In this document: piece by piece, positions 1 through 64,000 of the stretch
Numbering within the stretch: position 1 is the first letter of the stretch
Layout: every line of letters begins with the position of its first letter
NCBI RefSeq assembly: GCF_963667045.1
Contig: NZ_OY762934.1
Coordinates: 2,225,501-2,289,500 of the forward strand
Source of the DNA: an uncultured Cohaesibacter sp.
GTDB lineage: Bacteria; Pseudomonadota; Alphaproteobacteria; Rhizobiales; Cohaesibacteraceae
Reading direction: 5' to 3'
DNA: 64,000 nucleotides
The notes under the pieces: generated by a model
What the model was told of the DNA's origin: nothing
What the model saw: only the letters and a program-made list of their open reading frames with translations
The model's database searches: none
Program-made: the position numbers and the translations under genes

Positions 1-1156
1 TCGAGAGCGGCACGAAGATGAAGCCCATGCCAAAGCCCTGAAGGGCACCGGTCACGATGATCAGCCAGGAATCCATCTGCAGGTTGAAGCCAGTCATCAT
101 CCAGAGCGACCAGGTCATCACCAGGGCCCCGAACACCATCATCACCCGCGCATCGACACGATGGCTAGCCCGCCCGACGATCATCATCGCCACCATTGAG
201 GCCAAACCGCGCGGGGCCATCAACTCGCCAGAAGACAGAACCGAATAGCCCAGGAAGTTCTGCAGCAGCGGCGGCAACAGGGCAAGACCGGAGAACAGCG
301 ACAGGCCGATGAGGAACATGACGACCGATGCAAGGGCAAAGTTCGAGTCCTTGAAGATCCGCAGGTCTACAAAGGGGTTCTTCGTGGTCAGCGAATGCAC
401 CAGATAGACCCACAGACCGGAGATCACCAGCCCCAGTTCGATCCAGGTCTCGACACTTTCAAACCAGTTGTTGTCCGAACCACGATCAAGCATCAACTGC
501 AGGGAGCCAACCCCAAGCGCCAGCATCGCAAAGCCGAAGAAGTCGAAATTGCGTTTGCGGACGTCCGAATTGGGCATGTAGATCATCAGCATGATGATGC
601 AGAGAATCCCGACAGGCACATTGACCAGAAACACCCAGCGCCAATTGACGCTCTCGGTGAGCCACCCCCCGAGCGTCGGTCCGATGATCGGCGCAACCAT
701 GATCCCCATGCCATAGATTGCCATGGCCTGGGCGAGGCGTTCCTTGGGGTTGATGTTGAGAATGACCGTCTGCGCCAGCGGCGCAATCATGGCACCACAC
801 AGCCCCTGCAGAATGCGGAAGGCCACCATTTCACCAAGGCTCGTCGCGATCCCGCACAGCGCCGAAGCCACGGTAAAGCCGGCCACCGCAAACAGAAACA
901 GCGGCTTCTGACCGACGCGATCGCTCAGCCAGCCTGTCAGAGGCGTGGCAATGGCCGAAGCGACGATATAGGAAGTCAGGACCCAGTTGATCTCATGCTG
1001 CGCAGCGCCCAATGACGCTGACATGTGCGGCAGCGCCACGTTGGCGATGGTCGTGTCCAGCACCTGCATGATCGTCGCCAGCATCAGGCCGAATGTCAGA
1101 AGACCTCGATGGGCAACAACGACTGCGGGTTGAGAATCTGAAATGGAATGTGCCAT
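1..1156 (-). CDS. emrB: DHA2-family MFS drug efflux permease (EmrB-like), partial
   Basis: Inner-membrane drug:proton antiporter of the 14-helix DHA2 (EmrB/QacA) family; only about 385 N-terminal residues lie in the window and the reading frame is open at the left edge. The N-terminus reads MAHSISDSQPAVV, followed by helix 1 with the family motif LDTTIANVALP, then WVLTSYIVASAIATPLTGWL and the motif-A loop LSDRVGQKPLF; RILQGLCGAMIAPLAQ and GPTLGGWL follow. The chosen ATG at 1156 has AGGAAA 5 bases upstream; an in-frame ATG 12 codons earlier has no ribosome site. It lies 58 bases after the HlyD-type adaptor gene and is presumably co-transcribed with it and marR. The family is certain; the substrate is not visible. 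Confidence 0.9.
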   Translation of the reverse strand, partial: MAHSISDSQPAVVVAHRGLLTFGLMLATIMQVLDTTIANVALPHMSASLGAAQHEINWVLTSYIVASAIATPLTGWLSDRVGQKPLFLFAVAGFTVASALCGIATSLGEMVAFRILQGLCGAMIAPLAQTVILNINPKERLAQAMAIYGMGIMVAPIIGPTLGGWLTESVNWRWVFLVNVPVGILCIIMLMIYMPNSDVRKRNFDFFGFAMLALGVGSLQLMLDRGSDNNWFESVETWIELGLVISGLWVYLVHSLTTKNPFVDLRIFKDSNFALASVVMFLIGLSLFSGLALLPPLLQNFLGYSVLSSGELMAPRGLASMVAMMIVGRASHRVDARVMMVFGALVMTWSLWMMTGFNLQMDSWLIIVTGALQGFGMGFIFVPLS

Positions 1157-1214
1157 GTGATGTTTCCTGCGGCGAGCCGGACGCATCAGGACGCGTCCGG
1201 TTCATCGGTTTGGC

Positions 1215-2384
1215 TCAATGTGCCAAGAGCTTGTCGAATGATGTCTGCCCCGTATCAACACTGACGACAGCGCTCAAACCGGAGCGCAATCTGCCTGACT
1301 GTTGTGTCTTGTCCAGTTCGATGCGCACGGGAACGCGCTGGACGACCTTGACCCAGTTGCCGGTGGCATTCTGTGCCGGGATCAGGGCGAATTCGGCACC
1401 GGTGCCTGCACTGATGCTGGATACCTTGCCATTGAAGTGGGCGCTCGGGTAGGCATCGAAGGTCACCTCTACCGGCATGCCGATCTCAATTCCTTCCAGC
1501 TGGGTTTCCTTGAAGTTTGCGTCCACCCAGGTGTTGTCCGCCTCGAACAGGCTGGCCATGGAGCTGCCTGCCGTGACGAACTGGCCGACATTCATGTTGT
1601 CAATCTTGGAGATGACGCCCGCACTCGGAGCCTTGATCGTGGTCTTGACCAGATTGCGCTCAGCCAGTTCCAGCTTGGCCATCTCGGTGCGGACAAGCGG
1701 ATGCTCGTCGGTCGGCATGGAAGGGTTGCCACCAAGGGCAGCGCGTGCATTTTCCACCTGCTGCTGGGCAGTCGTTACGGCATTCTTGGCGGACAGCAGT
1801 GACAGCTTCAGCTCATCAAGGGTAGAGTTGGACGTCACACCCTTTTCAGCCAGAATGGCCCGGCGATCATAAAGCTCCTGCTGCACCTGAAGGCTGTCCT
1901 GCGCCGAGGCAAGCGAGGCCTGCGCCGTGTGGAAGCTCACCTTGAGCTGCTCGACATCCAGCCGCGCCTTGCTCAGGTCGGCTTCGGCCTCGTCAACCGC
2001 GATCTGGAAGGGCTCAGGATCAAGCGTGAAAAGCGTATCGCCCGCCTTCACTTTCTGGTTCTCCGACACACTGACGGTCTGGATCCGCCCGGAAACGTCG
2101 GCAGAGATGGCAATCTTTGTCTGCTGCGCATAGGCGTTGTCGGTTTCCTCGAAGCGACCACCAGTCAGCCACACCCAGAGGCCACCCAACAGGATGAGCA
2201 GGGGTACGGAGACCATGACAAGCAGACGTCCCGTCCGCTTCTTGCGGGCCAGCTTTGGTCGTTCCTCTTTCAGGCCTTCCACCGCAGGAGCAGACTCCTT
2301 GACGCGATGTTTGTCCGCGGGATTGGACGCATCGCCTTCAACTTTAGTTGCGTTCTCAGCAACCACTGGGGTGCGCGCATTCAT
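1215..2384 (-). CDS. emrA: HlyD/EmrA-family membrane fusion protein
   Basis: Periplasmic adaptor (389 residues) linking an MFS pump to an outer-membrane channel. A basic cytoplasmic N-terminus (about residues 1-50, ending KLARKKRTGRLL) leads into one membrane helix (about 53-70), then the first biotinyl-lipoyl half (ISADVSGRIQTVSVSENQKV), a long coiled-coil hairpin (about 125-225), the second lipoyl half (APSAGVISKIDNMNVGQFV) and a beta-barrel. This is the EmrA architecture and normal length. Its start overlaps the marR stop by 4 bases (ATGA), so the two are translationally coupled, and the EmrB-like pump follows 58 bases downstream. The pump-adaptor pairing supports multidrug or fatty-acid efflux; no TolC gene is nearby. 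Confidence 0.92.
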   Translation of the reverse strand: MNARTPVVAENATKVEGDASNPADKHRVKESAPAVEGLKEERPKLARKKRTGRLLVMVSVPLLILLGGLWVWLTGGRFEETDNAYAQQTKIAISADVSGRIQTVSVSENQKVKAGDTLFTLDPEPFQIAVDEAEADLSKARLDVEQLKVSFHTAQASLASAQDSLQVQQELYDRRAILAEKGVTSNSTLDELKLSLLSAKNAVTTAQQQVENARAALGGNPSMPTDEHPLVRTEMAKLELAERNLVKTTIKAPSAGVISKIDNMNVGQFVTAGSSMASLFEADNTWVDANFKETQLEGIEIGMPVEVTFDAYPSAHFNGKVSSISAGTGAEFALIPAQNATGNWVKVVQRVPVRIELDKTQQSGRLRSGLSAVVSVDTGQTSFDKLLAH

Positions 2385-2845
2385 TCCTGTGTTTCCTTGT
2401 TCTCTTGAGACGCGTCCATCAGGCGGTCTCGAATATGCTTCAGGCTGCTGACCAGAATCTCCCGGTGTCCGGTCTCGAGGTCGTCGAGTATCTCGTCAAA
2501 CAGTTTCCGGCTAATGCTGCGGGCCGCCGTGAAATGCTCGCAGCCTTCAGGCAGAAGCGTCACCAGCTTGGCGCGACTATCGGAGGGGTCCTGAACCCGC
2601 TGAACAAGACCGCGCTTTTCCAGGCGATCCAATATGCCGCTGATCGTCATCGGATCGCTGTCAACGGCGGCAGCCAGCGTGGCTTGGGAGAGGCCATCGG
2701 GATGGCAGAAGAGATAGCCAATGACGCGGGCCTGCTGCAAGGTCAGGCCGATGTTCTTTGATCGCTCTTCATATCGTTTGCGGAATTGGCGAGACACGTC
2801 AAACAGCAGATAGCCCACGTGTTCTTCAGCCTCCTTCTTGTCCAT
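2381..2845 (-). CDS. MarR-family transcriptional regulator
   Basis: Winged-helix repressor of 154 residues, the usual MarR size. The DNA-binding region runs from about residue 35 to 100: LTLQQARVIGYLFCHPDGLS, then the recognition helix TLAAAVDSDPMTISGILDRL and the wing KRGLVQRVQDPSDSRAKLV, which carries the D-x-R signature. It is the first gene of a three-gene operon with emrA and emrB, so it most likely represses its own efflux operon and is released by a small aromatic ligand, as EmrR/MprA does. An AT-rich promoter with repeated AGTGTG lies directly upstream. Ligand not inferable. Confidence 0.92.
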   Translation of the reverse strand: MDKKEAEEHVGYLLFDVSRQFRKRYEERSKNIGLTLQQARVIGYLFCHPDGLSQATLAAAVDSDPMTISGILDRLEKRGLVQRVQDPSDSRAKLVTLLPEGCEHFTAARSISRKLFDEILDDLETGHREILVSSLKHIRDRLMDASQENKETQE

Positions 2846-3358
2846 GACGGCCTGGTACTCCCAGATAGTAAGTGTGTTATATTATAGTGTGCATATATGA
2901 TGTCCTTCGCGTGATTGTCAATGTCAGTCCCTCACTCTTCTTGCATGGCTCCCGTGCACACCACCGACTCAAACGCCTTCTCAGGCAAGCACCCCAGATC
3001 CAATTGCGCCGCAATCTCCCTGCAACTTTCAGGATCAATTTGCCATGTGTGGATTTGGCCCTGAAACGTTTCGACCTCAGACCTCCTTGTTTTAGGTATA
3101 CATTTTGAGTCAACAATTTCACTATTGAATACATTAATATTGATATTTCGGCTTTTGTGAGTTACTAAATTACAAATATACTATTTTAGTATACTTTAAA
3201 CGTAAACTGTCGCTGCGCTATCCAGGCAGGTCGGAGGAGACTTGCCACCAGCCGACAGTACTTCCCTGCGGTCCGGTTTCTGTGCCAGCGGAAACCCGCT
3301 TTCCCGTTGGCACAAAAATTCGGACTCCCGAGAGTTCTCGAAACAAGGAGGATAGAGA
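2846..3358. other. Intergenic region between marR and the amidohydrolase gene
   Basis: This 513-base gap has no convincing gene. It holds the marR promoter at its left end. From 3090 to 3200 it becomes AT-rich and carries two GTATAC palindromes (3096-3101 and 3189-3194, the second extended to AGTATACT), possible binding sites for a regulator of the amidohydrolase gene. The ribosome site AAGGAGGATAGAGA lies just before that gene. Confidence 0.5.
2892..2921 (-). promoter_or_regulatory. Probable promoter/operator of the marR-emrAB operon
   Basis: On the minus strand TTGACA (2916-2921) is followed after 18 bases by TATATG (2892-2897), and a second -10-like TATAAT lies just downstream (about 2880-2885). 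On the plus strand two AGTGTG copies 15 bases apart flank the TATAAT region. AT-rich repeated sequence overlapping a promoter is what a MarR autorepressor would bind; binding is inferred. Confidence 0.45.
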
Positions 3359-4324
3359 ATGATCAACAGACGCCAATTTGCCATTACAGCAGCCAGCCTC
3401 GGGCTCGGTGCCGCCTTCCTGACAAGGGGTGCGGAGGCCAAGCCATCCCAGCCTTCGACCAAGCTTGCATTCGACATGCCAAAGGGGGCCTGCGATTGCC
3501 ACGTCCATATTCATGGACCGCAGACAGCCTTCCCGATGTTTGAAAAGCGCTCCTACACCCCGGAAGAAGCCTCACCGGACGAGCTGGAAGCCATGATGAA
3601 GGCTCTCGGTCTTGACCGGGTGGTCATTGTGACCCCCAGTGTCTACGGAGCCAACAATGCAGCGACCATGTTCGGCATGATGCATTTCGGCCGGTCTGCC
3701 CGTGGCGTCGCCGTCATCGATAGCGAGACGACCAAACGCGAGCTGACGGAAATGGATGCCATGGGCATCCGCGGTGTCCGCCTCAACCTGTCGGTTGGCG
3801 GTGTCAACGATCCGGACCGTGCGAAGGCCATGATCGAAACCGCCCTTGGCCAGATCGCGGATCTGGACTGGCATTTGCAGCTCAACACCAACCCGACCAT
3901 GATTGAAGCGCTACATGGCTATCTTGGAACGCTCCCAAAGATGGTGGTGTTCGACCACTATGGCGGCGCACAACCCGATGGCAAAAGCGAACCGGCAGGC
4001 TTCGGCGCGATGGTCGATCTGGTGGCAAAGGGCAACGCCTATGTCAAGATTTCCATCAAGGGCGGGCACAGAGACAATCTTTCCGTCTTCGATCCTCTGG
4101 CCGAGAAACTGATTGCTGCCAATTCGGACCACATTCTTTGGGGATCGAACTGGCCGCACCCCAATGCCAAGGCTCCCGCTGGTGGCACGGCGCATGATCT
4201 CACCCCGTTGTTCGATGTCGATGACGGGCGCGTGTTCAACCAGTTGAAGGTCTGGGCCGCCGATCCGGCCTTGCGCCAGAAGATTCTCGTCGACAACCCG
4301 GCAAAGCTTTACAGATTTGCCTGA
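3359..4324 (+). CDS. Tat-exported amidohydrolase family protein (PDC lactonase-like)
   Basis: Amidohydrolase-2 (TIM-barrel) protein of 321 residues. The N-terminus MINRRQFAITAASLGLGAAF is a twin-arginine signal, cleaved probably after GAEA (about residue 27), so the enzyme acts in the periplasm after folding. The mature part begins with the metal-site motif CDCHVHIHG (about 42-50) and continues with MKALGLDRVVIVTPS, GVRLNLSVGG, VVFDHYGG and LWGSNWPHP (about 262-270), all typical of the 2-pyrone-4,6-dicarboxylate lactonase / 4-sulfomuconolactonase group. A lactone hydrolase role fits the family, but the substrate is unknown and no aromatic ring-cleavage genes are adjacent. A strong AAGGAGG precedes the ATG. 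It is monocistronic. Confidence 0.85.
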   Translation: MINRRQFAITAASLGLGAAFLTRGAEAKPSQPSTKLAFDMPKGACDCHVHIHGPQTAFPMFEKRSYTPEEASPDELEAMMKALGLDRVVIVTPSVYGANNAATMFGMMHFGRSARGVAVIDSETTKRELTEMDAMGIRGVRLNLSVGGVNDPDRAKAMIETALGQIADLDWHLQLNTNPTMIEALHGYLGTLPKMVVFDHYGGAQPDGKSEPAGFGAMVDLVAKGNAYVKISIKGGHRDNLSVFDPLAEKLIAANSDHILWGSNWPHPNAKAPAGGTAHDLTPLFDVDDGRVFNQLKVWAADPALRQKILVDNPAKLYRFA

Positions 4325-5047
4325 GCAACCTCCCGAAAGGCCGGTCTCTTCCGTCAGGAAGGGGCTGGTCTGCCGGGCGCTGGCCGGGAAGACAGGGCTC
4401 CTCATCCGGCCTCCCCTCGCCTATCACTGAAAAGACCCCATTCTCCGACTGGAAAAGGGTGCCTTGAAGGATAGAGGGCAGTTTTCTACTTGCGCGGAAT
4501 GCCGGTCGGGCACGACTGCCTTTTGAGCGCGGCGCTACGGTAGGCGGCGTTCGGGGCACCATTTTTTTGATCGTTGCCCCACCGGTCGACTATCTCGAAG
4601 AAGAAGCCATCACCATAGTAATTCCCGGACATCGGCAAAGGCTCGAAACCGCGTTCTTTCAATCGAGCCGCTGTTGCCAGAAGATCCGCAGAGCCAAAGG
4701 CCAGATTCAGCACCTAGCCGCCAACGCCGTGCCGGCCTCGGGCGGCCATTGAACGGCAGAAGCTGGGCGGAACAGCCGCATTTCAGCGAAAATGTCTCTC
4801 TCAATCGAACATTGTCAATACGGCAGAATGGATCAATTCCGGCGATCACGGCAAGGCCATGTTCCGGCCTGTTTGCCAAGGCTTTGGCATTTGTGGAAAA
4901 GTCCGTATGATAGGCTCTCATAAATTCGTTTGGCGCTTGCAATTTTGAGTATCCAAACCACCTTTGCAGGTATATATGACCCTTCGCCCCCTGCCTTGAG
5001 GCATGCTTGCGCGGGCTCCTTTTCAACCGTCTTTGAGAGGGCATTCC
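4325..5047. other. Gene-poor gap containing a decayed gene
   Basis: About 720 bases without an intact gene. The middle (4486-4713, possibly to about 4770) holds the eroded 3' end of a QuiC-like gene on the minus strand. I see nothing coding in 4325-4485. The stretch 4780-5040 has only short unrelated frames and presumably contains the promoter of the next gene. Confidence 0.5.
4486..4713 (-). pseudogene. Remnant of a QuiC-type 3-dehydroshikimate dehydratase, C-terminal domain
   Basis: The minus strand encodes a 75-residue tail resembling the C-terminal HPPD-like domain of bacterial 3-dehydroshikimate dehydratases. It has LNLAFGSADLLATAARLKE, then LPMSGNYYGD, then FFFEIVDRWGNDQKNGAPNA and RSAALKRQ. 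Family members have a longer stretch between NYY and the FFFEIV strand, so an internal deletion is apparent. Immediately upstream in frame is a TAG (4714-4716), and the in-frame codons before it read GRHGVGG, as if the domain once continued. The rest of the roughly 600-residue protein is absent. The family assignment is from memory of conserved motifs. Confidence 0.6.
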
Positions 5048-6994
5048 ATGGCATCTCATTCCCTTACCCAGATCCTCATTCGCCCTGCGAACATGGATGA
5101 TCTGCAACAGCTTGTTGCCCTTGAAGAACGGTGTTTTTCAACGGACATCATCAACCGCCGCTCCTTCTCCTCCTTCATCAAGACGGATACGGCACGGCTG
5201 ATCGTCGCCGTGGACGAAGAGGCCAACCTGCTGGGTTATGCCTTGATCCTGATGCGCCAGAGCACCTCCGTTGCGCGGCTCTATTCGATTGCCGTCGAGC
5301 CAGATGCGCGAGGGCGCGGGGTCGGCTCGCAGCTGCTGGGTGGCTCGGAGGCGATTGCCAAAGAACTGCAATGCGACCGCCTCTCGCTGGAAGTACGGGC
5401 TGACAACAGCAAGGCCATCAGCCTTTATCAGCGCTATGGTTTCGTGCCGGAAGAGGCCCTGCCGGGCTACTATGAGGACGGCGCTGATGGCCTTCGCCTC
5501 GTGCGCATTCTCGACCATCTGCCGCAGGGCTCCAAGCCGGCGAACCGCACCCGCCTGCCGATCATTCTGGTTGATCGCCTCGCCGACCTGGAAACACCGC
5601 CGAGTGGCTCGCTGGTGATGACGGTTCGCCAGTATCTTGCCCTCGAACACGGGGTTCCCGGACGCCGCGTCATCAACCTGTCGCGCTCCTACGAGCCACT
5701 GTCGCTTGGCTATTATTGCAGCCTGCTGGCTGATGCACGCAAGGAACGGAGTCTCCCTGAAGCGGACGCCCTGCTCGACATCAACTGGAAGCGCATCCAC
5801 CGACAGGCACTGCTGCGCCTTGATCACATGCTCGACAGCATGCAGGACAAGAGCTTTCCCACTGCCATCGATGTCTATTTCGGGCGCACTGCCGACCGGC
5901 GGTTCCGCGAGGTCGGCAAGAAGGCCTTTGATCTGTTCCGCTGCCCGATCATCCGCATCAACCTGCAGGCCGAGCCGAAATTCAAGATCAGGGAAATCGA
6001 AGCGGTTGCCATTCACAAGCTGACCGAGGAGGAACAGCCGCGCTTCCATGCCGCCCTCAAGGCCTTTCTAAAGGGCAGCCTGCCCAAGCCTTCGATCAAG
6101 AAACTGCCTTCTGCCGTTGTCGCCATTCTGGCCAACCCGGAGGAGGAAAGCCCCCCGAGCGATGCCAAGGCACTGGAAGCCTTCGCCGCCGCAGCCGAGA
6201 AGGTGGACGCACGGGCCGAGTTCATCACGGCGAAGGATTTCGGACGTCTGCTGGAGTTTGACGCCCTGTTCATTCGCGAAACGACGGCGCTTAACCACCA
6301 CACCTACCGCTTTGCCAAACGGGCCCAGCGCGAAGGCATGCCGGTGATTGACGATCCGCATTCGATCCTGTGCTGCACCAACAAGATCTATCTGGCCGAG
6401 TTGCTCAAGTCGAACAGGATCCTGACGCCGCAAACCACGATCTTTGACAAGCCTCGGCTCAAGGAGCTGGCTGCCTCGTTCGAATTCCCCGGCATCCTGA
6501 AGATCCCGGATGGCTGCTTCTCGAAAGGGGTGCACAAGGTTTCCAACCGCGAAGAACTCAACGAGCTCAGCAAGTCGCTGTTCCGCAAGACGGACCTGTT
6601 GATGATTCAGGAATTCATGCCGACCGACTTTGACTGGCGCATTGGCGTGCTCGATGGCGAGGCGCTCTATGCCTGCAAATATTACATGGTCAGCGGCAAC
6701 TGGAAAATCTACGAATATGAAAACGACGGCTCGATCCAGTCCGGCGATTCAGAAACCATGCCGATTTCCGCCGTGCCGCCCGAGGTGGTCGAAACGGCCG
6801 TCCGCGGCACCCGCCTCATCGGCAATGGCTTCTACGGCGTGGATATCAAGGAGACGCCGAAAGGGCCATGCATCATCGAAATCAACGACAACCCGAGCGT
6901 TGACTACGGCATTGAGGATGATGTGCTGGGGGCCGACCTCTATCAGCGTCTGATGGCCGTTCTGGTAAGCCGCATCGGTCAAGCCAGCAAGTAG
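5048..6994 (+). CDS. GNAT acetyltransferase fused to RimK-like ATP-grasp ligase
   Basis: A three-part fusion of 648 residues. Residues about 8-155 are a GNAT N-acetyltransferase (acetyl-CoA loop DARGRGVGSQLL; NSKAISLYQRYGF). Residues about 170-350 match the RLAN domain that precedes some ATP-grasp ligases. Residues about 395-645 are a RimK-like ATP-grasp (FPGILKIPDGCFSKGVHKV nucleotide loop, LLMIQEFMPTDFDWRIGVLD, metal ligands in IEINDNPSVDYGIEDD). The family couples an amino acid or peptide to a carboxylate with ATP, and the GNAT part may cap an amine. ATG 5048 is preferred because GAGAGG stands 7 bases upstream; the frame could begin at 5003. It stands alone, so the product is unknown. Confidence 0.85.
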   Translation: MASHSLTQILIRPANMDDLQQLVALEERCFSTDIINRRSFSSFIKTDTARLIVAVDEEANLLGYALILMRQSTSVARLYSIAVEPDARGRGVGSQLLGGSEAIAKELQCDRLSLEVRADNSKAISLYQRYGFVPEEALPGYYEDGADGLRLVRILDHLPQGSKPANRTRLPIILVDRLADLETPPSGSLVMTVRQYLALEHGVPGRRVINLSRSYEPLSLGYYCSLLADARKERSLPEADALLDINWKRIHRQALLRLDHMLDSMQDKSFPTAIDVYFGRTADRRFREVGKKAFDLFRCPIIRINLQAEPKFKIREIEAVAIHKLTEEEQPRFHAALKAFLKGSLPKPSIKKLPSAVVAILANPEEESPPSDAKALEAFAAAAEKVDARAEFITAKDFGRLLEFDALFIRETTALNHHTYRFAKRAQREGMPVIDDPHSILCCTNKIYLAELLKSNRILTPQTTIFDKPRLKELAASFEFPGILKIPDGCFSKGVHKVSNREELNELSKSLFRKTDLLMIQEFMPTDFDWRIGVLDGEALYACKYYMVSGNWKIYEYENDGSIQSGDSETMPISAVPPEVVETAVRGTRLIGNGFYGVDIKETPKGPCIIEINDNPSVDYGIEDDVLGADLYQRLMAVLVSRIGQASK

Positions 6995-7044
6995 TCGTTG
7001 AGGCTGGTCCATATGGCCACGGTGACCAGATGGGACCAGCCCTT

Positions 7045-7070
7045 GGGCTCCGAAGTCTCCTCCGGAGCCC
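7045..7070. terminator. Hairpin between convergent genes
   Basis: GGGCTCCG (7045-7052) pairs with CGGAGCCC (7063-7070) around a 10-base loop. It lies between the convergent ends of the ATP-grasp gene and the DapA-family gene, so it could end transcription from both sides, although no long T run follows. Confidence 0.5.
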
Positions 7071-7088
7071 CAATGACTTTCAGCCAAG

Positions 7089-8039
7089 TCAGAAGATCTG
7101 ATATTTCTCGATCAACGCCGAGAGGCGCTTTTCCTCTTCATCGGTCGGTCTGGGGCTCGGCTGTCTGCCGGTGCCGACACTGTTGTCCATGAGATATAGC
7201 AATTGCTTGATCCGAATGGGCAGATTGCCCAGAGACGACAGATCCCCATGGAGTTCCCCCAACAGCGCCTGCCATTTGGCCGCTTCCCGGTTGCTGGCGT
7301 TGGCAAACATCAGGCACAGGGTATTCAGCGTCCGGGGCAATATGTTGCCAAGATCCGACATACAGCCTGCAGCACCATGCAACAGTGCGTCCAGGATCAG
7401 GGTGTCATTGCCAGCATAGAGCGCAAAGTCACGGCTGCTGCGGACAAAGGCGAGATAGGCCAGCATCCGGTCCCGGTCCGCGCCGTTGTCCTTGATACCG
7501 ACGATATTGTCGTGCGCCGAGAGCGTGCGGACAACGTTGAGCGATAGCGCCCGCATGGTGATCGCCGGTGCGTTGTAGAGACAGATCGGCACCGACAGGC
7601 TGTCGGCGACCTTGCTGTAATGCAGGATGACGTCCTCATCGGGGCAATCGACAAAATAGGGAGCCAAAACCGTCATGCCGTCAACGCCGAGTTCGGCAAT
7701 GTCCCGCCCGACCAGGATCGCCTGATAGGTGGAGGGCATGCCGATGTTGGCCCAGACTTCCACCCGCCCGTCAGCTTCCTCGACGACCTCCGCGCACAGG
7801 CGCACCTTTTCGGCATGGGTCAGACAGGTGAAATCCCCCAGCGTATCACTCACCAGAATATTGTTGCCGAAACTGATCTGGCGGCGCACCTGATTGCGCA
7901 CGGCGGAATAGTTGATCGTATCATCCCGATTGAAGCAGGTGACGATGGAAACAAAGGGCGTCAACTGCCTTGATCCGCGGTTGGTTTCCTCAGTGCAGTC
8001 GGTCGCCTTGACAGCGATGTGTGAGAGCTCTTCCATCAT
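7089..8039 (-). CDS. DapA/NanA-family Schiff-base lyase or synthase
   Basis: Class I aldolase-fold enzyme of 316 residues in the dihydrodipicolinate synthase / N-acetylneuraminate lyase family. The catalytic pair is visible: Tyr155 in PICLYNAPAIT and the Schiff-base Lys183 in NIVGIKDNGAD. The carboxylate loop is SDTLGDF (about 64-70) rather than the GTTGE of true DapA, so a catabolic keto-acid aldolase or dehydratase is more likely than lysine synthesis. Its start overlaps the kinase stop by 4 bases (ATGA). It is the last gene of the sigma-54 operon and probably splits or dehydrates the sugar acid delivered by the upstream genes. Substrate unknown. Confidence 0.85.
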   Translation of the reverse strand: MMEELSHIAVKATDCTEETNRGSRQLTPFVSIVTCFNRDDTINYSAVRNQVRRQISFGNNILVSDTLGDFTCLTHAEKVRLCAEVVEEADGRVEVWANIGMPSTYQAILVGRDIAELGVDGMTVLAPYFVDCPDEDVILHYSKVADSLSVPICLYNAPAITMRALSLNVVRTLSAHDNIVGIKDNGADRDRMLAYLAFVRSSRDFALYAGNDTLILDALLHGAAGCMSDLGNILPRTLNTLCLMFANASNREAAKWQALLGELHGDLSSLGNLPIRIKQLLYLMDNSVGTGRQPSPRPTDEEEKRLSALIEKYQIF

Positions 8040-9325
8040 GTCGGTCTTTGCTTGGAGTGAGAAGTCAGATGGGTCTTGATATCGAGAAGGACCTGATCAT
8101 TGCCAAAGCCACCTGCCTTCGAGATAAACCAGGTCACATCCACCCGGTCGGACGTGCAGGCACCGAGAACAACGCCGGGCAACAGCTCGGCTGTGAGATC
8201 GATCGCCGGAATGCCGAGAGCGTTGGCAACCGTAATTGCCGTTTCGCCGCCGGTAGTGAAAACCGTCTTGAAAGGATAGGCCCGGCAAAGCGCAAGGGCT
8301 GCCTCGCCAACGAGCGCAGCGATGCGTGCGCCCTCCTCCTTGCTGATGCGCGGAGCGACCCCGGTGTTGTCGATGCGCAGCAAGACCGCGTCCGGTGTCG
8401 CCTTTTCCGCCTCGCATACAGTGGCGCAGAGCATGGCGATATCATCAAGGCTGGCATCCGGAGCCAGATAGAAGGTGCGATAGCCGCCCTCTGTGGCTGC
8501 CACATCGGCCTGCCGCTGGGACGATTTGGCAAGGCTGCCAACGATGGCAAGCAATGGCCCTTCAAGCTGAGGACTGTCGGTCTCGGGCTCTAAGCTTCCC
8601 CCCAGAGACAGGGAACTGGCCATGGCCCGCGCAAAACCACCCGCACCGACCGGCAGGCAATCCGCCGCCAGTGCTGCCCGTGCAAGCGTGAACAGATGGC
8701 CATCATTGGAGGCATCGGCAATGAGCATCCGGCAGCCCGCAGCGATATGTGCGTTGACAGTCCGTATCAGGGCACCATCCCCCGCCTCGATGTCAGACAA
8801 TGTCAGCCGGGCCGCTTTGAGGCGCGTCTGCTCTGCGAGCATGTCGGCGATATCGGAGCTTGCCAACGGGTGGAAGGGGTCCATGCCAATGTCGGTTTCA
8901 TGCAGGGGAATATCCGAAAGATAGATCCTGCCATCGCGAACGGTGCGCCCGGTTTCCGGCATTGCCGTGCAAATGAGCGCCGCCGCCTTTCCTGTTGCGC
9001 AGAGGGCCGCCTCGATCTCCGCACCGGGATTGCCGCGCATGGTGGAGTCAATCTTCTTGTAGAAGCGATCATAGCCCCGGAGCCGACAGGTGGCGATGAC
9101 GTCGACAACGACACCGGCAGCCTCATCCGGTGCCAGAAAGCGGGTTTCGCAATTGATCGAGATGTTGCCATCAAACAGGCTGTCGTCCTGTAGGGACGAG
9201 GCATGCAGGGAGGAAAAATCGAGGAGCAGCCTGATCTCCTTGCCAAGGCTGGAGAAATGAACCCCGGCATCCCCTGCACCGGTGAAATCATCTGCGATGA
9301 TGGCCAGTTTGCGATCCTGTTTCAC
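8036..9325 (-). CDS. Four-carbon acid sugar kinase family protein (DUF1537)
   Basis: ATP-dependent sugar-acid kinase of about 429 residues. The N-terminal motif LAIIADDFTGAGDAGVHFS and the C-terminal nucleotide domain with VFTTGGETAITVANALGI are diagnostic of the OtnK/DtnK family, which phosphorylates 3-oxo-tetronates, threonate or erythronate. I chose GTG 9325 (GTGAAACAGGATCGC) because GGGGG lies 6 bases before it; GTG codons at 9337 and 9355 are alternatives. It is coupled to the DapA-family gene. The usual partners, a PdxA2 dehydrogenase and an OtnC decarboxylase, are absent, so the pathway differs from known tetronate routes. Confidence 0.85.
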   Translation of the reverse strand: MKQDRKLAIIADDFTGAGDAGVHFSSLGKEIRLLLDFSSLHASSLQDDSLFDGNISINCETRFLAPDEAAGVVVDVIATCRLRGYDRFYKKIDSTMRGNPGAEIEAALCATGKAAALICTAMPETGRTVRDGRIYLSDIPLHETDIGMDPFHPLASSDIADMLAEQTRLKAARLTLSDIEAGDGALIRTVNAHIAAGCRMLIADASNDGHLFTLARAALAADCLPVGAGGFARAMASSLSLGGSLEPETDSPQLEGPLLAIVGSLAKSSQRQADVAATEGGYRTFYLAPDASLDDIAMLCATVCEAEKATPDAVLLRIDNTGVAPRISKEEGARIAALVGEAALALCRAYPFKTVFTTGGETAITVANALGIPAIDLTAELLPGVVLGACTSDRVDVTWFISKAGGFGNDQVLLDIKTHLTSHSKQRPT

Positions 9326-9399
9326 GATTGCCCCCACATTCCTTCCCGTTCCCACACACGCGACCAGATGACTGCCGCGTCAACTCCCTCCATTCGGCG

Positions 9400-10473
9400 T
9401 CACGGTGTCAGCGTGACATGCTTGATATAGTCGCGCAGATAGGAGTAGCTGATCTGCAACCGGCCATCGGATGTCTTGATGATCGACGGATAGGAATAGT
9501 CGCCTCGAAACGCCCCTTTCTTGTCATGGGCAGAAAGCAGATTGGCGTCTTCCTCGACCACCAATTCCTCGGTCCAGCTCTTGCCGAGATCCGTGGAACT
9601 GGCGATAATCAGCGGATTGCGTGGCACGCCCCAGATGGCGCTGTTCTCGGTCACGTCACATTCAGCCAGAAAGGCCTGCTTGTCCTGAACCCATGGCGGC
9701 ACCGGGCTTTCGCTGTCGCGGCCTGCGGCGCTGACATGATTGTAGATCATCAGCAGGCGGCCATCCGAAAACTCGAGCGCCTGAATGGAGGCGTTGTTGT
9801 TGGGAAGCGGCGTTGCTTCCGGCACCGACCAGCTGAGACCGCCGTCGTGGGAGATGGAGCGGAAGATATTGTCAGCCCGGCGGCGGCGATAGAAGGCCAC
9901 CCGGCAGCTGGGCATGATGTTCATATGAACACAGCCCTCGCTATGGGGCACCTCTTCCAGCGTCCAACTTGCACCATCATCCCCGGAGATCTGCACCAGC
10001 GAGCGGTCATCGCCAAAGGCGTTCTTCATGCTGGAGAACCAGATCGGCAGCAACAGCTTGCCATCCGGGTTGACCACCGGCGGATGGCGGATGAAGGTGC
10101 CCTCCCGGTCAAACAGCGTCTCGATAGGGCCCCAGTTTGTGCCATCATCGTCCGAGCGGCGCATGCGGACAATCGCCGTTCCCTGGTCGGTCTTCAGCTG
10201 AGCGGTATAAAGCAGCCAGATCTGGCCGGACGGATGGCGGAACAGCGCCGGGTTCTGTTCAGAGCGATCCTCGTCGTCGCTCATCTTGATCGCATCGCTC
10301 CAGGCACCCGCGACCTTGTCGAAGCGGGAGAGATAGATGCTGATGTCCGACGAGCCCTCCATGCTGCCCCCGAACCAGGTGCACAGAAGGTCGCCATTCT
10401 CCAGCTCCATGAGGTTGGAGGCATGATTGCTCAGGCAAGGGGTCGGGATGGCTCTGCTTTCAACAATTTTCAT
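9400..10473 (-). CDS. BNR-repeat sialidase-like protein
   Basis: Six-bladed propeller protein of the BNR_2/sialidase superfamily, 357 residues. Four Asp boxes (S-x-D-x-G-x-x-W) can be read at about 107-114, 163-170, 208-215 and 293-300, and the N-terminus has the family motif TWFGGSMEG. There is no signal peptide, so it probably acts in the cytoplasm on an imported substrate. ATG 10473 is chosen because AGGTGA lies 4 bases upstream; the frame extends 37 codons further with no ribosome site. It sits between the importer and the kinase in one operon, suggesting hydrolysis or lysis of a glycoside. Whether it is a true sialidase is not shown. Confidence 0.8.
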   Translation of the reverse strand: MKIVESRAIPTPCLSNHASNLMELENGDLLCTWFGGSMEGSSDISIYLSRFDKVAGAWSDAIKMSDDEDRSEQNPALFRHPSGQIWLLYTAQLKTDQGTAIVRMRRSDDDGTNWGPIETLFDREGTFIRHPPVVNPDGKLLLPIWFSSMKNAFGDDRSLVQISGDDGASWTLEEVPHSEGCVHMNIMPSCRVAFYRRRRADNIFRSISHDGGLSWSVPEATPLPNNNASIQALEFSDGRLLMIYNHVSAAGRDSESPVPPWVQDKQAFLAECDVTENSAIWGVPRNPLIIASSTDLGKSWTEELVVEEDANLLSAHDKKGAFRGDYSYPSIIKTSDGRLQISYSYLRDYIKHVTLTP

Positions 10474-10613
10474 GGTTTCACCTGGCTGGCTACTCGATTG
10501 GCGCCATCTGAGGCGATGGCGAAAAGGCATAAACGGCTCTCGGGCACGGGCGAAGGACATGGCGACCTCCGTCCGTGCGGTCATCTCGTGACAGGTCCCT
10601 TAATGGAGCCGCG

Positions 10614-11639
10614 TCAGGCTTCGGCAGGCTCCAACGTCTCTTCCAAGGCAATCTCGTCGAGGCGCAGGCAGGCGACCTGATGGCCTCCCCCGAGGTCCTC
10701 TAGCGCCGGCACAGACAGGGCACAGGCGTCCGTTGCATAGGCACAACGAGGGTGAAACCGGCAGCCGCTCGGCGGATCGATGGCGTTGGACACATCGCCC
10801 TTGAGGATCACCCGCTTGCGCTGGCGTTCAACGTCCGGATCGGCTTCCGGTACCGCCGAGAGCAGGGCCTTGGTATAGGGATGCATCGGCCGCCGGAACA
10901 GTTCCGCCTTGTCGGCAATCTCCATGATCTTGCCCAGATACATGACGGCGATCCGGTCGCTGATGTGGCGGACCACGGCCAGATCGTGGGCGATGAACAG
11001 ATAGGTCAGATTGTATTTGTCCTGAATGTCCATCAGCAGGTTGATGATCTGGGCCTGAATGGACACGTCGAGCGCCGAGATCGGTTCGTCACAGACAATG
11101 AACTCGGGATTGCAGGCAAGTGCCCGGGCAATACAGATCCTCTGTCGCTGGCCGCCGGAGAATTCATGCGGATAGCGGTTGGCCACGTTGGGGTTGAGCC
11201 CCACATCGCGGATAAGCTGGGCGATCCGGCCGGGAATTTCCTTTTCCGGATAGATCTTGTGAACCTTCATCGGCTCGGCCAAGGCTTCGCCGATGGTCAT
11301 GCGTGGGTTGAGGGTCGAATAGGGATCCTGAAAGACGATCTGCGCCTTCTTGCGCATGGCGCGCAGTTCATTCTTAGAGAGACTTGCCAGATCGACCCCT
11401 TCAAATTCGACGCTTCCGGACGTGGAGCGGTAGATCTGCAGGATGGTGTAGCCAGTTGTCGATTTGCCGCATCCGGACTCCCCTACGAGCCCCAGGGTTT
11501 CACCCTTGAAGATATCGAAACTGACATCATCGATCGCATGCACCACCGCCTTCTCACTTCCGAAAGCGCCGATCTTGATGGGGAAATATTTGACGAGGTT
11601 CGTCACCTTGACCAATGGTTGCTTGGCTGCGGCAGTCAT
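10614..11639 (-). CDS. Peptide/oligosaccharide ABC transporter ATPase (DppF/OppF type)
   Basis: Second ATPase of a family 5 (dipeptide/oligopeptide/nickel) importer, 341 residues. Walker [10 protein letters not shown], the signature FSGGQRQRI and Walker B EFIVCDEPISALD are present. The C-terminal oligo_HPY extension keeps the SGCRFHPRCAYATDAC cysteines typical of DppF/OppF. The start overlaps the stop of the first ATPase by 4 bases (ATGA), as expected for a coupled pair. The next gene (sialidase-like) begins 140 bases downstream on the same strand. Family 5 importers also carry oligosaccharides, so the substrate should be read from the operon rather than from the name. Confidence 0.93.
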   Translation of the reverse strand: MTAAAKQPLVKVTNLVKYFPIKIGAFGSEKAVVHAIDDVSFDIFKGETLGLVGESGCGKSTTGYTILQIYRSTSGSVEFEGVDLASLSKNELRAMRKKAQIVFQDPYSTLNPRMTIGEALAEPMKVHKIYPEKEIPGRIAQLIRDVGLNPNVANRYPHEFSGGQRQRICIARALACNPEFIVCDEPISALDVSIQAQIINLLMDIQDKYNLTYLFIAHDLAVVRHISDRIAVMYLGKIMEIADKAELFRRPMHPYTKALLSAVPEADPDVERQRKRVILKGDVSNAIDPPSGCRFHPRCAYATDACALSVPALEDLGGGHQVACLRLDEIALEETLEPAEA

Positions 11640-12655
11640 AGCACGCTCCCCTCTTTTGGCTCTGCATTCACCTTGGTAATATCAACCCAGCAGGCAATGC
11701 GGTGTTTGGGATGGGCACTATCGTCGGCCACCGGCTCAAGGGGAGGGATCTCCCTAGTGCAGCGCTCCTGACGGTAGGCGCAGCGGGGCGCGAACGGACA
11801 GCTTTGCGGCTCCACAAACAGGTTTGGCGGTGCTCCCGCGATGGATGGCAACCGGCTACCGGCCACGGTGTTGATGCTCGGGATCGACTTGAGCAGACCG
11901 ATGGTATAGGGGTGGCGCGGGTTTTTGTAGATCTCGTCGATCGGGGCCTCTTCCACCACGCTGCCGCCATACATCACCATGATGCGATCCACCATGCCAG
12001 CCAGCAGGCTAAGGTCGTGGGTGATCCAGATGATCGACATGTTGAGCTTTTCGCGTAGCTCCTTGACCAGTTCCACGATCTGGGCCTGGATGGTCACGTC
12101 CAGAGCCGTTGTCGGCTCGTCGGCGATCACCAGTTCCGGCTCGCCAAGCAACGCCATGGCGATCATCACGCGCTGACGCATGCCACCCGATAGCTGATGG
12201 GGATATTCATGCAAGCGATGCTCGCTGTTGGAAATCCCCACCAGATCGAGATATTTGGCCGCCTGTTTCATGGCATCGGCCCGGCTTATCTTCTTGTGAT
12301 AGATGATGCCCTCGCAAAGCTGGGCTCCGATCTTCATGAACGGATTGAGCGAGGTCATGGGGTCCTGAAAGATCATCCCGACCTTGGAGCCGCGCACCAT
12401 GTTGATCTCGCTGGCACTGGCCTTGGCCAGATCCTTGCCCTCCAGCAGCACTTCGCCTTCAGTGATCTGGGCCGCCGGCGGCAGCAGCTTGATGAGGCTC
12501 ATCATCGATACGCTCTTGCCGCATCCGGATTCACCAACCACCCCGAGCATTTCCCCCTTGTCGAGGGTGAAGGAAACGCCGTTTACTGCATAAAGATAGC
12601 CATTGCGCACCTTGAAGCGCGTGTGCAGGTTTTTCACTTCCAAAAGTTTTGTCAA
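11636..12655 (-). CDS. Peptide/oligosaccharide ABC transporter ATPase (DppD/OppD type)
   Basis: First ATPase of the importer, 339 residues if translation starts at TTG 12655 (TTGACAAAACTTTTGG), which has GGGAGGG 5 bases upstream and matches the family N-terminus [13 protein letters not shown]. The frame is open 52 codons further, into the preceding permease gene, but that extension has no family resemblance. Walker [10 protein letters not shown], signature LSGGMRQRV, Walker [14 protein letters not shown] and the C-terminal [15 protein letters not shown] cluster are present. It energises the two permeases encoded just upstream. Confidence 0.92.
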
Positions 12656-12686
12656 AGCGCCCTCCCTTTCGCTGTTCGTTGTGTCG

Positions 12687-13640
12687 TTACTTCCATTGCC
12701 GCGGGTTGAGTGCATCGTTGAGGCCGTCGCCAAGGAAACTGAAGGCGATGGTGACCAGAGCGAGCACTGCGGCAGGCGCTGCGAGAATGTGCGGATAGAG
12801 CTGCCAGACACGCAATCCGTCCGAGATCATGTTGCCCCAGCTGGGGATTGGAGGACGCACGCCGACACCGAGGAACGAGAAGGACGATTCAAACACCATG
12901 GCCTCGCCAAGAGCGGCGCTGATATAGACGATGATCGGACCGAGGGAGTTGGGAATGACATATTTCATCACGATCTTGGCGGTGGGCACACCGATGGCTT
13001 CGGCGGCCAGCACATAGTTCTTGTTGCGCACCGACATGATCTGGCCGCGAATGATGCGGGCGGCCTTGGGCCATTTGATGAGAGCCAGCGAGCCGAACAC
13101 CAGCACGAAATCGACCAGAATGGTGTTGCGGTAGAATTCGTTGCCCGTCAGCAGGAACTGCTCATCCATCCAGTTGACCAGCCGCGGTTTCATGGAGACG
13201 TTGATGACGATCACCAGCAACAGCGACGGCACCGACATGGTAATGTCAATGAGCCAGACGATGAAGCCGTCGATCTTGCCGCCGAAATAGCCACCGAGCG
13301 AGCCCATGAAGATGCCGATGATCAGGCTGAGAAAGGTGGTTGAAAAGGCGACGATCACGGCGGTTCTTGCGCCATAGATGACGCGGCTCATGATATCACG
13401 CCCCAGATCATCGGTGCCGAACCAATGGACCAGACTTGGTGCCTGATTGCGGGCATGCAAATCCTGCGACAAGAAGTCATAAGGAGTGATATAGGGCCCG
13501 AAAATGGCGATGAAGAACAGGAACACCACCAGCAGCATGCCGACCAGAGCCAGCTTGTTGGCGATCAGCCGGTCAAAGGCATCCTTGGCCAGACTGAACT
13601 GCTTCTCTTGCTGTTGCAGCTCAAGCGTATTGTCCGTCAT
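12687..13640 (-). CDS. ABC transporter permease (DppC type)
   Basis: Inner-membrane permease of 317 residues. A cytoplasmic N-terminus is followed by one helix (ALVGMLLVVFLFFIAIFGPY), a periplasmic segment with WFGTDDLGRDIMSRVIYGAR and then the BPD_transp_1 core. The EAA loop reads YVLAAEAIGVPTAKIVMKYV. Length and order match DppC/OppC. The ATG at 13640 shares a base with the stop of the upstream permease (TAATG), so the two are translationally coupled, consistent with a heterodimeric channel. Confidence 0.93.
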   Translation of the reverse strand: MTDNTLELQQQEKQFSLAKDAFDRLIANKLALVGMLLVVFLFFIAIFGPYITPYDFLSQDLHARNQAPSLVHWFGTDDLGRDIMSRVIYGARTAVIVAFSTTFLSLIIGIFMGSLGGYFGGKIDGFIVWLIDITMSVPSLLLVIVINVSMKPRLVNWMDEQFLLTGNEFYRNTILVDFVLVFGSLALIKWPKAARIIRGQIMSVRNKNYVLAAEAIGVPTAKIVMKYVIPNSLGPIIVYISAALGEAMVFESSFSFLGVGVRPPIPSWGNMISDGLRVWQLYPHILAAPAAVLALVTIAFSFLGDGLNDALNPRQWK

Positions 13641-14596
13641 TATTCGTCTCCTGTCTTTTTGGCTGCAGCACGGGGATCGAGCATCGGATAGGAAATGTCG
13701 ACCAGCAGGTTGGAGGCCATGACCACCGTCGAGAAGATCAGCACGATGGCGAGGATGACCGGATAGTCCGATGTCTTGATCGCCGTTTCGGTGAGGCGGC
13801 CAAGGCCGGGCAAGCCGAAGACCTTTTCGATGAGAATGGAGTTGTTGAGCGTGGCAATCACCAGAAGACCGATCTGGCTGACAACGGGGGTCAGAACCGG
13901 CCGCATGATATGCTTGACCACCACCTGATAGTTCGGAATGCCCTTGGCACGGGCGGTGCGCACATAATCTTCGCTGAGCACTTCAAGCACACCGGCGCGC
14001 GCCTGGCGGATGATCAGGGCCATGGGGTTCAGTCCGAGAACCAGTAGGGGGACAATCACTTTGAAACTGAACAGGCCACTCCAGCCATAGGGCACATCCA
14101 TGTCCATGACGAGCACCAGAAAGACGATGATCAACGGACCGGCAACGAACACCGGAATGCCCCAGACGATCAGCGCGAAGCCGACGATGAGGTTATCCAG
14201 CAGCTTGTTCTGGTTGAGCGCGGCGATCACACCGAGAATGATGCCGATGATGGAGAGCAGGAAAATCGCGGTGAGACCAATCTTGAGGGTCACCGGCAGC
14301 GCTGCACTGATCATCGAGTTGACGGAGCGACCGGACACCAGCGAGTTGCCGAAATTGCCGTGCGCGATATTGACGAGGTAATCCATGAACTGCACGAGGG
14401 ACGGTCGATTGAGGCCAGCAGCATCCCTGATGGCTTCCACCCTGTCCGGATCATAGGCCACATCACCAGGAGCCTGCAGGAAGATAAGCTTAATCGGGTC
14501 GCCTGCTCCAAAGAACACGAGAGCGTAGATCAACAGAAGAAGAATAAATACCGAGGGAATCCACTTCAGTAGTCGGAATAAGATGTAGCGTCCCAT
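13640..14596 (-). CDS. ABC transporter permease (DppB type)
   Basis: Inner-membrane permease of 318 residues. It starts with the DppB pattern MGRYILFRLLKWIPSVFILL, followed by the periplasmic loop RDAAGLNRPSLVQFMDYLVN. The core contains the EAA loop DYVRTARAKGIPNYQVVVKH and ends FGLPGLGRL...DYPVILAIVL...LLVDISYPMLDPR. It follows the substrate-binding protein gene after a 76-base gap with a hairpin, which may set more binding protein than permease. Confidence 0.93.
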   Translation of the reverse strand: MGRYILFRLLKWIPSVFILLLLIYALVFFGAGDPIKLIFLQAPGDVAYDPDRVEAIRDAAGLNRPSLVQFMDYLVNIAHGNFGNSLVSGRSVNSMISAALPVTLKIGLTAIFLLSIIGIILGVIAALNQNKLLDNLIVGFALIVWGIPVFVAGPLIIVFLVLVMDMDVPYGWSGLFSFKVIVPLLVLGLNPMALIIRQARAGVLEVLSEDYVRTARAKGIPNYQVVVKHIMRPVLTPVVSQIGLLVIATLNNSILIEKVFGLPGLGRLTETAIKTSDYPVILAIVLIFSTVVMASNLLVDISYPMLDPRAAAKKTGDE

Positions 14597-14627
14597 ATCA
14601 AGTCATCCTTGCACATTCGGGAAAAGA

Positions 14628-14658
14628 GGACGGGAAGTGAGACCACCACAACCCGTCC
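14628..14658 (-). terminator. Intercistronic hairpin after the binding-protein gene
   Basis: GGACGGG (14628-14634) and CCCGTCC (14652-14658) can pair, and a second small hairpin, CGTCC-TTTAC-GGACG, overlaps the stop codon of the binding-protein gene. Such elements between an SBP gene and its permeases commonly stabilise the 5' message or attenuate read-through; there is no T run, so full termination is unlikely. Confidence 0.35.
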
Positions 14659-14672
14659 AGGTTCGCCGTCCT

Positions 14673-16292
14673 TTACGGACGTTTTGCTTCGTCGATGGTC
14701 ACATTCCAAGGTTCGATGACTTGCCAGTCATCATTCTTGTCGAAATTCTGGACCCAAGGCATGGCCCATTTCGACATCACGTCGTAGTAGTAAGGAATGT
14801 AGTCCCAATCTTCACGGAAGAGACGCTGTGCTTCCTGTGCAAGCTTGATGCGGTCCGGATCCTTCACACCCTTGACGGATGCTTCTTCGAGCAGGGCATC
14901 AATCTTGTCATTTTTATAACCACCCAGCTTGTTGCGGGCGTTACCGGACTTCGAATAGATCGAACCCATCAGGTAGGAAACCGCATCGGGAACACGGGTG
15001 CCGACGTCGTCACGGAAGATCTGAACGCTCTTCTGGTCCGGGCCGGAGTAGGTTTCGATGGCCGGTTTCATTTCGATGCCCTGAATGCCAAGGATCTTGC
15101 GCCACTGCTCAGCGATATACTGGGCGGCAGCTTCATGGGTCGGGGTAGAGATGCCGACGAACATGATTTTCGGCAGGCGGCCGGCATCCTTGTATTTGGA
15201 TGCGGCAAGGGCAGCCTTGGCGGCTTCCGGATCATATGGATATTTCTTGAAGTCCGGATCGACGCCGGGAACCTTGTTGAGGATCTGGCTGGCAACCGTG
15301 AACGGCCCATCCGGGAAGGCCGCAAGGGCAAGTTCTTCCGGATTGATGGACATGATCAGGGCCTTGCGAACATTGATGTCATCCATTGGAGGTTTCTTGG
15401 CGTTGATCCAGAACTGCTGGCCCTTGGCCAGAGCCGGGCCACCAAGGAAGTCGGCACCAAGATCCTGAATGATGGTTGGCGTGATGAGCTCGGTGTGGGC
15501 ATCCATCGTGCCGCGTTTCAGCATCAGGGTTGCGGTGCTGGCGTCAGCGACGGTGGTGATGACGATTTTTTCCAGCTTCGGTTTCGGGCCGAAGAAGTTG
15601 GGGTTCGGGACGAGGGTCAGAATGCCCTGGTCGAGGTCCATGGTTTCAGGCATGAACGGACCGGACACGACCACCCCGTTCTGAGGCATCCACCAGTCGG
15701 CCTTTTCGTTGCCATTTTCATCTTCTGCCTGGGAAATCTTGACCGGAGCGATCAGGGCAGTTGCGATTTTCTGATCGAAGATCGGGTCGGCGCTTGCGAG
15801 CTTGACGGCAATCGTCGCGTCATCGGTGATTTTGAGGCCGGTCATGTCCTTGGCCTTGCCGACGACAACGTCGTTGAAGCCGTCAACGCCCCCCAGGAAC
15901 AGGTTGACGCGCGCATGCTTGGTTGCCGGGCGAGCGGACAGGTTCCAGGTACCGACCACATCCTTGGCGGTAATCTTGGAGCCATCGGACCATACGGCAT
16001 CCGGATTGACGTGCAGGGTCCAGTTGACATAGCTGTCATCGGACTCGACGCTGGACAGAACGTAAGGGGTCAGCTTGCCGTCCTTGTCGAAATACATTGG
16101 GGCAGCCCAGCTCAGTGATTGCCAGCGCGCCGCGTGTCCTCCTCCCTGAAGGGGCGACCAGTTCTGCTGCAAAACGGGGTGGGCAATGTTCAGCACCTGA
16201 CCGCCTTCGGCCGATGCCTGGCCGCTTTGCAGCGGCGTCAGCCCGAGCACTGCGAGCCCGAGCACAAGGACTTTGAAAAGATCCTTTTTCAT
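14673..16292 (-). CDS. ABC transporter substrate-binding protein, family 5
   Basis: Periplasmic binding protein of 539 residues (SBP_bac_5: DppA, OppA, NikA and oligosaccharide binders). The N-terminus MKKDLFKVLVLGLAVLGL is a Sec signal, cleaved probably after QASA (about residue 28). Internal family segments include SWAAPMYFDKDGKLTPYVL, WSDGSKITAKDVVGTWNLS and DDINVRKALIMSINPEELA. The signal has no lipobox. It is the first gene of the operon, with AGGAGA 7 bases before ATG 16292, and lies 68 bases downstream of the sigma-54 promoter. Its sequence does not reveal whether it binds peptides or saccharides; the downstream sialidase-like, kinase and lyase genes favour an acidic sugar ligand. Confidence 0.9.
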   Translation of the reverse strand: MKKDLFKVLVLGLAVLGLTPLQSGQASAEGGQVLNIAHPVLQQNWSPLQGGGHAARWQSLSWAAPMYFDKDGKLTPYVLSSVESDDSYVNWTLHVNPDAVWSDGSKITAKDVVGTWNLSARPATKHARVNLFLGGVDGFNDVVVGKAKDMTGLKITDDATIAVKLASADPIFDQKIATALIAPVKISQAEDENGNEKADWWMPQNGVVVSGPFMPETMDLDQGILTLVPNPNFFGPKPKLEKIVITTVADASTATLMLKRGTMDAHTELITPTIIQDLGADFLGGPALAKGQQFWINAKKPPMDDINVRKALIMSINPEELALAAFPDGPFTVASQILNKVPGVDPDFKKYPYDPEAAKAALAASKYKDAGRLPKIMFVGISTPTHEAAAQYIAEQWRKILGIQGIEMKPAIETYSGPDQKSVQIFRDDVGTRVPDAVSYLMGSIYSKSGNARNKLGGYKNDKIDALLEEASVKGVKDPDRIKLAQEAQRLFREDWDYIPYYYDVMSKWAMPWVQNFDKNDDWQVIEPWNVTIDEAKRP

Positions 16293-16360
16293 TCAGTTGT
16301 CTCCTCTCATTTCAACTTCGTAAAAGCAATGGCGTTCTTGGTGCGCCTTAACGAAAATTT

Positions 16361-16376
16361 TGCAATTCGCGTGCCA
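16361..16376 (-). promoter_or_regulatory. Sigma-54 (-24/-12) promoter of the importer operon
   Basis: The minus strand reads TGGCACGCGAATTGCA, a complete match to the RpoN consensus TGGCACG-N4-TTGCW. Transcription would start near 16350, giving a leader of about 60 bases before the SBP gene at 16292. The gene facing it encodes a sigma-54-dependent activator, so the regulatory logic is clear from sequence alone. Confidence 0.88.
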
Positions 16377-16463
16377 CCGAACTAAACAATTGAATTAATA
16401 AGATAATTTTTGAGATATGCGATTTTCGTCTAAAAGGCCATTGCGTTGTTTTGCACTAATTGT

Positions 16464-16480
16464 TGATGCGTATCGCATCA
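16464..16480. promoter_or_regulatory. Perfect inverted repeat, likely enhancer site of the sigma-54 activator
   Basis: TGATGCG-TAT-CGCATCA is a perfect 7-base inverted repeat, with a further G:C pair one position beyond each flank mismatch. It lies about 95 bases upstream of the sigma-54 promoter and 67 bases before the activator's ATG, separated from the promoter by AT-rich DNA (16381-16430) suited to bending. Placement fits an upstream activating sequence and also autoregulation. Binding is inferred. Confidence 0.6.
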
Positions 16481-16546
16481 GCACTTCGTTGCAATTCTGC
16501 CATTTGACCCGCATACTTCCGCTCGACCAGAGGGGGAGATCAGGTC

Positions 16547-18454
16547 ATGGTTATCGCGTTTATCGCGCCTTTCGAGCAGATCAGGCTCAAGGCGCAGAGC
16601 ATCATCGACACATCCAATTATCCGGCGAAGGCCTATCTGGGCGATTTGCATCAGGGCGTGAAGGCTGCCAAGCAGGCGCTTGATGAAGGCGCCAAGATCA
16701 TCATCAGCCGCGGTGGCACGGCGCGGATGATCCGCAAGGCGCTCAATGTGGAGGTGATAGAGGTGGAGGCCTCGGTCCAGCGCACCCTCGCCTTTGTCTT
16801 CAAGGAGACAACGGAGCAAAGCCGGGTCGGCATCGTCGGTTTTGCGCCCCTGATCAACATGGTAACGCCGATCTGCACCACACTTGCCCGCAATTACCGG
16901 TCATTCGAATTGCGCGAGAAGGAGAGCTTTCAGGAGCGGATGGACATGCTGGTACGGTGGAAGCCGGACGTGGTCATCGGTGACGCGGTGGCCTTCGAAT
17001 GGGCCAAGTCCAAGGGGCTCAATGCCTATCTGATCGAATCCAGCATGGAAACGATTGTCGATGCCTTCGAGCGGGCGATGCTGGTCTACAAGAATCTCAA
17101 TCGCTATTTCATGGCCGAAAAAAAGCTGGAAGCCGTGCTCGACTGTACGCGGGACGGCGCGGTTCTGGTCAACAGTGAAGGCCGGATCGAGGAGATCAAC
17201 AAGCAGGGCTGCACCATTCTGGCCCATCCGCGCGACGAACTGCTCGGTGCCAATATCACAGGCTTTTTCAACACGCCGGAACTGAGCAAGGCCCTGCGCA
17301 AGAAGACCCATGCCCGCAACATGATCGTCACCTGCAACGACGACAAGCTGGCGCTCGACCACATTCCGGTTTCCTCGGCGAAGCTGTCCGACAATGCTTC
17401 GGTCATTCTCTTCCAGCCGGTGCAGAAGATTCAGGACGCAGGCAACCTGATCCGCAAGAAGCTGAGCGAGAGCGGCTTCTATGCCAAATACACCTTCGAC
17501 AACATTCTCTATCACTGTCAGGAAATGAAACGGCTGGTCGAAATGGCCCAGCTCTACAGCCGTACCGCCAGCAATATCATGATCGTCGGCGAAACCGGCA
17601 CGGGCAAGGAGCTGTTCGCCCAGTCGATCCACAACGCAGGGACGCTGTCGAACGGGCCGTTTGTCGCTGTCAACTGTGCCGCCCTGCCTGGCAACCTTCT
17701 GGAGAGCGAGCTGTTCGGTTATGCGGCGGGCGCCTTCACCGGAGCGTCTCGCTCGGGCAAGATCGGCCTGTTCGAACTGGCCCACGAAGGCACGCTGTTC
17801 CTTGATGAGCTGACGGAGATGGATGTCTTCCTGCAGTCCAAGCTGTTGCGCGCGCTGCAGACGGGCGAAATCATGCGGGTCGGCGACAACAAGCTCATTC
17901 CGATCAAGGTGAGGATCATCGCCGCCACCAACAAGAACCCGTTGGAGGCCATCAGGAACGGCCTGCTGCGCGCCGACCTGTTCTACCGGCTCAACGTGCT
18001 CGACCTCAAGATCCCGCCACTACGCGACCGCAAGGGTGACCCGGAGCTGCTGTTTGCGAAGTTTCTTGAAAAGGCCTGTCGACAGCAGTCCATTCCCGTT
18101 CCGCCGCTATCGGGCAAGCTGCTCAAGGAGCTGCGCCATTATGGTTGGCCGGGCAATGTCCGCGAGCTGGAGAACTGCGCCGAGAAATTTGCCACCTTGC
18201 AGAGCCTGCATGATTTCGACATCCCGTTGCTCTCCAGCGAGCTGCAGCAGATGGGGCGCGCTTCCGCGATAGCAGACGCTGCTGTGCTTGAGGGCGAAAC
18301 CCTGGATGACATGATCGTCGCCAAGGTGAACCAGATCTTCAAGCAGGAAAACTGCAACATCACCAGAACGGCGCAGCGGCTCTCGATCGACCGCAACACC
18401 GTCAAGCGCTGGCTCGGCAAGGACAGCAAGCCACAAGGCGTGCTGCCCAACTAG
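16547..18454 (+). CDS. PrpR-type sigma-54-dependent transcriptional activator
   Basis: Enhancer-binding protein of 635 residues. Residues 1 to about 175 form a PrpR_N sensory domain ([34 protein letters not shown]). A PAS-like segment follows (about 195-300). The AAA+ domain has Walker A GETGTGKE (about 347-354), the sigma-54 contact loop GAFTGA (about 394-399), and [13 protein letters not shown]-terminal Fis-type HTH lies at about 600-630 ([20 protein letters not shown]). It diverges from the importer operon, whose promoter is of the sigma-54 type, so it almost certainly controls that operon. PrpR_N proteins sense organic acids; the effector here is probably a pathway intermediate. Confidence 0.93.
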
Positions 18455-18484
18455 GCTGTCTGATGGTGCTGGCAGGCTGGCTGA

Positions 18485-19648
18485 CTAGTAGGCCTTGCCG
18501 CGGGCCGACACCGGCCAGAGGGTTTCGACCACGCCGTTGCGCACGCCCACATACCAGTCGTGGATATTGCAGGTCGGATCGCAATGGCCGGGAACAAGGC
18601 GCAGCTTTTCATTGATCCGGAGCACGCCGTTCGGATCGGCTATGGTGCCATGCTCGTCGGAGCATGCCAGATAGGTGACATCCGTCCGGCCATGCACCAC
18701 CGGCAGGCCGCTGTCGACCGACTGCACCTTGAGACCGGCGTCGACAATCGCCCGATCGGCCGTGACGTGGCTCATCACCGACGTCAGCAGGAACAGTGCA
18801 TTCTGCCATTCGCCATCATCGATGCGCTGGCCCTGTTCATCGAGGTTGAGCCCGTAGTCTGCGTCCATGAAGGCATAGGAGCCGCATTGCAGCTCATTGT
18901 AGACGCCGGAGGTGGACTCAAAATGGTAGGAGCCGGTGCCACCACCGCCAACGATATCACAGGACAGGCCCGCATCTTCCAGCGCCGCCAGACAATCCTT
19001 GACCATCGCCACCGCCACATCGACCTTGGCCTTGCGCTCGTCATAGCTGCGCAGATGCTGCATCGCGCCCTGATAGGCCTGAAGACCGGCAAAGCGCAGG
19101 CCATGCGCCCGGTCGATGGCACGCGCCAGCGCCACTACGTCCGACACCTCTGTCACACCGCAGCGACCCGCGCCGCAATCGATCTCGACAAGGCATTCGA
19201 TTTCGGTTCCATGGCGGCGGGCAGCCTCCGACAGCTCGGCCACATTGTCCAGTGCGTCGACGCAGACGATGGTCCGGGCGCCAAGCTTTGGCAGGCAGGC
19301 AAGACGATCGATCTTGTGTGGGTCACGCACCTGGTTGGACACCATCACGTCAGTGATACCACCGCGGGCAAAGACCTCCGCCTCGGAAACCTTCTGGCAA
19401 CAGATGCCACAGGCGCCGCCAAGCTCCATCTGAAGCTTTGCCACATCCAGCGACTTGTGCATCTTGCCATGCAGGCGATGACGCATGCCATGGGCCTTAA
19501 TGTAGTCGCCCATCTTGCGGATATTGCTCTCAAGGGCCTCAAGATCGAGGACAAGGCACGGGGTCTGGATGTCGTCTTCCTTCATACCGGGGCGGGCCGG
19601 GATATCAAATCCGACTTCGAGATGGTCGAGCAGGAGATGCTCATTCAT
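18485..19648 (-). CDS. bhcC: 3-hydroxy-D-aspartate aldolase (BhcC/D-threonine aldolase family)
   Basis: PLP enzyme of the alanine racemase-fold DTA/DSD family, 387 residues. It cleaves beta-hydroxy amino acids; the motif pattern closely follows Paracoccus BhcC, which splits 3-hydroxyaspartate into glycine and glyoxylate. Visible are EVGFDIPARPGM, QTPCLVLDL, the PLP-lysine region RLHGKMHKSLDVAKLQ, IDCGAGRCGV, GGGGTGSYHFES, and the C-terminal metal site PGHCDPTCNIHDWYVGVRNG. ATG 19648 matches the BhcC N-terminus but lacks a clear ribosome site; GTG 19663/19666 behind AGAAGGA is a real alternative, and the frame is open to 19711. No other bhc genes lie here. Confidence 0.82.
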   Translation of the reverse strand: MNEHLLLDHLEVGFDIPARPGMKEDDIQTPCLVLDLEALESNIRKMGDYIKAHGMRHRLHGKMHKSLDVAKLQMELGGACGICCQKVSEAEVFARGGITDVMVSNQVRDPHKIDRLACLPKLGARTIVCVDALDNVAELSEAARRHGTEIECLVEIDCGAGRCGVTEVSDVVALARAIDRAHGLRFAGLQAYQGAMQHLRSYDERKAKVDVAVAMVKDCLAALEDAGLSCDIVGGGGTGSYHFESTSGVYNELQCGSYAFMDADYGLNLDEQGQRIDDGEWQNALFLLTSVMSHVTADRAIVDAGLKVQSVDSGLPVVHGRTDVTYLACSDEHGTIADPNGVLRINEKLRLVPGHCDPTCNIHDWYVGVRNGVVETLWPVSARGKAY

Positions 19649-19714
19649 GTCTAGGGGGGTCACCACTTGGTTCCTTCTGGCTGGCTTGATTTCTTGTTTT
19701 TTACCCAGCAACAG

Positions 19715-19750
19715 ACCTTATCGGACACCATGGTGTCAACAGGATAAGGT
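19715..19750. promoter_or_regulatory. Nested palindrome upstream of the aldolase gene
   Basis: GACACCATGGTGTC (19724-19737) is a perfect 14-base palindrome. It is nested within a second inverted repeat, ACCTTATC (19715-19722) and GATAAGGT (19743-19750). It lies about 70-100 bases before the likely aldolase start and includes a minus-strand TTGACA (19734-19739), so it resembles a repressor operator over a -35 element. The binding protein is not identified. Confidence 0.5.
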
Positions 19751-19797
19751 GTGATTTTCCCATCCGTTCCGATGACGATCGGGGCGCGTGACAATCA

Positions 19798-19833
19798 GGA
19801 CACGTTCCGTTCGGGACACGTTACATTCGGGAC
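19798..19833. repeat. Short 16-base direct repeats
   Basis: GGACACGTTCCGTTCG (19798-19813) is followed in register by GGACACGTTACATTCG (19814-19829) and a truncated third copy GGAC at 19830. They lie between the uxuA terminator and the aldolase promoter region. Function unknown. Confidence 0.5.
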
Positions 19834-19848
19834 GGAGACCCGATGCGC

Positions 19849-19876
19849 AAAAAAGAAGGCCGACACACGGTCGGCC
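19849..19876 (-). terminator. Rho-independent terminator of uxuA
   Basis: Read on the minus strand, the 7-base stem GGCCGAC/GTCGGCC with a 5-base loop is followed by TTCTTTTTT. It lies about 50 bases after the uxuA stop, a textbook intrinsic terminator. Confidence 0.85.
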
Positions 19877-19924
19877 TCAGTCTGCTTTCCATTTTCTGAT
19901 TGCGGGCCGGATACCGGCCAATCG

Positions 19925-21124
19925 TCAGGCGTGCTGAAGCGCGGTCATGATGCCGCGCAATTCGGCCAGTCCCTTGAGACGGCCAATTGCCGGATAACCG
20001 GGCTGTGCCTTGCGCTTCTGGTCGTCAAGGATATCGAGACCGTGATCGGGACGCAGAGGGATGGACCAATCTGCGCGACCGGCCGCCTTGCGCTTGGCTT
20101 CCTCGTCGAGAGCTGCCTGCATCAGCGCGACCATGTCGACATTGCCGCCCAGATGTTCCGACTCGTAGAAGGAGCCCTTGATGGTGTCGCTTTCCAGCAT
20201 CACGTTGCGCAGATGCAGGAAATGCACCCGATCGCCGAGCCGCTGCATCATGCCAGGCAGATCATTGTCCGGACGGGCACCCAGAGAGCCCGAGCACAGG
20301 GTGATGCCATTGGCAGGGATATCGACCGCATCCATGAGATATTTGTAGTCCGCTTCCGTGGACATGATCCGCGGCAGACCGAGCAGGCCGAAGGGCGGGT
20401 CGTCCGGATGGCAGCAGAGGCGCAGACCAAGGGTCTGGGCGACGGGCGCTACTTCCTCAAGGAAGGCAACGAAATGGGATCGCAGTTGATCCTGTGAAAT
20501 GTTGTCATATTCGGCGAGGTTGGCCCGTACCCGATCCATCGACGGCGCTTCAGCGTCACCCGGCAGGCCATAGATGATCGAACCGGCCAGTAGCGCGCGC
20601 CCGGCCTCATCCAGACGGGCAAAACGCTCACGGGCCTCATCGATCACCGCTTGAGGGAAGTCCTCATGGGCGCCCTTGCGCTCAAGGATGAACAGGTCGA
20701 AGGCGGCAAAGTCGATGAGATCGAAGCGCATGCAGGTCGCGCCCGTTGAAAGGCGGTAGGTCAGGTCCGTGCGCGTCCAGTCCAGCACCGGCATGAAGTT
20801 GTAGCAGATGATCTCGATTCCGGCAGCAGCCAGATTGCGCATGCTTTGCTTGTAATTCTCGATATGGGTGCGCCAGTTGCCCTTCTGCTTCTTGATGTCT
20901 TCGGACACAGGCAGGCTTTCGACGACTTCCCAGGCGAGACCGGACGGCGTGCCGTCCTTCTTGTGGGCAATGAGCTTTTGGCGCGCCGCAATTTCTTCAG
21001 GACTCCAGACATCGCCCGTCGGAATGTGGTGCAGGGCGCTGACGACCCCTTCCACCCCGGCTTGCAGCATGTCTTCAATTCCCACCCGGTCCTGCGGACC
21101 GAACCAACGCCATGTCTGACGCAT
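19925..21124 (-). CDS. uxuA: Mannonate dehydratase
   Basis: Converts D-mannonate to 2-keto-3-deoxygluconate in hexuronate catabolism. The 399-residue length is typical for UxuA. The start MRQTWRWFGPQDRVGIEDML and the segments GVVSALHHIPTGDVW, NYKQSMRNLAAAGI, ICYNFMPVLDWTRTDL, LCCHPDDPPFGLLGLPRI, CSGSLGARPDNDLPGM and RPDHGLDI are the recognised family signature, including the metal-binding His and Cys residues. It diverges from the gntR-TRAP-uxuB operon, so both sides probably respond to the same GntR regulator. A 2-keto-3-deoxygluconate kinase and aldolase must be encoded elsewhere. Confidence 0.96.
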   Translation of the reverse strand: MRQTWRWFGPQDRVGIEDMLQAGVEGVVSALHHIPTGDVWSPEEIAARQKLIAHKKDGTPSGLAWEVVESLPVSEDIKKQKGNWRTHIENYKQSMRNLAAAGIEIICYNFMPVLDWTRTDLTYRLSTGATCMRFDLIDFAAFDLFILERKGAHEDFPQAVIDEARERFARLDEAGRALLAGSIIYGLPGDAEAPSMDRVRANLAEYDNISQDQLRSHFVAFLEEVAPVAQTLGLRLCCHPDDPPFGLLGLPRIMSTEADYKYLMDAVDIPANGITLCSGSLGARPDNDLPGMMQRLGDRVHFLHLRNVMLESDTIKGSFYESEHLGGNVDMVALMQAALDEEAKRKAAGRADWSIPLRPDHGLDILDDQKRKAQPGYPAIGRLKGLAELRGIMTALQHA

Positions 21125-21301
21125 CTGCTGCCTCCCGTAATTATCTTCTTGGCGCCGCCTCTTTCACAGGGCCTCTCCACAAGGGTGTGAGAAATGGGGC
21201 GCATGGCCGACCGAAACCGGCTACAAGGACGCACTTTCAGACTTTGCCAAACTGCGCCACGTCGCCGTGTGATAACCAATGATTAGCACAGGAAATCCCG
21301 G

Positions 21302-21331
21302 TTGACAAGTATGGTGGTAGACCGGTATGGT
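21302..21331 (+). promoter_or_regulatory. Promoter and repeated operator-like motif of the uxu regulator operon
   Basis: TTGACA (21302-21307) and TATGGT (21326-21331), 18 bases apart, form a sigma-70-like promoter. GTATGGTGGT occurs twice (21309-21318 and 21325-21334), 16 bases apart, the second copy covering the -10. This is where an autorepressing GntR protein would bind; the gntR start codon is 24 bases downstream behind TTGGAGGA. Confidence 0.6.
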
Positions 21332-21354
21332 GGTTAACTATTGGAGGATAGCAT

Positions 21355-22059
21355 ATGTCACTGCTTGATGGGTTGGAGCAACGGGAAATAGATCTGCGCT
21401 TGCCGGTGGCACCGCAGATTCACTCGATCCTGCGCCAACAGATCATTCGCAATCAGCTCACGCCGGGCAGCCGCATGTCGGAGGCCGAGTGGGCCTCTGC
21501 CTTTGCCGTTTCCCGCCAGCCGGTCCGGGAAGCCTTCATCAAGCTGGCCAACGAGGGCCTGCTCGACATCCTGCCCAACCGGGGCAGCTTTGTGAAAAAG
21601 ATCTCCCCCAACGCCGTGATGGATGCCCGCTTCGTACGCGAGGCCATCGAGGCCGACATCGTGCGGCTGGTTGCCGAAGAGCATGACGAGGCGGTGGACC
21701 GAGAGCTGGCAAGGCAGATCGAGCATCAGAGGAAAGCGGTCGAAACGGAAGACCCGGATGCCTTTATCCTGCTGGACGAACTGTTCCATCAGACCTTGGC
21801 CGAGGCTGCCCGCAAGACGGGAGCATGGGCCGTGGTGCAGAGCCAGAAGGCCCAGATGGATCGCGTCCGCTATCTCTCCCTGGTGGATCACAACACCGCG
21901 AAATTGCTGGAGCAGCACAGTGCCATCGTCTCGGCGATTGCTGCCCACGATACCGCAGCAGCGGAGGCTGCCATGCGGTCCCATTTGAGGAGAATCCTCA
22001 AGGATCTTCCTCAAATTGCCAAAGAAAAACCTGAACTGTTTGAACCCGGGGACGGTTGA
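21355..22059 (+). CDS. GntR-family regulator, FadR/FCD subfamily
   Basis: Transcriptional regulator of 234 residues. The N-terminal winged helix (about 20-85) includes LRQQIIRNQLTPGSRMSEAE, then AFAVSRQPVREAFIKLANEG and LLDILPNRGSFV. The C-terminal FCD ligand domain (about 95-220) shows DARFVREAIEADIV and LFHQTLAEAARKTG, with metal-ligand His residues. It heads an operon with a TRAP transporter and uxuB, and uxuA diverges from it, so it most likely represses hexuronate genes and is relieved by fructuronate, mannonate or a related acid, as UxuR/ExuR-type FCD proteins are. The promoter carries a duplicated motif over the -10. Confidence 0.9.
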   Translation: MSLLDGLEQREIDLRLPVAPQIHSILRQQIIRNQLTPGSRMSEAEWASAFAVSRQPVREAFIKLANEGLLDILPNRGSFVKKISPNAVMDARFVREAIEADIVRLVAEEHDEAVDRELARQIEHQRKAVETEDPDAFILLDELFHQTLAEAARKTGAWAVVQSQKAQMDRVRYLSLVDHNTAKLLEQHSAIVSAIAAHDTAAAEAAMRSHLRRILKDLPQIAKEKPELFEPGDG

Positions 22060-22088
22060 TCCCCATCGCCAATGACTGGGAGGAATAG

Positions 22089-23069
22089 ATGTCATTTTCG
22101 GCTTTTAGCAAGACCCTATTGGCTGGCGCAATTGCCAGCTTCGTCGGAACCGCTGCCATGGCGGCTGACTATACCCTGAGCATCAATACCGCACTTGCCA
22201 CGTCGGACCCGCTTTACAAGGGTCTTGAGGCCTTTCAGGCGAATGTTGCCAAGGCATCGGACGGCCGCATAGAAGTCAAGCTGTTCCCGAACTCGCAACT
22301 GGGGCCCGATGAAGACGTGCTGGAGCAGGCACGGGCTGGTGCTCCGGTTGCGGTGATTGTCGATGGTGGCCGTCTGGCCGTGTTCCAGAAGGAACTCGGT
22401 GTGCTTGGCGCTCCTTTCCTTGCCTCCGGCTATGAAGGTGTCCGCAAGGTGGTGACGTCCGACCTGTTCGAGGAATGGGTCAAGAAGCTGCATGACGCTT
22501 CCGGTCACCAGATCCTCTCCTTCAACTGGTGGCAGGGCGAACGGCATCTTCTGACCAACAAGGAAGTCAATGTTCCTGCCGATCTCAACGGCGTTCGCAT
22601 GCGTACACCGGGTGCTCCGGTCTGGACCGGCACCATTGCTGCCATGGGTGCAACCCCGACTCCGATGCCATGGGGCGAGGTCTATTCTGCCCTCTCTGCC
22701 AACGTGATCGACGCGGCGGAAGCCCAGTTGCCTGCCATCGTCGGCGCGAAGCTTGATGAAGTGATCAAATATGTCACCAAGACCGGTCACATCAACCTGA
22801 TCACCGGCATGGTCACCTCGGCCATGTGGTACGACAGCCTGCCGGCCGACCTGCAGAAGGTTCTGCGTGACGAAGCGCTCAAGGCTGGCGACATAGCCTC
22901 CTACGGCACGCTTGATTCCTTTGCCAGCATCGAAAAAGAGCTGAAGGACAAGGGCGTCGAGGTTCGCGAGATCGACGTCACGCCATTCAGGGAAGCAACC
23001 GCAAAGGTCTACGACGATCTTGGCTACGGCGACCTGCGCGACAAGCTGCGCGCCATGGCTGCCGAATAA
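22089..23069 (+). CDS. dctP: TRAP transporter substrate-binding protein (DctP family)
   Basis: Periplasmic binding protein of 326 residues. A Sec signal (MSFSAFSKTLLAGAIASFVG, cleaved about residue 25 after AMA) precedes the mature DctP fold: YKGLEAFQANVAKASDGRIE, LFPNSQLGPDEDVLEQARAG, and the ligand-binding arginine motif LNGVRMRTPGAPVW. The context (GntR, uxuA, uxuB) points to a hexuronate such as glucuronate, galacturonate or fructuronate; TRAP SBPs for such uronates are well known. AGGAGGAATAG-like sequence directly precedes ATG. Confidence 0.93.
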   Translation: MSFSAFSKTLLAGAIASFVGTAAMAADYTLSINTALATSDPLYKGLEAFQANVAKASDGRIEVKLFPNSQLGPDEDVLEQARAGAPVAVIVDGGRLAVFQKELGVLGAPFLASGYEGVRKVVTSDLFEEWVKKLHDASGHQILSFNWWQGERHLLTNKEVNVPADLNGVRMRTPGAPVWTGTIAAMGATPTPMPWGEVYSALSANVIDAAEAQLPAIVGAKLDEVIKYVTKTGHINLITGMVTSAMWYDSLPADLQKVLRDEALKAGDIASYGTLDSFASIEKELKDKGVEVREIDVTPFREATAKVYDDLGYGDLRDKLRAMAAE

Positions 23070-23084
23070 TGGTCTGACTGATAA

Positions 23085-23116
23085 GGGCGGTCGCCGGGGG
23101 TTCCCTGCGACCGCCC
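23085..23116 (+). terminator. Intercistronic hairpin between dctP and dctQ
   Basis: A perfect 10-base stem, GGGCGGTCGC (23085-23094) with GCGACCGCCC (23107-23116), starts 15 bases after the dctP stop, with no T run. It probably stabilises the dctP message or reduces read-through, so that binding protein is made in excess over permease. Confidence 0.6.
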
Positions 23117-23273
23117 GATGTCGCAGCCATCGTCTCAAGCGCATTTCCTGCCTGTCCAAGACCGAGTCCGAGTCCAAGACCGGGACCGGAGTGAGGCTGC
23201 GCATTCCAACGACAATCCACGCCATTTCTCGACGATCCCCCACCGGAGGAATGGGCAAACTAGCGAGGCTGTC

Positions 23274-23804
23274 ATGCCGGGCTTTCTGGGAAAAATCGAA
23301 TATGCCGTCGGGGCAATCCTGCTGGCGATCATCACGTTTCTGGTCTTCATAGCAGCTGTGATGCGCTTCTTCGGCCATCCATTGATCTGGTCGGTCGACC
23401 TTGCCCAGATGCTGTTCATCTGGCTGTGTTTTCTGGGCGCGACCCGCGCCATGCGCGAGCGGGTGCATCTTGGCGTCGACTTTCTGGTCCGCCTATTCCC
23501 CTTCGCTGCGCGCCGTCTCATCGAATCCGCGCTGGCGCTGCTGTTTATCGCCTTCCTGCTGGTGCTGGCCTATGAGGGCTACAAATTGACCATGCTCAAC
23601 TGGCAGCGGGTGTTCGGCGATTCCGGTCTGTCCTATGCATGGGTGACCATTTCGGTGCCAGCCGGGTCGATCCTGCTGTCCATTTCCATTCTTTCCAACA
23701 TGGCTCTGTCCTGGCGCTCCGGCGGCAAGGAGGAGCGGCTGGTGTTCACGCGACCCAGCAGCTCCGAACCGGAAGCCAATCAAGCCGAAACCGTGGAGGG
23801 CTGA
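23274..23804 (+). CDS. dctQ: TRAP transporter small permease (DctQ family)
   Basis: Four-helix membrane protein of 176 residues from ATG 23274 (MPGFLGKIEYAVGAILLAII). Helix 2 carries the DctQ pattern WSVDLAQMLFIWLCFLGA, followed by RAMRERVHLGVDFLVRLFP. The frame is open to 23118, but that 52-residue extension covers low-complexity DNA and looks nothing like the family; GCGAGG lies 6 bases before 23274. It bridges the binding protein and the large permease of the uronate TRAP system. Confidence 0.9.
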   Translation: MPGFLGKIEYAVGAILLAIITFLVFIAAVMRFFGHPLIWSVDLAQMLFIWLCFLGATRAMRERVHLGVDFLVRLFPFAARRLIESALALLFIAFLLVLAYEGYKLTMLNWQRVFGDSGLSYAWVTISVPAGSILLSISILSNMALSWRSGGKEERLVFTRPSSSEPEANQAETVEG

Positions 23805-23807
23805 CCC

Positions 23808-25088
23808 ATGGCATTGATTGCAATCATTTTCGCTGTGCTGATGATACTGGGCGCCCCGGTTGCCTTCGCAATTGGCATTTCCGGCTTCGCTTTCTTCCTG
23901 ACCTCGGACATCATGCCGATTTCCATCGGCGTGCAGAAGATTGCCACCGTCTCCCAGAGCTTTCCGTTGCTGGCGGTGCCCTTCTTCGTGCTGGCCGGTC
24001 ACCTGATGAATGAAAGCGACATCACCGACCGTCTTTTCCGTTTCTCCAAGGTCACGTTGGGCTGGATGTCCGGCGGACTGGCGATGGTGTCGATCTTTCT
24101 CTCCACGCTGATGGGCGGCGTGTCCGGCTCAGCGGTGGCTGATGCGGCCATGGAAGCCCGCGTCCTTGGCCCCCAGATGCTCTCAAACGGCTATTCCAAG
24201 GGCTATACAGCCTCGGTTATCGCCCTTTCCTCGCTGATCACGGCGACCATTCCCCCGTCCATCGGCCTCATTCTCTATGGCTATGTCGGGCAGGTTTCCA
24301 TCGGTCGGCTGTTTCTGGCCGGGGTCGTGCCGGGGCTTCTGATGATGCTTTTCCTGATGGTTGCGGCCTATGCCATTGCCAAACGCCGCAACTATGTCAT
24401 CGAAGCGGCCTCCAAGCCGACCTTTGGTGCAGTGGGCCGGGCAGCATGGGATGCCAAATGGGCGCTGCTATTCCCGGTTCTGCTGATCATCTCGATCCGC
24501 GGCGGTATCTTCACGCCTTCGGAAGTGGGGGCTTTTGCAGTGGTCTATGCCATTCTTATCGGCCGCTTTGCGCATCGTGTGATGACCTTCGAGACCATCA
24601 AGCGGGCCTTTGGCCACGCCCTTTCCGACATCGGCATGATCATGCTGATCATCCTGATGAGCGGCATGATCGGCTTTGCCATCATCTTCATGCAGGTGCC
24701 CCAGAGCGTTGCAGGCTTCCTGCTCAACTCCCTGTCCGAACCGCATCTGGTGGTCGGAGTCATCCTGCTCTTCCTGCTGATTTCGGGTCTGTTCTTCGAG
24801 AGCACCATTCTGGTGCTGCTGCTGACGCCGATCTTCGTACCGGTGATCAAGAGTGCCGGAGTGGATCCGGTCCATTTCGGCATCCTGATGATGACCATCG
24901 TCACCTTCGGCTCGATGACACCACCGGTTGGCGTGGCCATGTTCACGGTCTGCAGTCTGCTCGATACACCGGTCGATGAATACATCAAGGAGAGCCTGCC
25001 GTTCATGCTGGCGATCCTGTGTCTGGTGCTGCTTTTGCTGTTCGTTCCGGATCTGGTGCTCTTCCTGCCCAACTGGGCCTTCGGCTAA
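23808..25088 (+). CDS. dctM: TRAP transporter large permease (DctM family)
   Basis: Sodium-coupled transport subunit of 426 residues with about 12 hydrophobic segments. Conserved family blocks include FPLLAVPFFVLAGHLMNESD, SGSAVADAAMEARVLGPQM, ITATIPPSIGLILYGYVG and TPPVGVAMFTVCSLLDTPV. The start is 3 bases after the dctQ stop, so the two are coupled. It completes the hexuronate importer and is followed by uxuB after 147 bases. Confidence 0.95.
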   Translation: MALIAIIFAVLMILGAPVAFAIGISGFAFFLTSDIMPISIGVQKIATVSQSFPLLAVPFFVLAGHLMNESDITDRLFRFSKVTLGWMSGGLAMVSIFLSTLMGGVSGSAVADAAMEARVLGPQMLSNGYSKGYTASVIALSSLITATIPPSIGLILYGYVGQVSIGRLFLAGVVPGLLMMLFLMVAAYAIAKRRNYVIEAASKPTFGAVGRAAWDAKWALLFPVLLIISIRGGIFTPSEVGAFAVVYAILIGRFAHRVMTFETIKRAFGHALSDIGMIMLIILMSGMIGFAIIFMQVPQSVAGFLLNSLSEPHLVVGVILLFLLISGLFFESTILVLLLTPIFVPVIKSAGVDPVHFGILMMTIVTFGSMTPPVGVAMFTVCSLLDTPVDEYIKESLPFMLAILCLVLLLLFVPDLVLFLPNWAFG

Positions 25089-25235
25089 GATAGCCGCACC
25101 GACCTTATAACGACGGGCCGCCGTGTCGACCACCCACGGTAGCCCGCCTTCCCTTCCATTTCGCTGACTTCCATTCCGGCCCGCAGCCCTGCAGCTATTC
25201 TGTCTGGCGGGCCTTTCAACGCAAGAGTTTGTGTC

Positions 25236-26696
25236 ATGACCTCAGACATTTTCGATGCAGCCAAGGATACCGTCAAACGCCCCGCCTATGACCGGGACAA
25301 GCTCACCGTACGCATGTGCCATATCGGCTTCGGCGCCTTTCACCGCGCCCATCAGGCCGTCTATACCGATCAGTTGATCGGCATGGGCAAGACTGAATGG
25401 GCCTATCGTGAGATCGAACTGATGGGACCCACCGCCCTGCTCGACGGTCTGGCCGAACGCGGCTACCTTTATACCGTGGTTGAAAATGGCGCAGAGGCCC
25501 AGGACGCCCGGATCGTCGGCTCGGTGATCGATCACCGGCACATGGCCAATGCTGGATCTGAGGGCATCATCGAAGCCATTTCCGAGGATGCCATTGCGCT
25601 GGTCTCGATCACCGTGACGGAAAAGGGCTATACGCTGGCCGCCAACGGCGGGCTTGACTTCGAGAATCCGATGGTCAAGGCCGATCTGGCCAATCCGCAA
25701 GCCCCGAAGACTGTTGTCGGAACGCTGGTTGCCGGTCTTGCCCGGCGCAAGGCCGAGGGCAAGAAGCCCTTCACCATCCTCTCCTGTGACAACCTGCCTT
25801 CCAACGGCCACATGACGCGGCGAGCGGTGCTCGACTTTGCCCGCGCCGTGGACGCAGAGCTTGCCGCATGGATTGAGCGAGAGGCCCGCTTCCCCTCCAC
25901 CATGGTTGACCGCATCGTGCCTGCCATGACCGAGGAGAGCCATCAGGTTCTGGCCGCTTGCGCTGGCTATGGCGACCCGGCAGGGATCGTCTGCGAACCG
26001 TTCCGCCAGTGGGTCATCGAGGATGATTTTGTCTCGGGCCGCCCGGACTGGAATCTGGCCGGAGCGACCTTCACCAAAGATGTGCTGCCCTATGAGAACA
26101 TGAAACTGCGCATGCTCAACGGCTCGCACTCCTTCCTTGCCTATCTTGGCTATCTGGGCGGCTATGAGACCATTGCCGATACCATGGGCGATGCTGCCTA
26201 CAAGAAGGCGGCACACGACCTGATGGTCAAGGAGCAGGCGCCGACGCTCGAAGCACCGGAAGGGGTTGATCTTGGCGACTATGCCGATGCCCTGATCGGA
26301 CGCTATTGCAATCCGAACATCCGCCATCGCACATGGCAGATTGCCATGGATGGCAGCCAGAAACTGCCTCAGCGGGCGCTGGAATCCATCGCCCATCACC
26401 TCAAGGCTGGCACACCCTACCCGCGGCTGGCCCTGCTGGTGGCAGGCTGGATGAACTATGTGAGCGGGACTGACCTTCAGGGTCAGCCGATCGATGTGCG
26501 AGATCCGCTCGCCGACAGGCTCAGGGCGCTCGCCAGCGGCGACAGCGCAGAGGCCATCGTCAGCGGCCTGATGCAGAAATCCGGCGTTTTCCCTGAAGAG
26601 CTGGCCAAGAGTGCCCCATTGCAGGCAGCCCTGATCGAGGCCTATCAATCCATCCGGAACAAGGGCGTCAAGCAGGCCATCGCGTCACTCGCCTAG
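25236..26696 (+). CDS. uxuB: Fructuronate reductase / mannitol dehydrogenase family
   Basis: NAD-dependent polyol dehydrogenase of 486 residues that would reduce D-fructuronate to D-mannonate, the substrate of the neighbouring UxuA. The Rossmann start HIGFGAFHRAHQAVYTDQL and the segments LSCDNLPSNGHMTRRAVLDF, FPSTMVDRIVPA and the catalytic-lysine region MKLRMLNGSHSFLAYLGYL are the long-chain mannitol dehydrogenase/UxuB signature. Genome context (uxuA, uronate TRAP) decides fructuronate reductase over mannitol dehydrogenase. Confidence 0.92.
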   Translation: MTSDIFDAAKDTVKRPAYDRDKLTVRMCHIGFGAFHRAHQAVYTDQLIGMGKTEWAYREIELMGPTALLDGLAERGYLYTVVENGAEAQDARIVGSVIDHRHMANAGSEGIIEAISEDAIALVSITVTEKGYTLAANGGLDFENPMVKADLANPQAPKTVVGTLVAGLARRKAEGKKPFTILSCDNLPSNGHMTRRAVLDFARAVDAELAAWIEREARFPSTMVDRIVPAMTEESHQVLAACAGYGDPAGIVCEPFRQWVIEDDFVSGRPDWNLAGATFTKDVLPYENMKLRMLNGSHSFLAYLGYLGGYETIADTMGDAAYKKAAHDLMVKEQAPTLEAPEGVDLGDYADALIGRYCNPNIRHRTWQIAMDGSQKLPQRALESIAHHLKAGTPYPRLALLVAGWMNYVSGTDLQGQPIDVRDPLADRLRALASGDSAEAIVSGLMQKSGVFPEELAKSAPLQAALIEAYQSIRNKGVKQAIASLA

Positions 26697-26743
26697 CCCC
26701 GCCGAGGCGACAGCCATCGCCGTCATGATTGACACCAGATGAC

Positions 26744-26768
26744 AATGGCAGCCCGAAGGCTGCCATTT
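26744..26768. terminator. Bidirectional hairpin terminator after uxuB
   Basis: AATGGCAGCC-CGAA-GGCTGCCATT is a perfect 10-base stem with a tetraloop, located between the convergent ends of uxuB (26696) and the histidine phosphatase gene (26780). The A/T base pairs at the foot of the stem supply only short T runs. Confidence 0.75.
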
Positions 26769-26779
26769 CCGTGAATGCC

Positions 26780-27340
26780 CTAGAGCTGCTCGACCATTTC
26801 ATGGCCCGCACCGGTCCAGCGGAAAAACAGCGGCGTGGCGTTGGGAGCGGATGGTGCGTCGGCACCGATCCCGACCATGCTCATGACGGCGCGGATCACA
26901 CCTGCGTGGCAGACGAAGACGGGCAGACAGGCGGGCGTTCTGGCGGCCGTTTTGGTGCAGCATTCGGTGATCGCGTTATGAACCCGCTCGACCAGTGTGT
27001 CCCACGTTTCACCGTCCCTTGGTTCTGCATGGCGGGCCGGCAGCTCGCTGACGAGCTTGCCTTCGAACTCGCCCCAATTTCGTTCACGCAGATCCTGATG
27101 AATTTCGAAGCTGCGACCAGGAAAGGCCAGACGGCAGGTATCCTGTGCTCTGGTCTTGGGGCTGACATAAAGGACAGTCTCCATTTCCCATTTGAGACTG
27201 GCGAGCTGGCTTGCCTGCTCTCTGCCCAGATCAGACAGAGGTACATCGGTTTCGCCTGCGACGATGAAGTCGCGGTTGGCAGTGGTCTGCCCATGACGGA
27301 TCATGCAAAAGGTGCGTTGCGGTAGGGACGGGAAGGACAT
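26780..27340 (-). CDS. Histidine phosphatase family protein
   Basis: Phosphoglycerate-mutase-like phosphatase of 186 residues. The catalytic motif MIRHGQTTANRD gives the phospho-accepting His, followed by ETDVPLSDLGREQASQL, the acidic region DLRERNWGEFEGK and the second His in VFVCHAGVIRAVMSM. ATG 27340 (MSFPSLPQRTF) is preferred over an upstream TTG at 27388, which only adds an unconserved stretch. The substrate (phosphosugar, alpha-ribazole phosphate or other) is not inferable, and no cobalamin genes are close. It is a single-gene unit; 27341-27607 upstream contains no further gene. Confidence 0.88.
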   Translation of the reverse strand: MSFPSLPQRTFCMIRHGQTTANRDFIVAGETDVPLSDLGREQASQLASLKWEMETVLYVSPKTRAQDTCRLAFPGRSFEIHQDLRERNWGEFEGKLVSELPARHAEPRDGETWDTLVERVHNAITECCTKTAARTPACLPVFVCHAGVIRAVMSMVGIGADAPSAPNATPLFFRWTGAGHEMVEQL

Positions 27341-27607
27341 GGGGGGTGTTCTCTTTTGGGCTCTTGTGGGACATGGACGCGTCACCAACGCCCCAAAGCG
27401 ATCCTTGCGGCGTTATTCGTGGTGAGCAGGCTGATTTTGAAGACGGAATGTTCGTAAAAGGTCGGGAACTGCAAATGGTGTATAACCCGACTGATGGCTT
27501 GTCCAGAGCCAGAGGCGAGAAAGTCGAGACACGCGGACAGCGCAGGCGTATGGCTCGGACCCGAGAGCTCCTTTCCCCGTTGATCAGGAGCTCTTGATCA
27601 GGGCCGT

Positions 27608-28210
27608 TTAGTTGGGGGATTCGGGTCGGGAGAGTGCGCGATTGACCAGATCGATCTGCCGTCGGACGATCTCATGCACATCAAGGGCGGTGAAACCGAT
27701 GTCCTTCATGAAACCGAACCCGAAGGACAGCGCCAGAACCGACATGGCAACCTGTTCGGCATCCGCGTTCTTGTGAAGCTCACCGGCCTCCTGCGCAGCC
27801 CTCAGCAACTCGGTGTGCTTGGTCTTGCTGTTGTTCATGATCTGGATGAGAACCGACTGCATGGCCGGGCTCATCCGGGAAGCTTCCATAAGGTCCTTGT
27901 AGAGACGGGCGAAATCTTCCTTTATTTCAGGGCTCGCGCAGCCACCAAGATTGGCGATCAGTTTCTCGATTGGTGACGTCGTTTTGATTTGACTGAGGAA
28001 CTCGTTCTTCATACGCTGCCAGAGACACAGAAATGCCTCCGCGCGCAAGGCGTCAGCGGAGTCAAAATGGTGGTGAATCTGCCCCGGAGACGAGGCAGTG
28101 ACCTTTGCCACATTTCTGACGGTTGCTGCGGCCAGCCCCTGATGCTGAATGACATCAATGGCCGCCTCAATGATTTCAGAGCGTCTTTGCTCTTTCGGTA
28201 GATAGGACAT
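27608..28210 (-). CDS. TetR-family repressor of the adjacent RND efflux genes
   Basis: TetR/AcrR regulator of 200 residues. The HTH at about 10-55 reads RRSEIIEAAIDVIQHQGLAA, then TVRNVAKVTASSPGQIHHHF. ATG 28210 is chosen because GGAAAA lies 8 bases upstream; the frame reaches 28231. It diverges from acrA/acrB-type genes, the classic arrangement for a local efflux repressor. A 9-base inverted repeat (27564-27572 / 27586-27594) just after the stop may act as its terminator. Confidence 0.9.
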   Translation of the reverse strand: MSYLPKEQRRSEIIEAAIDVIQHQGLAAATVRNVAKVTASSPGQIHHHFDSADALRAEAFLCLWQRMKNEFLSQIKTTSPIEKLIANLGGCASPEIKEDFARLYKDLMEASRMSPAMQSVLIQIMNNSKTKHTELLRAAQEAGELHKNADAEQVAMSVLALSFGFGFMKDIGFTALDVHEIVRRQIDLVNRALSRPESPN

Positions 28211-28317
28211 ATTTATTTTCCAAAGCGACACATTGCCCTGATCTGTCGTTTACAGAATCAAGGCATTTGTTAAATAAATCGCTATAAGAATAGAATCAAA
28301 CTGGACACCAGTGCAAT

Positions 28318-28333
28318 TTGGACATATGTACAA
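28318..28333. promoter_or_regulatory. Palindromic candidate operator between tetR and acrA
   Basis: TTGGACATATGTACAA is a 16-base palindrome with one mismatched pair, centred in the 230-base divergent region. Its size and place suit a TetR dimer controlling both directions. No experimental support. Confidence 0.45.
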
Positions 28334-28440
28334 TTGTTCAACTGCCCAATTCCAGGACTGCTGTTGTGTCATCACCAATTCATGCCCTACAGGGCTGTGT
28401 CCTGTGGGAGTTTGTCCTTTTTCTAGTTGTGGAAGGTACC

Positions 28441-29577
28441 ATGCCTCATTCTTCCAGAAACCATCTTCTCGCCGTTGCGCTTGGCCTTGCGTTTGGTCTC
28501 TCTTTGGCTCCATCCATCAGCATGGCTCAAGGCGCCCAGCGTCCCCCTGCAATGGTGACGACCAAGGAAATCAAGCCTGAAACGGTCACCATCAGCGAAG
28601 AGCTGCCCGGTCGCGTTTCAGCCTTCCGCACGGCAGACATCCGCCCTCAGGTTGGCGGCATTCTTGAGAAACGCCTGTTTGAACAGGGTATTGACGTCAA
28701 GGAAAACCAGCCTCTTTTCGAGATCGCTTCGGAAACCTACGAAGCACAGGTTGAAAATGCACGCGCTGCATTGACCAGCGCCGAAGCGTCACTCGATCTT
28801 GCCAATATCAAGCTTGATCGTGCCAGACAGCTGTTCGAGAAGCAATCGGCCAGCCAGCAGACCTATGATAGCGCTCAGGCCGAAGCCAAGAGCGCTGAGG
28901 CGAGCGTCGCCGCAGCGAGGGCCACCTTGAAGGCCCAGCAGATCAATCTTGATTTTACCACGGTGCGATCTCCTATCCCGGGGCGCATTGGAGCCGCTCT
29001 TGTCAGTGAAGGCTCACTGGTGTCTGCCAACCAGCCTCAAGCGCTGGCAACGGTCCAGCAGGTTGACAAGGTTTATGTTGACCTGCGCCGGTCTGCGCTT
29101 GATCTGCTCAAGATGCAGAAAATGGCCAATCTGGCCCCAGATACTTCGTCCATCGAGATTCTTGGCGTTGATGGCACTGCCTACAAGCAAAAGGGCCAGC
29201 CAATCTTTACCGACGTCACGGTGGATGAATCCACCGGCGATGTGACCATGCGTGTTCTGGTTGACAATCCAGACCAGGATCTGCTCCCGGGCATGTTCGT
29301 GCGTGCACTGGTACCGCTCCAGACCGTTGAGAATGCCTTGTTGGTTCCCCAGCAGGCCATTATTCGCGGCTTGTCGGGCGATGCGCGTATCGTTGTGGTT
29401 GACGGCGAGGGCAAAGCACATTTCAGAGATGTGGTTCTGGGCGAGTTGGTCAAACGAAGCTACATCGTCACGGAAGGTCTCGAGCCGAACGAGACTGTCA
29501 TCATTCGTGGCCAGACACGCGTTGCTCAGGACGGTGCACAAGTGAATGCGACCCCTGCAGAACAGCCCAAACAGTAA
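28441..29577 (+). CDS. acrA: RND efflux periplasmic adaptor (AcrA/MexA family)
   Basis: Membrane fusion protein of 378 residues from ATG 28441, preceded by GGAAGGT. The N-terminal signal (SRNHLLAVALGLAFGLSLAP, ending SMAQG) has no lipobox cysteine. It continues with the barrel-sandwich half SAFRTADIRPQVGGILEKRL, a coiled-coil hairpin (about 100-165), FTTVRSPIPGRIGAALVSEG and the beta-barrel. The frame extends upstream to 28318 but crosses the operator region. It sits 12 bases ahead of the RND pump gene; no outer-membrane channel gene is in the cluster, so a shared TolC is assumed. Confidence 0.94.
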   Translation: MPHSSRNHLLAVALGLAFGLSLAPSISMAQGAQRPPAMVTTKEIKPETVTISEELPGRVSAFRTADIRPQVGGILEKRLFEQGIDVKENQPLFEIASETYEAQVENARAALTSAEASLDLANIKLDRARQLFEKQSASQQTYDSAQAEAKSAEASVAAARATLKAQQINLDFTTVRSPIPGRIGAALVSEGSLVSANQPQALATVQQVDKVYVDLRRSALDLLKMQKMANLAPDTSSIEILGVDGTAYKQKGQPIFTDVTVDESTGDVTMRVLVDNPDQDLLPGMFVRALVPLQTVENALLVPQQAIIRGLSGDARIVVVDGEGKAHFRDVVLGELVKRSYIVTEGLEPNETVIIRGQTRVAQDGAQVNATPAEQPKQ

Positions 29578-29589
29578 CGGGAATTTCTG

Positions 29590-32500
29590 ATGCCTAGTTT
29601 TTTCATCGATAGACCCGTGTTTGCATGGGTCATAGCGATCTTTATCATGCTCGGAGGGCTGCTGACCCTCTCTTTGCTGCCAGTCACGCGCTATCCGGAC
29701 ATTGCGCCGCCAAGCGTATCCATTCGTGCAACCTATCCTGGCGCTTCTCCCGAAGTGGTCAACGACAGTGTTATCAGCATCATCGAGCCCGAGTTGTCCG
29801 GTGTAAAGCATCTGCTTTATTTTGAATCCACCGCCAACTCTTCTGGCATGGCAACCGTCACCGCAACATTCGAATCCGGCACGGATCCCGAATTGGCGCA
29901 GGTGGATGTGCAGAACAAGATCAAGTCGATCGAGCCTCGGCTGCCAGAAGCGGTGCAGCGAACGGGTCTGGAAATCGAATCCTCCTCCTCGGGCTTCCTG
30001 ATGGTTGTTGCCTTGACATCACCGGATGGCAAGCAAACGGCGCTTGATCTGGGCGACTATATGGAACGCAATCTGGTCCAGCCCCTCAACCGGGTGGATG
30101 GCGTCGGGCGCGTTCAGTCCTTTGTGTCCAAAAAGGCGATGCGTGTCTGGATCGACCCGCACAAGCTGCTTTCCTATTCTCTATCGGTCTCTGATGTGAC
30201 CGGTGCCATTGCTGCGCAGAATGTTCAGATTTCGCCGGGCCGCGTTGGGGCAGAACCAACCGTGGAAGGGCAGAGAATTGGTGTGCCGCTGACCGTTGAA
30301 GGCCAGCTCAGTACGCCAGAAGAATTTGAAAATATCGTTCTGCGCTCCAATCAGGACGGCTCGAAGCTGATACTGGGCGATGTGGCCCGTGTTGAAGTCG
30401 GGGCAGAGACCTATGCCTTTGTCTCGCGCATCAATGGCGCCGCATCCGCTGCCATGGCAATTCAGCTGGCTCCGGGAGCCAACGCCATGCGCGTGTCCCA
30501 GGCCGTTCAGGATCGCATGACCGATCTGGCAACCGCCATGCCCGACGGCATGGAATGGTCCGTGCCTTACGACACCTCGCCATTTGTTGCCATCTCAATC
30601 GAGAAGGTGGTGCATACCCTGATCGAGGCCATGATCCTCGTGTTCCTGGTGATGCTGCTGTTCCTGCAGAAGATCCGCTACACGCTCATTCCGGCAATCG
30701 TGGCACCCATTGCATTGGCTGGCACGCTTGTCGTCATGTATGCCTCAGGTTTTTCGATCAACGTGCTGACCATGTTCGGCATGGTGCTCGCCATCGGTAT
30801 CATCGTGGATGACGCCATCGTGGTGGTCGAAAACGTCGAGCGTATCATGGCAACCGAAGGGCTCCCTCCCAAGGAGGCGACCCGAAAGGCCATGAAGCAG
30901 ATCACCAGCGCCGTTATCGGCATCACGCTGGTGCTGACGGCGGTGTTCATTCCCATGGGCATGCAGTCTGGCGCCGTGGGTGAGATCTATCGACAGTTCA
31001 CCATGTCCATGGCTGTGTCGATCCTGTTCTCGGCCTTCCTTGCCCTTTCGATGACCCCGGCGCTCTGTGCGACCCTGCTCAAACCGATCGACCCGGATCA
31101 TCACGCCTCCAAGGGCGGTTTCTTTGGCTGGTTCAACCGCGGGCTGGATGGCATCACCAATGTCTATACACGCATGGTTGCCGTGTTTGCCCGCAAGGTC
31201 GCGATCATGGCTGTGCTCTATCTGGCCATCGTGTCCGGGCTTGGCTATAGCTTCATCAAGCTGCCGACCTCGTTCCTGCCGGTGGAAGATCAGGGTGCTT
31301 TCATCACCCTTTACAGCCTGCCTTCGGAAGCAACCCAGGAGCGGACCAAGGAAATCGTCTCCATGTATGAGCATCACGCTCATACACGCGAAGCGACCAA
31401 GGATGTGTTCGCCGTCGTGGGCTTCAGCTTCAGTGGCATGGGCTCCAATACGGCGCTGTCCTTTACGACACTGAAAGACTGGGCGGAACGCGATTCAAGC
31501 GCAGGCAATGAGGCCAATATCGCCAACAGAACCATGTTTGCGGCTCCGGAGGGGCAGATCTACAGTATCCTGCCACCATCCATTCCGTCTCTGGGCACGT
31601 CTTCGGGCTTTGCCATGCGTCTTCAGGACCGTGCCGGTCTTGGCAACGAAGCATTGGTCAATGCGCGAAACCAGTTGCTCGGCATGGCCGCACAAAGCCC
31701 GTTGCTGATGGGCGTCCGTCCAGACGGCTTGCCGCAAGGTGCCAGCATCCGGCTTGAAATCGACCGGCAGAAAGCGGAATTCCTTGGTGTTCCCTTTACC
31801 TCCATCGCCTCGACACTGTCTTCGGCCATGGGCTCCAACTATGTCAACGACTATAGTTATCAGGGCCAGTTGCGTCGGGTGACCGTGCAGGCCGATGCCC
31901 CATACCGCATGCAGATCGAAGATGTGCTGAAGCTCAACCTGCCAAGCTCCACCGGGGCCATGGTCGAACTTTCAGAGGTCGTGAAGCCGGTTTGGGAACA
32001 GAGCCCGTTGCAGCTTGTTCGCTATAATGGTCTGCCAGCAGAACGCATCAGCGGCAGTGCCGCACCTGGCGTCTCTGCCGGTGAGGCAATGGCTGAAATG
32101 GAACGCCTTGCGAGCAAGTTGCCGGAAGGCTTTGGCATCGAATGGACCGGGCAGTCCCTGCAGGAGAAGAATACCAACGCGCAGACGCCAATGCTGCTGG
32201 CATTGTCCATGCTCGTTGTCTTCCTCGTGCTGGCGGCTCTTTACGAGAGCTGGTCTATTCCCTTCTCGGTGCTGCTCGTCATTCCGCTGGGTGTCATCGG
32301 TGCTGTTGTGTTGGTTCATTTGCGCGGTCTGGAAAATGACGTGTTCTTCAAGGTTGGCCTGATTACGATCATCGGCCTGTCGGCCAAGAACGCCATCCTG
32401 ATCGTCGAGTTCGCTCGGGCGCTCTATGATGAAGGCAACAGTCTGTTGGAGGCCGTGACGGAGGCTGCTCGCCTGCGCATGCGTCCTATCCTGATGACCT

Positions 32501-32709
32501 CACTTGCCTTCACGCTGGGCGTTGTGCCGCTGATGCTCTCGCGCGGGGCCAGTGCGGAAACCCAGCATGCCATCGGTACCGGCGTGTTCGGCGGCATGAT
32601 CACGGCGACCTTCCTTGGTCTCCTGTTCGTGCCTGCCTTCTTCGTCTTTGTGGTCGGCATCGCCAACCTGTTCAAGGGCAAGAAGCATCAGGACAAGGCA
32701 TCGGTCTGA
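29590..32709 (+). CDS. acrB: RND multidrug efflux pump (AcrB/HAE1 family)
   Basis: Inner-membrane proton/drug antiporter of 1039 residues, the usual HAE1 length. The start MPSFFIDRPVFAWVIAIFIM is diagnostic. The proton relay residues Asp407 and Asp408 (GIIVDDAIVVVENVER) and Lys933 (GLSAKNAILIVEF) are intact. Twelve transmembrane segments and two large periplasmic loops follow the expected pattern. Paired with the adaptor upstream and a divergent TetR, it exports hydrophobic drugs, dyes or bile-like compounds; specificity cannot be read here. Confidence 0.96.
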   Translation: MPSFFIDRPVFAWVIAIFIMLGGLLTLSLLPVTRYPDIAPPSVSIRATYPGASPEVVNDSVISIIEPELSGVKHLLYFESTANSSGMATVTATFESGTDPELAQVDVQNKIKSIEPRLPEAVQRTGLEIESSSSGFLMVVALTSPDGKQTALDLGDYMERNLVQPLNRVDGVGRVQSFVSKKAMRVWIDPHKLLSYSLSVSDVTGAIAAQNVQISPGRVGAEPTVEGQRIGVPLTVEGQLSTPEEFENIVLRSNQDGSKLILGDVARVEVGAETYAFVSRINGAASAAMAIQLAPGANAMRVSQAVQDRMTDLATAMPDGMEWSVPYDTSPFVAISIEKVVHTLIEAMILVFLVMLLFLQKIRYTLIPAIVAPIALAGTLVVMYASGFSINVLTMFGMVLAIGIIVDDAIVVVENVERIMATEGLPPKEATRKAMKQITSAVIGITLVLTAVFIPMGMQSGAVGEIYRQFTMSMAVSILFSAFLALSMTPALCATLLKPIDPDHHASKGGFFGWFNRGLDGITNVYTRMVAVFARKVAIMAVLYLAIVSGLGYSFIKLPTSFLPVEDQGAFITLYSLPSEATQERTKEIVSMYEHHAHTREATKDVFAVVGFSFSGMGSNTALSFTTLKDWAERDSSAGNEANIANRTMFAAPEGQIYSILPPSIPSLGTSSGFAMRLQDRAGLGNEALVNARNQLLGMAAQSPLLMGVRPDGLPQGASIRLEIDRQKAEFLGVPFTSIASTLSSAMGSNYVNDYSYQGQLRRVTVQADAPYRMQIEDVLKLNLPSSTGAMVELSEVVKPVWEQSPLQLVRYNGLPAERISGSAAPGVSAGEAMAEMERLASKLPEGFGIEWTGQSLQEKNTNAQTPMLLALSMLVVFLVLAALYESWSIPFSVLLVIPLGVIGAVVLVHLRGLENDVFFKVGLITIIGLSAKNAILIVEFARALYDEGNSLLEAVTEAARLRMRPILMTSLAFTLGVVPLMLSRGASAETQHAIGTGVFGGMITATFLGLLFVPAFFVFVVGIANLFKGKKHQDKASV

Positions 32710-32758
32710 TGGAAATCCGACAAGGATCCCCTTTTGGGGGATCTGTTCGGGAACAGTC

Positions 32759-32797
32759 ATGGGGCATCCGTCGTTGACAGGGGGATGCCCCATTTTC
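32759..32797 (+). terminator. Rho-independent terminator of the acrAB operon
   Basis: An 11-base stem (ATGGGGCATCC, 32759-32769, with GGATGCCCCAT, 32783-32793) is followed by TTTTC. A smaller hairpin, GATCCCC/GGGGATC (32725-32743), precedes it just after the acrB stop. Together they should end acrAB transcription before the MFS gene. Confidence 0.75.
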
Positions 32798-32931
32798 GTG
32801 CCCGGATATATGGCCGGACCTGCGTCTGACCGTTCCACTGGATCTATTGTGGTGTTGATTGCCTCGGTGTGGTGTGGTTATCTTTTAAGGCGTTGCTTTT
32901 TAAAATTCTTTTCTCAAAAAAGGTCTTCCCC

Positions 32932-34206
32932 GTGTCTCGCAGCCTGTTTTCCATCGCTTCCCTTCTGCTCGGCTCCGCATTCCTGTTCTTTGCGGGAGGC
33001 CTTACCGGAATGCTGTTGCCGGTCCGCGGTGGTATCGAAGGCTTTTCAAGCTTCAATCTCGGTCTTTTGGGAACGGGCTGGGCCGTCGGTTATGTTTCCG
33101 GCTGCCTGATGGTGCCCCAGATCGTGACACGGGCGGGGCACATCCGCGCCTTCAGCGTGATGGCTGCGATGGCCTGTATCTCGGTGCTGATGTCGTCGCT
33201 GCTGGTCTTTCCCTATGCCTGGATCGTTCTGAGGGCTCTGGCCGGTTTCGCCTTTGCCGGCGCGGCGATGATCGTCGAGGGCTGGCTGGTCGAACGCTCC
33301 GACCCCAAGAGCCGCGGCATGATTTTCGGCACCTACACCATGGTCAACCTGTTTGCCAGCACGGCGGGCCAGATGGTAATCGCTATCGGCACCCCGGAAA
33401 CATTCCAGCTGTTCACGGTGGCCTCGATCTTCTACGTCATCGCCCTGTTGCCTACCGCACTCACCAAGTCGCAGGCCCCTGCCCCTCTGGCACGGGCGCA
33501 GCTTAACATCGCACGGCTCTGGAGAAATTCACCTGTGGCCGTGATTGCCGTGCTGCTGACCGGCATTTCAAACGGCAGTTTCGGCACGCTGGCTGCGGTC
33601 TATGGGCGTGATATCGGCCTTTCCGTTTCCGGTGTGGCCTTCTTTGTCAGCGCGTCGATTCTGGCGGGAGCCGCCGCCCAGATCCCCATCGGTTTTCTCT
33701 CCGATCTGATCGACCGCCGTCTTGTTGTCATCCTGATTGCGCTTGTTGCCATTGGTTCGGACAGCATGTTCGTCACCCATGCTCCCAGCACGACGGAACT
33801 GGCCATCATCTATTCGGCCGTCTTCGGGGCTGCGGTCTATTCCTTCTATCCCGTGCTTGTTGCCCACGCCAACGACCACGCGGACCCGTCCGAGGGGTTG
33901 CAGACCAGTAGCGGCCTGTTGCTGCTGATGGGGTGCGGCACCATGATCGGTCCACTGCTCGGCGGTGTACTGATGTCGATACAGGGACCAGACGGGCTGT
34001 TTGTCTCGACAACCATCGCCCATATCGGCATCCTGCTGTTCACCATCTGGCGCCTGACGCAGCGCGTCGCTGTGGATACCGAGGACAAGGGACAGTTTAT
34101 TCCCATTTCTCCCATGCGCACCCGGACACCCCAGACCATCGTCTTTGCCGATGGCGAGTGGATGGAAGGAAAGGAAGCCCGGGATACGGATGGTTCCGAC
34201 GAGTAG
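32932..34206 (+). CDS. MFS transporter (YcaD-like)
   Basis: Twelve-helix major facilitator protein of about 424 residues. It contains the motifs GLLGTGWAVGYVSGCLMVP, RALAGFAFAGAAMIVEGWLV (typical of the YcaD group), and the central loop motif GFLSDLIDRRLVV, and ends with a hydrophilic tail of about 45 residues. GTG 32932 (VSRSLFSIASLL) is preferred because AAAGG lies 9 bases upstream; the frame is open to ATG 32869. It is separated from acrB by terminators, so it is an independent unit. Substrate unknown. Confidence 0.85.
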   Translation: MSRSLFSIASLLLGSAFLFFAGGLTGMLLPVRGGIEGFSSFNLGLLGTGWAVGYVSGCLMVPQIVTRAGHIRAFSVMAAMACISVLMSSLLVFPYAWIVLRALAGFAFAGAAMIVEGWLVERSDPKSRGMIFGTYTMVNLFASTAGQMVIAIGTPETFQLFTVASIFYVIALLPTALTKSQAPAPLARAQLNIARLWRNSPVAVIAVLLTGISNGSFGTLAAVYGRDIGLSVSGVAFFVSASILAGAAAQIPIGFLSDLIDRRLVVILIALVAIGSDSMFVTHAPSTTELAIIYSAVFGAAVYSFYPVLVAHANDHADPSEGLQTSSGLLLLMGCGTMIGPLLGGVLMSIQGPDGLFVSTTIAHIGILLFTIWRLTQRVAVDTEDKGQFIPISPMRTRTPQTIVFADGEWMEGKEARDTDGSDE

Positions 34207-34299
34207 GATGCGCCCCCGGCCCGGTGTGGGCCACTGGCCAGACCATGCTCCAATCTGCCAGATTTGGGCCTCCGAGCTGGCTCTTCTGGTCCAGCTCCT

Positions 34300-35091
34300 C
34301 TAGCCCTTGGCCGGAACGCTGATGAAGCGGTAGTTTTCTGCCTGTAGATGAACGGCCGTCAGCGCGCCGCCATAAACCGCGCCGGTATCAATGCCGATCC
34401 GCCCCGGCCCGATTACGGGCGCTTCAAAGGGCGTGTGACCATGGACAATCCAGCGATCAGACGCGGGTTCGTCCACCAGAAACAGCTCGCGGCTCCACAT
34501 CAGATCGCGCTCCGTCTGCTCTTCCAGCGAGGCATGATGACGCAGGCCCGCGTGGACGATATGGGCAGACGGCATGCTCAGAACCGTTGGCAGGTGCGCC
34601 AGAAATGCCATGTGCTCAAGCGGGATCCGGTCTGACAACCAGGCAGACAGAACACCCTCGGGCAACCCGGCCGCCACGAAATCCTCCAGATCGACGCCGT
34701 AGGAGGCAAGGGTGGCAGCGCCGCCCCAGTTGATCCACGGGCTCGTCAGCGATGGCTCCAGCAGGAACTCGCTGAAGGTCAGATCATGATTGCCGCACAG
34801 CACCAGACGCTCGACATTGCGCGGCAGGGAAGACGTGAGGCAGTGCTCGATCACGGCACGAGACTCCGGCCCGCGGTCCACCAGATCCCCGACATAGACG
34901 ATCAGGGTCGGCGTGGAGCGGCGTTTGGCCTCTTCGAGGATCATCCCTTCGAGCTGCAACAGCAAAGAGAGACAGCCGTGAATATCACCGATTGCATAGA
35001 CATCAGAAGGCTGTTCATCCAGTACCAGACGGGGTCGGGCGAGCGGATCCGCCATCAGGTTGCGGGCCTTGGAGAGTATCGAGGATGCCAT
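34300..35091 (-). CDS. PPP-family metallophosphoesterase
   Basis: Calcineurin-like phosphoesterase of 263 residues. The three metal-site motifs are present in order: YAIGDIHGC (about 31-39), VYVGDLVDRGPES (about 65-77) and LVLCGNHD (about 97-104), with WIVHGHTPFEAP and GRIGIDTGAVYGG near the C-terminus. This is the bacterial PPP / diadenosine tetraphosphatase (ApaH/PrpE-like) group: either a Ser/Thr phosphoprotein phosphatase or a dinucleotide hydrolase. It diverges from an ABC importer; the 228-base gap carries Pho-box-like halves in both orientations. Confidence 0.9.
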   Translation of the reverse strand: MASSILSKARNLMADPLARPRLVLDEQPSDVYAIGDIHGCLSLLLQLEGMILEEAKRRSTPTLIVYVGDLVDRGPESRAVIEHCLTSSLPRNVERLVLCGNHDLTFSEFLLEPSLTSPWINWGGAATLASYGVDLEDFVAAGLPEGVLSAWLSDRIPLEHMAFLAHLPTVLSMPSAHIVHAGLRHHASLEEQTERDLMWSRELFLVDEPASDRWIVHGHTPFEAPVIGPGRIGIDTGAVYGGALTAVHLQAENYRFISVPAKG

Positions 35092-35229
35092 GAGGTGACC
35101 GTTTCCTTCTGCTTCAGCTCTGGGCGATCGCGTGACTATGCCTGCTCAGGCGATCTGCGTAAAGGCTTTTGACTTGCGGAGACCAGAAGCGCACGGCAGC
35201 GCGGCGGCGATATGACAGGTGACATCAAA

Positions 35230-35247
35230 GCTTCACACAACTGTCAT
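35230..35247 (+). promoter_or_regulatory. Pho-box-like site
   Basis: GCTTCACACAACTGTCAT matches 13 of 18 positions of the PhoB box CTGTCATAWAWCTGTCAY, including one complete CTGTCAT. The inverse copy ATATGACAG lies at 35210-35218 (CTGTCATAT on the minus strand). The site is about 75 bases before the ABC operon and 140 bases before the divergent phosphoesterase. PhoB control is inferred. Confidence 0.4.
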
Positions 35248-35319
35248 ATAGAGCTCCTATAGACCTCCCAATAACAGGCATTCCCGAACCAGCCCCCTAT
35301 TTTCACAAAGCCCCGTTTC

Positions 35320-36387
35320 ATGACCGCTTCATCCGCTCCCGCCCTTTCCCTTCACGCCCTTTCCATGAGTTACGGACAGGACAAGGTCCTCGACGGGATC
35401 AATGTTTCCCTCAAGGCAGGTGAAGTGCTGGGCCTGCTTGGCCCATCAGGCTGTGGCAAGACCACACTGTTGCGATTGATCTCCGGACTGTTGCTTCCCA
35501 ACGAGGGCGAAATCGAAATCGCCGGAAGGCTGGTTGCCGCCCCCGCCAGAGGCATCGCCCTGCCACCGGAAGCGCGCGGACTGGGCATGGTCTTTCAGGA
35601 TTACGCCCTCTGGCCACACCTTTCGGTCGCCAGAAATGTCGCCTTTCCGCTGGAAATGCAAAAAATGTCACGGGCTGAATGCGAAAGCCGGGTGAAGAGG
35701 GCTCTTGATCGGGTTGGCCTGGGTGCCATGGCGGATCGTCGTCCGTCCGATCTTTCCGGCGGCCAGCAACAGCGCGTGGCGATTGCCCGGGCGATTGTCG
35801 CCGAGCCGCCGCTTGTGCTGTTTGACGAACCGCTCTCCAACCTTGACCGCGAATTGCGTGAGTCCATGGTCGAAGAACTGAGCGATCTGGTGGCCGAGCT
35901 CAATCTCAGCGCCGTCTATGTCACCCATGACCATGCCGAGGCGCTGACGCTGGCCGATCATGTGGCCGTCATGCGCGGTGGCAGTATCGAACAGCTGGCT
36001 TCGCCCGACGCGCTCGTGAGTGCCCCGGCGACCGCCGCCGTTGCCGATTTTCTGCGCCTTGGCAGCCTTTTGCCCGCCTGCCGTGGCGCTGACGGCTGGC
36101 TCATCGAGAATACCAACATTGTCTTGCCCGAGGGGCCGGGTGCCGACGAAAAGGCCCATTTGCTTCTGCCCGAGCGGGCCATCCGTCTCGGATCTGAGGG
36201 ACCTGCCACACTGAAGGCCGAAGTGCTTCGCGCCCAGACACGCAGCACCGGGCGTGCCCTCACCTTGCGCATTGCCGGGACAGATCACCTCATCCGCCTT
36301 GTCAGTTCGATCAGCGTTACGGCCGGAGACATACTCGACATTTCCTATTCACCAAATGAGCTGCGCTGGTTCCCAGCCGTGGCGTAA
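35320..36387 (+). CDS. ABC transporter ATP-binding protein (FbpC/PotA-like)
   Basis: ATPase of 355 residues in the iron/polyamine/phosphonate importer class. Walker A GPSGCGKTT (about 45-53), the Q-loop MVFQDYALWPHL, signature LSGGQQQRV and Walker B LVLFDEPLSNLD are present. A C-terminal TOBE domain (about 250-355) follows. It is the first of three genes (ATPase, SBP, permease), each nearly touching the next. Iron is the common annotation for this family, but the Pho-box-like site upstream and features of the SBP make a phosphonate or sugar phosphate possible. Confidence 0.92.
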   Translation: MTASSAPALSLHALSMSYGQDKVLDGINVSLKAGEVLGLLGPSGCGKTTLLRLISGLLLPNEGEIEIAGRLVAAPARGIALPPEARGLGMVFQDYALWPHLSVARNVAFPLEMQKMSRAECESRVKRALDRVGLGAMADRRPSDLSGGQQQRVAIARAIVAEPPLVLFDEPLSNLDRELRESMVEELSDLVAELNLSAVYVTHDHAEALTLADHVAVMRGGSIEQLASPDALVSAPATAAVADFLRLGSLLPACRGADGWLIENTNIVLPEGPGADEKAHLLLPERAIRLGSEGPATLKAEVLRAQTRSTGRALTLRIAGTDHLIRLVSSISVTAGDILDISYSPNELRWFPAVA

Positions 36388-36408
36388 CCAACTCATTGGA
36401 GCCTATTC

Positions 36409-37341
36409 ATGCGTACTACCGTTTTCGCTTTTGCCCTCGGCCTTCTGGCCTCGACCGCCGCTCAGGCTGACGTCACCGTCTATTCTGCCGGTCCGGGATC
36501 CCTCATCAACAATCTGGCCGAGGGCTTCACCGCCAAGACCGGCATCAAGGCCAATGTCTTTCAGGCAACCACCGGCAAGGTCATGGCCCGTCTGGAAGCC
36601 GAAAGCTCCAACCCGGTTGCAGACGTGGTGATCTCCGCTTCCTGGGGCACGGCCACCTCCTTCGCCGCCAAGGGCCTGTTGCTGGCCTACACCAGCCCGA
36701 ATGCCGAGACCGTTCCGGATTTCCTCAAGACCGACACTGCCGTTGCCCAGGGCGTTGCTGGCATCTGCATTGCCTACAACACCAAGTCCGGCCTGCCTGT
36801 CCCCAAGGACTGGGCCGATCTTGCCAAGCCGGAATACAAGGACATGGTCACCCTGCCCGACGCTGCCGCATCCGGTGGCACCTATTCGCTGGTTGAAGCC
36901 TTCGCCGCAAATGACATGACCGGCGTGCTGCAGAGTATCAAGGATAATGGCGCGATTGTTGCAGGCGCCAATGCCGCAGCCCTCAATCCGGTTCTACAGG
37001 GCTCCAAGGCCGCCGTCTTTGCCGCCGTTGATTACATCACGCTCGGTGCCAAGGCCAAGGGCGAAAGCGTCGACATCGTATTCCCGGAAAGCGGCACTGT
37101 TGTTGCTCCACGCCCGATGATGATCCTCAAGTCCTCCAAAAATCAGGACGACGCCAAGGCCTTCATCGACTATGTGCTCTCCGAGGAAGGCCAGAAGGCG
37201 GTTGCCAAGGTCTATCTGATGCCATCGCGCACCGACATCAAGGTTGACCGTCCGCTGATCGGCGATCTGAAACTGCTGTCCAGCGACGGCGCTCCGGCAC
37301 GCGCAGCGGTTCTCGACGGCTTCAAGGCCATCTTCAACTGA
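36409..37341 (+). CDS. ABC transporter substrate-binding protein (FbpA/AfuA-like)
   Basis: Periplasmic binding protein of 310 residues. The signal MRTTVFAFALGLLASTAAQA (cleaved about residue 20) leads to VTVYSAGPGSLINNLAEGFT, the family start. True ferric-binding FbpA proteins have an adjacent Tyr-Tyr pair near residue 195; here the corresponding stretch is AAVDYITLGAKAKGE with a single Tyr, so iron binding is doubtful. Related family members bind phosphonates (PhnS), hexose phosphates (AfuA) or polyamines. Its stop overlaps the permease start by one base. Confidence 0.88.
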   Translation: MRTTVFAFALGLLASTAAQADVTVYSAGPGSLINNLAEGFTAKTGIKANVFQATTGKVMARLEAESSNPVADVVISASWGTATSFAAKGLLLAYTSPNAETVPDFLKTDTAVAQGVAGICIAYNTKSGLPVPKDWADLAKPEYKDMVTLPDAAASGGTYSLVEAFAANDMTGVLQSIKDNGAIVAGANAAALNPVLQGSKAAVFAAVDYITLGAKAKGESVDIVFPESGTVVAPRPMMILKSSKNQDDAKAFIDYVLSEEGQKAVAKVYLMPSRTDIKVDRPLIGDLKLLSSDGAPARAAVLDGFKAIFN

Positions 37342-39041
37342 TGGCAAAGGCAGCAGCGACAGGCGCAGAAGGCAGCGCCCTTCTCAGATGGATTGCCACC
37401 TTCGGGTTGCTGCTCGTCGTTGCAGTTCCCTGCCTGTTCATCATCATACAGGCGATTTTCCCCGACATTGGGAGCGGCTCACTGGCCGCTCCCTTCTCGC
37501 TGTTCTTCAAGACCCTCTCCGACCCGGCGCTATTCGGGCTGGCGCGCAACACGCTGATCCTCGGCATCGGCACGGTTGTCTGCGCAGCGGTGTTTGCGGT
37601 ACCGCTGGCAGCCCTCAGGGCCCTGTTCCGCGTACCCGGTGCCATTTACTGGGATGCGCTGCTGCTGATCCCGTTCATGATACCGCCCTATATCGCAGCG
37701 CTTGGCTGGATCATGACGCTGCAGCCGCGCGGCTATATGGAACAACTGACCGGGCTCAATCTGGCCGGGCTGTTGTTTTCGGTGCCCGGTATCATGCTCA
37801 TCATGGGCCTCAACACCTTTTCCGTGGTCTATTTCGTGCTTTCGCGCACCTTCGAGACGATCGGCGCACGTTATAGCGATGTCGGTCGCGTGTTTGGCGC
37901 GGGACAATGGCGCTCCTTCTGGCGCATCACCTTTCCGCTGGCCATGCCCGGCCTTGCCGCCAGCCTGCTCCTTGTGTTCGCCATGTCGATCGAGGAATAC
38001 GGCACCCCGGCCGCGCTTGGCCGTCGCATCGGGTTCGAGGTGCTGGTCACCGGCATCGAGAACCGCATATCGGAATGGCCAATTGATCTGCCCGGTTCGG
38101 CAACCCTTTCGCTGGTACTGGTCAGTATGGCGCTGGTGGCCTTCATGGTGCAGCGCTGGCTGCTGACCCGTCGCGACTATCGCATCGTCAGCGGCAAGCC
38201 GCAGGCCTCCGACAAGCGGCCGCTCGGCATCTGGTCCGTTCCCGTTTGTCTGGCGTTCGGCTTCATTGCCTTCCTTGCCACCGGTCTGCCCATCCTGGCC
38301 ATTCTGGCAACGGCCCTGACGCGGACCATTTCCGGCGGTCTGGCGCTCGACAACATGGGGCTGCATAATTTCGAAGCCCTGCTTGGGCGCGGCAGCGACG
38401 GGCTGATTGCCCTTGGCAATTCGCTGGCGCTTGGGGGCTCGACGGCTCTGCTCGCTGGCCTGTTCGGTGCCATCACGGCCTATTCGGTCGTCAAGGGGCG
38501 CGGGCGGTTCCGGCTGTTTCTCGACGCCCTGTCGATCACGCCCAACGCCCTGCCCGGCGTCGTGGTTGCGGTGGGCATCATTCTGGCGTGGAACCAGCCG
38601 TGGCTGCCGGTCACACCCTACAACACGCCATTCATCCTGCTTCTTGCCTATGTCTGCATCCTGCTGCCGCAGCCGGTGCGCTATGCCACCGCCTCCCTGC
38701 ATCAGCTGGGCGACAATCTGGAATCGGCCGCCCGGGTCTGCGGCTCCGGACCACTCAAGGCTTTCGTGCGGATCATCCTGCCGCTGATCCTGCCGAGCAT
38801 GGTCACCTCGATGATCCTTGTTTTCGCCGTGGCCTCGCGCGAGCTGGTTGCCTCCCTGCTGGTTGCTCCCATCGGCTTCCAGACCATCGCGGTCTATATC
38901 TGGACCCAGTTTGATCAAGGCTCCGCCGGACTTGGCATGGCGATGGCCTTTTGTGCCATCATGATCACCACGCTCATTCCGCTTGGTCTGATCGGTCTGA
39001 TCAAATGGGCTTCCAAGGGCCGGGTTGCCGGGCTCAACTAG
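37341..39041 (+). CDS. ABC transporter permease, duplicated (FbpB/PhnUV-like)
   Basis: Fused permease of 566 residues holding two BPD_transp_1 halves, about 12 helices. The first EAA loop is GARYSDVGRVFGAGQWRSFW and the second is LESAARVCGSGPLKAFVRII. Both halves of the channel are thus on one chain, as in many iron and 2-aminoethylphosphonate importers. ATG overlaps the SBP stop (TGATG). A strong terminator follows about 60 bases after the stop. Confidence 0.92.
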   Translation: MAKAAATGAEGSALLRWIATFGLLLVVAVPCLFIIIQAIFPDIGSGSLAAPFSLFFKTLSDPALFGLARNTLILGIGTVVCAAVFAVPLAALRALFRVPGAIYWDALLLIPFMIPPYIAALGWIMTLQPRGYMEQLTGLNLAGLLFSVPGIMLIMGLNTFSVVYFVLSRTFETIGARYSDVGRVFGAGQWRSFWRITFPLAMPGLAASLLLVFAMSIEEYGTPAALGRRIGFEVLVTGIENRISEWPIDLPGSATLSLVLVSMALVAFMVQRWLLTRRDYRIVSGKPQASDKRPLGIWSVPVCLAFGFIAFLATGLPILAILATALTRTISGGLALDNMGLHNFEALLGRGSDGLIALGNSLALGGSTALLAGLFGAITAYSVVKGRGRFRLFLDALSITPNALPGVVVAVGIILAWNQPWLPVTPYNTPFILLLAYVCILLPQPVRYATASLHQLGDNLESAARVCGSGPLKAFVRIILPLILPSMVTSMILVFAVASRELVASLLVAPIGFQTIAVYIWTQFDQGSAGLGMAMAFCAIMITTLIPLGLIGLIKWASKGRVAGLN

Positions 39042-39101
39042 CTGACGGCCAACGCCGCGTACAACGCCAGGCCCAGCGCCATACACCCACCATCGGCAAA
39101 C

Positions 39102-39138
39102 AAAACCCCGAAGCATCTCGATTGCTCCGGGGTTTTTT
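39102..39138. terminator. Strong bidirectional rho-independent terminator
   Basis: AAAACCCCG-A-AGCA, loop, TGCT-C-CGGGGTTTTTT forms a stem with one mismatch and has A and T runs on its two sides. It separates the convergent ABC permease gene and the second TRAP operon. Confidence 0.88.
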
Positions 39139-39159
39139 CTTTTGACGACGAAGGCCCCG

Positions 39160-40440
39160 TCACTGCCCCATCAGCAGCGCGGGCAACCATGTGCTGAGAG
39201 CCGGGAACAGGCAGAGCAGCAGCACCACCAGAAAGTTGGCCAACAGGAAGGGCAGCGCACCACGGAAGACCGACAGGATGCTCTCGCCCGACACGCTAGC
39301 ACAGACATTGAGGCACATGCCGACCGGTGGCGTCACCAGCCCCACGGCAAGACCGGAGATCAGCACCGCGCCGAACTGAATCGGCGAGACACCGAGCATC
39401 TTCAGTGCGGGCAGGAACACCGGCGTTAGCAGCAGGATCGCCGGGCTGACATCGACAAAGAAGCCGATCAGCAGGATGACCACCGCCACCGCCAGCATAG
39501 CCGTGGTCGGACCAAGCTGGAGCTGGACAAACAGCATGCCGATCATCTGGGTTACATGCTCAAGCGCCAGAATCCATGTAAAGACACCGGAAAAGGCGAT
39601 GATGATCATGACGTTGGCGGAGCTTAGAATGGCCTCGCCAAACAGCTTTGGCAGATCCCGGAAGGTCAGACCGCGATAGACGAACAGGCCGACCAGCAGC
39701 GCGTAAAGAGCGCCGACGGCAGCAGATTCCGTTGCCGTTGCGATGCCGGTGACCACCGATCCGACGACGATCAGCGGCATCAGCAGCGCCGGCACCCCTT
39801 CAAGCGTGCTGCGCAGAACCCGGGCCGGTGCCAGATCCACCTCTTCACAGGGGAAGCTGTTGCGGTGGGCGATAACCAGCACGATCCCCAGCATGAAGAC
39901 ACCGACCATGACACCGGCAATCAGGCTGCCAAGGAACAAGCGCCCGACTGACTCGGAGGCGGCAAAGGCATAGATGACCATCGGGATGGACGGCGGGATG
40001 ATCATGCCCATGGTTGACGAGGCCGCAATGAGACCAGTGGCCGTGCGCACCGGATAGCCCTTGTTCTTCATGGCCGGGATCATCACCTGACCGATCGAGG
40101 CCGCATCGGAGACCGAGGAGCCCGAGATACCGCCAAAGACCATCGCCGTCAGCACGGAAACCAGCCCAAGACCGCCGCGCAGACGGCCAACGAACAACAT
40201 ACAGAAATCGATCAGCCGACCGGTGAGGCCACCATGGTTCATCAGATGACCCATGACGATGAACAACGGCAGCGACAGCATGACCGAACTGTTCATGCCA
40301 GCATAGACACGGGCGGGCAGGACGGCGATGAGATCTGGCTGATAGAGAAGGAAATAGAGGAGCCCCGAGAGCCCCATCGAATAGGCGATGGGAACACCGA
40401 TGAGCATGAACAGGACAAGACTGCCAATGAGCAAGAGCAT
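39160..40440 (-). CDS. dctM: TRAP transporter large permease (DctM family)
   Basis: Large membrane subunit of 426 residues. Conserved blocks: SLPLFIVMGHLMNHGGLTGR, GGISGSSVSDAASIGQVMIP, MGMIIPPSIPMVIYAFAASE, VSPAILLLTPVFLPALKMLG and VTPPVGMCLNVCASVSGES. It is last in a dctP-dctQ-dctM operon read on the minus strand. It belongs to a different sub-branch from the dctM at 23.8 kb. The substrate is probably a carboxylic or sugar acid; nothing adjacent identifies it. Confidence 0.94.
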   Translation of the reverse strand: MLLLIGSLVLFMLIGVPIAYSMGLSGLLYFLLYQPDLIAVLPARVYAGMNSSVMLSLPLFIVMGHLMNHGGLTGRLIDFCMLFVGRLRGGLGLVSVLTAMVFGGISGSSVSDAASIGQVMIPAMKNKGYPVRTATGLIAASSTMGMIIPPSIPMVIYAFAASESVGRLFLGSLIAGVMVGVFMLGIVLVIAHRNSFPCEEVDLAPARVLRSTLEGVPALLMPLIVVGSVVTGIATATESAAVGALYALLVGLFVYRGLTFRDLPKLFGEAILSSANVMIIIAFSGVFTWILALEHVTQMIGMLFVQLQLGPTTAMLAVAVVILLIGFFVDVSPAILLLTPVFLPALKMLGVSPIQFGAVLISGLAVGLVTPPVGMCLNVCASVSGESILSVFRGALPFLLANFLVVLLLCLFPALSTWLPALLMGQ

Positions 40441-40454
40441 GGGATGTCACACCG

Positions 40455-40973
40455 CTAGTTTGAAGGGCCAGAAAGGGGTGTCATGATCAATGAGATCAGA
40501 CGGGTAATACAGAACAGGATGGCAAAGGCACAACCGATGGGGATGGCCACTTCAACGAGCCCCTCGGCGATATGCAGAACCGGGTCCTCGCTGCTGCCAA
40601 CAACGGAAATCCACTCGATGCTGAAATAGAGCAGCATCGCCTGCAGAATGCCGATGAGGATCAGGTTGGTCCCTTCCAGCCAGGCCTTGGCGCGCGGCGG
40701 CAGACTGTCGATCAGCGCATCAATGCGGATGTGCTTGCCGCGGGCGATGTCCACTGCAGCGCCCAGCGCGGTGGTATAGATGAACATCATCACGGTCGCT
40801 TCGCTGCCACCGACAATGGTGGAGTTGAAGCCGTAGCGCATGATGACCAGGATGACGACCATGACAAAGATGAGGCCGAAGAGAGCCGTCAAAAGCCACG
40901 TCAGAAGTTGCATCAACAGTGTTTCGGCGCGAAGCACTGGATGCACCTGATAGGCAGGGGCGGGACCGGTCAT
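40455..40973 (-). CDS. dctQ: TRAP transporter small permease (DctQ family)
   Basis: Four-helix membrane protein of 172 residues. Helix 1 is LLMQLLTWLLTALFGLIFVM; the family block GGSEATVMMFIYTTALGAAV is followed by DIARGKHIRIDALIDSLPPR. It lies between the large permease (14 bases downstream) and the binding protein (95 bases upstream) on the same strand. Confidence 0.92.
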   Translation of the reverse strand: MTGPAPAYQVHPVLRAETLLMQLLTWLLTALFGLIFVMVVILVIMRYGFNSTIVGGSEATVMMFIYTTALGAAVDIARGKHIRIDALIDSLPPRAKAWLEGTNLILIGILQAMLLYFSIEWISVVGSSEDPVLHIAEGLVEVAIPIGCAFAILFCITRLISLIMTPLSGPSN

Positions 40974-41068
40974 GTCAAAGCTTTCCGATGGTTTGGGTGG
41001 TCTCTGTCAGACGCCGGGGTGACCATGGCCACTCCGGCCTGAAGGGCGATTGGGCACTGTGGGCGCGC

Positions 41069-42055
41069 CTATTTGCCAGCCTCGATGGCCTGCTTGACTT
41101 CGTCTTCAGAGAAGGTACCGTTCTGGATGTAGTAATCCCAGACCGGGCGCACCTTTTCGACAAACTTGGCGCGGTTCTCTGCGGACACCTCGTTCACTTC
41201 CAGCTTGTCACCGAGGAATTTCAGATAGTCCGCCTCAGAAGCAAGCCAATGGTCATCACTCCATTCCATGGCTTCGTGGGAGACCTTGTCGAACACGGTC
41301 TTCAGGTCGTCCGGCAGGCTCTCGTACCATTTGAGATTGACGAACAATGGATCCGGATGGATCTGATAGTTGAGCAGCGAGAGATACTTCTGGGCCTCGT
41401 AGAATTTCATCACCGAGATGTTGCTCGGCGGGTTTTCCTGACCATCGGCCACACCCATCTTCAGGGCCATATAGACCTCGCCATAGGGAATCGAGGTCGG
41501 GCTGGCGCCCAGCGCTTCGAAGGTCTTGATGATGGTCTCGATGCCTGGTGTACGGATCTTCAGACCAGCAACATCGTCCGGCGTGTTGATCGCATGCTTA
41601 TTATTGGTAACAACGCGGAAGCCGCCAGCCACGCCGGTGGCCGGAATATAATAGCCATTGTCCTTGGCGGCGTCGGCAATATAGGTGCCGAAATCACTGC
41701 GCATGGCTTTGAGCACAGCGTCGGTGCTGTCATAGAGGAATGGCAGGGTATAGATCAGGAATTTCTTGTTGGCCTTGGTGAAGGCGCCGCCACGGGTGCC
41801 CTGAACGGTGCCCATCTTGACCATGTCCATGACTTCCGGCTCACTGCCCAGCTGGCTGCCCGAGAAGACCTCAACCGAGATCCGGCCCTTGCTTTCCTTC
41901 TCGAGGGCTTCCTTGAAGAACAGCATGGATTTGTGCCGGACCGAGCTGTCCGGCTGTGAATGGGCAAATTTGAAATTGAAGTCTGCGGCCATGACCGGGA
42001 ATGCGAGCCCGATCCCGACGGCCATGATTGCCAGCTTCGCAAATGTCTTGTTCAT
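41069..42055 (-). CDS. dctP: TRAP transporter substrate-binding protein (DctP family)
   Basis: Periplasmic binding protein of 328 residues. ATG 42055 is chosen because AAAGGGAGG stands 5 bases upstream; the frame extends 18 codons more. The signal MNKTFAKLAIMAVGIGLAFP is cleaved after VMA. Mature segments FKFAHSQPDSSVRHKSMLFF, VFSGSQLGSEPEVMDMVKMG, the arginine motif VAGLKIRTPGIE, and MALKMGVADGQENPPSNI place it with the C4-dicarboxylate/sugar-acid TRAP SBPs. It diverges from the TetR-like regulator at 42523. Confidence 0.93.
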   Translation of the reverse strand: MNKTFAKLAIMAVGIGLAFPVMAADFNFKFAHSQPDSSVRHKSMLFFKEALEKESKGRISVEVFSGSQLGSEPEVMDMVKMGTVQGTRGGAFTKANKKFLIYTLPFLYDSTDAVLKAMRSDFGTYIADAAKDNGYYIPATGVAGGFRVVTNNKHAINTPDDVAGLKIRTPGIETIIKTFEALGASPTSIPYGEVYMALKMGVADGQENPPSNISVMKFYEAQKYLSLLNYQIHPDPLFVNLKWYESLPDDLKTVFDKVSHEAMEWSDDHWLASEADYLKFLGDKLEVNEVSAENRAKFVEKVRPVWDYYIQNGTFSEDEVKQAIEAGK

Positions 42056-42522
42056 GAATGCCTCCCTTTTGAAAACCGCTCTTTCCGGTCGAACGGCGAA
42101 ACGGCGCATTCCCCACCGTTTCCTTTCTCCTCATTAGCAAGTGGTCAACGGCAAACCCGATGGGTTGCAACTGGATGGTCTCCCAATCATCCATACCGTA
42201 ACAACAGCACCTCAATAGAACACTACTTACTGGTAGATAATGTCAATAAACAAGACTGTAATTCACCACTATTGCGACAACCGGACGCATCCAGATATGA
42301 AAAATACAGCCGACCAACTCGCGGGAAACTTGGCAAAATGCGCATGTTTCTGCGGTATTAATGGGAAAATTTGCGCATATACCAGGCTTGTTTCGCGTTA
42401 TTTTCATTGTAGCAAGAGGATATTGACAAGCAGCGCGAAGTGCCTATCATCCATACTGGTAAATCGAAAATCCATACTTTGGAAGGGGTTCCATACCTCG
42501 CATCCAGAGACTTGAGGCAAAA
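42056..42522. promoter_or_regulatory. Divergent control region with repeated CCATAC motif
   Basis: A 467-base gap with no gene. ATCATCCATAC occurs at 42186-42196, upstream of dctP, and again at 42446-42456, upstream of the TetR gene. Two further CCATAC copies follow near 42472 and 42491. TTGACA (42423-42428) and TATCAT (42445-42450), 16 bases apart, make a likely plus-strand promoter whose -10 overlaps one motif copy. The shared motif suggests one regulator acts on both genes. Confidence 0.5.
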
Positions 42523-43500
42523 ATGGCGAAGCTTCCGAAAAATGTCCGGATCGGACGTAACGGGCGAGTGGGTATTCTCAAGAAGGTTCCGCGAGACCTT
42601 TGGGATCATCCACAATATCGGGAGCGTGCCAAGGTGATCGAGCGCTCGACAGGCGCGGTTGATCTTGTGGAAGGGGTCAAGATTGCCAATGCCATGCTGC
42701 AGGATATGGAGCAGGAATTCCGCGCGGCCCGGTCCGAGCTCGCCGCAATCGATGCCGCTGCTGAGCTGGATGCTCTGGCCCTGATCGACGCCCGCGAACC
42801 ACTCGCTGAAGCCCCGGCCCCTGCGGTATCCTCCCATACGGCTGAAGCCGAAGAGGCCCCGGACGTTCCGCCCCCGGCTCCTCCCAGACGTCGGGAAGCC
42901 GAGATCACCCGGCGTGATATTCTGGATGCCGCCATGGAGGAATTTGCTGCCAAAGGTCTTAGCGGGGCTCGTGTCGATGCCATCGCGGCCAGAACGCGGA
43001 CCACCAAGCCGATGATCTATTATCATTTCGGCAGCAAGGAAAAGCTCTATGCGGCCGTCATGGAGGAAGCTTATGGTGGGGTGCGCAGCAAGGAACAGGG
43101 CTTGCATCTGGACGAGTTGCCGACAGAGGAAGCCCTGCGCCGACTGGTCGAGGTCACCTTTGACCATCACGCCGAACACCCGGAATATGTCCGGTTGGTG
43201 ACGGTCGAGAATATCGAGATGGGTCGCCACATCACCGGACGCAAGAGCCTGATAGAGCGCAATGCGATTGCCATCGAGACCGTGCGCGACCTGCTCCGGC
43301 GCGGCGAAGCCGAAGGCACCTTCCGGTCAGGTATCAACCCCTGGCATCTGCATTTCCTGATTTCCTCCTACTGCTTCATGCGCGTGTCCAACCGCTATTC
43401 ATGGCGGGCGGTCTTTGACATGGACCTGTGGGACGAGGCCGATGTTCCGGCCCAGCGGGAGATGATCGTCGACACCATCTTACGCTATGTGAGGCCCTGA
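42523..43500 (+). CDS. TetR-family regulator with N-terminal integrase-like extension
   Basis: A 325-residue protein in which the TetR part begins only at about residue 125: RDILDAAMEEFAAKGLSGAR, then IAARTRTTKPMIYYHFGSKE, then KLYAAVMEEAYG, with a TetR_C-type ligand domain to the end. The first 75 residues (GILKKVPRDLWDHPQYRERA...IANAMLQDMEQEFRAA) resemble the N-terminal DUF6538-like region of tyrosine recombinases, which have an R-x-VP-x-DL pattern. A proline/alanine/glutamate-rich linker (about 85-122) joins the parts. It diverges from the TRAP operon and probably regulates it. The extension is unusual for TetR and its role is unknown. Confidence 0.82.
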   Translation: MAKLPKNVRIGRNGRVGILKKVPRDLWDHPQYRERAKVIERSTGAVDLVEGVKIANAMLQDMEQEFRAARSELAAIDAAAELDALALIDAREPLAEAPAPAVSSHTAEAEEAPDVPPPAPPRRREAEITRRDILDAAMEEFAAKGLSGARVDAIAARTRTTKPMIYYHFGSKEKLYAAVMEEAYGGVRSKEQGLHLDELPTEEALRRLVEVTFDHHAEHPEYVRLVTVENIEMGRHITGRKSLIERNAIAIETVRDLLRRGEAEGTFRSGINPWHLHFLISSYCFMRVSNRYSWRAVFDMDLWDEADVPAQREMIVDTILRYVRP

Positions 43501-43794
43501 GGGCCTTCACCCCTTGCGAGCGGTCGCGTTCGCAGTCCCCTCTTTTCTCCACGTCTTGCCTGAACTCGTTTGCGGTGACACAGACAGCATCAGCGCGCCT
43601 GCTGTGCGTCTTGCCGCGATAGATGCCGTGCGCTCTGGCATACATATTAAGAACATTTCATTGACAGTCATTCCACATAATCTCCATTTCATGGAATAAA
43701 TTTTTGGACCATATATGTCTCAACAACAAAAAATCAAAAACGAACCAGCAAGAACAAGAAAACAACAAGAAGAAAAGAGAACCGGAACGAGACA

Positions 43795-44133
43795 ATGAAA
43801 AAATGCATGACCCTTTCGACCGAAGCCCTAAAGAAGCAGTCTCGTTACCAGTCAGAGGAAGCCCGCATCGCCAAGAATCTGGTGACCTCCAATAGCCTCG
43901 ACTTCGAAGTTTTCTCCGGCCAGAAATGGGGTCGCCGGCAGGAAAGCCACACCAAGAACATTGTCGTTCACGGGCCGGATGGGCACAGCACAAACGGAAT
44001 GGACCGCCATGTCGAAGACCTGAAAGCCTTCTTCGTGTTCGCCCCGAATACCAGGATCGACAAGCATCCGGCTCGCAACGGCCAGTTCATCCAGCCAACA
44101 GACAAGGCCTGCAAGCAGATCGGTCTGCGCTAG
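43795..44133 (+). pseudogene. Truncated SnoaL-like ester cyclase gene
   Basis: This frame encodes 112 residues. The segment NLVTSNSLDFEVFSGQKWGR, then ESHTKNIVVHGPDGHSTNGM and DRHVEDLKAFFVFAPNTRI, resembles the N-terminal half of SnoaL-type ester cyclases (NTF2 fold, usually about 150-160 residues). The part after HPARNGQ collapses: the central strands are missing, and the end reads QPTDKACKQIGLR, like the very last residues of the family. An internal deletion that kept both ends is the simplest reading. A stably truncated small protein cannot be excluded. The upstream DNA (43501-43794) has no gene and includes an A-rich stretch at 43713-43795. Confidence 0.6.
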
Positions 44134-44244
44134 GCACGAGATCCCCAAAACGGCGAGGGCCTTGCGATAGAGGCCCTCCCATTCAACAGACAAACCCATA
44201 CTCTTCAGTGCAAGACTGCACGCAACCACAGTTGGAACACTTAC

Positions 44245-44664
44245 ATGATCGACACCAATACCGCCCCATACGCTGCATTTCTCCTTCGCGTTATCTCTGG
44301 TGCCCTGCTGCTCGCGCATGGCCTGATGAAGATCTTCATCTTCACCATTCCCGGAACAGTCGGCTTCTTTGAGAGCCTCGGCTTCCCCGGCTTCTTTGCC
44401 TATCTGACCATTCTGGCCGAAGTGGCTGGCGGCGCCGCCCTGATCCTCGGCGTTGCCACCCGCGCAGTCGCCATTCTGACTCTGCCTCCACTGCTCGGCG
44501 CTCTGGTCGTCCACTCCGGCAATGGCTGGGTTTTCTCGAGCCAAGGTGGCGGCTGGGAATTTCCGCTGTTCTGGGCCATCACCAACGTGGTCATCGCCCT
44601 GCTCGGCAGCGGTGCCTTTGCCCTCCGCCTGCCAGTTGTCCAGAAGTTCGCCTGGGCTCAGTAG
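44245..44664 (+). CDS. DoxX family membrane protein
   Basis: Small four-helix inner-membrane protein of 139 residues. The first helix ends ISGALLLAHGLMKIFIFT and the second contains GFPGFFAYLTILAEVAGGAA, the usual DoxX pattern; VHSGNGWVFSSQGGGWEFPL is the conserved loop. DoxX proteins are linked to thiosulfate:quinone oxidation in archaea, but most bacterial ones have unclear roles in redox stress. It follows the broken ester cyclase gene; such pairs occur in stress-response clusters. Confidence 0.88.
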   Translation: MIDTNTAPYAAFLLRVISGALLLAHGLMKIFIFTIPGTVGFFESLGFPGFFAYLTILAEVAGGAALILGVATRAVAILTLPPLLGALVVHSGNGWVFSSQGGGWEFPLFWAITNVVIALLGSGAFALRLPVVQKFAWAQ

Positions 44665-44725
44665 TCAGCAACAGGCCACCGGTCAGAGACAAAAACAAGT
44701 CCATAACACTCTCTCAAAACTCAGG

Positions 44726-44759
44726 ACGGTGCCTCCTTTCAGGATGGCACCGTTTTTTA
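44726..44759 (+). terminator. Rho-independent terminator after doxX
   Basis: ACGGTGCC (44726-44733) pairs with GGCACCGT (44746-44753) across a 12-base loop, followed by TTTTTA. It lies about 60 bases past the doxX stop. Confidence 0.85.
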
Positions 44760-44875
44760 TGCGTTCTACGGCGGCCTCCACCTTATCCCTCAAAAGACAA
44801 TTTGCCACATGCACTTAAGGGCATGGATGCCTCCTTGCCTGCTTGACGGGCCACGGGGAAGTCGATATCTGCGAC

Positions 44876-44888
44876 GTTATAACATTTC
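44876..44888. promoter_or_regulatory. Zur-box-like half site upstream of the CobW gene
   Basis: GTTATAAC is palindromic, and the rightward sequence TATAACATTTC equals one half of the classic Zur box; the other half is poor. It lies 14 bases before the start codon, just at the likely transcription start. Zinc control is plausible because CobW-type chaperones are frequent Zur targets, but this is inference. Confidence 0.35.
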
Positions 44889-44901
44889 CCATGGAAGACA
44901 G

Positions 44902-46140
44902 ATGTTCAAGCTACGCAAATTCGACCGGCGTCTGCCGGTCACCGTGCTCTCGGGCTTTCTTGGCGCGGGCAAGACGACCCTCCTCAATCACGTCCTCAAC
45001 AATCGCAACGGCCTCAAGGTCGCGGTCATCGTCAATGACATGAGCGAAGTGAACATTGACGCTGATCTGGTGCGGGAGGAATCCTCGCTCAGCCAGTCGG
45101 ACGAAAAGCTGGTGGAAATGAGCAATGGCTGCATCTGTTGCACCCTGCGCGATGATCTGCTCATCAAGGTGCGGCAACTGGCCGAAGAGGGCCGTTTCGA
45201 TTATCTGCTGGTGGAAAGCACCGGGGTTTCCGAGCCGCTGCCCGTGGCCACCACCTTCGAATTTCGCGATGAGGCCGGTCGCAGCCTCAACGATGTTGCC
45301 CGGCTCGACACCATGGTCACAGTGATCGACACGATCCATCTGCTCAAGGATTTCGGCTCGAAGGATTTTCTTGCCGATCGCGAAGCCCTGAGGTCTGATC
45401 TGTCCGATCATGACGAACGCACACTGGCCGATCTGCTCGTTGACCAGATCGAATTTGCCGACATCATCATTCTCAACAAGATCTCCGATGCCACTTCCGA
45501 GCAGCGGGAGGCAGCCCGGGGTATCGTTCACGGGCTCAACCCGGACGCCCGCCTGATCGAAACAGACTTTGGCGCCGTTGACACCAAAGCCATCTTCAAT
45601 ACCGGCCTGTTCGATTTCCAGCGCGCCCATGAACATCCCAAATGGTTCAAGGAGCTAAACGGCTTTGCCGATCATCTGCCAGAGGATGCGGAGTTCGGGA
45701 TTACCAGCTTTGTCTGGACAGCCCGACGCCCGTTGCTGCCGGAGAAATTTTTCGCGTTCACCCAGACGCCCCTGCCCGGCGTCATCCGCGCCAAGGGCCA
45801 TTTCTGGCTGGCGACCCGTTCTCACATCGTTGGGGAATACAGCCTTGCCGGAACCGTCGTCCGCACCTCACCACTTGGCTACTGGTGGGCATCTGTGCCT
45901 CAGGAGCGCTGGCCGAAAGACCGCGCCAGCCGCAAGCAGCTGGAAGCGGTGCAGGATCCGGTTTATGGCGACCGGCGACAGCAGATTGTCTTCATCGGCA
46001 TGCTCAAGGAGATGAACCGGGACCGCATCTGTTCCATGCTCGACCGCGCTCTGGCGGAACCGAGTTCATCGGGGCCGTTTGATCCGCGCGCCTTTGCCTC
46101 TCTGGATGACCCATTCCCGGCCTGGGAACAGACCGGCTAG
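44902..46140 (+). CDS. CobW/COG0523 GTP-binding metallochaperone
   Basis: P-loop GTPase of 412 residues. Walker [10 protein letters not shown], the zinc-binding CICC motif in [15 protein letters not shown], the [12 protein letters not shown] switch and NKISD (guanine specificity) are present. A C-terminal CobW_C domain follows (about 285-400). ATG 44902 has GGAAGACAG just upstream; the frame continues to 44809. COG0523 proteins insert or allocate zinc, often under zinc shortage (ZigA/ZagA/YciC type). No cobalamin or nitrile hydratase genes are near, so zinc is the best guess. Confidence 0.9.
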
Positions 46141-46183
46141 ATGATCCCGACGACAGGCTTCCCATCACCGGGGTCGTAACTGG

Positions 46184-46903
46184 TCAGCCCAGCGACAACG
46201 CGTTGTTGATGCGCGTATCGGCGGAGATATAGGACTGGATCTGGCGGACGATCTGGTCGGCATGCTCACGGGCGAGTCTGTCGGCAAGCGCCAGGTCCCT
46301 GTCGATGATCGCCTGCACCATCTTTTCATGCTCATCGACATAAAGGTGCGGGATCTCGTCATTGTAGGACTGGTAATAGAGACGCAGGATGCGCCGTCCC
46401 TCATCGAGCAGCCGGGTAAACAGCTCGACATAGTAGCGATTGCGCCCAGCCTTGGCGATGGCCAGATGAAACTCGCGGTTGGTGGCAATCATCTCGAAGA
46501 CATCGCGGCTTTCCACCGCCTGTGCGTAGAGATCCTTCCAGTGGTTGATGTCCTTGAGGTCTGCTGCAACATGATTGGCGGCCGCCAGACGTGTCGTCAC
46601 CCTGTACATCAGCGTCAGGGCATCGAAGAACTGCGACAGATTGAGGAAATCGATGTTGGAGACGATGGTCGCTCGGTTGGGCAGCGTTGTGATCAACCCC
46701 TCGGCAGCCAACCGCACCAGCGCCTCACGGATCGGGGTGCGTGACATGGAGAAACGGGCGGCCAGCTGCAATTCGTCAATCGGGCTGCCCGGCGCGATCT
46801 TCAGCTCGATGATTTCGCGATGCAACGTCTGATAGACGTGGCCGACGCCAGCCCCGCGCTTGAAGGGCCCCTTGGTGGATTTCTTGTCTTTTGTCTCGGT
46901 CAT
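46184..46903 (-). CDS. GntR-family (FCD) regulator of the hydroxyproline genes
   Basis: Regulator of 239 residues. The winged helix (about 22-90) reads VYQTLHREIIELKIAPGSPI, then SMSRTPIREALVRLAAEGLI. The FCD domain carries its metal-site pattern in NREFHLAIAKAG, DEHEKMVQAI and AREHAD. It diverges from the epimerase gene, and a 19-base operator-like sequence in between recurs at other promoters of the island. A repressor released by a hydroxyproline-derived acid is the likely mode. Confidence 0.9.
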   Translation of the reverse strand: MTETKDKKSTKGPFKRGAGVGHVYQTLHREIIELKIAPGSPIDELQLAARFSMSRTPIREALVRLAAEGLITTLPNRATIVSNIDFLNLSQFFDALTLMYRVTTRLAAANHVAADLKDINHWKDLYAQAVESRDVFEMIATNREFHLAIAKAGRNRYYVELFTRLLDEGRRILRLYYQSYNDEIPHLYVDEHEKMVQAIIDRDLALADRLAREHADQIVRQIQSYISADTRINNALSLG

Positions 46904-46972
46904 GCCTGGTCACCTGACGATGTTGCGATGGACATTTTTAGCGAATATCTGAAAACTCCTGAAGCAAATGTT

Positions 46973-46991
46973 TGTATTTTAATTGTCGACA
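46973..46991. promoter_or_regulatory. Operator-like site 1 of the hydroxyproline island
   Basis: TGTATTTTAATTGTCGACA, which includes TTGTCGACA, near-palindromic around GTCGAC. The same 19 bases occur inverted at 50668-50686, and a 15-of-20 match lies at 52989-53008. It sits between the divergent gntR and epimerase genes, about 70-85 bases from each start. Confidence 0.65.
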
Positions 46992-47059
46992 GATTATTGT
47001 GTCAACGAAATTGGAGACCAAGGGTAGCATATAGCGCTTTACCTGAGCAGGGCGAAACC

Positions 47060-48061
47060 ATGAAAAATCATACTTTTCAATGCATTGATGGCCATACATG
47101 CGGAAATCCGGTGCGTCTGGTCGCCGGTGGAGCACCACGGCTCGAAGGCAATAACATGATTGAAAAACGTGCGCATTTCCTTGCGGAATATGACTGGATT
47201 CGCACAGGCCTGATGTTTGAACCGCGCGGCCACGACATGATGTCCGGCTCGATTCTCTACCCGCCGACCCGCGAAGACTGCGATGTCGCCGTGCTGTTCA
47301 TCGAGACCTCCGGCTGCCTGCCGATGTGCGGCCACGGCACCATCGGCACGGTGACCATGGCCATCGAAAACGGCCTCGTCACGCCCAAGGAACCGGGCAA
47401 GCTGCGCCTTGACACCCCGGCAGGTCTCGTCACCGTCGAATATCGCCAGGAAGGGCGCTATGTGGAAGAGGTCCGACTGACCAACGTGCCGGCCTTCCTC
47501 TATGCCGAGGGCATGACCGCAGAGGTCGAAGGGCTGGGCGAAGTCACGGTGGACGTGGCCTATGGCGGCAACTTCTACGCCATCGTCGAACCACAGACCT
47601 GCTTCCGCGACATGGCCGATTTTTCGGCTGGGGAACTGGTTGGCTTCTCGCCAAAGCTGCGCGCTGCGCTCAACGCGAAATACCAGTTCGTGCATCCGGA
47701 AAATCCGGCCATCAACGGGCTCAGCCACATCCTGTGGACGGGCGCTCCGAAAGACCCGGAAGCCACCGCCCGCAACGCCGTGTTCTATGGCGAGAAGGCC
47801 ATCGACCGCTCCCCATGCGGCACCGGCACCTCGGCCCGCATGGCCCACTGGGTGGCCAAGGGACGGCTCAAGGTCGGCGATGACTTCATCCATGAGAGCA
47901 TCATCGGCAGCCTGTTCAAGGGACGGGTGGAAGCAGCCGCCAAGGTCGGCGACAAGGACGCCATCATTCCTTCGATCGGCGGCTGGGCGCGCCAGACCGG
48001 CTTCAACACCATCTTCATCGATGATCGCGACCCCTATGCCCATGGCTTCACCGTGCTCTGA
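47060..48061 (+). CDS. 4-hydroxyproline 2-epimerase
   Basis: Proline-racemase-fold enzyme of 333 residues that interconverts trans-4-hydroxy-L-proline and cis-4-hydroxy-D-proline. Both catalytic cysteines are present: Cys90 in LPMCGHGTIG and Cys253 in SPCGTGTSAR. The second Cys argues against trans-3-hydroxy-L-proline dehydratase, which has Thr there. Residues FQCIDGHTCGNPVRLV and GHDMMSG are also typical. ATG 47060 (with GCAGGG upstream) is used although the frame runs back to 46820 across the operator. It supplies D-hydroxyproline to the dehydrogenase at 54.7 kb. Confidence 0.93.
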   Translation: MKNHTFQCIDGHTCGNPVRLVAGGAPRLEGNNMIEKRAHFLAEYDWIRTGLMFEPRGHDMMSGSILYPPTREDCDVAVLFIETSGCLPMCGHGTIGTVTMAIENGLVTPKEPGKLRLDTPAGLVTVEYRQEGRYVEEVRLTNVPAFLYAEGMTAEVEGLGEVTVDVAYGGNFYAIVEPQTCFRDMADFSAGELVGFSPKLRAALNAKYQFVHPENPAINGLSHILWTGAPKDPEATARNAVFYGEKAIDRSPCGTGTSARMAHWVAKGRLKVGDDFIHESIIGSLFKGRVEAAAKVGDKDAIIPSIGGWARQTGFNTIFIDDRDPYAHGFTVL

Positions 48062-48081
48062 GCTCCACGGCAATCGATCGC

Positions 48082-48109
48082 AAAAAGGCGCGGATTTCCG
48101 CGCCTTTTT
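48082..48109. terminator. Bidirectional terminator after the epimerase gene
   Basis: AAAAAGGCGCGGA-TT-TCCGCGCCTTTTT is a perfect stem of 13 pairs with T runs on both strands. It lies between the convergent epimerase and iminopeptidase-like genes. Confidence 0.9.
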
Positions 48110-48137
48110 CTTTTCCATCTCAGGGCGGACTGCAAGC

Positions 48138-49412
48138 CTATTGCTTGTTGTCGACCAGCCCCATCAACCGTTCCAGAACGCGCGGATCCTGACGCAGCCC
48201 GTCATGTTCATATTCGTTGGTCACCCAGGCCTTGAGATTACCGACCCGGCCAGCGGTCTCCAGGGACAGACCTGCATCGACATACATGTCGTCGAAATAG
48301 ACGGCGGCGGCTACCGGCACCTCGTTGGCGGCCAGACGGGCCTTGTCATAGAAGCGGCCGTCCATCGGCCGTTCTGCAAGGGCCATGGTTGCGTCGCGGA
48401 ATGGGCGAAGCGCCCGGATTTCATCGAACATCCATGGGAACATCATCTCGCCAGTAAACAGCAGCGGCCGGTAGGTTTCGGCAAAGACCGGATGCTTCTC
48501 CCGCTCCCGTTGCGCCGCCCAGCCGGATGTCCGCCCGTCCTGACCATAGATCGCCTCTTGCAGAACGCAGAACAGCGGATTGGTGGCAAAGCCGGTTTCC
48601 ACCATGATGCTGGCAAGGAAGCCCTCCGACAGCTGGCCATCCGCACAGATCGCCTCATCCAGCAGCCAGTGCACTTCCTCATAGCCGGGCTTCATGCCGA
48701 AACCAAGGCCGAGGGTCTGCAAGCGTCGCACCGTCAGGCGATCACCATCGGGCAGGCGCATGTCTTCGCTGGCCAGAATATCGGCGATGCGGGCAACCTG
48801 TGCCTTGTCGGCCTCATAGCGGGCATAATAATGACGGTTCTTTTCGGCCACGCGCGGAAAGGTGCGTTCATAGACATCCTCTGCCCGGGCGTCAATGCCC
48901 GCAAGGCCACCGGTTACATAGCAGCCGTTGAGCGCCTCAGGTGCCATCGACAGATAGCAAAGGGTGAGAAAGCCGCCATAGCTCTGGCCAAGGGTCGACC
49001 ATTTGCGCCCACCATAGACGCTCTTGCGCAGATGCTCGCAGTCGCGAATGATGCTGTCGGCACGGAAGCAGGACAGGAAGTCGGCGCCCTTCTCGGCAGA
49101 GACAAAGCGCTGCATGTGGCGCCCTTCCACCGGTGAAGACCGGCCCGTGCCACGCTGGTCGAGAAGCACCACCCGGAAGCTCTTGAGCGCCGTCTTCAGC
49201 CAGACCGGGCCGCCCCCTTGCGGCCTTGGTCCCTTGCCACCGGGGCCACCCTGCAGAAAGACCAGAAGCGGCAGGTCCTCGTCCTTGCGGGTCGGGTCGA
49301 CCACCTCGCGGGCGAACAGCGTTAGACTTTCACCGTCTGGCTGCGCCCAGTCAAGCGGCACCGGCAGTGTGATATCGCGATAGGCGATGCCGGGGAAGAT
49401 GCAATAGGTCAT
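48138..49412 (-). CDS. Proline iminopeptidase-like alpha/beta hydrolase
   Basis: Alpha/beta hydrolase of 424 residues, S33 family. The oxyanion region LVFLQGGPGGKGPRPQGGG, VVLLDQRGTGRSSP, and the nucleophile elbow LGQSYGGF are the prolyl aminopeptidase pattern; an acid-base pair lies near the C-terminus (TNEYEHDGLR). ATG 49412 is set by GAGGAGA 5 bases upstream; the much longer frame above it is not coding. Located in the hydroxyproline island beside an M24 aminopeptidase, it probably releases N-terminal Pro or Hyp from peptides in the cytoplasm (no signal peptide). Confidence 0.88.
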   Translation of the reverse strand: MTYCIFPGIAYRDITLPVPLDWAQPDGESLTLFAREVVDPTRKDEDLPLLVFLQGGPGGKGPRPQGGGPVWLKTALKSFRVVLLDQRGTGRSSPVEGRHMQRFVSAEKGADFLSCFRADSIIRDCEHLRKSVYGGRKWSTLGQSYGGFLTLCYLSMAPEALNGCYVTGGLAGIDARAEDVYERTFPRVAEKNRHYYARYEADKAQVARIADILASEDMRLPDGDRLTVRRLQTLGLGFGMKPGYEEVHWLLDEAICADGQLSEGFLASIMVETGFATNPLFCVLQEAIYGQDGRTSGWAAQREREKHPVFAETYRPLLFTGEMMFPWMFDEIRALRPFRDATMALAERPMDGRFYDKARLAANEVPVAAAVYFDDMYVDAGLSLETAGRVGNLKAWVTNEYEHDGLRQDPRVLERLMGLVDNKQ

Positions 49413-49485
49413 GACACTCTCCTCAAAGGGGCATGGATGGGATTGGGAAGAGAGGAGCCGGGCTCCTCCCCCCTGTGGTGATGGA

Positions 49486-50598
49486 TCAATCGGCTGCGAT
49501 GAGATCGCGCGGTTTGTCCGACAGGATCTCGACGCCGTCCTTGCGCATGATGGCGATGTCTTCGAGGCGAACGCCAAAGCGACCGGCGAAATAGATGCCG
49601 GGCTCGATGGAGAAGACCATGCCTTCTTCAAGCACCGTATCGGAGCTTGCCGAGATATAGGGATGCTCATGGATGTCGATGCCGAGACCATGGCCGGTAC
49701 GATGCAGGAAATTCTCGCCATATCCAGCCTTGGCGATTGCCGAGCGGGCAGCATCATCCACGGCACTGGCCCGGACGCCCGGTTTGGCGGTGGCAATGGC
49801 CGCCTTGACGGCGCTTTCAACAATTTCGGCAATGGCCTCGTAGCCTTCAGGCTTGGCCCCAAAATAACCCGAGCGGGTCATGTCGCTTGGGTATCCGCCC
49901 TTGCGGCAGCCCAGATCGATCATCAGCGGCATGTCCTCTTTCAGACGGGTTTCGCCACTGTCATGGTGGGGGAAGGCCCCGTTGGCACCAAAGCAGACGC
50001 TGGCAAACTCGGTGGTTGCACCATGGGCGGCAAAGAAATCATCGATGAACTTGACGACCTCCAGCTCGGTCATGCCAACCTTCAGGCTGGCGAAGGCCGC
50101 CGTGACACAGGCATCAGTCAGCAGGGCATTCTCCTTGAGCTGGTGATATTCCGTCTCGTCCTTGCGGCAGCGCAGATAGCCAAGGGTATCGCCCAGAAAC
50201 TGGCGTTTGGCAGCAGGCAGGGCATCGAGCAGCAACAGGGCGAAATCGGCGCGCATGGCCTCATCAACCGCCACCGAGACCCCTGCCCGATTGAGGCCGA
50301 AGTCCGCCAGCATGGTCTTAAGGGCATCCTGCGGGCCGTCGGCATCCACCCAGCAATAGAAGGGCAGATCCGTGTGCTGGCGCACGCTGTTCTGGTTGAG
50401 GGCGGGCATCAGGAAGGCGGCATGATCCCGGGTGACCAGCACCATGACCGGGCGCTCATCGCCATGTGCGGAAACGCCAGCCAACCAGGCCATGTTCGAC
50501 GTCGGGCCGACCGCAACAAGATCGGTTCCAACCTCGGCCATCCGCGCCCTGAGTCGCGCCAGACGCGTAGAATAGATGTTTTCAGGGGAATTGCTCAT
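49486..50598 (-). CDS. M24-family aminopeptidase P / prolidase-like
   Basis: Metallopeptidase of 370 residues from ATG 50598 (GGAG 9 bases upstream). An N-terminal creatinase-like domain (about 1-130) precedes the pita-bread catalytic domain. Metal and catalytic residues appear in LMIDLGCRKGGYPSDMTRSG, HRTGHGLGIDIHEHPY and GMVFSIEPGIY...GVRLEDI. Such enzymes cut Xaa-Pro (and Xaa-Hyp) bonds. It is read away from the deaminase gene, sharing a promoter region with operator site 2, so it is likely in the same regulon. It follows the iminopeptidase gene's promoter region by 73 bases. Confidence 0.9.
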   Translation of the reverse strand: MSNSPENIYSTRLARLRARMAEVGTDLVAVGPTSNMAWLAGVSAHGDERPVMVLVTRDHAAFLMPALNQNSVRQHTDLPFYCWVDADGPQDALKTMLADFGLNRAGVSVAVDEAMRADFALLLLDALPAAKRQFLGDTLGYLRCRKDETEYHQLKENALLTDACVTAAFASLKVGMTELEVVKFIDDFFAAHGATTEFASVCFGANGAFPHHDSGETRLKEDMPLMIDLGCRKGGYPSDMTRSGYFGAKPEGYEAIAEIVESAVKAAIATAKPGVRASAVDDAARSAIAKAGYGENFLHRTGHGLGIDIHEHPYISASSDTVLEEGMVFSIEPGIYFAGRFGVRLEDIAIMRKDGVEILSDKPRDLIAAD

Positions 50599-50667
50599 CG
50601 CGGTTCGCTCCATTTCGTTATTCATGTCAACAAGATAGAAAAAATCCGTGCTTTAAGCCACATTTCT

Positions 50668-50686
50668 TGTCGACAATTAAAATACA
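50668..50686. promoter_or_regulatory. Operator-like site 2 of the hydroxyproline island
   Basis: TGTCGACAATTAAAATACA is the exact reverse complement of site 1 (46973-46991). It lies between the divergent M24 peptidase and deaminase genes and is followed by AATAC-AGTTG-GTATT, another small inverted repeat. Identity over 19 bases between two distant promoters is strong evidence for a shared regulator. Confidence 0.7.
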
Positions 50687-50778
50687 GTTGGTATTGTCTC
50701 TGCATAACATTAGAGCTTTCTTTCCGCCCCGAAAAGGCGGGACCGGTCGGGTTTCTGGATAAATCTTGGGAGAAATAC

Positions 50779-51741
50779 ATGGACTCCACTATTTTCACAT
50801 GTTGCATGCCTGCACTGATGACACCATGCAAGGAAGATCGCACCCCCGACTATGACGCACTTGTCAAACAGGGCAAGGAAATGATCGACGTCGGCATGGG
50901 GGCCGTGGTCTATTGCGGGTCGATGGGCGACTGGCCCCTCCTGACTGACGAGCAGCGCATGAAGGGCGTCGAGGTTCTGGTTGAGGCCGGGCTGCCGGTT
51001 GTTGCCGGGCTTGGAGCCATGAACACCAAGATGGCCGCAGCCCACGCCGCGCACGCCCAGAAGGTTGGCGCCAAGGGCCTGATGATCATCCCGCGCCAGC
51101 TCTCGCGCACATCGGTCGCCTCCGCCCAGAAGGCTCATTTCGAAGCCGTCCTGTCAGCCGCCCCGGATCTTCCGGGTGTGATCTACAACAGCCCCTATTA
51201 TGGATTTGCCACCCGCGCCGATCTGTTCTTTGCGCTGCGCAAGACCCACCCGAATCTCGTCGGCTTCAAGGAATTCGGCGGCGCGGCAGCGCTTTCCTAC
51301 GCAGCGGAAAACATGACCAGCAGCGATGGCGATGATGCCCTGTTGATGGTTGGCGTCGACACGGCGGTTTTCCATGGCTATGTCAATTGCGGTGCGCAGG
51401 GTGCCATCACTGGCATCGGCAACATCCTGCCCAAGGAAGTCCTGCTGATGATCGCCCTTTGCCAGAAAGCCGTGGAAGGCGATCTGGAAGCCCGCCGTCT
51501 CGCGCTGGAACTGGAAGCCGCCCTGGCTGTGCTTTCCAAGTTCGACGAGATGCCGGATCTGGTTCTGGCCTTCAAATACATGATGGTGTTGCGCGGCAAG
51601 CCTGAGTACACGCTCAACTTCAATGAAAGCGATGTGCTCAGCGAAAGCCAGATGGGCTTCATCGCCAAGCAGCTCAAACAGTTCGACGACTGGTACGCAA
51701 ACTGGAGCACGCAGCCTTCACTCGCTCCATATCTCGGGTAA
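50779..51741 (+). CDS. 1-pyrroline-4-hydroxy-2-carboxylate deaminase (DapA family)
   Basis: DapA-fold enzyme of 320 residues. Catalytic Tyr136 (GVIYNSPYYGF) and Schiff-base Lys164 (VGFKEFGGAA) are present; the substrate loop is YCGSMGDW, as in known hydroxyproline-pathway deaminases rather than lysine-pathway DapA. The reaction would deaminate pyrroline-4-hydroxy-2-carboxylate to 2-oxoglutarate semialdehyde. ATG 50779 is preceded by GGGAGAAA; the frame is open far upstream (to 49411) only by chance. Neighbouring epimerase, D-amino acid dehydrogenase and semialdehyde dehydrogenase genes make the role convincing. Confidence 0.9.
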   Translation: MDSTIFTCCMPALMTPCKEDRTPDYDALVKQGKEMIDVGMGAVVYCGSMGDWPLLTDEQRMKGVEVLVEAGLPVVAGLGAMNTKMAAAHAAHAQKVGAKGLMIIPRQLSRTSVASAQKAHFEAVLSAAPDLPGVIYNSPYYGFATRADLFFALRKTHPNLVGFKEFGGAAALSYAAENMTSSDGDDALLMVGVDTAVFHGYVNCGAQGAITGIGNILPKEVLLMIALCQKAVEGDLEARRLALELEAALAVLSKFDEMPDLVLAFKYMMVLRGKPEYTLNFNESDVLSESQMGFIAKQLKQFDDWYANWSTQPSLAPYLG

Positions 51742-51783
51742 GACGCCATCTGACGCTTTATCCGAGCCTTTGCCCAGTCCCCC

Positions 51784-51822
51784 ACAGAGCCCTCCAGCCA
51801 TTGGCAAGAGGGCTCTGTTTTT
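51784..51822. terminator. Rho-independent terminator after the deaminase gene
   Basis: CAGAGCCCTC (51785-51794) pairs with GAGGGCTCTG (51808-51817), followed by TTTTT. It stands between convergent genes ending at 51741 and 51833. Confidence 0.87.
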
Positions 51823-51832
51823 GCATTGCCGC

Positions 51833-52870
51833 TCAGAGGCTGACGCTATCGAGCCCGTCCTTTTCGAAGCGCTCAAGCAGGGCGCGGTCCTTCTCGTCGA
51901 GCGCAATGCCTTCGGCCATGGTCTGCTTGCGGGCAACGAACCGGCGCTGGGACGGCAGGCGGGCACCCTGCCCCGTGATCGCCTCCAGCATCATTTCTGC
52001 GCGGGTGAAGGGATCCCCTGCCCGACCTGCGGCAAATTTCACCGGATCAAGCGCCAGGATCAATTCGCCGTGATGGGGGGCAAGGGTTGTCGTGCCCAGC
52101 GCCTCGAGGGCTTCCGGGCTTGTCAGATCGCCGATCATGGCACCGGCCAGCAGCTCGATCATGGTCGAGATGGCCGAGCCCTTGTAGGTGCCAAACGGCA
52201 GCATGGAGCCTTCCAGAACGGCGGACGGATCGGTGCTGGCGTTGCCTTCCCTGTCGATTCCCCAGCCTTCTGGCAGCTGCTTGCCAGCACGCTTGTAAAG
52301 CTCGATCTCGCCACGAGCGGCCATCGAGGTGGCAAAATCGAAGACATAGGGATCCTTGTCGGGGCGCGGCCAGCCGAAGGCCAGCGGGTTGGTGCCCAAA
52401 AGCGGTGCCTTGCCGCCAAACGGCGCAACCGTTGCATAGCTCGGGCACATAGCAAGCCCTGCCAGACCGTGCCCGGCGACGGCCTCGACCTCATGCCAGA
52501 GGGCGGAAAAGTGAGTGCAGTCCTGAATGACCATTGCGGCCAGGCCAAATTCTCTTGCCTTTTCCACCAGCATCGGCAGACCGAAATAGAAAGCCGGATT
52601 GGAAAAGCCCATGTTGGCGGCGATCTTGACGATTGCGCCATCGCTGGACATCAGCTCTGGTTTGACATCTAGCTTGACCTGTCCGGCCTTGATGGTTCTG
52701 AGGCACCCCTCTATGCGATAAAGCCCGTGCGCCGCACAGTGGTCACGTTCTCCTGCGACAACGACATGAGCAAGGCAGTCAGCCACTTCATCAAGCGCTC
52801 CTGCCTGTCGAAAAATTTTGGAGACACGGGCTTCGAGAGCCTCGGGCGTGACCGTTTCTTTTTGTGACAT
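51833..52870 (-). CDS. Ldh-family (malate/L-lactate dehydrogenase type) oxidoreductase
   Basis: NAD(P)H-dependent enzyme of 345 residues in the LDH2/MDH2 family, which includes pyrroline-2-carboxylate / piperideine-2-carboxylate reductase. Family motifs: HCAAHGLYRI near residue 42, QDCTHFSALWHEVE, PLLGTNPLAFGWPRP, DFATSMAARGEI and YKGSAISTMIELLAG. ATG 52870 has AGAGGAC just upstream; the frame extends to 52987. In a hydroxyproline island the natural role is reduction of pyrroline-2-carboxylate (from trans-3-hydroxy-L-proline) to L-proline, yet no matching dehydratase is in the window, so the substrate is provisional. Confidence 0.85.
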   Translation of the reverse strand: MSQKETVTPEALEARVSKIFRQAGALDEVADCLAHVVVAGERDHCAAHGLYRIEGCLRTIKAGQVKLDVKPELMSSDGAIVKIAANMGFSNPAFYFGLPMLVEKAREFGLAAMVIQDCTHFSALWHEVEAVAGHGLAGLAMCPSYATVAPFGGKAPLLGTNPLAFGWPRPDKDPYVFDFATSMAARGEIELYKRAGKQLPEGWGIDREGNASTDPSAVLEGSMLPFGTYKGSAISTMIELLAGAMIGDLTSPEALEALGTTTLAPHHGELILALDPVKFAAGRAGDPFTRAEMMLEAITGQGARLPSQRRFVARKQTMAEGIALDEKDRALLERFEKDGLDSVSL

Positions 52871-52988
52871 CTTGTCCTCTTTATGGTTCAAAAAGCGTAT
52901 CTGGTGATTACAATTGCGAGGCGAATTCGCGACAATGTGTGGTTCCCGAGAGTAACCATTATTCCGCCGGTTGCCAAATGCATACAAA

Positions 52989-53008
52989 TTGTATTATCTG
53001 TGTCGTCA
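52989..53008. promoter_or_regulatory. Operator-like site 3 of the hydroxyproline island
   Basis: TTGTATTATCTGTGTCGTCA matches 15 of 20 positions of site 1 extended by one base (TTGTATTTTAATTGTCGACA). It lies between the divergent Ldh-type and aldehyde dehydrogenase genes, 37 bases before the latter's start. Confidence 0.5.
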
Positions 53009-53045
53009 AAACTTCAAGTCTTTCCTGCAGCAAAAGGATATTCCC

Positions 53046-54563
53046 ATGAGCTATACACCACATGGCAGCCATCTGATCGCGGGCGAGAAGGTCAAAAGCA
53101 AAGAGATTTTCTCCTCGGCACCGGTCTCCGGGCCCGCACATGAATTTTCAAAAGGCACTCCCGAGCTTGTAGCAAAAGCCTGTGAAGCTGCAGAAGAGGC
53201 ATTCTGGTCATACGGATATTCCTCGCGCGAAGAGCGTGCACGCTTTCTGGACTGCATCGCCGACGAAATCGAGGCCCGCGCGGCCGAGATCACCGAAACG
53301 GGCCATCTGGAAACCGGCCTGCCGACAGGGCGCCTTGAAGGCGAACGCGGCCGGACCACGGGTCAGCTGCGCATGTTTGCCAATCATATCCGGGCTGGCG
53401 AGTATCTCGACCGTCGCCTGACTGAAGCCCTGCCGGACCGCAAGCCGCTGGCCCGCCCGGACCTGCGCCTGATGCAACGCCCGATCGGCCCGGTTGCCGT
53501 GTTCGGCGCCTCCAACTTCCCACTGGCCTTCTCGGTTGCCGGTGGCGACACCGCCGCAGCGCTGGCCGCAGGTTGCCCCGTCGTCGTCAAGGGCCACAGC
53601 GCCCATCCGGGCACTGGCGAGATTGTCGGCGACGCCATCGTTGCCGCCGTTGAAAAATGCGGCATTCATCCGGGGGTCTTCAGCCTTGTTCAGGGTGGCG
53701 GTCGCGAAGTAGGCACCACGCTGGTTCAGCACCCGCTGATCAAGGCTGTCGGCTTCACCGGCTCCTTCTGGGGCGGCAAGGCGCTTTATGATCTCTGCGT
53801 CTCGCGGCCGGAGCCGATCCCGTTCTTTGGCGAACTGGGCTCCGTCAACCCGATGTTTGTCCTGCCGGAAGCGGCAAAGGCCCGCGGCGATGAACTGGGC
53901 AAAGGCTGGGCAGGATCCCTGTCGGTCGGCGCTGGCCAGTTCTGCACCAACCCCGGCCTTGCCATCATTCTGGAAGAGCAGGCCCAAGCCTTTGGCGAAG
54001 CAACCATCGAGGGGCTGAAGGCCGTCGGCGAGCAGGTCATGCTGACCGCAAGCATGGCAGACACCTATCGCAAGGGTGTGGCCGCAGTCGCCACAGAGAC
54101 CGGCGTGCGCGAGCTGCTCACCTCGATGTGCGACATGCGCAACGCAACGCCGAACCTGTTCATCGTCTCCGGGGCCGATTGGCTATCCAACAAGGCGCTG
54201 AAGGAAGAAGTCTTCGGCCCGATGGGCATCATCGTCACGGCAAGGGACGAGGCGGAAATGCTGACCATCGCCAAGAGCTTCGAAGGGCAGCTGACAGCAA
54301 CCATGCTGCTGGATGAAGGCGACAAGCCGCTGGCTGGCAAACTATTGCCGATCCTTGAGCGCAAGGCAGGCCGCATTCTGGCCAACGCCTTCCCGACCGG
54401 CGTCGAGGTGTGCGACTCCATGGTCCACGGCGGGCCGTTCCCGGCCTCGACCAATTTCGGGGCAACGTCGGTTGGCACCATGTCCATCCGCCGCTTTCTA
54501 CGTCCTGTCTGCTATCAGGACATTCCACTTGACGTCCTGCCTGAGGACGCCAGAGACATATAA
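53046..54563 (+). CDS. 2-oxoglutarate semialdehyde dehydrogenase (ALDH family)
   Basis: NAD(P)-dependent aldehyde dehydrogenase of 505 residues. It would oxidise 2-oxoglutarate semialdehyde to 2-oxoglutarate, the last step of hydroxyproline breakdown. Visible are GPVAVFGASNFPLAFSVAGG, VVVKGHSAHPGTGE, the FTGSFWGGKALYDLC loop, catalytic Glu in FFGELGSVNP and catalytic Cys in GAGQFCTNPG; the motif order matches the KGSADH subfamily rather than general ALDHs. ATG 53046 follows AAAGGA by 7 bases. It ends in a good terminator, then the D-amino acid dehydrogenase gene begins. Confidence 0.93.
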   Translation: MSYTPHGSHLIAGEKVKSKEIFSSAPVSGPAHEFSKGTPELVAKACEAAEEAFWSYGYSSREERARFLDCIADEIEARAAEITETGHLETGLPTGRLEGERGRTTGQLRMFANHIRAGEYLDRRLTEALPDRKPLARPDLRLMQRPIGPVAVFGASNFPLAFSVAGGDTAAALAAGCPVVVKGHSAHPGTGEIVGDAIVAAVEKCGIHPGVFSLVQGGGREVGTTLVQHPLIKAVGFTGSFWGGKALYDLCVSRPEPIPFFGELGSVNPMFVLPEAAKARGDELGKGWAGSLSVGAGQFCTNPGLAIILEEQAQAFGEATIEGLKAVGEQVMLTASMADTYRKGVAAVATETGVRELLTSMCDMRNATPNLFIVSGADWLSNKALKEEVFGPMGIIVTARDEAEMLTIAKSFEGQLTATMLLDEGDKPLAGKLLPILERKAGRILANAFPTGVEVCDSMVHGGPFPASTNFGATSVGTMSIRRFLRPVCYQDIPLDVLPEDARDI

Positions 54564-54569
54564 TCGGAA

Positions 54570-54604
54570 GCGCCAGACAAAACCATTTGTCCGGCGCCTT
54601 TTTC
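54570..54604 (+). terminator. Rho-independent terminator after the ALDH gene
   Basis: GCGCC-A-GACAAA, loop ACCA, TTTGTC-C-GGCGC forms an 11-pair stem with one mismatch, followed by CCTTTTTC. Confidence 0.85.
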
Positions 54605-54671
54605 ATTGTCATCTCGCATAAGGGAGCCAGAAAGCAGATCAGCTTTCAGGAAAATGCTTTAGGAGTTTGCT

Positions 54672-55916
54672 GTGTCATATGATGTTATTGTCCTGGGGGC
54701 CGGTATTGTCGGCGTAAGCACGGCGTTGCATCTGCAGGAGCGTGGCCTCAAGGTCGCGGTGCTGGACCGTCAGGAACCGGGCCTTGAAGCCTCTTACGGC
54801 AACGCCGGGATCATCGAGAAGGACGGCCATGTACCGCTGGTCATTCCCAGCGAAATCGTGCCTCTGCTGAAATATGGCAGCAACAGACAGGTGTCAATGC
54901 ATTATCACCCGACGATGATGCCGCGCCTTGCCCCGTGGCTGTTCGCCATGTGGCGCCTGTCGACGCCATTCGGCATTGCCTCCTATGCCCGTCGCGTCAC
55001 CCCGTTGCGTCAGGTCTCGGCCAAAGAGCATTACCATTTTGCTCAGGACGCCGGCATCATGGACAAGTTCCGCGAAACCGGCTGGATCAACCTTTACCAC
55101 AGCCCGGAAAGCTTTGAATCCACCGCCCGCACGCTGGGATATGCCGATGAATTCGGCGTCGAATATGACGTCGTCGGCAAGCATGAGCTGGAAGCGCTGG
55201 AGCCCTCTTTCCACTTCACCGACAAGGACAAGGCCATTCACTGGAAGGGCTGCGTCTCGGTGTCTTCGCCCGGTGGGGTGACACAGGCCTATGCCGCCCT
55301 GTTCAAGGGGCGCGGCGGCTCCCTCCTTCTGGGTGATGCCCGCAGCCTCAAACAGGAAAATGGCAGTTGGACCGTTTCCTCGCAGGATGGCCCGGTTTCC
55401 GCTCCCAAGGTGGTCATTGCCCTTGGAGCATGGAGCATGGATCTGCTCAAGCCGTTCGGCTACAAATTCCCGCTCGAGGTCAAGCGCGGCTACCACCAGC
55501 ATTTCGCCAGCACCAACGGCGCCAGCATGAACCGTCCGGTCGTTGATGAGGACATCGGCTTCCTGCTGACGCCGATGGAAGACGGCATACGGCTGACCAG
55601 CGGCATCGAATTTGCCGCCCGCGACGCCCGCAAGACCCCGGTACAGGTCAAAAAGGCCACGGAATGGGCAAAGAAGCTCTATCCGATCGGCAAGCCGGTC
55701 GAGGATGAACCGTGGATGGGCTTCCGCCCCTGCTTCCCGGACAACCTGCCGCTGATCGAAGCCTCACGGCAGCATGAAGGCATGTATTTCAACTTCGGCC
55801 ATGGCCATATGGGCTTTGCAGTCGGACCGATCACCGGCAAGATGACCGCCGATCTCGTGACCGGTCAGGAACCATGCCTGAGCGTTGGCGGCTTCTCTTC
55901 TCGCCGCTTCTCCTAG
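54672..55916 (+). CDS. FAD-dependent D-amino acid (D-hydroxyproline) dehydrogenase
   Basis: DadA-like flavoprotein of 414 residues. The FAD-binding N-terminus reads YDVIVLGAGIVGVSTALHLQ, then LDRQEPGLEASYGNAGII; the C-terminus has GFRPCFPDNLPLIEASRQH and the GHGHMGFAVGPITGKM flavin loop. The GTG start at 54672 has AGGAG 6 bases upstream. In the pathway it oxidises cis-4-hydroxy-D-proline to pyrroline-4-hydroxy-2-carboxylate. This is a single-subunit type, unlike the three-subunit HcnABC-like enzymes of some bacteria. Broader D-amino acid activity is possible. Confidence 0.88.
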   Translation: MSYDVIVLGAGIVGVSTALHLQERGLKVAVLDRQEPGLEASYGNAGIIEKDGHVPLVIPSEIVPLLKYGSNRQVSMHYHPTMMPRLAPWLFAMWRLSTPFGIASYARRVTPLRQVSAKEHYHFAQDAGIMDKFRETGWINLYHSPESFESTARTLGYADEFGVEYDVVGKHELEALEPSFHFTDKDKAIHWKGCVSVSSPGGVTQAYAALFKGRGGSLLLGDARSLKQENGSWTVSSQDGPVSAPKVVIALGAWSMDLLKPFGYKFPLEVKRGYHQHFASTNGASMNRPVVDEDIGFLLTPMEDGIRLTSGIEFAARDARKTPVQVKKATEWAKKLYPIGKPVEDEPWMGFRPCFPDNLPLIEASRQHEGMYFNFGHGHMGFAVGPITGKMTADLVTGQEPCLSVGGFSSRRFS

Positions 55917-55960
55917 AGGCGGCGTTCATAGGCATCAGCTCGCACGCTAAAGACTGACCC

Positions 55961-56000
55961 AAGCCTTGCCAGAGACCAAACGCGTTTTTGGCAAGGCTTT
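55961..56000. terminator. Hairpin between the dehydrogenase and IMPase genes
   Basis: AAGCCTTGCCA (55961-55971) pairs with TGGCAAGGCTT (55989-55999), an 11-base stem with a 17-base loop. It lies between convergent genes (ends 55916 and 56038). Confidence 0.75.
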
Positions 56001-56037
56001 GTCGTCTTGGTTGTCTGCCGTCACCGCCACTCTAAGG

Positions 56038-56874
56038 TTATTGATCGAGCCATTGCAGTTGTTCACGCAGGGCTTTGAGACTCTCCCTTTTGTGGGCCGT
56101 CAGAAAGATGCCTTCATGATCGGTCGGTGCGTAGGGCCTGCCATCAAGACAGACCGCATCACCGCCCGCCTCCTGTGTAATCAGCACACCTGCGGCGTGA
56201 TCCCACGGGTTCTTCTTGGGGCTGAGGATGAAGTCGGACCGGCCTTGCGCCAGCATGCGATATTCATGGCAAGAGCATCTGAGGCAATCAAGGCGCCCAA
56301 ACTGGGCTGCCATCTGGGTAGCGAGCCGTTGGCGCTGCCGTTCCGGAAAAAGGAACAGCGGCAGCATGCCTTCCAGTTCGCCATAGGGCTTTGAGCCCGA
56401 AGTTTGCAGCTTGACCGGCGCGGCATCCGGGCGACAGAACCATGCGCCGTCCCCCCGGCTGGCCATAATCCAGTCATCCATCACCGGATCATAGAGAAGG
56501 CCGAACACGGTCTGGCCCTTGTAGGTCACAGCCAGAATAACGCCAAACATCGCCAGGCCATTGGCGAAATTCCATGTGCCATCGACGGGATCGATGATCA
56601 CGGCCCAATCGATTGCGGGCATTCGGCCAAGGATAGTGGGATCGGCAGCGACGGCTTCCTCGCCGATGATCAGGGCGCCGGGCAGAATGTCCCGAGCGCC
56701 CCTGCTGATCAGCGCCTCGGAGGCAACGTCGGCATCGGTGACCAGATCGTCATGACGGGTCTTGACGCGCACGGCCCCTGCCCCGAGGTTGCGGAAGCGG
56801 GGCATGATTTCGGTTTTGGCGGCGCTGCGGACAAGATCGATGAGTGCCTTTTGCTGGTGGGTATCAAGTGTCAC
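56038..56874 (-). CDS. Inositol monophosphatase family protein
   Basis: Mg-dependent phosphatase of 278 residues. The metal-site motifs are IIGEEAVAADP (about 73), IIDPVDGTWNFANG (about 93-106) and the C-terminal WDHAAGVLITQEAGG (about 225-239). The family includes inositol-1-phosphatase, 3'-phosphoadenosine-5'-phosphate phosphatase (CysQ) and histidinol phosphatase; the sequence alone does not choose. It is monocistronic. The 283-base stretch upstream (56875-57157), toward flgL, shows no gene. Confidence 0.88.
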   Translation of the reverse strand: MTLDTHQQKALIDLVRSAAKTEIMPRFRNLGAGAVRVKTRHDDLVTDADVASEALISRGARDILPGALIIGEEAVAADPTILGRMPAIDWAVIIDPVDGTWNFANGLAMFGVILAVTYKGQTVFGLLYDPVMDDWIMASRGDGAWFCRPDAAPVKLQTSGSKPYGELEGMLPLFLFPERQRQRLATQMAAQFGRLDCLRCSCHEYRMLAQGRSDFILSPKKNPWDHAAGVLITQEAGGDAVCLDGRPYAPTDHEGIFLTAHKRESLKALREQLQWLDQ

Positions 56875-57157
56875 AAGCTGGCTCCTTGCTATTGCTGTTG
56901 GCTCTTTTCCAAAGAGTGGAAGAGTATGCTTGCCTTGGCAAGATTAGCGCTCTTTTAGGCCACCGCCCATGACAGGGGAATGACCGGCGGGGTTCAAAAA
57001 GGAGCCATGGGAAATCATCCAGAGGCGCGGCAACAGGTTGCCGCAGCAGAGGCAAGCCCAGCATACGCCGCGCTGCGTCCTTTGCAACAGTCACAGCCTG
57101 TCAGTGCCATTTGGCACCGACCATTGCCTGTCGAAGCTCCCAGCATTGAGGATGCGT

Positions 57158-58051
57158 TCAGAGGTAATCGACAAGTTTGAGTTTGATGATCTTGCTAAGA
57201 GCGGAGAAACTTGCTTCCAACTGCGTCTCATACGAGGTCGCCAGAATGGCTGCTTTGGCAACGTCAATTGAGGTTTCACCCTTGGCCATTTCCTTGGCCT
57301 CGGCGATGAAATCCTCTTCATTCTGAATGTAGCTTTGAAGACGGCTGGATATGCTGCCCGCCTTGCTTGTGGTGGCAATGACACTGTCCTGCGCACTGAC
57401 CAGCAGGGCATCCACATCAGCGAGCTCACTGGTGTCGGTAAGATTGCCATTTGCTACATAAGAGAGTGCACGGAAGGCCTGTTCTATGCCATCGACCGTC
57501 GCCGTGGTGCCATAGTTCATCAGTTGGCCGTTATCGAGCCGAATCGACTGGATATAACCGTCACCCTGATAATAGTCCGTGTTGACCGTCGTCAAATCAA
57601 CTGCGGAATAGGCAGACAGATCAACCGGGGCAGTATCCGTCATGCTGCCAGAGAACAGGTAGCGCCCCTGATACTGTGTGTTGACCATCAACTTCAGATC
57701 TTCCAGATATTCCGCAGCATTCCGTTTGAGAGTGTCCAACTGATCGGCGGAACTGGTGCCAGACACGGCACTTCTGGCATTGGTCAGAATATCGGTGATA
57801 TCCTGCAGCACCGAGGCGGCCATGTCGCTGCGCGAAATGACTGTTTTGGCTGCAGAAATGTTGGCCTCGGCGCGAGAGACCGAAACATTGAGATCAACCA
57901 CCTTGCCCGCGCTCGCCCCAAGCCCGCCATAATCGGTGCTTTTCAGGCCCGATGCTTGCTGCGCCTGAACCTCGGCCAGCTTGGCCTGCGTGGTCATCGT
58001 CTTTTGCAGCAAAGACGACGTTGTTTGAAATGTTGCTACGCGCATTGCCAT
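57158..58051 (-). CDS. flgL: Flagellar hook-filament junction protein FlgL
   Basis: Flagellin-like junction protein of 297 residues secreted by the flagellar export apparatus. The N-terminal coiled coil (MAMRVATFQTTSSLLQKTMT, QAQQASGLKSTDYGGLGASA) and the C-terminal helix (ILATSYETQLEASFSALSKI) are the conserved flagellin-type D0/D1 ends; the middle includes NTQYQGRYLFSGSMTDTAPV. It follows flgK by 8 bases and closes the hook operon. The length suits FlgL and is too short for most full flagellins. Confidence 0.9.
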   Translation of the reverse strand: MAMRVATFQTTSSLLQKTMTTQAKLAEVQAQQASGLKSTDYGGLGASAGKVVDLNVSVSRAEANISAAKTVISRSDMAASVLQDITDILTNARSAVSGTSSADQLDTLKRNAAEYLEDLKLMVNTQYQGRYLFSGSMTDTAPVDLSAYSAVDLTTVNTDYYQGDGYIQSIRLDNGQLMNYGTTATVDGIEQAFRALSYVANGNLTDTSELADVDALLVSAQDSVIATTSKAGSISSRLQSYIQNEEDFIAEAKEMAKGETSIDVAKAAILATSYETQLEASFSALSKIIKLKLVDYL

Positions 58052-58059
58052 GTCGTCAC

Positions 58060-59418
58060 CTATGAAACTGCCGCCTTGAGATCATCGAACATTTTCTGAA
58101 GCGTGCTCAGGATGGTGGATGCCAGCGAGTAGAGCTGCTCCAACTCGGAGAGACGTGCGGTTTCCTCATCGACATTGACCCCGTAGGCGGACGAGATCGC
58201 ATCCGTTGCTGCCGTCAGATCCGTTTTGGCATTGGTCAGCGACGTCGTGGCGCTTTGCGCGTCACTGACTGCGGCGGAGAGAATCTCGGTCGCATATTCG
58301 GCAAACGTCCGGTTCCCGGCGGGCAGATTGCCTGCAGCGGCAAAGGTCGTGTCGCCCTGCAGGGCATCAAGCAGGTTGTTGGCGGTAGTTGCCCTGTTGC
58401 CAGTGCCCAAAAGGGTTGTCGGATCATCAAGCAGGGTGCTTTCAACGGCAATGTCGCTGGCGCTCGTGCCGGTCAGCAGATTGCCACTCAGGCCTGTAAC
58501 GGAATTGAGGGTCGCAACCAGCGTTGTGGCCATTTCGTCCAGAGCGGACTGATACTCGGGCAAGGTCTCGTCGCGCAGTTCAAGCAGGGCGCCAATCTTG
58601 CCATCTCCACCGCTGAGACGTGCAGTGATATCGGAGCCATTGACGATGACTGTCATCTGCCCTTCGACATCGGTTCCCGTTGAAAGAAGGTGAGCCGTCG
58701 ATCCGACCAGCATCTGACCAGAGGTGGTGTATACCTTTGTCGAGCCATCGGCCGCGCTGAAGGACTTGATGTCAACGAGGCTGGACAGGCCATTCAGGGC
58801 GGAATTGAGCTGGTCCTGCAGATCGGCAGTGCTGTTGCCAGAAGCCTTTTCAGACCGGATCAGATCGTTCAGCTGATCGATGGTTTGCAGATAGTCATTT
58901 GCCTGTGAAACACTGTCGCCAATCTCGTGGTCGGCCGTGTCGACCATGCCCTGCAGAGACTCGGCTGTGCCGCGAATCTGTGCCGTCAGATCATCCAACG
59001 CCATAACAGCATTGTTTGCCAATGACGTGCTTTCCGGCGTCGTGGCCAGTTGGGTGAGTGCCTCCTCAAAATCGGCAAAGAAAGAGGCAAGAGAGGTCCC
59101 GGCCCCTGTCTGATCGGCAAGCGTTCCCAAGGAGGATTGCAGTTTGCCCAAATACTCGGCTGTGGTCGTCGCCGATGCCGCCTGCGATGTGGCATCCAGA
59201 AGGTCGGACATCAGATATTTGCTGACTGCGGAGGTAACACCATCAATGGAAACACCTCCCCCGATCCCGTCGAAGGTTCGGGAACTGGCGGAGGCTGACT
59301 TTGCGGTATAGCCTTTCGTGTCTGCGTTGGCGATATTGTTTGCCGTAACAGACACCTGGACCTGTGTTGCCCCGAGCGAGCTTGACGCGATATAGCGCGC
59401 CACATTCAGCGACGTCAT
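58060..59418 (-). CDS. flgK: Flagellar hook-associated protein 1 FlgK
   Basis: Hook-filament junction protein of 452 residues. The N-terminus SSLGATQVQVSVTANNIANA, then DTKGYTAKSASASSRTFDG, is the rod/hook-type signature, and the C-terminus VNVDEETARLSELEQLYSLA, then STILSTLQKMFDDL, is the FlgK_C pattern. The central region is Ser/Thr/Ala-rich with few aromatics, as expected of a secreted axial protein. It lies between the FlgN-like chaperone gene and flgL. Confidence 0.93.
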   Translation of the reverse strand: MTSLNVARYIASSSLGATQVQVSVTANNIANADTKGYTAKSASASSRTFDGIGGGVSIDGVTSAVSKYLMSDLLDATSQAASATTTAEYLGKLQSSLGTLADQTGAGTSLASFFADFEEALTQLATTPESTSLANNAVMALDDLTAQIRGTAESLQGMVDTADHEIGDSVSQANDYLQTIDQLNDLIRSEKASGNSTADLQDQLNSALNGLSSLVDIKSFSAADGSTKVYTTSGQMLVGSTAHLLSTGTDVEGQMTVIVNGSDITARLSGGDGKIGALLELRDETLPEYQSALDEMATTLVATLNSVTGLSGNLLTGTSASDIAVESTLLDDPTTLLGTGNRATTANNLLDALQGDTTFAAAGNLPAGNRTFAEYATEILSAAVSDAQSATTSLTNAKTDLTAATDAISSAYGVNVDEETARLSELEQLYSLASTILSTLQKMFDDLKAAVS

Positions 59419-59556
59419 TGGCCATTTCCTCCTGTGATCCCCGCTCCTCCTGCAACCGCAGCCCCTCCTGCACAGGAAGGATGCAAGGCGTCAGATTGGC
59501 TCTCCCGCCTTGCATCCGGACAGGATTGCCCGGGGCGACAGGATTCGGGATTGGCC

Positions 59557-60042
59557 TCAGGCCTTGCGCCCTCCCTTGAGGGAAGCGGCATACGGTGTGC
59601 TCCGAGCGCCCTGTCCGGCAGCGCCATAGGATGGCAGGGCGCTGGCGTCCTGATCGTCCCGAATGGCCCGCATGATGGCGTTGATACGGCGCTCGTTGGC
59701 CGACATTGCCCGGCTGAGCTGACTGGCGTTTTCCATGAAGGACTGGGCCAGAATCTGGATGCGATCCTGCAGGTTGTTGAATTTCTCTTCCGAAGCGTAC
59801 AGGAACACTTCCCGCTCCGCCTTGAACCGCTTGAAGAAGCTGTCGAACTCGCTTGCCAGCTTCTGCTTCCTGACGAGCAGGTCATCCAGAGAGGTCGGCC
59901 TGCCGCTTTCAAGACGCAGGTTCTCCTCTCCGGCGATCCGGATCAGCTCATCGGCGACTTCGATTGCATTATCAATGGCGTTTTCTATCCGTTTGATATC
60001 ACGCTCGGAATGGACCATCGTCGTATTCAGTTCTGTGTTCAT
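59557..60042 (-). CDS. flgN: FlgN-like flagellar export chaperone
   Basis: Helical protein of 161 residues with long amphipathic segments: IENAIDNAIEVADELIRIAG, then LDDLLVRKQKLASEFDSFFK, then NLQDRIQILAQSFMENASQL, followed by NERRINAIMRAI. This matches the FlgN fold, which binds FlgK and FlgL before secretion. Its position directly ahead of flgK, and 3 bases after an unknown 87-residue gene, supports the role. FlgN sequences are weakly conserved, so the identity rests on both size and neighbours. Confidence 0.75.
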   Translation of the reverse strand: MNTELNTTMVHSERDIKRIENAIDNAIEVADELIRIAGEENLRLESGRPTSLDDLLVRKQKLASEFDSFFKRFKAEREVFLYASEEKFNNLQDRIQILAQSFMENASQLSRAMSANERRINAIMRAIRDDQDASALPSYGAAGQGARSTPYAASLKGGRKA

Positions 60043-60045
60043 GGT

Positions 60046-60309
60046 TCACCCTTGGCTTCTGCTCACTTTGCGATATTGGTTCAATTGGGAATAGGCGCCG
60101 GCAACTTGATTGGCCTGTGTTGTCCGGGCACGTTTTTTTCGAATGATTGCCTGCTCACCTCTCATGTGGAGCAGCAGATCCTTGAGCGCGTTTCTGGCAG
60201 CCAAGAGTAGGAGCTTGCCGGACTCGCGGTCCGGCTCTCTCTCGTACTGGCGGATTTCTGCCGTAATGCGCCTCAGTTCAGCTTTACAATGGGCCAGATC
60301 ATCCGACAT
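60046..60309 (-). CDS. Hypothetical 87-residue protein in the flagellar operon
   Basis: I do not recognise this protein. It is charged and largely helical: ELRRITAEIRQYEREPDRES, then GKLLLLAARNALKDLLLHMR, with a basic tail (IIRKKRARTTQ). It is packed between flgE (5 bases before) and the flgN-like gene (3 bases after), so it is almost surely translated as part of the hook operon. A small chaperone or assembly factor for hook proteins is a guess from position. Confidence 0.7.
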   Translation of the reverse strand: MSDDLAHCKAELRRITAEIRQYEREPDRESGKLLLLAARNALKDLLLHMRGEQAIIRKKRARTTQANQVAGAYSQLNQYRKVSRSQG

Positions 60310-60314
60310 TCAAA

Positions 60315-61565
60315 TCACCGAACAGCCTGCAGGAGACTGTCAAACATCGCACCTGCGGTAGAGATGATCTGGGAGGCCGATGAGTAGGCCTGCTGTGCGG
60401 ACAGCATGCTGGCAAACTCCGTGCTGGTATCAACGGTACTGGACTCCAGTGAGCTACTTTTCATGCTACCTGCCGAGCCAGTGCCAGGTGTGTGCAGGGT
60501 TGCATTACCCGAGTAGTTCGAGATCGAATAGATCCCGTTACTATCTTCCAACAGTCCGTCCGCGTTGATGAAGGTCGCAATCGGAATCTTGTAGATGTTG
60601 CGCGTTTCGCCGTTGGAGAAGGTGGCAACCACCGAACCATCGGACTGGATTTCGACATTATCCACCGTGCCATAAGCGCGGCCATCAACGGTGATCGACT
60701 TGACATTGATCTCTGCGTTCTTGACATCGTTGGACGAGTATTGGGTCAGACCATCACGAGCACCAATCGTCCCCAGATCAAGAGCGATGGCAGAGGTTGC
60801 AGCCCCTGTCGTCCAGGTGATATCGAGGCTGGTTGCCGACACGCTGGCCAGAGAACCGTCATTGTTGAAGGTCACGTTGATCGGCGCACTGGTCACGCTC
60901 CCTGTCGTTGTCGACGTATCAGCGGAGACCGGATCGGAATAGGTGATGGTCCAGGAGTTCTGCGCGGTCTTTTCATAAGTCGCCGTAATCGTACTGGCCG
61001 TACCCAGAGAGTCATATACTTCGAAGCTGGATTCGAAGCTGGTGCCGACTACAGCGTCTCCCGGCAAGGTGGCCTGAAACGCGGCTTTGGACGTGGCCTG
61101 CGCCGAACTCTGAATGGAGCTCAAGTCAATCTTGCCTAGATTAACGCTGCTGGCACCGCCGGGAACTTTGCCATCTGCATCAGTTGCCCAACCAAGCAGA
61201 TAATAGTCGCCATTCATCAGATGGCCTTCTTTATCGGCCTTGAACTGCCCGTTACGGGTATAATAGCGAGAGGATGTATCCCCTTCTTCCGAAACAACAA
61301 AATAGCCATTGCCCTGAATGGCAAGGTGCGTGGAGATGGCGGAGTCGACAACAAGACCGCGGGCAGTGTTGTTTGAGGTATTGCTGGCGTGCACACCACC
61401 ACTCTTGTTGTTCCCAGATCCGGCCACGAGGCTCGAAAAGCTCGTCTTTGATGCCTTGTATGCGGTCGTATCCGAGTTTGCCAAGTTGTTAGACACATTC
61501 GACAGCGCCTGCGACTGTGCGGCCAAGCCCGAAATCGCGGCGTTTGTTGCACCCATCAAACTCAT
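60315..61565 (-). CDS. flgE: Flagellar hook protein FlgE
   Basis: Hook subunit of 416 residues. The N-terminus reads MSLMGATNAAISGLAAQSQA, then LSNVSNNLANSDTTAYKAS; the segment IQGNGYFVVSEEGD is the rod/hook motif; and the C-terminus ends SSLESSTVDTSTEFASMLSA, then QQAYSSASQIISTAGAMFDS, the FlgE/FlgG_C signature. The Ser/Thr-rich middle forms the hook surface domains. It is preceded by flgD, as in most flagellar clusters. Confidence 0.94.
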   Translation of the reverse strand: MSLMGATNAAISGLAAQSQALSNVSNNLANSDTTAYKASKTSFSSLVAGSGNNKSGGVHASNTSNNTARGLVVDSAISTHLAIQGNGYFVVSEEGDTSSRYYTRNGQFKADKEGHLMNGDYYLLGWATDADGKVPGGASSVNLGKIDLSSIQSSAQATSKAAFQATLPGDAVVGTSFESSFEVYDSLGTASTITATYEKTAQNSWTITYSDPVSADTSTTTGSVTSAPINVTFNNDGSLASVSATSLDITWTTGAATSAIALDLGTIGARDGLTQYSSNDVKNAEINVKSITVDGRAYGTVDNVEIQSDGSVVATFSNGETRNIYKIPIATFINADGLLEDSNGIYSISNYSGNATLHTPGTGSAGSMKSSSLESSTVDTSTEFASMLSAQQAYSSASQIISTAGAMFDSLLQAVR

Positions 61566-61661
61566 GTTACTCTCCTACAAATGCGCCACGTTCGATGTCT
61601 GTTGCTTGAGTGGCAGGATTGCTTGTACGTTCAGGAAAGACTTTCTAACCTGCTGAATATT

Positions 61662-62330
61662 CTAATTTTTAGTGCTGACAGAGATGATCTGATCGAGCTT
61701 GAAGAAGACATCGCCCATTGTCAGGTAAGTCTGGCCTGAAGAGGCGTCGACACCAGTCACGGTTCCCGTTACCGAGGTGCTGGTTTCAATGTCATTGCCT
61801 TCTTTATCGGTTGCAGTGATTTTCAGCCTGTAGCTGCCACCATCGTCCAGCTGCTTACCTTTGTCATTCACGCCATCCCAGTGAAACTCATGAGACGTCT
61901 TGGCTTCGGTTTCACCATCAGCCTTGAAGACCGTGTTGCCGTCTTCATCAACGACCTCGATTTTCACATCTGTGGCATCACTTCCCAGCACGTAGTTCCA
62001 CTGAGCTTTCCCATCCTGAAGTGTCGTGGTGTCGCCAAAGACAGAAACCGTTTTTCCGATATAGCCAAGACCGTTGGCAGCGATCATCGTGTCCAGAGAC
62101 GAAACGACGGTTTTCAGATTCTTCGCATTCTCCACCTGCTGGTCGTAGGTCGACAGCTGAACCATCTGATTGAGAAAGTCGGTCGTATCGGTGGGATCTG
62201 TCGGGTTCTGGTTCTGGAGCTGCGCGACCATGAGCTGCAAGAACTGCGATGTATCCAACCCAAGCCCTTTGCTGGCAGGCGCCGCAGTTTCAGAACTTGC
62301 TGTAGAAGAGGCCAGTGCAGAGACAGTCAT
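61662..62330 (-). CDS. flgD: Flagellar hook-capping protein FlgD
   Basis: Hook assembly scaffold, 222 residues from ATG 62330. The N-terminal FlgD signature LDTSQFLQLMVAQLQNQNPT is followed by DTTDFLNQMVQLSTYDQQVE. The rest is a FlgD Ig-like/Tudor region with WNYVLGSDATDVKIEVVDED and HEFHWDGVNDKGKQLDDGGS. The frame is open to 62402, but that N-terminal extension has no family counterpart; neither start has a strong ribosome site. It heads the flgD-flgE-flgN-flgK-flgL transcription unit. Confidence 0.88.
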   Translation of the reverse strand: MTVSALASSTASSETAAPASKGLGLDTSQFLQLMVAQLQNQNPTDPTDTTDFLNQMVQLSTYDQQVENAKNLKTVVSSLDTMIAANGLGYIGKTVSVFGDTTTLQDGKAQWNYVLGSDATDVKIEVVDEDGNTVFKADGETEAKTSHEFHWDGVNDKGKQLDDGGSYRLKITATDKEGNDIETSTSVTGTVTGVDASSGQTYLTMGDVFFKLDQIISVSTKN

Positions 62331-62745
62331 GGCTTTAGCTCGCGCGTTTCCAGAGAACACGAGATCAAGGCGCGCATTCCGCGCAATGCCTTCATCCCTC
62401 ATATTTCTGAAACGGAGTAGCCAGATAAATCAGGCGAAGTTTTTTTAATTTTTATTTAGGAAAATTTTGCCCAATACTTATTTCCCCTAGGAACAATTTG
62501 CCTATCTATGTAATTTTGAATTTTTACTTAAATATTATTAAATATAATTTTTCCGTTTTACACACAGACATCGACACAAATACAATATAAAGCCAAATCA
62601 AGCCGGTTCTTCAGCAATTCAACAACAAAGACAATTGATGGATATTTTGCAAAAGGCAACCCGTCCATTACCCAGATCCAGCGATCCCTGACATATCAGG
62701 ATGATCAGCCACATGGCCGCCTTCAGCAACCTGTGAGCTTCTGAT
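62331..62745. other. AT-rich intergenic region upstream of flgD
   Basis: About 415 bases without a gene. From 62435 to 62600 the sequence is strikingly AT-rich compared with the surrounding DNA, with T and A runs. It should contain the minus-strand flgD operon promoter. I did not find a convincing sigma-28 or sigma-54 motif. The high AT content could also reflect nucleoid-protein binding. Confidence 0.5.
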
Positions 62746-62991
62746 CTATTCCTTGATCTTGGACATGATGCGATTGACAAGCGAGGCTGGCGCTTTGGGG
62801 GCTGGGGCAGCCTTGGCCAGTTTTGACAAGCTCGCGGCGAAGCGCAAGCTCAGTTGCGCCTCTTCCGATTGGTCCAGAAGAGCAAGAGCCAGGCTCGATT
62901 GCTCTTCCGGCCATTGGGTTAGATCCGGGCCATATTGATCCAGCAGCTCCTCGAAGCGCTCAATCGACATATACCCTTCGGACTTGGCCAT
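62746..62991 (-). CDS. Hypothetical 81-residue protein
   Basis: I do not recognise a named family. The pattern MSIERFEELLDQYGPDLTQW, then PEEQSSLALALLDQSEEAQL recalls small alphaproteobacterial proteins with an RFxxLLxxYGxDxxxWPxxE core, often encoded next to sigma-factor or envelope genes. The second half is helical with an Ala/Pro stretch (KAAPAPKAPASL). It follows fliS by 54 bases on the same strand. ATG 62991 has AGGGCG upstream; ATG 62970 is an alternative. Confidence 0.6.
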   Translation of the reverse strand: MAKSEGYMSIERFEELLDQYGPDLTQWPEEQSSLALALLDQSEEAQLSLRFAASLSKLAKAAPAPKAPASLVNRIMSKIKE

Positions 62992-63045
62992 GATCGCCCT
63001 ATCATTGACTGGACCACCATGCCTTCAGGCCTGACTATCCAGATG

Positions 63046-63498
63046 CTATCCCGCTTCAGCGGCAATCTGTTCAGTCCCCTGATCTAAAATCCCACCGATA
63101 ACAGTGTCAATGCTTCGTTGCTGCATTCTTGCCATTTCTGCCCATGCATTACGCAATTCCAGGATACCGCTCGCCAAAGTCGCATATCTTTGAATTGCAT
63201 CATCCCGTCCATAAGCATTGTGCAGGGCGAAGATATTGCTGGTATACATGTCGATGAACTGCTGCCCCATTTGCGGATCCGGCTCAAGGCGAACATTCTG
63301 CCGCAGCCCGCTCAGGATCTTTGAGGCATGCACCACGCGACCAAAGGCGCTCTCGAATTCCTTGCGCTTGAGATAATAGGCAGTCAACACGATGGCGTTG
63401 ACAGCTTCATCAAGCAGCATAGCAACCGCCTTCACGGGTGAAACAGCCGTGTTTGCCGTTCTGTATGCGCTAATGGCGCGACTTTGCGCATAACTCAT
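63046..63498 (-). CDS. fliS: Flagellar export chaperone FliS
   Basis: Flagellin chaperone of 150 residues that keeps flagellin unfolded before secretion. The N-terminus MSYAQSRAISAYRTANTAVS and SPVKAVAMLLDEAVNAIVLT, then FGRVVHASKILSGLRQNVRL, and DMYTSNIFALHNAYGRDDAI, are the FliS pattern, with W at the end of a late helix (LELRNAWAEM). ATG 63498 has GGAGAC upstream and follows the fliD stop immediately, so the pair is coupled; the frame is open to 63561 within fliD. Confidence 0.88.
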   Translation of the reverse strand: MSYAQSRAISAYRTANTAVSPVKAVAMLLDEAVNAIVLTAYYLKRKEFESAFGRVVHASKILSGLRQNVRLEPDPQMGQQFIDMYTSNIFALHNAYGRDDAIQRYATLASGILELRNAWAEMARMQQRSIDTVIGGILDQGTEQIAAEAG

Positions 63499-63499
63499 A

Positions 63500-64000
63500 T
63501 TATTTGTCTCCAGAGTTGAGAATTGCGTCCAGATAGTCCAGCGAGCTCTGAGCCTGCTCAATCGCGGCTTGGTAGGACGAATAGAGGGTCGTTAGACGCG
63601 CTTCATAGGCATCCACGGTTTTCATGAAGTCCTTGTATTCGGTTTCGTAATCTTCATTCTGCTCTTTTAGCGAGGCAATCTTTTCCGTCAGAAGCCCGGT
63701 GTCTTCATCTGTATAGGTGGTCAGAGTCTGAAAGAGCCGCTCGGCAAGGCCAGTAGAGCTGGTAAATTGGATGGTGGCGTCTTGGTCACCTGTGTAGACG
63801 AATGTAATGCCTTCGTATTCGGTCCCCTCAACGCCAATAATGCGCGATCCGTCGACTTCAAACAGCCCAGAACTACCGCCCACGGTGACCCCGGTCATGC
63901 TCCCGTTTTCATCAACGGTAATGTCCAGATCCAGATCCGCAGGCATGTTTGCGTTGCGGCGCAAAACGACAAGGTCAGAAGAACTGGTTTCATACTGGAA
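63500..64000 (-). CDS. fliD: Flagellar filament cap protein FliD, C-terminal part
   Basis: The last 166 residues of the filament cap protein; the frame is open at the right window edge (first residues FQYETSSSDLVVLRRNANMP). The C-terminal coiled coil is typical: GLAERLFQTLTTYTDEDTGL, LTEKIASLKEQNEDYETEYK, then YEARLTTLYSSYQAAIEQAQ and SSLDYLDAILNSGDK. Its association with fliS supports this identity. The full protein would continue upstream beyond 64000. Confidence 0.85.
   Translation of the reverse strand, partial: FQYETSSSDLVVLRRNANMPADLDLDITVDENGSMTGVTVGGSSGLFEVDGSRIIGVEGTEYEGITFVYTGDQDATIQFTSSTGLAERLFQTLTTYTDEDTGLLTEKIASLKEQNEDYETEYKDFMKTVDAYEARLTTLYSSYQAAIEQAQSSLDYLDAILNSGDK

What the first reader, a model, noticed from the sequence alone, without database searches (positions are those of the whole stretch)
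7089..16376. Sigma-54-driven import and degradation operon for an unknown (possibly ulosonate-like) compound
Eight minus-strand genes form one unit: family 5 SBP, two permeases, two ATPases, a cytoplasmic four-Asp-box sialidase-fold protein, a DUF1537 sugar-acid kinase, and a DapA/NanA-family lyase. The last two overlap by ATGA. A near-perfect sigma-54 promoter faces a PrpR-type activator. The usual DUF1537 partners (PdxA2, OtnC) are missing, and a signal-less sialidase-like protein next to a NanA-family lyase suggests cleavage of an imported acidic glycoside followed by aldol cleavage or phosphorylation. I know of no described pathway with this set.
Basis: partly seen in the sequence, partly recalled or inferred. 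Interest (0 to 1): 0.7.

Follow-up and report, generated by a model that had tools for sequence, protein, structure and literature searches.

The report
Importer operon for a plant/algal ulosonic acid

Summary
In detail: SBP5-DppBCDF-BNR-DUF1537-DapA form one minus-strand unit behind a sigma-54-type promoter kept in 11 of 11 Cohaesibacter BNR loci. Elsewhere (Rhizobium, Tropicimonas, Klebsiella, Gilliamella; 1043 of 5426 complete E. coli genomes) the BNR gene sits with DapA, Fe-ADH, DUF1537 and PdxA and varying importers. In Klebsiella the kinase and PdxA pass NCBIfam's D-threonate cut-offs; the window's and cluster-2 copies do not. A lyase plus an alcohol dehydrogenase yielding D-threonate points to 3-deoxy-D-lyxo-heptulosarate (DHA): aldol cleavage to pyruvate + D-threuronate, reduction to D-threonate, phosphorylation, oxidative decarboxylation to DHAP. 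Only the D-lyxo and D-xylo isomers fit. BNR is sialidase-folded but not a canonical sialidase: Arg1 and the catalytic Glu align with His; two Arg and Tyr remain. Substrate and all reactions are inferred, untested. My searches found no paper describing DHA catabolism.

The parts
7089..8039 (-). DapA/NanA-family lyase (DapA1). Lys of GIKD and Tyr of LYN.P kept (recalled as catalytic in DapA); GT(T/N)G(E/D) motif changed to DTLGD
   Evidence: PF00701 1.7e-48; motif alignment
8036..9355 (-). DUF1537 four-carbon acid sugar kinase (start codon uncertain), overlaps DapA1 by 4 bases
   Evidence: PF07005/PF17042; best NCBIfam model D-threonate kinase, 227.5 bits, cut-off 450 not reached
9400..10473 (-). 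Cytoplasmic BNR_2 sialidase-fold protein, 357 aa (ATG at 10473; longest ORF starts at 10584); relatives are called COG4692 in PMC12928451
   Evidence: PF13088 3.4e-61; AlphaFold2 pLDDT 84.6; Foldseek top hits sialidases, E 2.2e-17
10614..11639 (-). DppF-type ABC ATPase
   Evidence: PF00005/PF08352; 64% to Rhizobium cluster
11636..12655 (-). DppD-type ABC ATPase (start inferred from the 339-aa relatives; longest ORF 11636-12811)
12687..13640 (-). DppC-type permease
   Evidence: PF00528/PF12911
13640..14596 (-). DppB-type permease
   Evidence: PF00528
14673..16292 (-). Family 5 solute-binding protein; 54% identical to the SBP of the Rhizobium pRL9 cluster
   Evidence: PF00496 3.2e-53
16361..16376 (-). 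Sigma-54 -24/-12 type site TGGCACGCGAATTGCA
   Evidence: exact match; TGGCAYN5TTGC in 11 of 11 loci
16464..16480 (.). Inverted repeat TGATGCGATACGCATCA, candidate activator site about 90 bp upstream of the -24 box
   Evidence: TGATGC-N5-GCATC in 11 of 11 loci, read from the alignment
16547..18454 (+). PrpR_N-PAS-AAA+ sigma-54 activator, divergent
   Evidence: PF06506, PF00158; next to the operon in all 11 loci

Best explanation
[quoted passage not shown] The SBP5/DppBCDF system imports it when the PrpR-type activator opens the sigma-54 promoter. The cytoplasmic BNR protein releases or opens the ulosonate (step least certain). A DapA-family aldolase cleaves it to pyruvate + D-threuronate. The Fe-ADH (second locus) reduces the aldehyde to D-threonate. 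A DUF1537 kinase makes 4-phospho-D-threonate. PdxA (second locus) oxidises and decarboxylates it to DHAP + CO2. Shown here: gene content, conservation, promoter-like site, genomic coupling of the two loci, predicted fold. Inferred: every reaction, the order and the substrate. The D-threonate end is the firmest step, the BNR reaction the weakest.
For: Core set: Fe-ADH orthologs (E<=1e-100) in 11 of 398 sampled genomes; in the stretches fetched around them DapA and PdxA are found in 11 of 11 and DUF1537 in 10 of 11 (the G043 contig ends first). BNR relatives are in 11 of 398; 7 genomes have both against 0.3 expected (hypergeometric 3.5e-10; without the window's own genome 6, 8e-9; not corrected for relatedness). 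In the genus, 11 of 11 BNR genomes have the cluster-2 Fe-ADH against 3 of 7 BNR-less ones. D-threonate: Klebsiella kinase 507.8 bits (cut-off 450) and PdxA 667.3 (cut-off 583); RefSeq gives the same names in E. coli Nissle 1917. Stereochemistry: of 8 isomers of 3-deoxy-hept-2-ulosarate only D-lyxo (=DHA) and D-xylo give D-threonate. Lyases of the set score second or third against a C7-dioate aldolase model and the cluster-2 Fe-ADH third against 4-hydroxybutyrate dehydrogenase, all below cut-off. SLC13 and TTT importers (recalled as di/tricarboxylate carriers) fit a diacid. YhcH/NanQ-like proteins occur in 9 of 22 non-Cohaesibacter BNR loci. DHA occurs in RG-II and in scales/theca of green algae, many marine.
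Against: No enzyme was assayed. The window's own DapA1 (DTLGD) and kinase are divergent from the cluster-2 copies (43% and 27% identity) and may act on a different substrate. Window and cluster-2 proteins do not reach the D-threonate cut-offs. DapA subtypes in the clusters are very diverse (down to about 21-22% to the window's). BNR lacks sialidase Arg1 and Glu, while the GH143 DHA hydrolase is reported to keep a Tyr-Glu pair. Several importers (SSS, TRAP-TAXI) usually carry monomers (recalled), which leaves BNR's role open. Pantoea L019 and G111 have BNR + SSS + SDR without the core beside it; in G111 the core is on another contig, in Pantoea I did not look.
Confidence: 0.48

Rival explanations
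1. The core pathway exists as described, but the window operon serves a related, different ulosonate (for example another stereoisomer or the 5-O-methyl-Kdo of algal scales), handled by DapA1 and the divergent kinase.
For: DTLGD/DTQGD motif seen only in the Cohaesibacter DapA1 copies among 22 sequences aligned; DapA1 and its kinase are 43% and 27% identical to the cluster-2 copies; both loci are kept together in 11 of 11 genomes, which is odd for pure duplicates; algal scales hold DHA together with 5-O-methyl-Kdo.
Against: The window BNR is 69% identical to the Tropicimonas BNR, whose cluster holds cluster-2-type DapA, Fe-ADH and PdxA at 72-82% identity, so the BNR probably feeds that chemistry.
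Confidence: 0.25
2. The substrate is a conjugate of D-threonate: BNR frees D-threonate directly, and the lyase and Fe-ADH handle the other half.
For: The kinase/PdxA pair needs only D-threonate; BNR sits with them in 11 of 12 named loci.
Against: In 5 sampled genomes the Fe-ADH locus has DapA, DUF1537 and PdxA without a BNR beside it; four of these genomes have no BNR match at E<=1e-30, so D-threonate must arise there without it.
Confidence: 0.1
3. Sialic acid, Kdo or another known ulosonate, by a NanA-like route.
For: Sialidase fold, NanA-superfamily lyase, NanQ-like YhcH.
Against: Aldol cleavage of Kdo gives D-arabinose and of Neu5Ac gives ManNAc (recalled); neither leads to D-threonate, and I saw no recurring arabinose or ManNAc genes in the annotated clusters looked at.
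Confidence: 0.08
4. One reading: the eight-gene operon alone is a complete pathway.
For: Compact conserved operon.
Against: It has no evident route from the C4 product to central metabolism, and the missing genes sit in a co-inherited second locus.
Confidence: 0.07

Closest known systems
D-threonate catabolism (DtnK/DUF1537 + PdxA2; Zhang 2016, not held, known here through passages of PMC10079672 and recall)
   Same: Kinase and 4-phosphate dehydrogenase of the same families; equivalog-level matches in the Klebsiella cluster
   Different: Here linked to a DapA-family lyase and Fe-ADH, so D-threonate is probably an intermediate, not the substrate
D-glucarate/galactarate pathway (GarL aldolase, GarR reductase, GarK kinase; recalled)
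   Same: Same proposed logic: keto-deoxy diacid cleaved to pyruvate + semialdehyde, reduced, phosphorylated
   Different: Six-carbon substrate and unrelated enzyme families (recalled)
GH143 DHA hydrolase BT1020 and GH33 sialidases
   Same: Beta-propeller of sialidase type; Tyr and two Arg kept
   Different: Cytoplasmic; Arg1 and Glu both align with His; GH143 is reported to keep the Tyr-Glu pair (PMC6811678 passage)
E. coli BEN2908 genomic region GR6 (PMC12928451)
   Same: Same gene set, already listed there with its partial S. meliloti counterpart (passages)
   Different: In the passages I read, that paper proposes no substrate or pathway; it links the kinase/PdxA pair to PLP synthesis

Membership tests
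GH33 sialidase | Sialidase-type beta-propeller fold | tested here: met
   AlphaFold2 model pLDDT 84.6; Foldseek top hits sialidases, E 2.2e-17, TM 0.71; blade number not counted
GH33 sialidase | Arg triad | tested here: not met
   Arg1 aligns with invariant His17; Arg2 = R196 and Arg3 = R285 kept, by profile alignment with one GH33 protein
GH33 sialidase | Tyr-Glu nucleophile pair | tested here: not met
   Tyr328 kept; Glu aligns with invariant His183 (one residue off when the window, which has a 3-residue deletion there, leads the alignment)
GH143 DHA hydrolase | Tyr-Glu pair (and five-bladed propeller, not tested) | tested here: not met
   Glu replaced; sequence match to 5mqr only E 0.0096 over 45 residues
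D-threonate kinase (NF047819) | Curated score cut-off 450 bits | tested here: not met
   Window 227.5, cluster 2 112.6; Klebsiella homolog 507.8 passes. Best-scoring model in all three
D-threonate-4-phosphate dehydrogenase (NF002891) | Curated score cut-off 583 bits | tested here: not met
   Cluster-2 PdxA 291.1 (passes general PdxA TIGR00557, 347.7 vs 290.35); Klebsiella homolog 667.3 passes
DapA/NanA class I aldolase superfamily | Schiff-base Lys, Tyr, GTTGE-type motif (recalled) | tested here: inconclusive
   Lys and Tyr kept, motif altered to DTLGD in the window copy; cluster-2 copy has GTNGD
Nan (sialic acid) pathway | NanK/NanE/NagA partners in the cluster | tested here: not met
   Not seen in the annotated clusters examined; in E. 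coli Nissle the nag genes are flanking neighbours only. Not searched genome-wide
Sigma-54 promoter | -24/-12 elements with a divergent activator gene | tested here: met
   expression itself not testable here

The most novel reading that the evidence does not exclude
COG4692/BNR proteins of these clusters are a new family of cytoplasmic ulosonic-acid (DHA) glycosidases that use a sialidase fold with His in place of Arg1 and His in place of the catalytic Glu, and they feed the first described complete bacterial pathway for DHA, present in about a fifth of complete E. coli genomes.
Probability: 0.28. Interest if true: 0.78.

Novelty: new variant of a known kind. Interest (0 to 1): 0.6.

Why it matters
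DHA is a component sugar of the pectin RG-II and of the scales and theca of green algae, and I found no paper describing how bacteria metabolise it once freed. A gene set carried by rhizobia, marine alphaproteobacteria, bee-gut Gilliamella, Klebsiella and 1043 of 5426 complete E. coli genomes would give that sugar a fate. It would give function to proteins now annotated 'exo-alpha-sialidase' and 'dihydrodipicolinate synthase family', and a solute to a rhizosphere-induced Rhizobium transporter. It is testable in E. coli Nissle 1917.

Tried and rejected
Considered and rejected: a plain sialic-acid operon (no partners seen; wrong product for DUF1537/PdxA); BNR as a canonical sialidase; a first, by-eye residue mapping of BNR that put the catalytic Glu and Arg2 one blade too late, replaced by the profile alignment; the sister BNR_2 clade as functional evidence (22-28% identity; no core genes found nearby in 5 of 5 loci, TctC in 2 of 5; several have an N-terminal hydrophobic segment by eye, L118 does not); a conserved hairpin in the DppF-BNR gap (consensus fold only -2.2 kcal/mol); sequence search of the SBP against solved structures (the 31 hits are mostly oligo- and dipeptide-binding proteins, so no ligand hint).

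Against the reading: the window and cluster-2 enzymes miss the D-threonate cut-offs, and DapA1 has an unusual motif. The bit-score thresholds give DapA in only 9 of 12 and 7 of 10 BNR loci; annotation or weaker hits add the Rhizobium copies. DUF1537 counted as present includes broken copies in L020 (two frames) and L004 (fragments). The named loci were picked by hand for diversity (7 of 310 plasmid records, 4 of 6 loci, one E. coli), not at random; the 398-genome sample was drawn by the tool. Rows dropped: Klebsiella L033 (BNR in two pieces) was left out of the 23-sequence conservation count.

Literature: PMC12928451, PMC12168206, PMC10762512, PMC6353982, PMC3333776, PMC7105596, PMC10079672, PMC11770544, PMC12282258 and PMC6811678 seen as found passages only; PMC6421345 searched, no match; others as search listings. 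Zhang 2016 (PMC4961189) and Ndeh 2017 (PMC5388186) are not held and are recalled.
Full report
WHAT IS THERE. The sigma-54-type site TGGCACGCGAATTGCA at 16361-16376 is the only exact match in the window, but near-matches occur at chance rate; what makes it convincing is conservation. In the window and ten other Cohaesibacter loci, TGGCAYN5TTGC (C in 8, T in 3) and an inverted repeat TGATGC-N5-GCATC about 90 bp upstream of it are kept in 11 of 11, read from the alignment. Gene order is the same in all 11, and all eight genes look to be under purifying selection (omega at most 0.33).

THE HOST. The closest named relatives found are Cohaesibacter haloalkalitolerans (BNR 95%) and C. marisflavi (87%); the window lies in a 5.24 Mb single-contig genome.

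THE MISSING HALF. With Tropicimonas Fe-ADH and PdxA as queries, the window's own genome gave 72% matches at C1:359349-360458 and C1:352961-353932. They belong to a second locus: DUF1537, GntR regulator, PdxA, a D-2-hydroxyacid dehydrogenase, DapA, TctA, TctC and Fe-ADH (GntR and Tct names by eye). In the genus, 11 of 18 genomes have the BNR and all 11 have the cluster-2 Fe-ADH; 3 of the 7 without BNR have it (one-sided 0.011, not corrected for relatedness). The five cluster-2 markers DapA, DUF1537, PdxA, TctC and Fe-ADH are all present in 8 of 8 Fe-ADH loci examined, the window's own included; the order differs in two (L080, L081).

THE CONSERVED SET. BNR relatives occur in 310 plasmid records and in 11 of 398 genomes sampled over the phylum. 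In 12 named non-Cohaesibacter loci, picked by hand, Fe-ADH, PdxA and DUF1537 are each near BNR in 11 (DUF1537 broken in L004 and L020; DapA 9 of 12 by threshold, with both Rhizobium copies annotated besides). In the 10 sampled genomes other than our own, Fe-ADH and PdxA are near BNR in 9 of 10, DUF1537 in 7 of 10 and DapA in 7 of 10 by threshold; weaker hits add the DapA of G253 and G107. In E. coli, 1043 of 5426 complete genomes hold at least 80% of the 6.9-kb block PdxA-dtnK-FeADH-DapA-TerC-BNR-YhcH of strain Nissle 1917 (one more genome holds 28%). Importers differ: Dpp in Rhizobium, SSS in Gilliamella, Klebsiella and Methylobacterium, TRAP-TAXI in Tropicimonas and Competibacteraceae, another ABC system in Azospirillum, SLC13 in E. 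coli (in unannotated loci named by eye and similarity).

Searched the other way, Fe-ADH orthologs occur in 11 of 398 genomes, with DapA and PdxA found near by in 11 of 11 and DUF1537 in 10 of 11, including five loci without an adjacent BNR. Seven genomes have both BNR and this Fe-ADH (0.3 expected; six without our own, P 8e-9). In G111, as in Cohaesibacter, BNR and the core lie apart. So the pathway core is DapA + Fe-ADH + DUF1537 + PdxA and the BNR is a linked, optional upstream part.

WHY D-THREONATE. In the Klebsiella cluster the kinase scores 507.8 bits against the D-threonate kinase model (cut-off 450) and PdxA 667.3 against D-threonate-4-phosphate dehydrogenase (cut-off 583); RefSeq gives the same names in E. 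coli Nissle 1917. [quoted passage not shown] The window and cluster-2 copies stay below the cut-offs, though D-threonate kinase is the best-scoring model for both kinases.

WHY DHA. A pyruvate-type aldolase plus an alcohol dehydrogenase that together give a four-carbon aldonic acid imply an aldehyde acid as intermediate: aldol cleavage of a C7 3-deoxy-2-keto diacid gives pyruvate + a tetruronate, whose reduction gives a tetronate. Enumeration of the eight stereoisomers shows that only 3-deoxy-D-lyxo and 3-deoxy-D-xylo-hept-2-ulosarate give D-threonate. The D-lyxo isomer is DHA, in plants found exclusively in RG-II (PMC12168206, passage) and also in prasinophyte scales and Tetraselmis theca (PMC10762512, passage), which fits a marine host. 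Weak supporting signs: lyases of the set score second or third against a C7-dioate aldolase model, and the cluster-2 Fe-ADH third against 4-hydroxybutyrate dehydrogenase, all below cut-off; TTT and SLC13 importers are usually di/tricarboxylate carriers (recalled); YhcH proteins akin to N-acetylneuraminate anomerase (109.9 bits, cut-off 160) occur in 9 of 22 non-Cohaesibacter loci.

RHIZOBIUM LINK. The Dpp importer of the R. johnstonii 3841 pRL9 cluster is orthologous to the window's (SBP 54%, DppB 60%, DppC 60%, DppD 55%, DppF 64%). PMC7105596 names pRL90097 as pdxA2 (passage); [quoted passage not shown] The mapping is by gene order, not by a lookup of old locus tags.

THE BNR PROTEIN. The AlphaFold2 model (pLDDT 84.6) matches sialidases in nearly all of the 50 best PDB rows (best E 2.2e-17). 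Over 23 sequences, profile alignment to one GH33 sialidase puts Arg1 at invariant His17, Glu at invariant His183, Arg2 at R196, Arg3 at R285 and the nucleophile at Tyr328. With the window leading the alignment the Glu and Arg2 columns fall one residue earlier, because the window has a 3-residue deletion there; with the Rhizobium protein leading they fall on the His and Arg. It is therefore not a canonical sialidase, and by a reported feature (Tyr-Glu pair, PMC6811678 passage) not a GH143 either. It has no signal peptide by eye. I favour hydrolysis or ring-opening of a DHA conjugate inside the cell; this is the weakest step.

THE WINDOW'S OWN LYASE AND KINASE. DapA1 keeps Lys and Tyr but has DTLGD (DTQGD in C. 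marisflavi) where the others have GT(T/N)G(E/D); it is 43% identical to DapA2, and the two kinases are 27% identical. They may serve a sister substrate; this is my main rival.

NOVELTY. Searches for DUF1537/PdxA2/sialidase, heptulosaric acid, heptulosarate with threonate, D-threonate or PdxA2 (36), COG4692 sets, PF13088/DapA, DHA with aldolase and the annotation names found one paper that lists the gene set (PMC12928451, E. coli BEN2908, with the S. meliloti parallel) and, in the passages read, no pathway. The library lacks most subscription journals, so absence there is not proof. The parts are known families; the pathway they form seems undescribed.

Noticed in passing
window 18485-19711: The neighbour of the activator gene passes the NCBIfam cut-off for 3-hydroxy-D-aspartate aldolase BhcC (738 vs 690). 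It sits next to the activator in the window and 8 of 10 relatives (not found in L070 and L071). I did not search for the other bhc genes.
   Followed up: partly
window 19925-26696: UxuA-like, GntR, DctPQM TRAP and UxuB-like genes (names by eye) form a hexuronate-type cluster next door; a UxuB relative also flanks cluster 2 in G401 and G412.
   Followed up: partly
window about 10501-10521: GC-rich hairpin in the DppF-BNR gap; strong hairpins are predicted near the same place in several relatives, but the consensus fold is weak.
   Followed up: partly
L031 4618-5583: Transposase-like ORF (by eye) at the edge of cluster 2 in the window's own genome.
   Followed up: no
L146 5918-6676: A TerC family gene sits between DapA and BNR in E. 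coli Nissle 1917; the cluster lies between glnS and nagE.
   Followed up: no
L004, L005, L019, L021, L022, L032, L034-L037, L039: An SDR (53-60% identical to the Tropicimonas one) travels with BNR in SSS, TRAP and ABC clusters, even where the core is not adjacent; its role is unexplained.
   Followed up: partly
L114, L116: Members of a sister BNR_2 clade (22-28% identical) have an N-terminal hydrophobic segment and lie next to membrane-protein genes resembling ArnT and LTA synthase by eye.
   Followed up: partly
L033: The BNR gene of this Klebsiella record is broken into two pieces, and the 5.4 Mb record is labelled a plasmid.
   Followed up: no
L020 1955-3017: The DUF1537 gene of the R. beringeri cluster matches in two overlapping pieces and has no annotated CDS, so it looks broken.
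   Followed up: no
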